IMG/VR virus record: IMGVR_UViG_3300009285_001596
Location: 1-24,071 of that record
Strand: one strand, 5' to 3'
Source of the DNA: a virus
Length of the DNA: 24,071 bases
The notes beneath the pieces are model-generated. The model was not told the origin of the DNA. It did not search any database and saw only the letters and a list, made by a program, of their open reading frames with translations. The position numbers were made by a program, and so were the translations under genes. Below, in pieces: positions 1 through 24,071 of this stretch (its first letter is position 1; every line of letters begins with the position of its first letter).

Positions 1-3000
1 CAAAATCATCGTCTGTTGTAAGTGTGTTCGCCGCTGAGCGGTAAAGAGTGACATCGCTTCCAATGTAAAGTCCGCCCGCTGCCGTTGTGTGATCCATAAT
101 GTTGAGTTTACCTGATAGAGTTGGCGTTCCTATCCCCAGATTGTTCTTGATATAGACATTTCCATCGTCGAAATATCCCGCCCAATTTGTTGTTCCGGCA
201 AGCGCTGTAGCGAAGATTCCATAATTCGTCGTTCCCGAAATTGCCGTGGCTAATGCCCGAACAGCATAGTTTGAAGTAACGGTCGCGCCCGATTGAACTG
301 TCGCCGTGAATCGCCCTGCAACGTTGTTCGGATTTGTAACCCCCGTTGCAACCATGATTTCTCCAAGTACTGCATCTCCATCGGTAAAAGTGCCGCTGGT
401 TAGACTCACAAATGCAAGATGCCCGTGTTGAATGTTTGTGTTTTGAATGAACGCCACCCCGTTCCCCATTGATATGCCGTTAAGACCGTCCCAGACAGCC
501 GCCCCCATGGCTAGCATCGCCGTTGTGTTTATTCTGAAGTATGCCGTTCCCGCCGATATGTAGAGGTTCGCCTTCGATGCCCCCACTTCCCCAATCGTTA
601 CATTCCCTCCTGAAACATCTGTCAGCACCGTTGCCCCGTCTTTGAACTGTAACGCGGTCGCTGTCAGGTTCACATGCTCATTCGCGGTATCGCCTAATGT
701 CAACACCCCCGCGTTCGTCAGTTGAACCTTGAGCGATCCCCCACCATAAAGCCTGATTCCATCCGTTCCGTCAATAACAGCGTACTCTCCCCCCGCCTGA
801 AGTCCAAGAGTCAACACTCCCGCCGTGAGGTCCGTGTAAACGGAGGCACTGTCAATGATTTGTACAGATGTTGAAGAAATCGAAATATGTTCGGACGCGG
901 TTAAACCTATCGTCGTCGTCGCGGCAAAGAGCGCATACACATTCGCGCCGTCTTTCAAAGCTACGCCAGACGTATTGATGAGGGTATGCTCATTCGCTGT
1001 GTCACCTAAAGATAAAGCTCCCGCCGTCAAATTGGCGCACACCGTTGCCCCGTCCTTGATCTGCACCGCTGTTGAAGATATACTGATGTGTTCCGTTGTC
1101 GTGTTTCCAAGCGTCCACGTGGTTGAGGTGAGTTGTCCAAGAACTGTTGCCGTGCCGGAGAAAAATCTGACTCCGTTGGTAGGGTCAATAGTGATATGGT
1201 TATTGGAGGCGTTATACTTTCCGAAGGCCGCCCCGTAGGTATCGGCGATATATCCATAGACTCCATTTAAGTTTCCAATTGCCCAAGCCGCATCCCAATC
1301 ATTGTAGGTTGCAGAATTTCTGATGTTGCCTACTATCGCGGGGCCGTATTCTGTTCCAGCTTTGACACCCGCCACAGAATAGATGTCAATAAATCCATCC
1401 CCCGTTGTTCCGGTGTTAAAGATTGCATCCCCCGCGTTCCAAGCGTTCGCGCCTGAACCGTCCAAGTTTCTTGTCACCGTATAGCGATAGCCGCCCGTGA
1501 TCGGAGTAGCCGCACTATCAATCGACATAAACTCTACTTTAGCGTTGGCCTCCATATAGACACGGTCACCGCTTGCCATTTCGTTATGCTTCACGTCAAT
1601 CGTTGTGGCTATATCGGTCAGGTCTGCAATCAGTTGCGTTGTTGGCCCGCCTAAGATTCTCCCCCCAATAGTAGCTATGGTATTCTGAGCCACCAGGGTT
1701 TCTACCCAGAGTTCCGCCGCGTGGAGGGTCAAATACTTTTTCGCGAGCGAGCCGAGGTTCCCGGAATAGCCCGCGTTCGGTAAGAGACTGAATCCAGCAG
1801 AAGCCCCGATATTGATTGCCACCCCTGCGCCAGCAAAGTTCAGCGTTGTCACCGTTGCATTGAAGAGGTTGAACGTGGTTGCCGTTGAGGTTAAGTCTCC
1901 CCCGTTAATAGCCGCGTCCCCTGCTACGGTGAGGGAGCCGGTGGAGGAAAGAGTCATGTACACTGTATTGTTGGTTGCAAATTGCAAAGGGTATAACCCC
2001 TGCCGATTAATTATTCCGGCAAAAGGCGAAGAGCCAACCGCTAACTGCGCACCAGTACTGCCTTCCGCACCAACTCTGAAATTGCCATCCGTCGCCCCGT
2101 TTGAAAAATCTTGATAAGTGTAATTGTTTGCATCGGCATTAAAGAACAACGCTGGATTGGCTTTTTCTATTGTAATATCCCCACTCGCCGTTATCGCACC
2201 GGAGGAGAGAGTGCCGGAGAGACTTGTTGCTCCGGTTGAACGAGTGATGGTCAGATATGAGCCTAAGTCTGCACCCGCATCGCTCCTTCCTCTGATAACC
2301 CAATCACTCCCGACATTGCTTCCGGTTTCTGCCGAGGCATCTGCTCCAATCAGCCAACGATTGACACCTGCTGTTTGCCAAGAGGAATATCGTGCGGTTG
2401 CCGCCGCTCCTGTTATTGTAAATGAATTTGAACCTGTAACAGTCACTTCCCCTGCTACGGTGAGGGAGCCGCCCATCGCAGCAGCTCCTAACGCATCAAA
2501 TACCAAAGCATCAATAACCGCATCTTTTGTGATGTTGAGGCCACCCGCGACGGTTTGACTGATTCTCCAAAAGTTCGCGTCTGTATCAAACTTTAACTGT
2601 TCAAGAATTGCGACGCTTCCCAGAGCGTCTATTACAACAGCATCCGCAACTCCATCTTTTGCAATGTTGAATCCGCCAGCAGAATTTTGAGACATGCGCC
2701 AATAGTTGGCCCCGGAATCAAACCGTATTCTGTTTCCGTAATTTAGCTGATAGGCTGCAACACCAAAGTCGGCGGTGTAATTGGAAACGAACTGAGGGGC
2801 TGTCGTCACCCCTGCCGCCGTTATCGCACCGGAGGAGAGAGTGCCGGAGAGACTTGTTGCTCCGGTTGAACGAGTGATGGTCAAATATGTGCCTAAGTCT
2901 GCGCCTGCATCGCTCCTTCCCCTGATAACCCAATCACTCCCAACATTGCTTCCGGTTTCTGCCGAGGCATCTGCTCCAATCAACCAACGATTCACTCCTG

Positions 3001-6000
3001 CTGTCTGCCAAGAGGAATATCGCGCGGTTGCTGCCGCTCCTGTTATCGTGAATGAGTTTGAACCTGTAGCAGTCACTTCTCCACTCGCCGTTATCGCACT
3101 GGAGGTGAGAGTACCGCTCACAGTGACGTTCCCCGAGGCATCAATCGAAATCCCTTCATCTCCCCCGTCACCGCTCAAATAATTGGAGCCGAGAATGATA
3201 TTTGCGGCCGATCCTAAGAGGCTGAAATTTCCCGTTACTGTGAGCGTTCCCGTAACGGCGAGGGGTTTGTCAATCGAAACCGTTGTTCCGTCCCACTCGA
3301 GAACTGCCGCCCCGCCCGTGGTGCGGTTCAAAACGAGTTGTATATCCTCATCGTTACCGTCCAAGTTGATCGTTAACTGATCCGCCGTTGTGCCGGAAAC
3401 ATCCGAGCCCGTAACGACAACCCCATTGATCTCCATTTCCGAGCCGTCCCAGGAGAGATACTGCCCTGCGGGATTGCCGATGTGGAGCTTGTACGCGCCT
3501 ACATTCTTCCCAACCCAAAAGCCAACCCCCGTCATAAAGTCCGTCGCTGCGCCCAAGCCAATAGCCGGAGTTGCGGCGTTGATGAAGGCCGCCCCCGAGT
3601 CTGCTGTAAAGGCCGAAGCTGTTAAGGCCCATCCGCCAACCCATCCCGAGACCGCGTCAATCTGTCCTGCACCTGAGAGCGCCCATCCAGCACTTCCTGA
3701 AACGGTGATCGTATCGTCAACGAGCGTCCCGTTCCAGTTGTTGGACTTCATAATGTTCGTTTCGGCGGTTATACTTTCCGCTTCAACGGTGAACTGCGAA
3801 AGAACCTCGCCGTACTGAACGCGCAAGAGAATAGCATCCCGGTTCTGAACGATCATGGAAAGGTATTCACCCTCCGTTCGGTACACGCCGGAGCCCTGCA
3901 GTAAATCCTCTGTGATCGTGAAGGGGTCAACTGTGAGTGTGTTATCGGAGGAACCCTGATCTCCCGCAAGTGTGAGCGTTGTAATCATGGAGCCCGTAAG
4001 ATTAATCACAACAACCTCATCCCCCGTTTGAAGCAGCGCCTCTCCTATCGGCTCAATCGGAAGTGAGGTGATCCCTACTCCCGCCGCAACCTCCGTCCTT
4101 ACCACGGTAATCGCCTTTGAAAGCTGTGAGTCTCGCGTTGCGTTGGCGAGCTTCACAATTACCTGTCCAACGTCAGAGCCCACGGAAATAACCGAAGTCG
4201 AAGAAAAGACTTCATCCCCAACCGTGACTGAGCCCTCGTCTTCCCGTACCTCTTGCCACTCCCCAGACCATTCATTCAGTTTTGGATTGAAGGTAATATC
4301 GTTCGGAACGTGCCGGACGGAGCGCCAAATAATCGAATTATGAGAAGTGAGCTGTCCCCGGATCGTTGCTTTCAAGAGTTTGTTCGGGGTAAGAAGACTC
4401 TGAAGTATCGCAGTCACGGCAAGCTGATTCAGCGAGAATTCCTCAGATCTTCCGTAACGGGCCCATATCGAAGTGGGCGAGCCGTTGAAAATGATGTGCG
4501 AATAATGCTGCGAAGTTGGTCCGTCACCTTGAAGGACCGTGCCAACATCAAACATGGGGAGTGGCGTTTCTCCGTCTGTCTCTGCGGTAAAGGTGAGGGC
4601 TGTCTGCTCGTCTCCCCCTCCGGCATTTATCATCGTTCCGGTAATCGGACAATACTCAATACCGTCGTACGCATTCGGGAATTCCCACCGTGTTCCGTTG
4701 TGATCGAAAAAGTATGCCTGTTCAAGCTGTGTCGCGGTGAACGTGCAGATGTTTGTTCCCGTTGGAATGTCCGGTGAAAGAATCTCAAGAAGCGTCTCCA
4801 CGATCCCGATTTCTTCCTGATTCCAGTACTCCGTATCAGACCATGAACTCGAATCGGGCGTATCGCGAACAAGCCATTTCGTGCCGACTTGAAACTTCCA
4901 ATAGATTTTTGGAGAAGGAAGAAGCGCCGCCGGAACGCCTGCAGCTCGAAGCGCCCGAGCGGTAATCTTCAGCCTGACCTTGACACTCTCTCCAACGCCG
5001 ACGGAAATCGTCGCGCCGATGTTGCTGATAAACGCGAAATCTCCCGGACTGTCGTAGCTTGAATGTTCCCCGTTGATCCTGATTTTATTTCTAACCGGAA
5101 CGAGTTCAACCGAAACGCCCGGAATACCCTGATCGTCAAATGTCCAAGGGTCAAGCTCGAAGGTTGCAAGGTCCCCGTTCGGTATGAGGTTCGGTACTCC
5201 GAGCCGATGGTTAAAAGAAAGTTTCGCTGAACGGTACGCCTTAACAAGGTCCTTGTGTCCCCCGGCCCGAAGCCTTATCGTCGAGCCGTCAACCGTCTTC
5301 CGGTAATCGGGAGCGGATGGCTCAACGTACGCGCCCGCCGCATTATACCTCCTCATCCGTATTGTGTCTTCCGCGTATTCGGATCGCTGAACAATGAGCC
5401 AGCAGTTTTCGAGCAAGTCCTCAGCGTCGAATGTCTGTTCAATCCGTAGGCCCTTCTGACAGAGAAGCGAATCCAATACCTGATAACACGAAAGGGGTTC
5501 CCCTAAGACGGCGAGTTGTGCGGCTTGTTGCTGTTCCCGTTCCCATTGATGGGATCGTACAAATTGCGTTCCGGGTTTCAAGAGGCCGTGCGCGGCCCAG
5601 ACATCCTCGAAGTTGTAAAAATTCTTCTGCTCAATCTCCGCCTGCTCCAATGGATCGTTATCGTCCCCGGTGAGCATCCCCTCGGCATACCAGGCGTCCG
5701 CCGTTTTGATCTTGAGCCCGTACCCAATCTTGCCGAGGATATTTGCAATGACCGTTGTTTTCGGAACAACCCCCTCATACTGCGCCTCCGAAGCATCTAA
5801 GAAGGGGATCGTCTTCAGCATGTTCAAGCCGCAAGTTGCGTAAATCGGAAGGATGAATGGGAAATATTTGTCCGGCTCCGAATACTGATCGGTGAGAACG
5901 TACCCCCTCCAGTACTCCGCATCGTCTTTGTAGAGGCGAAGCTGGTACTCCATTTCTCCCGCGCCGTAGATTGCTTCGATAATATCCTGTACGACTTGAG

Positions 6001-6208
6001 ACTGTACGGCAACGTTCCAGGTGAGCTTCGAGGCCCTTATGGGCTGATAGGTATTCCGTTTGCCTTCCCAGTTCAGAAGGGCCGGGGTATCGTCGCAGAT
6101 CACCTCTGTTGAGGCTCCAACATACCCGTCCTGATAGAGTTTCACAACCCAGGTAAAGGTACCAGAGTCATCAAGAAATTCAGCGTGGAGTTTTTGCGCG
6201 AATGCCAC
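1..6208 (-). CDS. Giant tail protein (baseplate hub/fibre-like), partial at left edge
   Basis: The frame starting at the GTG at 6208-6206 stays open to the window edge, giving at least 2,069 residues with no stop; I read every codon of the frame. The start overlaps the tape measure stop by one base (TAGTG) and has GAGGAA about seven bases upstream. Residues 1 to about 350 look like a folded tail-attachment domain (for example LLNWEGK, YQPIRAS, LTWNVAVQS). From about residue 900 the sequence becomes low-complexity beta-rich fibre sequence (TVTGTLT, GAITASG), with an 88-residue duplicated unit and a tandem 34-residue array. The visible end carries LGIGTP and DVTLYRSAANTL, phrases typical of phage fibres that often end in an S74-type chaperone peptidase, which would lie outside this window. 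Position after the tape measure fits a tail-tip or receptor-binding protein. Hub function is inferred; a phage tail protein is near certain. Confidence 0.88.
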   Translation of the reverse strand, partial: MAFAQKLHAEFLDDSGTFTWVVKLYQDGYVGASTEVICDDTPALLNWEGKRNTYQPIRASKLTWNVAVQSQVVQDIIEAIYGAGEMEYQLRLYKDDAEYWRGYVLTDQYSEPDKYFPFILPIYATCGLNMLKTIPFLDASEAQYEGVVPKTTVIANILGKIGYGLKIKTADAWYAEGMLTGDDNDPLEQAEIEQKNFYNFEDVWAAHGLLKPGTQFVRSHQWEREQQQAAQLAVLGEPLSCYQVLDSLLCQKGLRIEQTFDAEDLLENCWLIVQRSEYAEDTIRMRRYNAAGAYVEPSAPDYRKTVDGSTIRLRAGGHKDLVKAYRSAKLSFNHRLGVPNLIPNGDLATFELDPWTFDDQGIPGVSVELVPVRNKIRINGEHSSYDSPGDFAFISNIGATISVGVGESVKVRLKITARALRAAGVPAALLPSPKIYWKFQVGTKWLVRDTPDSSSWSDTEYWNQEEIGIVETLLEILSPDIPTGTNICTFTATQLEQAYFFDHNGTRWEFPNAYDGIEYCPITGTMINAGGGDEQTALTFTAETDGETPLPMFDVGTVLQGDGPTSQHYSHIIFNGSPTSIWARYGRSEEFSLNQLAVTAILQSLLTPNKLLKATIRGQLTSHNSIIWRSVRHVPNDITFNPKLNEWSGEWQEVREDEGSVTVGDEVFSSTSVISVGSDVGQVIVKLANATRDSQLSKAITVVRTEVAAGVGITSLPIEPIGEALLQTGDEVVVINLTGSMITTLTLAGDQGSSDNTLTVDPFTITEDLLQGSGVYRTEGEYLSMIVQNRDAILLRVQYGEVLSQFTVEAESITAETNIMKSNNWNGTLVDDTITVSGSAGWALSGAGQIDAVSGWVGGWALTASAFTADSGAAFINAATPAIGLGAATDFMTGVGFWVGKNVGAYKLHIGNPAGQYLSWDGSEMEINGVVVTGSDVSGTTADQLTINLDGNDEDIQLVLNRTTGGAAVLEWDGTTVSIDKPLAVTGTLTVTGNFSLLGSAANIILGSNYLSGDGGDEGISIDASGNVTVSGTLTSSAITASGEVTATGSNSFTITGAAATARYSSWQTAGVNRWLIGADASAETGSNVGSDWVIRGRSDAGADLGTYLTITRSTGATSLSGTLSSGAITAAGVTTAPQFVSNYTADFGVAAYQLNYGNRIRFDSGANYWRMSQNSAGGFNIAKDGVADAVVIDALGSVAILEQLKFDTDANFWRISQTVAGGLNITKDAVIDALVFDALGAAAMGGSLTVAGEVTVTGSNSFTITGAAATARYSSWQTAGVNRWLIGADASAETGSNVGSDWVIRGRSDAGADLGSYLTITRSTGATSLSGTLSSGAITASGDITIEKANPALFFNADANNYTYQDFSNGATDGNFRVGAEGSTGAQLAVGSSPFAGIINRQGLYPLQFATNNTVYMTLSSTGSLTVAGDAAINGGDLTSTATTFNLFNATVTTLNFAGAGVAINIGASAGFSLLPNAGYSGNLGSLAKKYLTLHAAELWVETLVAQNTIATIGGRILGGPTTQLIADLTDIATTIDVKHNEMASGDRVYMEANAKVEFMSIDSAATPITGGYRYTVTRNLDGSGANAWNAGDAIFNTGTTGDGFIDIYSVAGVKAGTEYGPAIVGNIRNSATYNDWDAAWAIGNLNGVYGYIADTYGAAFGKYNASNNHITIDPTNGVRFFSGTATVLGQLTSTTWTLGNTTTEHISISSTAVQIKDGATVCANLTAGALSLGDTANEHTLINTSGVALKDGANVYALFAATTTIGLTASEHISISSTSVQIIDSASVYTDLTAGVLTLGLQAGGEYAVIDGTDGIRLYGGGSLKVQLTNAGVLTLGDTANEHVNLTATALQFKDGATVLTDVSGGNVTIGEVGASKANLYISAGTAYFRINTTAMLAMGAAVWDGLNGISMGNGVAFIQNTNIQHGHLAFVSLTSGTFTDGDAVLGEIMVATGVTNPNNVAGRFTATVQSGATVTSNYAVRALATAISGTTNYGIFATALAGTTNWAGYFDDGNVYIKNNLGIGTPTLSGKLNIMDHTTAAGGLYIGSDVTLYRSAANTLTTDDDF
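595..1111 (-). repeat. Tandem array of about 34-residue fibre modules inside the tail protein
   Basis: Five successive modules begin at about 1111, 1009, 910, 808 and 697, with a degenerate sixth at 595, so the spacing is 34, 33, 34, 37 and 34 codons. Each starts with a variant of LGDTANEH, followed by a short strand, then KDGATV or a variant, then LTAG and a return to LTLG. The fourth module is the most diverged (LGLQAGGEY, DGIRLYGGG). The regular period fits a trimeric beta-rich fibre shaft built by module duplication. The repeat was seen in translation; it is weaker at DNA level. Confidence 0.8.
2187..2450 (-). repeat. 264-bp near-identical direct repeat, copy 1
   Basis: This stretch matches 2817-3080 at an offset of exactly 630 bases (210 codons), so both copies are read in the same frame of the tail protein. 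By eye there are about 17 mismatches in 264 bases, and the first 66 bases (plus-strand order) are identical. The encoded unit of 88 residues includes NRWLIGAD, SDWVIRGRSD and GTYLTITRS, a module commonly seen in phage fibres. A short partial echo of its plus-strand left end recurs at about 3081-3110. Confidence 0.88.
2817..3080 (-). repeat. 264-bp near-identical direct repeat, copy 2
   Basis: Partner of the copy at 2187-2450, on the same strand and in the same frame. It is nearer the protein N-terminus (about residues 1044-1131, against about 1254-1341 for the other copy). Most differences between copies fall at silent positions, so protein-level constraint has probably been kept since duplication. 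Confidence 0.88.
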
Positions 6209-7842
6209 TATCGTTCCTCGAATGCAAGTTGATCTTCAATGATCCCCACAAGTTGCTTTCCCTCTCCTACAAGTCTGCCCGTTACGTATACCCTCTGAAT
6301 CCCGGAGCCGACAATATCAGTCAACCTTGAAAGCGGCGCAATCACTTCCGGGTCTGTCCGGGCATTGGGGTTATCGCCTACCATTGCAAGTTGAGGGCCG
6401 AAGGCAAGGCCGCCGCCCGCGAGTCCGGGGATCTTAAAAAGTGCCGCCGCTTGAACGGTTCCGAGGGCCGTCAGGACAGAGGCTGATCCTATCGCCGAGG
6501 CAGCGCCGAATGTTGCTATTGCGACAAGAGCGGCTGCCGGAGCTGCCGCCGCCGCAATTGTGGCCATAGAGGCAACGGTCGCGGCTGTCGCTGTCGCTTG
6601 GAGGGCCTTGTCAATCAGGAAATTCTTCACCGCTTGAACGGCCAACTCCCCGAGAGCGGAAACTGCTGTATTCTTCATGCTGATCCAGATTGCATCCCAC
6701 GCGTTCTTCGCCTGCCGGTGAGAGCCGAGGAATTGATCGAACATGCCACGAACGCCCGCCCCAATACTGTCAATACCGACCATCATCAAGTCATGTGTTT
6801 CCGCCCATTCGTCGCGCAACTGTTGCAGTGTGCCGGAGAACGCTGGATCATCAAAACCTTTTAGGAGTTCCTGATCCATTAACGTCATGTCGATGTTGAG
6901 TTGCCTCATGTCCTGATCGAGTTCCTGCATCCAAGTGTCAAGCTCGGATAAGGATGCACCACTCTTACCCCACCTCTCGATATGCTCATCTATCTTCTGA
7001 TCTTTAAGCCGCTGAACAACCCCTTCTTGTCTGAAAAGAGATTGATTCAATTCCTCAATCTCCTTCCTGAGTTCTTCGGCGCTCTTACCCCAACCCAGAA
7101 ACTTTTTGGCCTTCCCCTCGGGGGTTTTTTCAAATTCTTCCACAGCGACGAGTTGGCTTTTCAGCGCAGTGAGTTTGTCCCGAAGCCGATTGAATTCGTT
7201 TTCCTCTACGTTGATCTTGATTTGAGTCAACGCGTTGGATTGAACGATCAGCTCCCTCCAGACATTACTCATTTCTTCAAGTTCTTTGCGGGTCTTTTCT
7301 ACGTCGGGGAAGAGTTTATCCCTGAAAGCAAAAGCAAGTGAGGTGACAATGGCGATTGCCGTCACAATTCCACCCGGCCCGGCGAGGAGGCTCATCATTC
7401 CGCGAAGAGCGACCGTTACATTCCCGATCGGGCCGGGGATGAAACCTATGGAGTTTGTAACGCGCGTTATCGCGGGAATTGCGCTCTTAAAATCCCCTGT
7501 AATTGATTTCGTCACTCCCGATACGGCTGTGACAGCGGGACCACCGTCTTTTCCGAATGACTGAACGGCCCCGCTTGCCTCTACAACGCTCCGCTTATAG
7601 TCGGCCCACCTCTTCGAGCTTCCCTCCATGTCCGCCATATTGTGAAAGTCGCTCCATGATTTCAGCGCATCGGTGGAGGATTTTTTTATCTCTTTGAATG
7701 CCTTATCAATTTGAGTTGTAGATAATTCAGGCATCACCATTGACGAGGCAGCATGTTGGACGGTCTTCGAAATACCCTTTACCTCTTCTTCGAACTCCGT
7801 CATGTCTGCGCCGATACCAACGGCAAATTCGGCAATTCTCAT
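6208..7842 (-). CDS. Tail tape measure protein
   Basis: The protein has 544 residues from the ATG at 7842, which overlaps the upstream stop as ATGA and is preceded by AAAGGAA; an in-frame GTG nine codons upstream is a less likely start. The first 120 residues are predicted helical. A Gly/Ala-rich hydrophobic stretch follows (VALRGMMSLLAGPGG onward), then charged coiled-coil sequence (VEEFEKTPEGKAKK, ELRKEIEELNQS). A second long Ala-rich hydrophobic segment lies in the last third, and the C-terminus is compact. Hydrophobic segments alternating with coiled coil, placed directly after the frameshifted chaperone pair, are the usual signature of a tape measure, which sets tail length and is ejected with DNA. 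It is short for the family, implying a short siphovirus tail. Confidence 0.88.
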   Translation of the reverse strand: MRIAEFAVGIGADMTEFEEEVKGISKTVQHAASSMVMPELSTTQIDKAFKEIKKSSTDALKSWSDFHNMADMEGSSKRWADYKRSVVEASGAVQSFGKDGGPAVTAVSGVTKSITGDFKSAIPAITRVTNSIGFIPGPIGNVTVALRGMMSLLAGPGGIVTAIAIVTSLAFAFRDKLFPDVEKTRKELEEMSNVWRELIVQSNALTQIKINVEENEFNRLRDKLTALKSQLVAVEEFEKTPEGKAKKFLGWGKSAEELRKEIEELNQSLFRQEGVVQRLKDQKIDEHIERWGKSGASLSELDTWMQELDQDMRQLNIDMTLMDQELLKGFDDPAFSGTLQQLRDEWAETHDLMMVGIDSIGAGVRGMFDQFLGSHRQAKNAWDAIWISMKNTAVSALGELAVQAVKNFLIDKALQATATAATVASMATIAAAAAPAAALVAIATFGAASAIGSASVLTALGTVQAAALFKIPGLAGGGLAFGPQLAMVGDNPNARTDPEVIAPLSRLTDIVGSGIQRVYVTGRLVGEGKQLVGIIEDQLAFEER

Positions 7843-8162
7843 TTCTTTGTTCCTTTTGTTCGCGGCCACTTGTTCGCGTAATACAAGAAGCGTTCCTTCG
7901 ACATGTATTCCGGCTCTCGCGTAAAGTTCTTATCGCCTGGAAGGGGAAGGAGTCTCTCAGGTGTCACCATCCCCTTTTTCCTGTCGCGCTGAAGATTGAC
8001 AAGGATCGTTCCGAGCCAACGGAACTGCCTCCACGTTTCAAGCGAACGGTTCTCTTTCGCCTGTCTCAAGAGGCCAAGCTCTCCGAAGGTCAAGCCCCAG
8101 AACTCGTCCGGCTTCAGGCCCAAGCCTGCAATACCAAACTCAATCAGCTCGGGCCATTCTAT
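7839..8162 (-). CDS. Tail assembly chaperone extension, made by -1 frameshift (gpGT-like)
   Basis: This frame has no convincing start of its own. It is reached by a -1 slip at the A-heptamer at 8168-8162, which bypasses the TAG at 8161-8159 of the upstream chaperone. Reading then continues as IEWPELIEFG for 107 residues, giving a 224-residue fusion. The extension is rich in Trp and basic residues (FWGLTFGELGLLRQAKENR). In lambda-like and many other long-tailed phages the G and GT chaperones coat the tape measure before tube polymerisation, with the minor GT form recruiting tube subunits. The position immediately before the tape measure matches. The stop overlaps the tape measure start as ATGA. 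Confidence 0.85.
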   Translation of the reverse strand: MEWPELIEFGIAGLGLKPDEFWGLTFGELGLLRQAKENRSLETWRQFRWLGTILVNLQRDRKKGMVTPERLLPLPGDKNFTREPEYMSKERFLYYANKWPRTKGTKK

Positions 8163-8512
8163 TTTTTTGCGGGGGATTCCTTCCGCGAGGCTTTGCCTGT
8201 TCCGGCGGATTTCTTATAGAGATCGAAGATTTGACTTACCACCGCAATGCCGGCATCGTCGACCCACTCCCCGACATCCTCAATCGTGAAGTCAACGCCA
8301 AGCCCTGAGACGCGATACCCTTCCACAAGCCCCGCCCAGACCAAAGTGCGGATGTGGGAAAGGGTCATTGTGTCCGAGTCAAACTTCGAAATCACGGACA
8401 GGGGGATATTGTGCCGGTCAGATAAAGAGGACAGGGCGTTCATGTTGAACTTGAGCGGCCTCTTCTTCCCGCCGATCTCTATTTCCACGTAACCTCGGAA
8501 TGAGTTACTCAC
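8159..8512 (-). CDS. Tail assembly chaperone, short form (gpG-like)
   Basis: The protein has 117 residues and a GTG start that overlaps the major tail protein stop as GTGA. It begins with a beta-strand opening (YVEIEIGGKKRPLKF) and continues with helices, ending in a basic tail (SRKESPAKK), as seen in tail assembly chaperones placed between the tail tube and tape measure genes. Most ribosomes should stop at the TAG at 8161-8159; a minority should shift to make the longer product. Sequence similarity in this family is low, so the call rests on size, position and the frameshift site. Confidence 0.83.
   Translation of the reverse strand: MSNSFRGYVEIEIGGKKRPLKFNMNALSSLSDRHNIPLSVISKFDSDTMTLSHIRTLVWAGLVEGYRVSGLGVDFTIEDVGEWVDDAGIAVVSQIFDLYKKSAGTGKASRKESPAKK
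8162..8168 (-). promoter_or_regulatory. Programmed -1 ribosomal frameshift slippery site, A AAA AAA
   Basis: On the minus strand the end of the upstream chaperone reads GCA AAA AAA TAG. The seven A residues form a canonical X XXY YYZ heptamer with the zero-frame stop directly after it. Slipping back one base gives ATA GAA TGG and opens a 107-codon frame that ends at the tape measure start. Location, gene order and heptamer all fit the conserved tail chaperone frameshift. Confidence 0.87.
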
Positions 8513-8922
8513 GAGGAGGCCTCATTCAGTTCGCCGGTTCCTTCAAAGGTGAAGCTGAAGGTCGACGCATCGTCCATCGGGGCCGCCACTTCGAGAGAGG
8601 TCACAAGGGCGCTGCCCTCGTAGTACGTATCGCCCGAGACTTCCTGAGAGATGCGGACCACAACGGCCGTCCCTACACTGATAAGCCCGAAGAGATCCGT
8701 GAAGGCGTAGTTCGAGGCATCGGGATCGAACTTCCCATCGCCGGCCATGCTCCATGACTTCTGACCTGCAATGAGTTCCCTCCAACCGTTCGAATCCTTC
8801 GTCGTTACGTCAATGGGCTCTCCATTGATCGTCAGAGACGCGTTGAGTGAGGAGGCAATCGGAACAAGTTCCGAGCCAACCGTCACATAGATCAAAATTG
8901 CACTTCCTGATTTTACTGACAT
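8509..8922 (-). CDS. Major tail tube protein
   Basis: The protein has 137 residues. It is beta-rich, with the pattern of TP901-1-type major tail proteins: LNASLTINGEPIDVTTKDSNG near the N-terminal third, WRELIAGQKSWSMAGDG in the middle, and a C-terminal strand with FSFTFEGTGEL. It polymerises into the tail tube through which DNA passes. It sits between the tail terminator and the chaperones, the standard order. It has one of the best ribosome-binding sites in the window (AAAGGAG, eight bases before ATG), consistent with high copy number. Confidence 0.88.
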   Translation of the reverse strand: MSVKSGSAILIYVTVGSELVPIASSLNASLTINGEPIDVTTKDSNGWRELIAGQKSWSMAGDGKFDPDASNYAFTDLFGLISVGTAVVVRISQEVSGDTYYEGSALVTSLEVAAPMDDASTFSFTFEGTGELNEASS

Positions 8923-8930
8923 GATAGATA

Positions 8931-8940
8931 CTCCTTTGGG
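8931..8940 (-). promoter_or_regulatory. Strong ribosome-binding site for the major tail protein
   Basis: The minus strand reads CCCAAAGGAG followed by eight bases and ATG. Most neighbouring genes depend on stop-start overlaps with weak SD sequences, so a full AAAGGAG with its own 18-base gap marks this gene for independent high-level translation. Confidence 0.75.
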
Positions 8941-9363
8941 TTAAGTGATCTGTTGAATTAAATGCCGAAATCGTAATATCCGCCTCACATACTTCTTGAG
9001 TTCCGACTGATCTTCAAACGTCTGAGAAAAATCAAGCGTTGTCACAACCATCGTAAAGTCTGAACCGAGATCCCACGCGGTCTCGCGGTTTGCCAGAAGC
9101 TCCACAACCTCGCCCCCCGAAGTGTTGGCATCCCTCTTGCCCCCTGCGGCTCCGTCGAAAGCGGTATGGATCTGAACTGTGACCGTACACTCAGCGCCAT
9201 AGTTCGACTTCGTATGAGAAGGGAGGACCGTCATTTCGCCAACCGTCGCGTATGGGGGGGCGGCATCTGCCGGAACCCCGGCGCTATCGTACACGTCGAT
9301 TCCGAGCTCATCCCGAAGCATTGTGATATAAGCCGCCTGTAAGGGAAGCGATGGGTCTTTCAT
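8941..9363 (-). CDS. Tail terminator/completion protein
   Basis: The protein has 140 residues. It begins LPLQAAYITMLRDELGIDVYDSAG and continues with PYATVGEMTV, then VTVQIHTAFDG, then an acidic-basic C-terminus (FEDQSELKKYVRRILRF). This layout (short N-terminal helix, strand with PY.T.GE, strand with V.I.T) matches small tail-terminator proteins of the gp17/DUF3168 kind that cap the tail tube and join it to the head. It starts by ATGA overlap with the gp10-like gene and stops 18 bases before the tail tube gene. Family assignment is by pattern and position. Confidence 0.75.
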   Translation of the reverse strand: MKDPSLPLQAAYITMLRDELGIDVYDSAGVPADAAPPYATVGEMTVLPSHTKSNYGAECTVTVQIHTAFDGAAGGKRDANTSGGEVVELLANRETAWDLGSDFTMVVTTLDFSQTFEDQSELKKYVRRILRFRHLIQQIT

Positions 9364-9809
9364 ACCCTCCTCAATATCTTTCTGATCTTGTCTAAGAACT
9401 TCGGCCGCTCTTCCTCAACTGCAGGAAAGAGAAACGGCTGCGGCGGAAGGTTCACCTCGCGAATGCCCTGCCCTTTAAACTGAAGGGCGAATGCTTTCAA
9501 ACCCTCAGGTACTTCCACAAGGGAGCCGGTCCCGAACTCCACGTACGGCCCGTAATCAACGGTGTCAACAGAAACTTTCCCGCCAAGCCCATCCTTCGAG
9601 AAGGTTGAATGAAGTCCCGCTCTGAGTCCGCCCGTTCCCGTTCCGATCTCTTTTCCAACCGGGGCGTTCCGTTTGGCGGCCGTCTCAATCCCAAGCGTTG
9701 ACGTGGCAACGACGATCTTCACCTCTTCCTTTTTCTTCTTCGCCCAGGCATCCGTTTCTCTACGGAGTTTGTCAAGTTGTTTGCTCGATATTTGCGCTTT
9801 GAGTTGCAT
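9360..9809 (-). CDS. HK97 gp10-like head-tail/tail completion protein
   Basis: The protein has 149 residues from the ATG at 9809, two bases after the preceding stop. A longer frame beginning at 9872 would overlap the adaptor gene by 62 bases and is less likely. The family signature is in the middle: AAKRNAPVG, then TGGLRAGLHS, then VDYGPYVEFGTG, then LPPQPFLFPAVEEE. This is the hallmark of the HK97 gp10 family, found between connector and tail genes and thought to act in tail attachment. A Lys-rich helix (WAKKKKEEVKIV) precedes it. Confidence 0.88.
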   Translation of the reverse strand: MQLKAQISSKQLDKLRRETDAWAKKKKEEVKIVVATSTLGIETAAKRNAPVGKEIGTGTGGLRAGLHSTFSKDGLGGKVSVDTVDYGPYVEFGTGSLVEVPEGLKAFALQFKGQGIREVNLPPQPFLFPAVEEERPKFLDKIRKILRRV

Positions 9810-9810
9810 T

Positions 9811-10167
9811 TTAACTCGCTTCCGCAGCCTTCTCTTCACACTGGAGATTGTAATACCATTCCTCCTCGTCAACCTTAATCACGCCGTGAATCACAAATAC
9901 CCGGCTTCCGTACAGTATCCGGTACCCATGAGCGAGTTCTTCCGAGCCCGAGCCAAGCTCGTTTTGCCAACGCAAAAGAACCTTGTGCGTGATGTGGCTC
10001 TGAAGTTGTTCGGCGCGCATCCGTTCGTACGCGGATAAAGGCGTGATCTTCGTCCATACGTCCTTGACATCCGAATACGTCCCTACCGTCCCGCCGTAAC
10101 CATCGGCTGTCGTGGACTGCTTCTGTAGTGTGACCCTATGTTTCAGATCGCCAACCCGTATTTTCAT
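9811..10167 (-). CDS. Head-tail adaptor/stopper protein
   Basis: The protein has 118 residues. It begins IRVGDLKHRVTLQKQS and continues with DGYGGTVGTY, WTKITPLSAYERMRAEQ and HKVLLRW, the recognisable head-tail joining family (SPP1 gp16-like, Phage_H_T_join). It closes the bottom of the connector after packaging. The start overlaps the connector stop as ATGA. Confidence 0.9.
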   Translation of the reverse strand: MKIRVGDLKHRVTLQKQSTTADGYGGTVGTYSDVKDVWTKITPLSAYERMRAEQLQSHITHKVLLRWQNELGSGSEELAHGYRILYGSRVFVIHGVIKVDEEEWYYNLQCEEKAAEAS

Positions 10168-10826
10168 AAAATCCTCAAAGAAGAAAGGAGCGACTTTGAA
10201 ACGGGAGTCAGCGCGCAGTCGATCTTTCCCTGCCCGTCAACGCCGATCTCGCCCCGATTTTGATAAAGGAACGTCACGGAATCAAGAATCGCATCCTTCA
10301 CCTTTTGCGGCAAGGGATTTGCCGGAGAGTCCTCCGAAACAGAAGCGGAATAGTCCGCCGGGTCGTAACCGACCAAGACTGTTGCGCGAATTGAAACGTC
10401 AATATATCCCGTCGTTGTGAAGGAGTTGCTTACCGAGGTTACTCTGAGTGTTTTGATCTCCTCGCCCCTCACGGTGTAGGTGTCAACGTCTTCCCATGTG
10501 TCGGAGCCCGCTTCGTACTGCTCAACGGATTCCACCAGGACATGAGGCGGAAGAGGCATAACGGCGTAATCGTTGAAGCGCTCCCATTCAATGCGGATCG
10601 TCTTTCTCAAGATCGCTCTTTGCGTGAAGTCCTCTGCTTTTGAGGTGACGGTCCGAATGAGCTGCTCGATTAGGGTATCGTCCCCGTCGTAATCAATCTT
10701 TGCGTGGGTCTTCGCCTCATCGACGGAAACGATCAACTCCGTCTCCTCTTCCAGGATGCGGACCTGTACGCCCTCGGCGGGACGGTCCGATCTCTTTTTC
10801 GATCTGTTCAGTGTGGGGTAGCTCAT
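10164..10826 (-). CDS. Head-tail connector protein (gp6-like)
   Basis: The protein has 220 residues from the ATG at 10826. An upstream in-frame extension to 11027 would cover the 65-residue gene and is rejected because 10826 forms an ATGA overlap with that gene's stop. The body has SVDEAKTHAKIDYDGDDTLIEQLIRTV, then AEDFTQRAIL, and later VKDAILDSVTFLYQNRGE. These are the classic helices of the gp6/gp15-like connector ring that binds beneath the portal. The first 25 residues are basic and Pro/Ser-rich. Confidence 0.88.
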   Translation of the reverse strand: MSYPTLNRSKKRSDRPAEGVQVRILEEETELIVSVDEAKTHAKIDYDGDDTLIEQLIRTVTSKAEDFTQRAILRKTIRIEWERFNDYAVMPLPPHVLVESVEQYEAGSDTWEDVDTYTVRGEEIKTLRVTSVSNSFTTTGYIDVSIRATVLVGYDPADYSASVSEDSPANPLPQKVKDAILDSVTFLYQNRGEIGVDGQGKIDCALTPVSKSLLSSLRIL

Positions 10827-11020
10827 TTTCTTTTCTCCGGGCCTGTGACCTTTCTTTTGCGGCTTCGAGTGGCAATCTCTTCCTTCGTTGCAAGGCGGGC
10901 CTTGGGATAGGGTCCCTGGGTCAACGCGCGTACCTCCGCTTTGAGGACCCAGAACAACCTTCCTTTCGGCATGATCCTGTGATCTCGCAGGAGTTTTTTG
11001 AGTGTGATGAGAGCCTTCAT
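10823..11020 (-). CDS. Small basic protein, function unknown
   Basis: The protein has 65 residues and is very rich in Lys and Arg (KKLLRDHR, TRSRKRKVTGPEKRK at the end). Both ends are coupled: its ATG overlaps the GT29 gene stop as ATGA, and its stop overlaps the connector start as ATGA. That arrangement is strong evidence that it is translated. I recognise no domain. It is the last gene before the head-tail genes resume, so it could belong to either the glycan block or the structural module. Confidence 0.72.
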   Translation of the reverse strand: MKALITLKKLLRDHRIMPKGRLFWVLKAEVRALTQGPYPKARLATKEEIATRSRKRKVTGPEKRK

Positions 11021-11928
11021 AATGCAACCGCCTTTCGTTTTTTTACCAGAAACTTCGCCCTTTCGGGCGTTGCGAAAAATACTTCCTTCCGGTGAACGAA
11101 TCCAGCCGAAGTAAGCATAGGCGTAAGCGCCTGCATCTTTACCGTTTCATCCGTCTTCGCCTCTTGCAAGAGTCTGTTCTCTGTCCAATGTTTCAGCATA
11201 AGAACGTGCGGCGGAGTGTTCACCCTTTTCAATCGCACCAGGGGCCGAGGCGGGGCATGCCTCTCGTGTCTCTTCGGCTTGTTCGTTTGTGCCTCTTGGA
11301 GAATCTTTTCCATGAGTTCATCCACCGTCACCCTATCGTCACCGTCTATGAGTCTTTTGACGAATGCCTTGTGTGAGGGTTGATCGTGTCCGCCTGCGGA
11401 AATGTTCCCCGGAAAGGCGTGAGAGCCCGACTTGTTCCCGCCGTACCCTTCATAATACCCGTACTCGTAAAAGTGCATCCCGAGAACGTGAAGAGTTTTT
11501 AAGGGAAGACCGAGCAGGTGTGTCAACGCAATGGCCCCCGCGTTGGGGGATTTCCGTACCTGCCGCCGAACGTTCGCCCTCACAAGGGCCGGAACCGCTT
11601 CGAAGGAGATGCGCCCCTTATTGATCTTCTCAAAAGATTGAACCTTCGGGGTCTCCCTCGGGTACACACTGACGATATGGCCCACCTTTCCAATTGCCTC
11701 CTCGAATGACTTGCTGTTGTGGGCAATGTCCACTTGGAGCAAGTGGTAGAGAATATCCGTTCGCTTTCCCAAGTCAATAACTTGCGCCTCGGATATGTTC
11801 CATTCCCGGTTGATCCTTACCACTACATCGTAAGAATCAATCTTCTCTCCCAACCCCGCGCCTTCGAGCGCCCGCGAGGGACAGACGAGAACAACCGACT
11901 TGTCTTTCACTATTTCGGCGGCGGTCAT
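11017..11928 (-). CDS. GT29 sialyltransferase-like glycosyltransferase
   Basis: The protein has 303 residues. Residues 12-40 carry a sialyl-motif-L-like segment: VVLVCPS, a Gly-rich turn, then KIDSYDVVVRIN. Residues 128-154 resemble motif S: PNAGAIALTHLLGLPLK, then HVLGMHFY. Residues 181-187 (HDQPSHK) fit the position of the late catalytic His motif. Family members transfer sialic acid from CMP-sialic acid to a glycan. About 90 C-terminal residues beyond the motifs (from PKRHERHAPPRP) form a basic extra region of unknown role. There is no signal peptide or membrane segment, so it should act in the cytoplasm. It lies in the same block as NeuB and NeuA, which would make its donor. The acceptor is unknown. 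Fold assignment is by motif recognition. Confidence 0.82.
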   Translation of the reverse strand: MTAAEIVKDKSVVLVCPSRALEGAGLGEKIDSYDVVVRINREWNISEAQVIDLGKRTDILYHLLQVDIAHNSKSFEEAIGKVGHIVSVYPRETPKVQSFEKINKGRISFEAVPALVRANVRRQVRKSPNAGAIALTHLLGLPLKTLHVLGMHFYEYGYYEGYGGNKSGSHAFPGNISAGGHDQPSHKAFVKRLIDGDDRVTVDELMEKILQEAQTNKPKRHERHAPPRPLVRLKRVNTPPHVLMLKHWTENRLLQEAKTDETVKMQALTPMLTSAGFVHRKEVFFATPERAKFLVKKRKAVAL

Positions 11929-12173
11929 GCTTTGTCACTTTCTCTGAATGGCCCCGACTTAAAAACAGCGTTGCATTGTATCCCCGCCTCTTGAACACGA
12001 CGACACAAACAGGAAGGACACAGTAAGCCACCCTCGTCATGTGTTGGACTGACCTTCTTCCAAACATCATCCGGTATAATCAGATCGGGAAATCCAAACT
12101 CATCACCGTACTTCCGGCCACAGTCTATGCAACAGCCCTGCATTCTTCTGTTTTCGGCAAATCTTTTACACAT
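11925..12173 (-). CDS. Small zinc-ribbon phage protein, function unknown
   Basis: The protein has 82 residues. C15-x2-C18 (CIDCG) and C52-x2-C55 (CPSC) form a probable four-Cys zinc site. Between them lies DLIIPDDVWKKVSPTHDEGGLL, a pattern I know from many small uncharacterised phage proteins. Its ATG overlaps the GT8-like gene by eight bases, and its stop overlaps the GT29 start as ATGA. No enzymatic role is claimed; it may be a binding or regulatory protein. Confidence 0.8.
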   Translation of the reverse strand: MCKRFAENRRMQGCCIDCGRKYGDEFGFPDLIIPDDVWKKVSPTHDEGGLLCPSCLCRRVQEAGIQCNAVFKSGPFRESDKA

Positions 12174-12903
12174 GAACCCTCGTGTAGAAACTCCACCATA
12201 ATTCCGTTAAGGGCTGATAGAGGGGAGCATCATTCAGCCAGGGCTTGCCCGCGCAAAAGTGAATCATCTTCGGAACGCGGCTCAAGAACATTCTGGGATT
12301 GTATTCCCAACATTGGTCAATCATTTGAAACTCTACATCGAGCAGGTGAACGCTCTCCGGGTCTGTCTCATACAAATAGTGAGCGAGAATCTGCTGATCG
12401 CCCATTCGTGTATCCTTCATCGCGAGCGCATATGCCTGGACCCGATCATACGTTTCTTTCGAGGGCTTCAGGATCATCAGGCCGCCCGAAAACGGGGGCC
12501 GCCCGAACACCGGCTCCGAGAGCCCTCTACCCACAATGCCGACCGAAGTAAAAGGCTTGCACTTCAAAAGCCCTGAAATGTCCTTTAGGACAATCACGTC
12601 CGAATCGAGAAAGCACACATCCTCGCCCTTCGTGTCCAAGAGAAAGACGGTCAACTTCTGCATGGCCCGGGCGAATCGTTCATGTTTCAACTGTGATGTG
12701 TCAAGAGTGAACGTGCCGAGGCTCCTTCTATGGACGATCTGTGCGCCCTGGTTCTCAAGCCTCCGAATACTCTTTCCAGTCAGATCATCCTCAATCATCA
12801 CGGTCCAGCTCGCGTTCTTTATGCCAGAGTTCTCCTTGAAACTCTGTAAGAGCGCTAGTGTCCCGGGTACGTAGTTTTCCGTTGTGAGGGTTACGAAGTT
12901 CAT
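12166..12903 (-). CDS. GT8-like glycosyltransferase
   Basis: The protein has 245 residues from the ATG at 12903, which overlaps the methyltransferase stop as ATGA. It shows the GT-A features of glycogenin/LPS GT8-type enzymes: N-terminal FVTLTTENYVPG, a DxD metal and nucleotide-sugar motif at residues 100-102 (FLDSDVIVLKDI), the acceptor-side FSGGLMILKPS at 138-148, GDQQILAHYL at 168-177, and a late His segment IHFCAGKPW at 214-222. It probably transfers a hexose from a UDP-sugar. In this operon it could build the acceptor that the GT29 enzyme then sialylates, which is an inference. Confidence 0.83.
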   Translation of the reverse strand: MNFVTLTTENYVPGTLALLQSFKENSGIKNASWTVMIEDDLTGKSIRRLENQGAQIVHRRSLGTFTLDTSQLKHERFARAMQKLTVFLLDTKGEDVCFLDSDVIVLKDISGLLKCKPFTSVGIVGRGLSEPVFGRPPFSGGLMILKPSKETYDRVQAYALAMKDTRMGDQQILAHYLYETDPESVHLLDVEFQMIDQCWEYNPRMFLSRVPKMIHFCAGKPWLNDAPLYQPLTELWWSFYTRVHV

Positions 12904-13478
12904 TTGAAGAAATACCATGTTTTGAAAATGTGTTCCTCTGTTGTCACGGCGAGGATTTTGCCTTCCTGTTTTGCGAACGCATCAACCGCGTCCTTTACGC
13001 CGAACTTGATCCCTTTACGATCCCCGGAGAAATAGTCGTGACCCGAGAAGAGACCGCCCCTTCGGAGTTTCGGATACCAGGCCAGAAGGTCCTTCTCTAC
13101 CGCTTCCTTCGAGTGATCTGCGTCAAGGTAAATAAAATCGAGGCTCTCGTCGGCGAATGTTGCCGCCGCCTCAAGGCTTGTGGCCCGGAGAATGCGAACG
13201 TTGGCAAACCGGGATACCCTCTCTTTACACTCTGCGAGGATCTTCTCCCACTCCTCTTTCGATTCCTTCTTTGTGTCGATCCAGAGCTTATCCGTCCGGC
13301 GGAGAAAATCATTGTATCCGGGAAGAGAGGCCCACGCATCAACGAGAAAGAGTTCCTTTCCCTTCCACGAGTTCAGGATGATCTCTGAGAAGACTCCGGC
13401 GAAGACTCCCACCTCAACCCCAAGCCCCAAGAGGTTATGGTCATTCAAAAGCTGGCCGATCTCGTTCCGTGTTTTCAA
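12900..13478 (-). CDS. Class I SAM-dependent methyltransferase (Methyltransf_24-like)
   Basis: The protein has 192 residues. The start is a TTG that overlaps the HAD gene stop as TTGA and has AAGGAG eight bases upstream. The Rossmann motifs are clear: VEVGVFAGVFSE at 21-32 (SAM-binding loop), LVDAW at 45-49 (acidic residue for SAM ribose), LDFIYLDADHSKEAVEKDL near the middle, and GGLFSGHDY after it. This family is common in glycan and antibiotic clusters and often methylates sugars. The substrate is not evident; a sugar or the nonulosonic acid itself is plausible from context. Confidence 0.82.
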   Translation of the reverse strand: MKTRNEIGQLLNDHNLLGLGVEVGVFAGVFSEIILNSWKGKELFLVDAWASLPGYNDFLRRTDKLWIDTKKESKEEWEKILAECKERVSRFANVRILRATSLEAAATFADESLDFIYLDADHSKEAVEKDLLAWYPKLRRGGLFSGHDYFSGDRKGIKFGVKDAVDAFAKQEGKILAVTTEEHIFKTWYFFK

Positions 13479-13837
13479 TTCTGTGCTCCTTGTTCGAGCT
13501 TGTTCATTGCAAGGTCTTTGAGTTGTTGAAACGTGACCGCCCTATCGTCAACGTAATAGTCCGCCGCAGGTTTGTTGAAAACGATATGCGAGCCTTCCAC
13601 ACCCGCCTCTTTGAGCTGCGCTTGTGTTAAGAGCATGAGTTCCGGCGTGACGTTTTGAGAACCCCGGGCCGTGTAGATCACTATTTCATGGCCGAGATTG
13701 AACAGGACCTTCACAAAGGCAATCGGGGAAAGTTTCATCCCAGGGATCGGCTCAAGGTTCGGTTTTGCATCCCGGTATCCGTTTTGCGGGGTCCCGCCTT
13801 TGAAAAGAGTTCCGTCGATGTCTACAGCGATTCGCAT
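13475..13837 (-). CDS. HAD-family phosphatase, candidate sugar-phosphate phosphatase
   Basis: The protein has 120 residues from the ATG at 13837, which has GGAG five bases upstream and overlaps NeuA by 16 bases. HAD motif I is DIDGT at 6-10 (D6 nucleophile, D8 acid/base), motif II is T56 in IYTARG, motif III is K89 in NKPAADYY, and motif IV is D97-D98. It is a minimal capless HAD like those in capsule and sugar-nucleotide clusters. A phosphatase is exactly the step missing between NanE, whose product is ManNAc-6-P, and free sialic acid. It could act on ManNAc-6-P or on a sialic acid 9-phosphate. Enzyme class is confident; substrate is inferred. Confidence 0.82.
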   Translation of the reverse strand: MRIAVDIDGTLFKGGTPQNGYRDAKPNLEPIPGMKLSPIAFVKVLFNLGHEIVIYTARGSQNVTPELMLLTQAQLKEAGVEGSHIVFNKPAADYYVDDRAVTFQQLKDLAMNKLEQGAQN

Positions 13838-14517
13838 AATCTCCAATCGTCTTCCGTGTCGAGTTCAAAAAAGTGTTTCATCGGCATCTCGTAACAGGCA
13901 ACAAAACCATTTATGATTCTTCCCGACATCAGGAAATCCCGCCGGCGGAAAATGTAGAGAGCCCCGTTTTCCACGAAGAGCCCTCTGACACCGGCCAAGC
14001 CGGGGCGATAATACTCCTCTTCCGTTGCGCCCGCGACCGAGCCGTCGAGCATCTGGCGGTAGAAGTATCTCTTCAGTCTCACACCGGAAAAAACCGAGTA
14101 AGGCGCATTCGAGAACCCCTCCCTCGTCAGGCTCTCCATGATCTTCTCTGGGAGAGATTCAAAGAGACTGATCGCTTCATCAATATCTTTGCCCGTTGTA
14201 AAGGGCGAGGTTGCCTGAAGCATCACCACGGCATCGGGTGAATTTGCGGCGAAGTATTCCTTCAAATGAATGAGGGGGGCGTTTGGCTCTACGGTTGACT
14301 CAATGCTCCGGTTGAACACTTCAACGCCCTTAATGTTTTCGATATACTTCTTGATCTCCGCATCTTCCGTTGAGAGGATAACCCTCTCTACTTTCTTACT
14401 CTCAAGTGCCGCTTCGAGTACGAAGTCAATCAGGGGCCGCCCCTTGAAGAGCTTCATCATCTTCCGGGGAATCCTCTTCGATGCGCCCCGGGCCGGTATC
14501 AAGGCAACGTAGTTCAT
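13822..14517 (-). CDS. neuA: CMP-sialic acid synthetase (N-acylneuraminate cytidylyltransferase)
   Basis: The protein has 231 residues from the ATG at 14517, which overlaps the preceding 59-codon gene as ATGA. The CTP-binding signature is at the N-terminus: IPARGASKRIPRK at 7-19, followed by GRPLIDFVLEAAL. Further family motifs are LSTEDAEI at 48-55, LQATSPF at 100-106, ENGALYIFRRRDFL, and ELDTEDDWRLCESL at the C-terminus, where the acidic pair binds metal. It activates a nonulosonic acid with CTP to give the donor for a sialyltransferase. The length is normal for the catalytic domain alone. Exact sugar (Neu5Ac, Kdn, legionaminic or other) cannot be read from the sequence. Confidence 0.9.
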   Translation of the reverse strand: MNYVALIPARGASKRIPRKMMKLFKGRPLIDFVLEAALESKKVERVILSTEDAEIKKYIENIKGVEVFNRSIESTVEPNAPLIHLKEYFAANSPDAVVMLQATSPFTTGKDIDEAISLFESLPEKIMESLTREGFSNAPYSVFSGVRLKRYFYRQMLDGSVAGATEEEYYRPGLAGVRGLFVENGALYIFRRRDFLMSGRIINGFVACYEMPMKHFFELDTEDDWRLCESL

Positions 14518-14693
14518 ATCAGTCTTTTTTGTTGATCCCACCAGAAGCCAACAGTAATGCTTGAGGGGGCTTCCCGCTTCTGCGCTCCAGGGAGTTCAAC
14601 TTGTTTGTGAACTCTCTTTTTCTTTTTCGGCTCTTTGAATTTGAGCTGTCCTTGCGCCTTCAAGAACTCGTGGAGGTTGTCGATCCTGTTCAT
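14514..14693 (-). CDS. 59-residue basic protein between neuB and neuA
   Basis: ATG at 14693 overlaps the NeuB stop as ATGA, and its TGA overlaps the NeuA start as ATGA, so it fills the gap exactly. The product has an N-terminal helix (RIDNLHEFLKAQGQLKF), a Lys-rich centre (EPKKKKRVHK) and an aromatic C-terminal segment (TVGFWWDQQKRLI). I recognise no family. Its slot is where an accessory subunit or remnant C-terminal domain of NeuB might be expected, but it shows no similarity to the SAF domain that I can see. Confidence 0.72.
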   Translation of the reverse strand: MNRIDNLHEFLKAQGQLKFKEPKKKKRVHKQVELPGAQKREAPSSITVGFWWDQQKRLI

Positions 14694-15538
14694 GGTTTGT
14701 GCTTCGCCCTCGTTTCTTTTTCGCAGGGGAGTATTTCCGGATTCTTCTCCCGTATGGCGCTCGCAACGTCCTCAAGGTATTTCCTGATCTGCTTCATTCC
14801 TTCCGGCTCGCAGGAGGCCGCCTGATCTGTGCCCTTCATCGTCCGGTCAAGTGTCAAGTGCCTTTCGATATGTGTCGCGCCCAAAACTTGCGCCGCAACG
14901 TCGATCCCCGTTGACTGCGTATGATCGGAGAAGGCAACGCCCTTGATGAATGTCCCGTACCTCATGCGGAGCCTCGTAATCTCTCCGAGGCAGGCATCCT
15001 CTACCCTCGCGGGGTACGCGGACGTACAGGCGTACAAGGTCAAGTCGTGATTCCTTTTCAGTTCGGTAAAGAGTTTCACAATCCCGTCGATCTCTTCCCT
15101 TGTTGTCATGCCGCAGGAAATGTGAATCTCCCCTTCCCACTTGTGGCAGAGATACCGCAGGAGCGCCTCGTCGTTATTGTTCCCGCTTCCGACTTTGATA
15201 TAGGCGGGATCGAGCGATATGATCTCATCGGCGGAGTCCACGTCGAACACACTGCAGGCGTACCGTACCCTGTTCAAGAGACATTCCTGTTTCAAAAGCC
15301 TGTGCTGCTCAAGAGAAAACTCAAGGGCTTTCCTGTGTTCATAGTACGTCGCGCCGAAGGCATGAGCCGGGTTTGGATGAGGAGCACTCCGGTCAATGAT
15401 GTTTTCCGGGTTCCGTTTCTGAAACTTCACCACATCCACGCCGCAGTATGATCCCGCAATGCGTACCATCCTCACGGTGGTATCGAAATCGCCCTGATGG
15501 TTGCAGCTTATTTCTGCGACAAGTTTTGATCTGTTCAT
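14690..15538 (-). CDS. neuB: Sialic acid synthase, NeuB-like, lacking the SAF domain
   Basis: The protein has 282 residues from the ATG at 15538; an upstream in-frame extension to 15628 would overlap the capsid gene and is rejected. TIM-barrel motifs of NeuB are present in order: AEISCNHQGD at 8-17, VVKFQKRNPENII from 36, IKVGSGNNNDEALL, ISCGMTTREEID, LYACTSAYPARVEDA, FSDHTQSTGIDVAA, and ERHLTLDRTMKGTDQAASCEP. The enzyme condenses ManNAc (or its phosphate) with phosphoenolpyruvate. Typical bacterial NeuB is about 340-350 residues with a C-terminal antifreeze-like SAF domain; here the protein stops just after the barrel. It lies 58 bases after the capsid gene. Confidence 0.87.
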   Translation of the reverse strand: MNRSKLVAEISCNHQGDFDTTVRMVRIAGSYCGVDVVKFQKRNPENIIDRSAPHPNPAHAFGATYYEHRKALEFSLEQHRLLKQECLLNRVRYACSVFDVDSADEIISLDPAYIKVGSGNNNDEALLRYLCHKWEGEIHISCGMTTREEIDGIVKLFTELKRNHDLTLYACTSAYPARVEDACLGEITRLRMRYGTFIKGVAFSDHTQSTGIDVAAQVLGATHIERHLTLDRTMKGTDQAASCEPEGMKQIRKYLEDVASAIREKNPEILPCEKETRAKHKP

Positions 15539-15546
15539 TTTAGAAC

Positions 15547-15574
15547 CCGGGGCCGTCTTTAGGACAAGCCCCGG
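15547..15574 (-). promoter_or_regulatory. GC-rich hairpin between capsid gene and neuB
   Basis: CCGGGGC at one end pairs with GCCCCGG at the other around a 14-base loop. A second, mutually exclusive pairing (GCCCC/GGGGC) uses the bases next to it at 15570-15584. There is no U-tract on the minus strand (it reads GTTCTAAAATG), so it is not a standard terminator. It may shield the 3' end of capsid mRNA or lower read-through into the glycan genes. Confidence 0.5.
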
Positions 15575-15596
15575 ATCGTTGGGGCGAGTGAAACTA

Positions 15597-16862
15597 CTAC
15601 GAGCCGGAAGCCAGTGAGCTGTACACAAAGGCGTTCGGGCGGAAATTGACGAGCATAATGCGCTCTTCAGCCCTGATGGTCTTCATGTTCTGAGCAAACT
15701 GGGCGTTCACCCATCCGACTTGAATGTTCGCTTGCTGCCGATCATACAGCGTGGCTCCTAAGCCGAATGCGCCGCAGAGGAAATCCCCCGCCGTCAGGCT
15801 TTCAGATTCCACAACCGGCAATCCCCACATGCGCGGAATCGCGCGGGTCTGGGGGTTGGCGAACAGGTACGCGTTCGTTGTGTCTTGTTTCAGAAGCTCA
15901 ATCGCTTCCCAATCTTCCGGGTTCAGCACAAATCCCGTTGCCGGAAAATGAGCAAGCTGAACCTGTGTGATCGCCCTTCGCAGGGTGTCCACGTTGGTAT
16001 CGCCCGCCACGCGCCGGTTGTATTCGGCTGCGATGGTGGTAATACCTTCCAGGTGTGCGCCTGTGCCGTCACCGTAGAGGATCTCATCCTCTTCCTCGAT
16101 CTTCACGGCGTAGAGCAGACGGCCATTGACGTACCCGATCAAAACGGGCGCATCGTCGGCAATCTGTTCCGTGATCGGAAGGGTCGTTGCAATCACGGTC
16201 GCAACCGCAGTCTGAAGCGAGAACTGAATCCGGCTTTCCGGCTTTGTTCCCTCTTCGGCAACCACCGTCGCATTACCGCGATTGTCGTTTCCGCTTGAGC
16301 CATCGTCGAACACATCCTCACGGACGTACTCGAGGGAACTGGTACTGATCGGCGTGACGTTCAGAAGATCCCGAATGTGAAGCTCCTGCTCCGGGACGGG
16401 CTGAATGATACCGGGAACGCGGAAAGGAACAATGGCCGCTCCGCCCGAGGCATCGTCAGTTGTGAGCGTGTCCTTGAAGAACGACTTCATTTCAACACGT
16501 GCCGTTCCGCCGGCGAGCTTCCGGTTCTTGTACGCATCGGCCTCAACAACGAGATAGCCGATGGACTTCACCTTGTTTCCGCCGAAGCCGAAGGTCTGAA
16601 TCTTCGTCTCGAATTGATCGAGGCGGCCATTCAAATCCTTCTGAATCTTCTCTGACAGGGTTTTGGCCTCGTCGGTCTTCGCGCCCATGTCCTTGACCTG
16701 TTTCTCGAGGGTCTGTTTGATGTCGGCCGTTCCCTCAAATTTCTTTACCGCCTCGTCGAGTGCTTTCTTCGAGGTTTCCATCTCCGCAGCAATCTTGACT
16801 TGCTGGTCCGTGATGGTTTTCAGTTCCGCCTTGACTTCAGGGGATAATGTGATTTCAGGCAT
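15597..16862 (-). CDS. Major capsid protein, HK97 fold
   Basis: The protein has 421 residues. The first 95 or so are charged coiled coil (KALDEAVKKFEGTADIKQTLEKQVKD), the delta/scaffolding domain normally removed by the prohead protease. The mature part carries family features: GGAAIVPFRVPGIIQP, EEGTKPES, LPITEQIADDAPVL, IEEEDEILYGDGTG, ITQVQLAHFPATGFVLNPEDWEAIELLK, and GLPVVES near the C-terminus. It assembles the icosahedral shell. It follows the protease gene by 13 bases and has a TAAGGAG site nine bases upstream of ATG. Confidence 0.94.
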   Translation of the reverse strand: MPEITLSPEVKAELKTITDQQVKIAAEMETSKKALDEAVKKFEGTADIKQTLEKQVKDMGAKTDEAKTLSEKIQKDLNGRLDQFETKIQTFGFGGNKVKSIGYLVVEADAYKNRKLAGGTARVEMKSFFKDTLTTDDASGGAAIVPFRVPGIIQPVPEQELHIRDLLNVTPISTSSLEYVREDVFDDGSSGNDNRGNATVVAEEGTKPESRIQFSLQTAVATVIATTLPITEQIADDAPVLIGYVNGRLLYAVKIEEEDEILYGDGTGAHLEGITTIAAEYNRRVAGDTNVDTLRRAITQVQLAHFPATGFVLNPEDWEAIELLKQDTTNAYLFANPQTRAIPRMWGLPVVESESLTAGDFLCGAFGLGATLYDRQQANIQVGWVNAQFAQNMKTIRAEERIMLVNFRPNAFVYSSLASGS

Positions 16863-16871
16863 AACGTTACT

Positions 16872-16878
16872 CTCCTTA
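16872..16878 (-). promoter_or_regulatory. Strong ribosome-binding site for the capsid gene
   Basis: The minus strand reads TAAGGAG nine bases before the capsid ATG, and its first three bases are the protease stop codon. It is one of only a few full SD sequences in the late operon and fits the high copy number of the capsid protein. Confidence 0.75.
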
Positions 16879-17583
16879 CTGTTTCAAATGGTTTTTGAGC
16901 GCCTCAACGAATACCTTGTTGGCCGCCTCTTGTTCCCCTTTGGCCGGGGATTGTAAGGAGTCCTGATAGTCCATGATCGCTTGTTTCAGTTGTTTGATCC
17001 TCAACTCAATATCGAAAGCCGTCTCGTCCCGCAGTTCGTTCCTCAACACGCGGTGGAGGTTGTCGATCTGCTCAACGGCCCTTTGAATGTCTTCTTTTGA
17101 TTTCATGCCGAGGAATGGTGTTTCCTCGTTTGCGCCCCATGTGACCGCCGAAAATTCCCAGAGCTTGAGTTCAAGGAGAACGTTCGGCTTGTCCTGTTCG
17201 CGCTGAACCTTGATGATGTCGTATCCGATGGAGTGTTCATTGATCGCTCCACCCTCATACAATACGAGCGCATCCCGGCCCCATGAGGTTTCGAGAACCT
17301 TCGTCTCGAAGTAGAGTCCTTTTGAATCTTCTTTGAGAACCTGCGGCTTGCCGAGGATATGATCCCGATAATGCTGATACAGCATGGCAACACGGTTCTT
17401 CCCCTCCGGACCTTGTTCTTCAATCGTCCGCTTGAATGCGCCGGGGCGGATGATGTCGTTGTCGGAATCGACGTTGTTGAATGCGGCCGCGTAGCCGGTA
17501 ATGATTCCCTGCTTCTTGTCAACATCTTTCAAGGCAACCTTCAGAGGAAGGCCCTTGTAGTGGATGGATTGGTTTTCTTTCAT
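16876..17583 (-). CDS. Prohead maturation protease, HK97 family (U35)
   Basis: The protein has 235 residues from the ATG at 17583, which overlaps the HNH-like gene stop as ATGA; a GTG four codons upstream is possible. The family core is visible: GIITGYAAAFNNVDSDNDIIRPGAF at 26-50, catalytic His candidate H71 in LYQHYRDHILGKP, and catalytic Ser candidate S118 in NEHSIGYD, followed by KLWEFSAVTWGANEETP. It cleaves the delta domain of the capsid protein and itself during maturation. The C-terminal 70 residues are helical and charged. It sits directly before the capsid gene as usual. Confidence 0.93.
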   Translation of the reverse strand: MKENQSIHYKGLPLKVALKDVDKKQGIITGYAAAFNNVDSDNDIIRPGAFKRTIEEQGPEGKNRVAMLYQHYRDHILGKPQVLKEDSKGLYFETKVLETSWGRDALVLYEGGAINEHSIGYDIIKVQREQDKPNVLLELKLWEFSAVTWGANEETPFLGMKSKEDIQRAVEQIDNLHRVLRNELRDETAFDIELRIKQLKQAIMDYQDSLQSPAKGEQEAANKVFVEALKNHLKQ

Positions 17584-18059
17584 TTCAGTGTCCACTTTCT
17601 TCTATTTCGCATTTGTTCGGAATGCGTCGCCCATCTACAATTCCTCGGCTCATAGTTGCCATCGTTGTTGATCCGCTCGATTGACATTCCCACGGGGCGA
17701 GATCCCATATCCGCTAGGAAATTCACGAAACTATGAAGCCATCTCTCGCAGACCGTGATACCTCGACCGCCGTAGTTTGTGAAACACTTTATATTGGGAT
17801 TGTAACACCGCGATTTCATACTTGACCAGGTTCTATATTCTCGCGAAGCATTCGACACCCCGCTCTTTGTGTGCCCTTTTGTGTGCCCGTGTTTTAAATG
17901 GGCAGGGTGTTCTCTTTGGATACATCCACAGCTTTTGCTCGTTCCATCCTTCAGTTTATCTTGTCGGACATTTCCCTCGGTTCCACAAGAACAGCGGCAA
18001 GGCCAATACCGCCAAACTGTTGTACCACGTCTGACTTTTTCGCTTTCGCCGACAACCAA
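17580..18059 (-). CDS. HNH-like putative homing endonuclease
   Basis: At least 159 residues. The N-terminal part has a treble-Cys segment (CRCSCG, then SCGC). The C-terminal part has the phage motif series EYRTWSSMKSRCYNPN, NYGGRGITVCERW, GMSIERINNDGNYEPRNCRW and EQMRNRRKW, a type usually annotated as HNH or AP2-like selfish endonuclease. The only usual start is the TTG at 18059, but the family's conserved N-terminal phrase continues upstream in frame (GQQCGRW at about 18079-18060). The frame is open to a TGA near 18120 with no ATG, GTG or other TTG. The true start is therefore unresolved, or the N-terminus has decayed. It stands between NanE and the protease, a place where free-standing endonucleases often enter phage operons. 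Confidence 0.72.
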   Translation of the reverse strand: MVVGESEKVRRGTTVWRYWPCRCSCGTEGNVRQDKLKDGTSKSCGCIQREHPAHLKHGHTKGHTKSGVSNASREYRTWSSMKSRCYNPNIKCFTNYGGRGITVCERWLHSFVNFLADMGSRPVGMSIERINNDGNYEPRNCRWATHSEQMRNRRKWTLK

Positions 18060-18085
18060 CCATCGTCCGCATTGTTGTCCCGGCG

Positions 18086-18754
18086 TTATCGCTGGTTGAT
18101 GATAGAACGTACAAACCTCCTCGTTATTTCAATCGGCCTTGTGATTGCGCTTCCTACACATACCGCGTGAGCGCCCAACTCAAATGCCCTACCCGCCTCT
18201 TCCGGCGTCCCGATCCTGCCCTCGGCGATGACTTTGCCCGGGTACAGTTTTGAAAGGGCGGCAATCAGGTCGAAGTCCGGGCCGTGAATCAATTTCTCTA
18301 CCGTCTCTTTCGTGTACCCCGAGAGCGCCGTTGTGACGTAATCGGCCCCGGCATTTATGGCATCGATCCCCTCGGCGAGCATGGACACATCAGCGACAAC
18401 CGTTGCATGTTCCTTTTTCGCAAGATGAACCATTTCAATTCCCGTCAATCCGTCGGGGCGTTTCCTGTGCGTTGCATCCAAAGCCACGGGCCCGGCAACC
18501 TTGATCGCTTTTACGTCTTCAATCGAGCTGGTAATCAGAACCTCTCCACCGGGATATTCCCTTTTCGTCAGGCCGATGATCGGGATACTCACTAAGCCAT
18601 TCACAAACCGGATATTCGCCAAACCACACACTCTTACTGCTATCGCGCCTCCTCGTTCGGCGGCAATGGCAAAAGCCGTAATCATGGGGGGCGTATCGAA
18701 TGGGCTCCCCGGTTCAGACTGACATGAAACTATGAGGCCGGATTGAATTTTCAT
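18086..18754 (-). CDS. nanE: N-acylglucosamine-6-phosphate 2-epimerase (ManNAc-6-P epimerase)
   Basis: The protein has 222 residues from the ATG at 18754, which overlaps the MuF-like gene stop as ATGA; a start ten codons upstream is less likely. It is a clear NanE TIM barrel: GLIVSCQSEPGSPFDTP near the N-terminus, GGAIAVRVCGLANI, IPIIGLTKREYPG with the expected Lys, VALDATHRKRPDG, ALSGYTKETVE, VIAEGRIGTPEEA with the expected Glu, and AVCVGSAITRP. It interconverts GlcNAc-6-P and ManNAc-6-P. In bacteria it usually serves sialic acid breakdown, but beside NeuB, NeuA and a sialyltransferase it can supply ManNAc-6-P for synthesis. Being wedged between head genes is very unusual. Confidence 0.93.
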   Translation of the reverse strand: MKIQSGLIVSCQSEPGSPFDTPPMITAFAIAAERGGAIAVRVCGLANIRFVNGLVSIPIIGLTKREYPGGEVLITSSIEDVKAIKVAGPVALDATHRKRPDGLTGIEMVHLAKKEHATVVADVSMLAEGIDAINAGADYVTTALSGYTKETVEKLIHGPDFDLIAALSKLYPGKVIAEGRIGTPEEAGRAFELGAHAVCVGSAITRPIEITRRFVRSIINQR

Positions 18755-19530
18755 TTGGGTACAAATCCTTGAGTGCAACGACAAGAAATTATCTGTTCTG
18801 CGCTTCCGTTCGGATCACCGGGAAACTCAAGCGCCTCTCCGCCGATATTGAACTCTGCGTGAAGATCAACCCTCTGGCCGTCGGCTATCAGGTGATCGTC
18901 CCTCACCCTTTCGTCACGCGTGGCAATCCATTCTTTCCAAAGTTCAAGCCCAGTACTCTCAGCGCCCATGATACTCCCGAAATTTGAGGCCCCGATTGTT
19001 TCCGTTCTCGCAATAACGAGGCTCCTTGCGCGTGTAATCTCTTCCGAATCGTTCCTGATCGCTCTTGCGATTTCTGCTATGCCCTTTCCTTGAGATATAT
19101 ATTCCTCAATCACTGAGGCGATTCTCTTTTTCGTTGTCTCTGTGATCTGGACAACCTTCCCCGCCCCGTTCTCTTCCATGTAATCGCGTACTCGCTTATA
19201 CCAGGCATCCCTTTGCTGCCGATTCGCCTTCATGGACTTTTGCACAGCGTCAAACGCATTTGCGGCGAAGGGGATTGAGACGAGCAAATAAGACGAGAGG
19301 AGCATCGCCTCAATCATGTTCTTCCTTCTGTCGATCTCCCTGCCTGCGGCAAGGGCCGCCTCCTCTGGTGTCTGAACCTTAAGGATCTCATCGGCGGCTC
19401 TGCGTTGCTGAGACTTTAACGTTCGGGAAACGATCTTTTGAACCGCCGGAACGTACCGGAGTCTCTTGCCGTTAAAGGCTTTCCAAAATGCCGGACGGTC
19501 TGCTTCAGATATGTTGTAAGGGTAGATCAT
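18751..19530 (-). CDS. Phage Mu gpF-like minor head protein
   Basis: The protein has 259 residues. The N-terminal two thirds are helical (SRTLKSQQRRAADEILKVQ, KANRQQRDAWYKRVRDYM). The C-terminal third carries the MuF signature: ARTETIGASNFG, then WKEWIATRDERVRDDH, ADGQRVDLHAEF, PGDPNGSAEQIISCRC. Members are minor capsid proteins associated with the portal and sometimes ejected with DNA. It follows the portal gene by 19 bases. No toxin-like C-terminal fusion is present. Confidence 0.91.
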   Translation of the reverse strand: MIYPYNISEADRPAFWKAFNGKRLRYVPAVQKIVSRTLKSQQRRAADEILKVQTPEEAALAAGREIDRRKNMIEAMLLSSYLLVSIPFAANAFDAVQKSMKANRQQRDAWYKRVRDYMEENGAGKVVQITETTKKRIASVIEEYISQGKGIAEIARAIRNDSEEITRARSLVIARTETIGASNFGSIMGAESTGLELWKEWIATRDERVRDDHLIADGQRVDLHAEFNIGGEALEFPGDPNGSAEQIISCRCTQGFVPK

Positions 19531-19549
19531 TTGAACTGCGCAACGATAG

Positions 19550-20914
19550 TTACACCTCTGCCTCTTTCAAAATCTTTTCCGCTTCGTCAATCACATCATC
19601 AAGATTCTCGTCACCCGAGAACGAGGCTCCCAAAGGAATCAGCCGTTGATCGCCGTCCGGCCCTTCAACTGCATCTTCTCCGATACTCTCGCGGGCTTCA
19701 TTCAGTGTGATGAGTCCGGCGCGATAGTTTTCTCTCGCTCTTAAATGCAGGGAGGCGCGTTCCTCCTGCAGTACTTCAATCTCTTCGAGCGAGTAGTCGA
19801 GGAAGTACTTCCCCTCTTCCCCTTCCCAACTCTTCACGAGCCAGCCGTTCAAGCCGTCTCTCAAGGCATCCATCTCGGGGATGATGCGCGACTTGTAAAA
19901 ATACCGTATCAAGGGATCGGCGTTCTCATACTTCGTGTCCCCGCCGATAAGCTGCTCGGGTATATCGAAGGCAACCGCAATCAACTTGCCTGATACCTCG
20001 AGGCCGTGAACCCAATCCATGTCTTTCGGATTGACGGCGGTTGCAATCCACGTCAGCATTTCCGCCTCGGTAACCACCGGAAGACCCTCATCGGGCTGAC
20101 CCGTCTGCGTCCGCCGAAACTTCTCTTTCACGTTCTCCACGTCCTGCTGCGTGATGCTCTCTTTCTTCACTCCGATAATCCCCGGCGATTGTCCCCCATT
20201 TTGTACCAGAGAAGTATTCCACTCCAGGTATTCATTCGATTGCGTGACCGGCCGTAAGGCCGCCTCAATCGGACTCATACCGATACGGGGGTCAAGGGGA
20301 TTGAAGAACCTCAAGTGCATGACTTGTTCCGGCGGCACTTCCTTTTGATCGAGCTTATACGATGTAATGGGGTTCGGGTACTCAAGAGCCCTGACCGTCA
20401 CCCTATCCGCCCGGTAGGGGAATATCTGCGTGAACTTCCCGGCGTTCTCACCCGTTAGCAAGGGCGGACCCCAGACAAAAGAATTCCCCATGATGAGCTT
20501 GAAGGATTCAACGGATTCCACAAATTCGCTCCACGTCTGAAGAATGTTCGGGCGTTTCAAAACCTCTGCGATGGGGTGAGCATCGTCGCGTTCAAACACC
20601 TCCTCCTTCATTCGCCTCGTCGGTTTTCGCCCAGACTTCACCAGAGCCCGATACTGCCGGAACTTCTGCTCGTCGCTCACCCGGTACAGAACCCACGGGA
20701 TCGAGCCGCAGCGCCGCGCAATCTGGGTAACGGCGGCATAGACGTAGACATTGGAGCTGTAGCCAAGCTTAGCAAATGACTCCATGTCGGCACTCATAAA
20801 CGCCGCGTGGTTCGTGTTGATATTGCTGAAGCTGAATCCCGAGAAAATCGTCTTCGGGAAGAATGCGGCCTTGAGTAGGGCGAGGCGCTTACGAAATGGG
20901 AGTTTTGTTTTCAT
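19550..20914 (-). CDS. Portal protein, HK97 family
   Basis: The protein has 454 residues. Family landmarks are SSNVYVYAAVTQIARRCGSIPW near the N-terminus, HPIAEVLKRPN, WSEFVESVESFKLIMGNSFVW, VMHLRFFNPLDPRIGMSPIEAAL, NGGQSPGIIGVK, FDIPEQLIGG, and the C-terminal helix with RENYRAGLITLNEARESIG. It forms the dodecameric ring at the head vertex for packaging and ejection. The start overlaps the large terminase stop by one base (TAATG). Confidence 0.94.
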   Translation of the reverse strand: MKTKLPFRKRLALLKAAFFPKTIFSGFSFSNINTNHAAFMSADMESFAKLGYSSNVYVYAAVTQIARRCGSIPWVLYRVSDEQKFRQYRALVKSGRKPTRRMKEEVFERDDAHPIAEVLKRPNILQTWSEFVESVESFKLIMGNSFVWGPPLLTGENAGKFTQIFPYRADRVTVRALEYPNPITSYKLDQKEVPPEQVMHLRFFNPLDPRIGMSPIEAALRPVTQSNEYLEWNTSLVQNGGQSPGIIGVKKESITQQDVENVKEKFRRTQTGQPDEGLPVVTEAEMLTWIATAVNPKDMDWVHGLEVSGKLIAVAFDIPEQLIGGDTKYENADPLIRYFYKSRIIPEMDALRDGLNGWLVKSWEGEEGKYFLDYSLEEIEVLQEERASLHLRARENYRAGLITLNEARESIGEDAVEGPDGDQRLIPLGASFSGDENLDDVIDEAEKILKEAEV

Positions 20915-22110
20915 TATGCGATAACCAATTTCTTCTGAGGTTTCATCTGTGCCTTCAAATGCGTATAGAGCGCATATCGCTTTGCATCGAGAAGGTGATC
21001 CTTGAACTTGATCGGCTCATCCAAGAGCTTTCCGTTCTTGTCCTTCTTCCACTGATACCCTGCCCGTTCCTTGTTCAGATTCACATTGGATGAGAGGGAG
21101 TAGCATTTCAAACCTCTGACGAGTTGAATGCCGGCGATGACAGAATCAGCGCCCTTATCCGCCGGGTGAATGTTGAATCCCGCGTTGTAAATCTCTTCAA
21201 TCCGGTTCTTGTCTTCAGCATCTCCGTAAATCGGCCGCTTCTTGTCGGGGACAAGTCGCTCCATCTTAACGATGAGCTGTTGATTCGTGAGGCCCGGTTC
21301 GTACAGTTTTTCCCGGAGATATACGCCCCGATCCTTGAAGCCGATATGCAGAAGAGCTGTCGGATTGTTGAAGCCGAAATCGAGTCCGTAAATCTCATCA
21401 TCAAAGGAATCAGGGAAAACCGGAAGGATCGTATAAGGGCGGTAAATGATATTGCTTCTGTGGCCACGCTCCCCGAGTCCGTAGATCGTCCAGTTCTCTG
21501 GATCGTCAACCTTGAGGAGTTCGATCTCCGTTCGTATCTCTTCGGGGAGGAATTCGATATTGTCCAGAAACGTTGACTTGAGAAGATCCACCTCTGCAGG
21601 GCGCTTTTCAATGAGTTCATAAATCCAGGACTCCTCTTCCGAGGGGTTGTAATCCATGAAGACTTGTTTCCCCGTCCGCCAGTTGAGCTGTCGGAAGTCC
21701 TCAATGGAAAGCTCGTTCGCTTCGTTGAGCCAGAGAAAATCCCGCTTACGGCCCCGGACCTTCTGGGGTTGATCGACGGAAAAGAATTCGATCTCGCTTG
21801 AGCCGAGACGGTAGATGTTCTCCGACTTGTTGTGTTGCTCTTCACGGTAAAGGCCATACTCTTTGAGAATGTGGAAAAAGTCCTTCATCGCCGAGGAGCG
21901 AAGGGAAGGCATGGTTTTGCGAACCACACTGATAACGAGCTTCTCCTGTGAAAGCATCTTGACAATGAAGAGTTGGCATAGGGAATAAGTTTTCGAGCTT
22001 CGGGTCCCGCCTTCGTTTATTACGAACCGCCTTGAGGCCGCGAGGTTCCGATTAAGGACGTTTGTTCCTTGTATCTCAAGCGTTGTGTTCTCCCGGCTTT
22101 CTGTGTTCAT
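20914..22110 (-). CDS. terL: Terminase large subunit
   Basis: The protein has 398 residues. The ATPase part has Walker A GGTRSSKT at 34-41 and Walker B FLWLNEAN at 125-132, with the coupling DYNPSEEESW after it. The RNase-H-like nuclease part has acidic residues in GLDFGFNNPTALL (D244), GDAED (D297) and KDHLLDAKRYAL (D371, D375). This is the PBSX-like Terminase_3 type that translocates and cuts phage DNA. The ATG at 22110 lies 35 bases inside the small terminase gene and has no clear SD site, suggesting coupled translation. The length is slightly short but both domains are complete. Confidence 0.95.
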   Translation of the reverse strand: MNTESRENTTLEIQGTNVLNRNLAASRRFVINEGGTRSSKTYSLCQLFIVKMLSQEKLVISVVRKTMPSLRSSAMKDFFHILKEYGLYREEQHNKSENIYRLGSSEIEFFSVDQPQKVRGRKRDFLWLNEANELSIEDFRQLNWRTGKQVFMDYNPSEEESWIYELIEKRPAEVDLLKSTFLDNIEFLPEEIRTEIELLKVDDPENWTIYGLGERGHRSNIIYRPYTILPVFPDSFDDEIYGLDFGFNNPTALLHIGFKDRGVYLREKLYEPGLTNQQLIVKMERLVPDKKRPIYGDAEDKNRIEEIYNAGFNIHPADKGADSVIAGIQLVRGLKCYSLSSNVNLNKERAGYQWKKDKNGKLLDEPIKFKDHLLDAKRYALYTHLKAQMKPQKKLVIA

Positions 22111-22378
22111 TCACAATCGTAATCTGAACCTTTGCAACGAGGGGACCACCGCCCTCTCCGCCGATCTGATGCCTCTGCATCGGTTTTCCGAATGCCTGAT
22201 CTGTCACGTACATTGCAGCCTTCAGACTTTTCCTCTTGAGGTGATGCCGAAGAACTTTTAGGGCGTTCTCGATGTCGGTCGCTTTGAGGTAATCCGCGAG
22301 GCTCTTTGTGCCTTTCGGCCGGCCTTTTGGATTGCCGCTCTGACCCTTTTTGAATTTTGATTCTTCGAACTTTGACAT
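22076..22378 (-). CDS. Putative terminase small subunit (DUF5681-like)
   Basis: The protein has 100 residues. It opens with the basic FKKGQSGNPKGRPKGTKS motif typical of DUF5681-type proteins, followed by a helical middle (NALKVLRHHLKRKSLKAAMYVTDQ) and FGKPMQRHQIGGEGGGPL, a phrase often seen at the end of the DNA-binding region in small terminases. It sits directly before and overlaps terL, which supports a role in recognising phage DNA for packaging. It is the first gene after the terminator region, so it is likely the first gene of the late operon. AGGGA lies seven bases before the ATG. Confidence 0.78.
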   Translation of the reverse strand: MSKFEESKFKKGQSGNPKGRPKGTKSLADYLKATDIENALKVLRHHLKRKSLKAAMYVTDQAFGKPMQRHQIGGEGGGPLVAKVQITIVNEHRKPGEHNA

Positions 22379-22423
22379 TTGAGCATCCCTGTTTCCTCAC
22401 CTGTTTTTCAGGCAAGCCGCAAT

Positions 22424-22460
22424 GCCCTCCTATCTCGGAGAACTTCGGAAGGGCTTTTTT
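22424..22460 (+). terminator. Hairpin plus T-run on the plus strand; 5'-UTR hairpin on the minus strand
   Basis: GCCCTCC at 22424-22430 pairs with GGAAGGGC at 22447-22454 with one bulge, followed on the plus strand by six T residues at 22455-22460, the layout of a rho-independent terminator. Nothing on the plus strand here encodes a supported gene, so it would stop only antisense transcripts. Read on the minus strand it would be a stable hairpin in the leader of the late mRNA. Confidence 0.45.
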
Positions 22461-22489
22461 ATTATGTGCGGCTTCGTTGAGTACAATAA
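22461..22489 (-). promoter_or_regulatory. Weak candidate late promoter upstream of the small terminase
   Basis: On the minus strand CATAAT (five of six matches to TATAAT) lies 17 bases after TTATTG, a poor -35 match. It is placed just after the upstream terminator and before the packaging operon, where a promoter is expected. A phage-specific or activator-dependent promoter would not show a good -35, so this is only a candidate. Confidence 0.28.
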
Positions 22490-22520
22490 AAAACCCGTGA
22501 CCGCCGTTAACGGTTACGGG
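22488..22520 (-). terminator. Rho-independent terminator after the methyltransferase operon
   Basis: On the minus strand CCCGTAACCG pairs with CGGTCACGGG (one mismatched pair) around a short loop and is followed by TTTTTTATT. It lies about 50 bases after the helix-turn-helix/zinc gene stop and separates it from the packaging genes. A further hairpin, GGGAG/CTCCC at 22530-22546, lies just upstream of it. This is the best terminator in the window. Confidence 0.82.
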
Positions 22521-22568
22521 CTTGAATGAGGGAGTGATCGGCTCCCACAACTCCCTAAGTAACTTTTT

Positions 22569-22877
22569 TTAAATCATTGTCAAGGGGTCGCGTGTCTTTT
22601 TCTTTTTGCGATAGTCCCGTTCCTTCTTGTTCTGACATTCTCTGCACCGTCCGCAAACCCCGAGAGGTCGATCCCGACGCGGTGAGAAGTCCGGTAAAAA
22701 CTTGAACCTCTTACAGCCGGAACACTCCACCATGAGAAGACCCTCTTCGGATCTCCGCGTTGTCTTGTATTTGCGCGGGCTTACCCCGTTCAAATGGTCA
22801 ACGAGAGTCCTCCTCGATACACCGAGGTAATCGGCAAGCTGCTTTTGATTTAGGAAGATGAGAATCGCCGCTTTCAT
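22569..22877 (-). CDS. Helix-turn-helix plus zinc-finger small phage protein
   Basis: The protein has 102 residues. Residues 11-30 form a helix-turn-helix (QKQLADYLGVSRRTLVDHLNG). A four-Cys zinc site follows: C52-x2-C55 (CSGC) and C78-x2-C81 (CREC), with KFLPDFSPRRDRPLGVCGRC between, a pattern common in small phage proteins. The C-terminus is a run of basic residues (KERDYRKKKKT). It overlaps the methyltransferase stop as ATGA and is followed by a terminator, so the two form an operon end. DNA binding is likely; a role in switching to late genes is possible but unproven. Confidence 0.8.
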   Translation of the reverse strand: MKAAILIFLNQKQLADYLGVSRRTLVDHLNGVSPRKYKTTRRSEEGLLMVECSGCKRFKFLPDFSPRRDRPLGVCGRCRECQNKKERDYRKKKKTRDPLTMI

Positions 22878-24046
22878 TTCAGCCCCAGGGGGTTGATTTC
22901 AGCAAGGGAAGGTTCGATGAGGTCTGTGATGTACTTCCCATTCAGTTCTATTCCTACAAAGTCTCTGTTCATCCTCTTTGCGACTCGCAGAGTTGTTCCG
23001 CTTCCGGCAAAAGGATCAAAGACGATGCAGGGTACTATTTGCGCGCCTTCACATTTGCAGGAGGGCTTCCAGCCGAGGGTTACTGCGTCAACGACGGGGC
23101 CGCGCCTTACGTCAATCGTTTCTCCGCCTCCTTGTAAGTGCTCCCCATTCTTCCCTTTTGGCAGATTTCCCGCCTTACCCGATCCACTCTGGAATGTACG
23201 CGACTTCTTGAGGATCCTCACCCACGGACTCCCGCATTTCGAGCAAGCACCCTTCTCTGAGGTTCCGGCTTTGATGCAGAGTTCGGGGATTTTTTCGGGG
23301 AAGGTGGCGAAATGAGCTCCCGGGTATGGCTGGGTGGGGATGTCCCAGACGGTTTTGAGGTTTGCGCCGGAGGGATTGAATGTTTCCGATATTGTTTTCT
23401 TACCACCATGATTTGCTCGCATAGAGGTTGCCTTTAGGTCATCCCTTCGGCCGTCTTGTGCCCAACCCTCAATGCTCCAGTCCCGCGTGTGCGGCACTCT
23501 GACCGCCTCTTGATCGTAATAGTATTTCGGGCTTTTGGTCAGCAGGTAAATCATTTCGTGCGCTTTCGTTGGGCGGTCTGTGACTGACTCCGGCATGGGG
23601 TTCCTTTTGAACCATACAATCTCGCTCCGCAAATACCAGCCATCGGCTTGAAGGGCAAGGGCTACTCTCGCGGGGATCATGCAGAGGTCTTTTTCCTTCA
23701 ATCCATCTTGTTGCAATCCACGCTTTGCGCTTTCAGATACCACGGCCCCATTATGTTTTGCAATCGTTTGTTTGCTCTGAGCCACACCGCCCGGCCGATA
23801 ATTGTAGTACGAGTCCCCCAGGTTCAGCCAAATCACCCCGTCCTTTCTGAGTTTCTTCCAGATGAAACGGAACACCTCTACCATGTTCGCCACATACTCC
23901 TCCGGCGTTTTCTCCAAACCGAGTTGCCCTGGAATACCGTAATCCCTTAATCCCCAGTACGGCGGACTCGTCACAACACATTGAATACTCTCACCCTGTA
24001 TCTTCTCCCATACCCTCTCATCTGATACGGAGCCGGGGAGGATCAC
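22874..24046 (-). CDS. DNA methyltransferase, beta class (likely N4-cytosine or N6-adenine)
   Basis: The protein has 390 residues from the GTG at 24046, with AAAGGAG eight bases upstream; the frame stays open upstream to the window edge, but the SD site decides the start. The catalytic motif TSPPYW is at 26-31 and the SAM-binding motif FDPFAGSGTT at 343-352, the beta order. GVIWLNLGDSYY, WYLRSEIVWFKRNPMPES and YLLTKSPKYYYDQEAVR are usual in phage enzymes of this type. A zinc-ribbon-like insertion (CSKCGSPW, later CKC) precedes the C-terminal motif. It likely protects phage DNA from host restriction; no matching endonuclease is visible. SPPY favours N4-cytosine, but specificity is not certain. 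Confidence 0.92.
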   Translation of the reverse strand: MILPGSVSDERVWEKIQGESIQCVVTSPPYWGLRDYGIPGQLGLEKTPEEYVANMVEVFRFIWKKLRKDGVIWLNLGDSYYNYRPGGVAQSKQTIAKHNGAVVSESAKRGLQQDGLKEKDLCMIPARVALALQADGWYLRSEIVWFKRNPMPESVTDRPTKAHEMIYLLTKSPKYYYDQEAVRVPHTRDWSIEGWAQDGRRDDLKATSMRANHGGKKTISETFNPSGANLKTVWDIPTQPYPGAHFATFPEKIPELCIKAGTSEKGACSKCGSPWVRILKKSRTFQSGSGKAGNLPKGKNGEHLQGGGETIDVRRGPVVDAVTLGWKPSCKCEGAQIVPCIVFDPFAGSGTTLRVAKRMNRDFVGIELNGKYITDLIEPSLAEINPLGLK

Positions 24047-24071
24047 TTGTTCTCCTTTGGGGAGGCGAGGG

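Follow-up and report, generated by a model that had tools for sequence, protein, structure and literature searches.

The genes described here lie in a window of 24,071 nt (the whole stretch of DNA analysed, positions 1 to 24,071 of IMG/VR record IMGVR_UViG_3300009285_001596, from an uncultivated bacterial virus), and we judge the chances to be about even that they form a sialylation system expressed with the phage structural genes, with a virion protein as the likely acceptor. Profile searches placed genes for NanE, NeuB, NeuA, an HAD phosphatase and a GT29-like transferase on the minus strand from 11017 to 18754 (Table 1), and PHROGs identified terminase, portal, MuF, protease, capsid, connector, tail-terminator, tail-tube and tape-measure genes around them. 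This bears out the preliminary description, which had these five genes on one strand amid head genes, although its list omitted a GT8 glycosyltransferase and a SAM-dependent methyltransferase. The overlapping starts and stops that it reported are found at most junctions (muF–NanE and NeuA–HAD–methyltransferase–GT8–82 aa ORF–GT29–adaptor) but not between capsid and NeuB, whose most likely start (15538) is 58 bp past the capsid stop, nor between NeuB and NeuA (172 bp apart). Cassette and structural genes have the same GC content (0.50–0.55). The HNH endonuclease gene between NanE and the protease has no counterpart in the sister phage L003 and is a probable mobile insertion; the 82 aa ORF, which had no family match in the profile search and is likewise absent from L003, is outside the conserved cassette.

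Table 1. Cassette genes and neighbouring features of the window.
Feature	Coordinates	Strand	Supporting match or remark
Very long tail protein, cut by contig end	2..6208	-	Ser/Thr about 20% over most of length
Head–tail adaptor (context)	10164..11027	-	phrog_442, E 5e-14
GT29-type sialyltransferase, divergent	11017..11928	-	PF00777, E 1.2e-4
Cysteine-rich ORF of 82 aa between GT8 and GT29	11925..12173	-	
GT8 glycosyltransferase	12166..12918	-	PF01501, E 2.5e-11
SAM-dependent methyltransferase	12900..13478	-	PF13578, E 5.8e-16
HAD phosphatase, sugar-phosphate type, DIDGT motif	13475..13846	-	phrog_1238, E 2.2e-17; DxD motif
NeuA-type CMP-nonulosonate synthetase	13822..14517	-	PF02348, E 7.2e-24
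NeuB-type synthase without SAF domain	14690..15538	-	PF03102, E 2.5e-58
HK97-type major capsid protein (context)	15597..16862	-	phrog_10, E 6.5e-59
Head maturation protease (context)	16876..17595	-	phrog_80, E 3.1e-48
HNH endonuclease	17580..18059	-	phrog_374, E 3.7e-53
NanE, N-acetylmannosamine-6-phosphate 2-epimerase	18086..18754	-	ATG at 18754 overlaps muF stop
MuF head morphogenesis protein (context)	18751..19530	-	phrog_2468, E 1.6e-53

The route that we infer, in its enzyme activities, order of steps and timing of expression as well as in its exact sugar and virion target, would run as follows. NanE would convert host GlcNAc-6-P to ManNAc-6-P, the phosphate would be removed by HAD or a host phosphatase either before or after the NeuB step, NeuB would form a Neu5Ac-like nonulosonate by condensing the sugar and PEP, and NeuA would activate this product with CTP; GT8 would put an underlying hexose on the acceptor, GT29 would transfer the nonulosonate from its CMP donor to that hexose as a cap, and the glycan would be modified by the methyltransferase. 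The entry point is well marked, as NanE scores 231 bits with NCBIfam NF002231 (cut-off 189) and 168.9 bits with PF04131 (cut-off 27; Pfam E 9.7e-50), aligns with the solved NanE 4utt (E 2.6e-48) and in that alignment keeps the catalytic residues, a Lys (where 4utu has Ala) and the Glu of VIAEGRI. NeuA reaches 85 bits with PF02348 (cut-off 22.6) and carries the IPARxxSKR..K motif; the solved structures that match it best are mouse CMAS (1qwj) and PpNeuA (9t4z), its highest NCBIfam score is for PseF, far under the PseF cut-off, and the conserved motif Lys is followed by Met, at a position that in many CMP-sialate synthetases is Asn. The HAD protein matches a solved capsule-biosynthesis protein (9iqw, E 1.1e-6), 36 of 79 viral loci have a HAD gene close to NeuB, and in L071 NeuA and HAD are fused in one protein. 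As no HAD was found in the records of two distinct relatives (L066 and L070), this step is not established as essential. GT8, with solved matches to Skp1 galactosyltransferase and glycogenin and an LDSD (DxD) motif, is proposed to add the underlying sugar, and the methyltransferase, retained by every family member, to act on the glycan or sugar.

The solved relatives of the NeuB-type protein are PseI and NmNeuB, and the domain with the PEP and metal residues is present: E9, K38, Q40, K115, S118, Y175, S204, H206, H227 and D238 are unchanged across six homologues, K38, K115, S118, S204, H206 and H227 being the PEP and metal residues. Classical sialic acid synthases are completed by an antifreeze-like SAF domain. 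No match to SAF (PF08666) was found in this protein or anywhere in the window or the records of L003, L023, L024 and L026, and the best viral NeuB ORFs have 267–310 aa (median 283). The counterpart of NmNeuB Glu134 is also lacking from the window protein, and this position is substituted in 6/6 aligned homologues. The NCBIfam equivalog for Neu5Ac synthase was not reached (180.5 bits, cut-off 399.65), nor was that for PseI (137 bits, cut-off 340). These features, with the low PseF score of NeuA, would fit a product that is another ulosonic acid (a 9-phosphate, a Kdn-type or a modified sugar) and not strictly a sialic acid. We regard this as improbable, because NanE is a clear member of its family, which suggests that ManNAc-6-P is the precursor, the NeuB model scores 44 bits above the PseI model and a SAF-less homologue adjoins NeuA in a Chitinophagia MAG. 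As NeuB lacks both a SAF domain and a glutamate that binds substrate, however, the exact sugar is left at the level of a nonulosonate. The sialic acid pathway claimed in the preliminary description is thus retained as a conserved putative route that starts at GlcNAc-6-P, yields a CMP-nonulosonate donor and includes a sialyltransferase-fold enzyme, with sialic acid proper as one possible product. In a NeuB tree the four proteins of the phage family did not form one supported clade, and a single origin is conceivable.

The GT29 transferase is divergent and was at first the weakest assignment in the cassette. With PF00777 the window protein scores 22.1 bits and that of L003 25.8 bits (cut-off 23), and hhalign against four strong viral GT29s gave E 4.6e-7. 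A profile of the two sequences alone found no solved relative, and the two-sequence alignment gave a structure model with a pLDDT of only 35, which rose to 75 once viral homologues were added (20 in the alignment, with four LR756508 proteins left out). Every one of the 27 PDB entries that the predicted fold matches at E ≤ 0.001 is a sialyltransferase, at moderate TM-scores (0.31–0.47 by query length) and about 12–17% identity to solved animal enzymes. The comparison with characterised structures that had been suggested therefore agrees with a sialyltransferase fold, but the motifs agree only in part: G27, I30, D34, R38, N40, G54 and the invariant motif-VS histidine H181 are kept, whereas the VS Glu is not, motif L reads Cys-Pro-Ser where Gly-Asn-Ser is expected, and neither the window protein nor its sister has the His-Tyr of motif III at the aligned position. 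GT29 and NeuA are coupled in viral genomes: of 30 other viral loci with GT29, 18 have NeuA no more than 5 kb away, the two being direct neighbours in 8, and no control locus (0/18) has NeuA in that range.

A search of related phage genomes, proposed in the preliminary description, recovered the gene set in L003, largely in L066 and L070, and as a parallel set in L026. L003 has all cassette genes in the same order at 80–86% identity, with dN/dS against the window of 0.08–0.22 for each (capsid 0.15), so that purifying selection acts on all of them. L066 and L070 are two distinct distant relatives (capsids 47–49% identical; L064 equals L066 over the shared stretch and was not counted as independent) with the order capsid–NanE–NeuB–NeuA–methyltransferase–GT8–GT29–adaptor, in which NanE is retained although its position differs from that in the window. 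L026, an unrelated 84 kb phage, has NeuA–NeuB–NanE–HAD and sulfotransferases, flanked by minor head genes on one side and by connectors/tape measure on the other. Where capsid relatives lack the cassette, the capsid–adaptor gap has GT2, methyltransferase or MptE-like genes. The window comes from one IMG/VR contig, probably a fragment, which could invite the view that the cassette is an assembly chimera or a set of passenger bacterial genes without phage function; that view is scarcely credible given the same or related arrangements on independent contigs, the selection on every gene and the uniform GC. Host signals conflict: the best terminase matches are from Bacteroides/Parabacteroides phages (about 35% identity), the best capsid matches mostly from phages of Proteobacteria.

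The head–tail operon setting and the lack of a membrane or lipid-carrier step make it most likely that the acceptor is a protein of the virion and receives its glycan in the cytoplasm. No cassette protein matched a flippase, polymerase or lipid-carrier transferase family, and the most hydrophobic 19-residue stretch across these proteins has a mean of only 1.85. The Ser/Thr-rich tail protein is a possible acceptor. The main rival is that the pathway is real but serves the host cell surface, late or lysogenic sialylation of the envelope blocking superinfection or altering recognition. We consider this rather unlikely. L070 encodes an integrase and an S24 repressor and is probably temperate, so that lysogens might conceivably use the pathway at their surface; the closest cellular relative found for NeuB is within a bacterial exopolysaccharide cluster, in a genome that had no match to the window GT29; and phage genes alter the capsular nonulosonates of Acinetobacter (PMC6586298). 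On the other side, the cassette has no membrane glycosyltransferase, late expression would leave little time to remodel the surface, and the genes sit in the structural operon and not in a separately promoted moron, a promoter scan of the window (a weak test) giving 7 against 7.4 expected, with terminators likewise not above chance. Rfam gave zero matches, and PADLOC did not tie the cassette genes to defence. It is very improbable that the transferases act instead on the DNA of the phage, as happens in hypermodified phage genomes. We know of no DNA modification that uses GT29 and CMP-nonulosonate chemistry. Phage glycosyltransferases that act on DNA do exist (cited in PMC12619734) and there is a DNA methyltransferase at 22874–24046, but this is of the ordinary N6/N4 type and the window holds no modified-base synthesis genes.

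Somewhat less confidently than for the system as such, we suggest that this tailed-phage lineage starts from a central amino-sugar phosphate, makes a CMP-sialic-acid-like donor and sialylates its own particle by means of an animal-like GT29 and a SAF-less synthase. This would be the first case of a bacterial virus with a self-contained system for sialylating its virions. Such phages would cloak their particles in an acidic sugar displayed by animal cells and some bacteria, with a bearing on adsorption, surface charge and fate in animal-associated or sludge-type habitats. The preliminary description went too far in calling a multi-gene phage nonulosonate pathway new in kind, as SAF-less NeuB with NeuA is common: IMG/VR holds hundreds of viral NeuB/NeuA matches, SAF-less NeuB has at least 560 matches in uncultivated viruses, and NeuA is near NeuB in 68 of 79 viral loci. 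Viromes were tabulated for neuA/neuB as early as 2013 (PMC3877843), and neither gene is new alone. Among 50,697 deposited phage records NeuB was found in 3 and the window GT29 in 0. What is distinctive is a self-contained path from a central metabolite to a transferase that has become a stable part of a late structural operon; we found no paper on phage sialic acid cassettes in the open literature, most subscription journals being outside the search. For the widespread uncharacterised viral SAF-less NeuB and GT29-like genes the cassette supplies functional candidates.

Compared with known systems, the cassette has the families of the bacterial de novo pathway in the same order (ManNAc supply, synthase, CMP-synthetase, transferase) but uses NanE and HAD and not NeuC, a SAF-less synthase and a GT29-type transferase where bacteria usually have GT42/52/80, and it sits in a head operon. 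With the animal pathway (NANS, NANP, CMAS, GT29) it would share the ManNAc-6-P intermediate, the HAD phosphatase and the GT29 fold, and CMAS is the best solved match of NeuA; NANS, in contrast, has a SAF domain. The gtr serotype-conversion modules of temperate phages also bring phage-borne glycosyltransferases but work with lipid carriers and membrane proteins, none of which was matched in the window cassette. To our knowledge no nonulosonate pathway has been reported for mycobacteriophage virion glycosylation. In those phages, which likewise encode their glycosyltransferases, capsid and tail tube are documented to be glycosylated (Freeman 2023, as cited in PMC12619734), so that virion acceptors are established there and proposed here. 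A tie between the window GT29 and the protein after HAD in L023 was unsupported on comparison. The NeuB glycan islands of L023 (Kyanoviridae AG-345-L05) and L024 (LR756508) share SAF-less NeuB and HAD with the window, and neither record had a NanE match; L023 has a CTP_transf_3 cytidylyltransferase and L024 several GT29 genes, and in both the synthase is in a glycan gene island whereas in the window it lies between capsid and connectors.

The gene order of the window bears out the placing of the NanE to GT29-like genes among terminase, portal, protease, capsid and connector genes on one strand. This 24,071-base IMG/VR virus record is probably a fragment and carries on its minus strand, in order of transcription, genes for a DNA methyltransferase, a small zinc-ribbon-like ORF, terminase (small, probable, and large), portal, MuF, NanE, HNH endonuclease, protease, capsid, NeuB, NeuA, HAD, a methyltransferase (MT), GT8, an 82-aa ORF, the GT29-like protein, adaptor, head closure, neck, tail terminator, tail tube, tape measure and a very long tail protein truncated by the contig end. 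As neither the HNH endonuclease nor the 82-aa ORF (for which a family match was sought and none found) is present in the sister phage L003, both are probably insertions, the former probably a mobile insertion into the head operon.

Coordinates of individual features in the window and in other viral records
Record	Position	Feature
Window	11925-12173	82-aa cysteine-rich ORF, overlapping GT8 and GT29
Window	17580-18059	HNH endonuclease, between NanE and protease
Window	22874-24046	DNA methyltransferase (N6/N4 type), upstream of terminase genes, with no partner restriction enzyme seen
L024 (LR756508, 484-kb phage)	~7280-12101	Four GT29 genes adjoining NeuB
L026 (unrelated 84-kb phage)	12835-14669	Two neighbouring sulfotransferase-like genes in nonulosonate cassette
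L134 (viral locus)	4090-5559	Second, longer NeuB-type protein near SAF-less NeuB, fused to a cupin domain

The gene set recurs in related phages. L003 has all seven cassette genes in the same order, with dN/dS values against the window of 0.08-0.22 (capsid 0.15; simple NG86 estimates, some dS values being near saturation). Two distinct, more distant relatives, L066 and L070 (portal 43-44% and capsid 47-49% identical), share the order capsid-NanE-NeuB-NeuA-MT-GT8-GT29-adaptor, and a search of both for HAD found none. As the site of NanE differs from that in the window, this gene has moved or been gained separately, and then been retained. In capsid relatives lacking the cassette (L005, L009, L021 and L022) the capsid-adaptor gap holds GT2, methyltransferase or MptE-like genes, which makes this gap look like a favoured place for glycan genes among such phages. 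L026 carries NeuA, NeuB, NanE, HAD and sulfotransferases, with minor head proteins on one side and connectors and tape measure on the other; its paired sulfotransferase-like genes suggest a sulfated glycan.

In classical sialic acid synthases the active site of each subunit is completed by the C-terminal SAF domain of its partner. The window NeuB is clearly a NeuB-domain protein, and no SAF domain was found in it or elsewhere in the record; across 79 viral loci the best NeuB ORFs measure 267-310 aa, too short to include one. Decay within the window phage was rejected as the origin of this form because the closest cellular relative found, from a Chitinophagia MAG (46% identical), is likewise short and adjoins a NeuA within an exopolysaccharide cluster; the SAF-less NeuB is thus a branch also present in bacteria. 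The PEP and metal residues are common to all six aligned members, and the equivalent of NmNeuB Glu134 is missing from all six. The predicted enzyme thus has the domain and PEP/metal residues of a sialic acid synthase but neither SAF nor Glu134, and may act on a substrate other than the classical one. Relatives of the SAF-less NeuB, most of them with a NeuA close by, are encoded on at least 560 viral stretches, in contigs of up to 548 kb; they form a large, uncharacterised pool of viral nonulosonate genes without a PHROGs match and nearly absent from deposited phages. Long NeuB-type ORFs also lie near a SAF-less NeuB in L098, L120, L128, L130 and L136.

NanE scores above the curated family cut-off and retains a lysine whose counterpart in structure 4utu is alanine. 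NeuA is a CTP transferase with mouse CMP-sialate synthetase and PpNeuA as best solved relatives, HAD falls into a phage family and is similar to a capsule-biosynthesis protein of solved structure, MT matches Methyltransf_24, and GT8 resembles glycogenin and Skp1 galactosyltransferase, both of which act on proteins. NeuA homologues of 363-393 aa occur in L030, L031, L033, L040, L042, L060 and L071; in L071 a HAD domain accounts for the additional length, an architecture similar to that of animal CMAS.

The GT29-like protein falls 0.9 bits under the Pfam cut-off, and profile comparison with the four undisputed GT29s of the 484-kb phage (a record with seven GT29-matched stretches in all) gave E 4.6e-7. 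An AlphaFold model from an alignment of 20 proteins (pLDDT 75 overall, >90 across much of the N-terminal core) matched only sialyltransferases in the PDB (27 of 27 Foldseek matches at E <= 0.001, with moderate TM-scores). At the sequence level the motif VS histidine is invariant, and neither the motif L Asn nor motif III is retained. A scan of viral contigs gave 30 further GT29-like loci (some of them near-duplicates), 18 with a NeuA within 5 kb and eight with one immediately adjacent, against none of 18 control loci in capsid relatives. From the model and these neighbourhoods, the protein is a putative, divergent enzyme of the GT29 fold, strongly tied by gene neighbourhood to CMP-sugar synthesis.

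Uncultivated viruses often carry NeuB and NeuA, both of which already figure in a 2013 virome tabulation (PMC3877843). Among 50,697 deposited phage records, three have a recognisable NeuB of the window's kind and none the window GT29. A search covering mainly open-access papers found no description of a phage structural operon that holds a set running from NanE to a transferase.

The proposed route would run from NanE through HAD or a host phosphatase, acting either before or after NeuB, and then through NeuB and NeuA to a CMP-nonulosonate; GT8 would build a stub, to be capped by GT29 and finished by MT. The L071 fusion supports a place for HAD on this path, and L066 and L070 say that it can be replaced. 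The preliminary description had proposed a virion protein, a host surface glycan or a fibre as acceptor. Phages of the L070 kind are probably temperate, judging by the integrase and S24 repressor genes of L070, and there the cassette may instead serve a surface role; the position of the cassette and its soluble enzymes favour the virion, where the Ser/Thr-rich tail protein, the capsid or the tail tube would be candidate acceptors.

Follow-up and report, generated by a model that had tools for sequence, protein, structure and literature searches.

A GT29-type transferase and a putative CMP-nonulosonate pathway encoded among the head genes of a phage

We found that a phage carries, embedded in its head genes, a run of genes that would make a CMP-activated nonulosonate, together with a soluble GT29-type transferase that would use it. 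Animal cells and some bacteria bear a coat of sialic acids, and the sialyltransferases of animals belong to family GT29. The window, that is, the whole stretch of DNA that we analysed (24,071 bases), is a whole IMG/VR virus record. Its transferase gene almost certainly encodes a GT29-type enzyme, the donor is very probably a CMP-nonulosonate rather than another CMP-sugar acid, and the chance that the acceptor lies on the virion is about even. We give a probability of about 0.5 to the reading as a whole, in which a phage CMP-nonulosonate pathway and a soluble GT29-type transferase are expressed with the head genes and act on a virion protein or glycan. In all probability the phage adds a sialic-acid-type sugar to its own particle or to its host.

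The transferase is a protein of 303 aa encoded at 11017..11928. A preliminary description of the sequence had the coordinates right; the plus-strand reading is interrupted by several stops, and the coding strand is the minus strand. Residues 1-212 form a core with motifs L and S and an invariant His181, and residues 213-303 form a basic extension. The L-type motif at residues 11-62 (VVLVCPSRALEGAGLGEKIDSYDVVVRIN...DLGKRTDILYHLL), the S-type motif at about residues 128-153 (PNAGAIALTHLL...LHVLGMHFY) and the late His segment at residues 180-186 (GHDQPSH), all of which had been described earlier, were located. The protein matched Pfam PF00777 (GT29) with an E value of 1.2e-4 and 22.1 bits, against a curated cut-off of 23, and its orthologue in the sister phage L002 scored 24.7 bits, over the cut-off. 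Relatives were collected from scans of viral and genome contigs; they were mostly viral and roughly 23-35% identical, and 37 of the 38 matched PF00777 at E ≤ 0.01. D34, R38, G54, T57, G150 and H181 were invariant in the alignment of 38 sequences.

A single-sequence search of the PDB with the transferase alone gave no match, and the family profile was needed. The 38-sequence profile matched ST3Gal1 (E 2e-11), which aligned over both motifs, as well as ST6Gal1 and ST8SiaIII. The same profile matched the GT42 enzyme CstII (E 5e-9) over nearly its full length, and the His181 column fell on CstII His188, which is the catalytic base of that enzyme. The AlphaFold model was confident in the core and of low confidence in the tail. 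When this model was searched with Foldseek, the best 29 PDB matches were all GT29 (best E 7e-7) and CstII came next, so that the structure prediction returned the GT29 fold proposed earlier and no other. Viral Foldseek matches annotated as GT29 or sialyltransferase came from uncultured Caudovirales, giant viruses, herpesviruses and poxviruses. Pfam PF06002 (GT42) did not match the transferase and matched one of the 38 relatives (E 0.003); PF01973 (Maf_flag10) matched neither the transferase at E ≤ 0.1 nor the relatives at E ≤ 0.01. No transmembrane stretch was found in the transferase, the best 19-residue hydropathy mean being only 1.31, in agreement with the earlier claim that it lacks a membrane anchor. 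The Glu of motif VS (H-x4-E in animals) is absent; the sequence here is H-DQPS-H, and the phage relatives mostly have Gln. By profile and predicted fold the transferase is a divergent GT29-type enzyme, and it is filed as such, and not as a canonical GT29, because the motif VS Glu is lost.

The preliminary description noted the transferase but not the NanE-NeuB-NeuA donor pathway that surrounds it. The cassette genes lie on one strand, the minus strand, in the order NanE, NeuB, NeuA, HAD phosphatase, methyltransferase, GT8 and GT29. NanE, a ManNAc-6-phosphate 2-epimerase (18086..18754, 222 aa), scored 231 bits against an NCBIfam cut-off of 189 and matched PDB NanE with E 7e-43. The NeuB-type nonulosonate synthase (14690..15538, 282 aa) matched Pfam NeuB (E 2.5e-58) and NeuB/PseI entries of the PDB, the best of which was a pseudaminic acid synthase. 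The NeuA-type CMP-nonulosonate cytidylyltransferase (13822..14517, 231 aa) matched Pfam CTP_transf_3 (E 7.2e-24); its best PDB match was mouse CMP-Neu5Ac synthetase (E 6e-19), and it also scored as PseF-like (E 4e-24), under that model's cut-off. A NeuB-type synthase and a NeuA-type cytidylyltransferase are thus both present, as in a bacterial nonulosonate synthesis operon. The remaining genes encode a HAD-type phosphatase, a candidate sugar-phosphate phosphatase with a weak EcbF-BcbF match and the motifs DIDGT and VDDR (13475..13837, 120 aa; PHROG 1238, E 2.7e-17), a class I methyltransferase (Methyltransf_24; 12900..13478, 192 aa; Pfam E 5.8e-16) and a GT8-family glycosyltransferase with a DSD motif (12166..12918, 250 aa; PF01501, E 2.5e-11). 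Catalytic motifs are retained in the cassette. Two small ORFs on the same strand are absent in the sister phage: a basic one of 59 aa (14514..14693), which overlaps NeuB and NeuA, two genes that overlap directly in the sister phage, and a Cys-rich one of 82 aa without a Pfam match (11925..12173), which overlaps GT8 and GT29.

The surroundings of the cassette are those of a phage head operon. All genes lie on the minus strand, and the upstream order is DNA methyltransferase, terminase, portal, head morphogenesis, NanE, HNH-like ORF, prohead protease and major capsid protein; NeuB, the 59-aa ORF, NeuA, HAD phosphatase, methyltransferase, GT8, the Cys-rich ORF and GT29 follow, and after these a small ORF, the head-tail adaptor, head closure and tail genes. 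The start of NanE overlaps the stop of its upstream neighbour, the head-morphogenesis gene (18751..19530; PHROG 2468, E 1.6e-53). Overlaps of a few bases join the genes of the NeuB-GT29 run, which occupies the interval from the HK97-type major capsid protein, upstream of NeuB (15597..16862; NCBIfam TIGR01554, E 1e-44; PHROG 10), to the head-tail adaptor, the downstream neighbour of the cassette (10164..10826; PHROG 442, E 2.4e-14). In Escherichia phage LMessi, which has a related capsid protein, the head-tail adaptor Ad1 comes directly after the capsid gene, and in two further phages with a related capsid protein an unnamed gene follows it immediately; the NeuB-GT29 run therefore fills a slot that is empty in these phages. 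The terminase is nearest to those of Bacteroides and Parabacteroides phages, and no host is claimed here because the identity is only about 36%.

The sister phage L002, another IMG/VR record (17.1 kb), has the same cassette order, and its cassette proteins are 80-87% identical to those of the window. Between the two phages the cassette genes had a dN/dS of 0.08-0.22 and the transferase core one of 0.056, values comparable with those of the neighbouring capsid (0.15) and adaptor (0.08) genes. None of the cassette genes is broken, and all evolve under purifying selection. An assembly chimera or host contamination was ruled out by the phage genes on both sides of the cassette and by the same arrangement in L002, and the phage origin of the transferase gene, as first described, was upheld. 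Two other differences and likenesses were seen in this comparison. The HNH-like ORF between NanE and the protease (17580-18059) looks like a recent insertion, since it is missing in the sister phage. The gap between the capsid gene and NeuB (15539-15596; 4461-4523 in L002) holds a GC-rich hairpin with a conserved stem and a diverged loop (z -2.3 in the window, -1.7 in L002), which possibly lowers cassette expression relative to the capsid.

From the sequence we infer each reaction, the exact sugar, the timing, the acceptor and the role of the C-terminus. The usual role of NanE is catabolic; here it would run in the opposite direction and convert GlcNAc-6-phosphate to ManNAc-6-phosphate. NeuB would condense this product with PEP to a sialic or related nonulosonic acid, and the HAD phosphatase would act before or after NeuB, an order that cannot be read from the sequence. 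NeuA would then turn the nonulosonic acid into a CMP-sugar, and the GT29-type enzyme would transfer the sugar in the cytoplasm with His181 as the catalytic base. Starting and capping the glycan would fall to GT8 and the methyltransferase. The cassette lies within the head genes and is coupled to them, so it is probably made late, and the likeliest acceptor would be a virion protein or a glycan attached to one. The earlier suggestion of a phage structural protein as acceptor gains circumstantial support from the position of the gene within the head block and from its overlaps with adjacent genes; no sequence feature points to the acceptor.

The NeuB of the window matched PF03102 alone, and the SAF domain at the C-terminus is absent (282 aa); the protein retains the motifs that align with the catalytic Glu and His. 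An arginine of SAF is essential in Caulobacter NeuB (PMC7591256). Judged by length, nine more viral NeuBs of about 276-290 aa apparently lack SAF (L002, L008, L012, L027, L034, L039, L041, L046 and L051), and the proteins of L004 (370 aa) and of the bacterial contig L015 (345 aa) have room for it. PDB entry 6ncs is a NeuB of 290 residues, so short forms exist outside phages. The missing SAF domain, the missing motif VS Glu and the usual catabolic role of NanE count against our preferred reading, as does the possible single lineage of the head-block transferases described below.

The pairing of the transferase with donor genes recurred in other contigs. NeuA and/or NeuB lay near the transferase, often as the adjacent gene, in 21 of 29 non-redundant viral contigs (window NeuB and NeuA as queries; flanks of 8-10 kb where the contig allowed; redundancy judged manually). 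Against 50,697 deposited phage records the transferase gave no match, and only three of these records had a NeuB match. In four of the eight other contigs different sugar-acid genes accompany the transferase: type I-beta DAHP synthase with KdsB (L021 and L023), DAHP synthase (L025), and PseB/PseC-like and KdsB-like genes (L024). A different query found NeuA in L042, and no sugar-acid donor gene was found near the transferase in L005, L047 and L050. The preliminary description had also overlooked these different partners of the transferase in related phages, which mean that the sugar may be any of several. KdsA as the identity of the L021 synthase was dropped, the type I-beta DAHP synthase model scoring above its cut-off. 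The head-block DAHP synthase (type I-beta) lies beside the transferase at L021:1048-5103, in L023 and at L025:6321-7037, with a MurB-like gene in L021, and this set is possibly a variant of the cassette for a heptulosonate or for KDO. The bacterial contig L015 (Oleispira) has GT29, NeuB, a NeuC-like ORF (our reading of the sequence) and NeuA in a row. A scan of viral contigs for NanE detected it in the sister phage only, but an 84-kb viral contig has a remote set of NeuA, NeuB and NanE in consecutive order (L012:9346-11466), a second viral NanE-NeuB pairing. Further arrangements of GT29-type genes were also observed. Tandem copies occur at L024:7962-10127, L025:7037-9269 and L016:9068-10750, some of them fused to a methyltransferase (L024 and L016) or a glycosyltransferase-like domain (L025). 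A 155-kb virus (L050:924-10643) has two GT29-type genes, relatives of GT8 and Methyltransf_24, and at 5869-6168 a small Cys-rich ORF that resembles the one at 11925-12173 of the window. LR756508.1 (L056), an unannotated 484-kb uncultured phage, has three GT29-like stretches around NeuB.

Among the contigs examined for head genes, the transferase was seen in head-gene neighbourhoods in five phage types. Besides the window, the genes lie between the minor head protein and the capsid gene (L021-L023), between portal/minor head and scaffold/capsid (L024), after portal and minor head (L025) and after the capsid gene (L005). The head-block transferases cluster on the tree and a single clade was not rejected (AU p 0.24), so the location need not reflect five independent arrivals; they may be one lineage that spread through different phages. 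We tentatively suggest, as one option that we do not favour strongly, that phages share a head-gene slot in which interchangeable sialic-, heptulosonate/KDO- or pseudaminic-type donor genes accompany a GT29-type transferase and give virions a phage-made sugar-acid coat, here from GlcNAc-6-phosphate via a biosynthetic NanE.

The extra basic C-terminus that had been described earlier is present. The extension (residues 213-303; 11020..11292, minus strand) has a net charge of +13 and a pI of 11.3, with 20 Lys/Arg in 91 residues, whereas residues 1-212 have +1 and 7.9. It is missing in every relative of the 38-sequence alignment but the sister phage, where it is 60% identical and shares the conserved block MLTSAGFVHR.E.FFA.P.RA.FL. 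This C-terminus may help to hold the acceptor. Its many basic residues, its restriction to two phages and its conserved block would suit an extension with no part in the enzyme's action, either a nucleic-acid- or capsid-binding tag that does no more than position the transferase or a small head protein that became fused to it by chance. We think this explanation rather unlikely: Pfam, PHROGs, tblastn of deposited phages and the viral-contig scan yielded no separate protein related to the extension, the next small ORF shows no similarity, and the extension modelled alone gave no confident fold (pLDDT 61, pTM 0.22).

The same enzymes and donor could also serve a host surface glycan (lipooligosaccharide, capsule or exopolysaccharide), a late change of which would block superinfection or the sticking of progeny to debris. 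Most characterised bacterial GT29/GT42-type enzymes act on surface glycans, GT8 enzymes often construct the LPS outer core, and related contigs such as L008 and L050 carry long glycan-synthesis runs. The cassette of the window, however, lies within the head operon and overlaps head genes, and no flippase, polymerase or acyltransferase was seen there, so we infer a ranking with the virion first and the host surface, as the clearly less probable acceptor, second. It is doubtful, too, that the donor is a CMP-activated sugar acid other than Neu5Ac (KDO, KDN, legionaminic or pseudaminic acid, or a heptulosonate). NanE indicates ManNAc-6-phosphate, the mouse CMP-Neu5Ac synthetase is the best PDB match of NeuA, and the window shows no PseB/PseC or DAHP synthase gene; yet the closest relatives beyond the sister phage adjoin DAHP synthase/KdsB (L021, L023 and L025) or PseB/PseC-like genes (L024), NeuA is also PseF-like below the cut-off, NeuB is closest in the PDB to a pseudaminic acid synthase, and CbMaf takes both Neu5Ac and KDO. 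That the cassette is a metabolic passenger or an inactive relic from a bacterium, with no virion or surface role, is very improbable: the missing SAF domain and the different small intergenic ORFs of the sister phage would fit such decay, but the purifying selection on intact genes, the retained catalytic motifs and the order conserved in L002 argue against it.

Bacterial GT29 (PMC5811610) and viral GT29 annotations are already known. The phage transferase shares motifs L and S, a late catalytic-type His and the fold with GT29, including the bacterial set of Petit et al. 2018 (PMC5811610), for which neither an anchor nor a motif disulphide is reported, and in this the phage enzyme is alike. 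It differs in its identity of about 15% to solved members, in the motif VS Glu (His here, Gln in many phage relatives), in its extra basic C-terminus and in its place with donor genes in a head operon; phages and viruses are both unmentioned in that paper. The GT42 enzymes CstII/CstI of Campylobacter resemble it in the nearly full-length profile match, the His181/His188 column and a similar fold, but PF06002 does not match and GT29 scores better by both sequence and fold. A work-alike is the Maf family of flagellin nonulosonate transferases (PF01973), soluble enzymes with a CstII-like central domain that attach Neu5Ac or KDO to Ser/Thr of flagellin, a self-assembling protein (PMC11339370); the phage protein has no PF01973 match and lacks the N- and C-terminal Maf domains. 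Mycobacteriophage capsids are reported with covalent glycans, and phage glycosyltransferases of Che8 and Rita are linked to glycans of the major capsid protein (cited in PMC11256854). The reports, as that paper cites them, mention no sialic-acid pathway or GT29, and their glycosylation genes lie near the genome 3' end, not amid head genes. Annotated viral GT29s or sialyltransferases with the same fold (A0A6J5NLG3 of an uncultured Caudovirales, ChoanoV1, herpesviruses and poxviruses) are annotated singly, with no linked donor pathway or phage function found in the searchable literature, and a putative sialyltransferase is named in one paper on an Azotobacter phage (PMC12772287). Our search of open-licence papers turned up no phage that combines donor synthesis with GT29-type transfer among its head genes.

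The transferases, soluble and divergent, match GT29 as well as GT42 and are useful for asking how the two families relate. With the cassette, the glycosylation of phage particles, which has received little study, becomes open to direct test. If a phage carries among its head genes most of the route to an activated nonulosonate and a transferase of its own, its particles or the infected cells could receive a sugar coat independent of the surface chemistry of the host.
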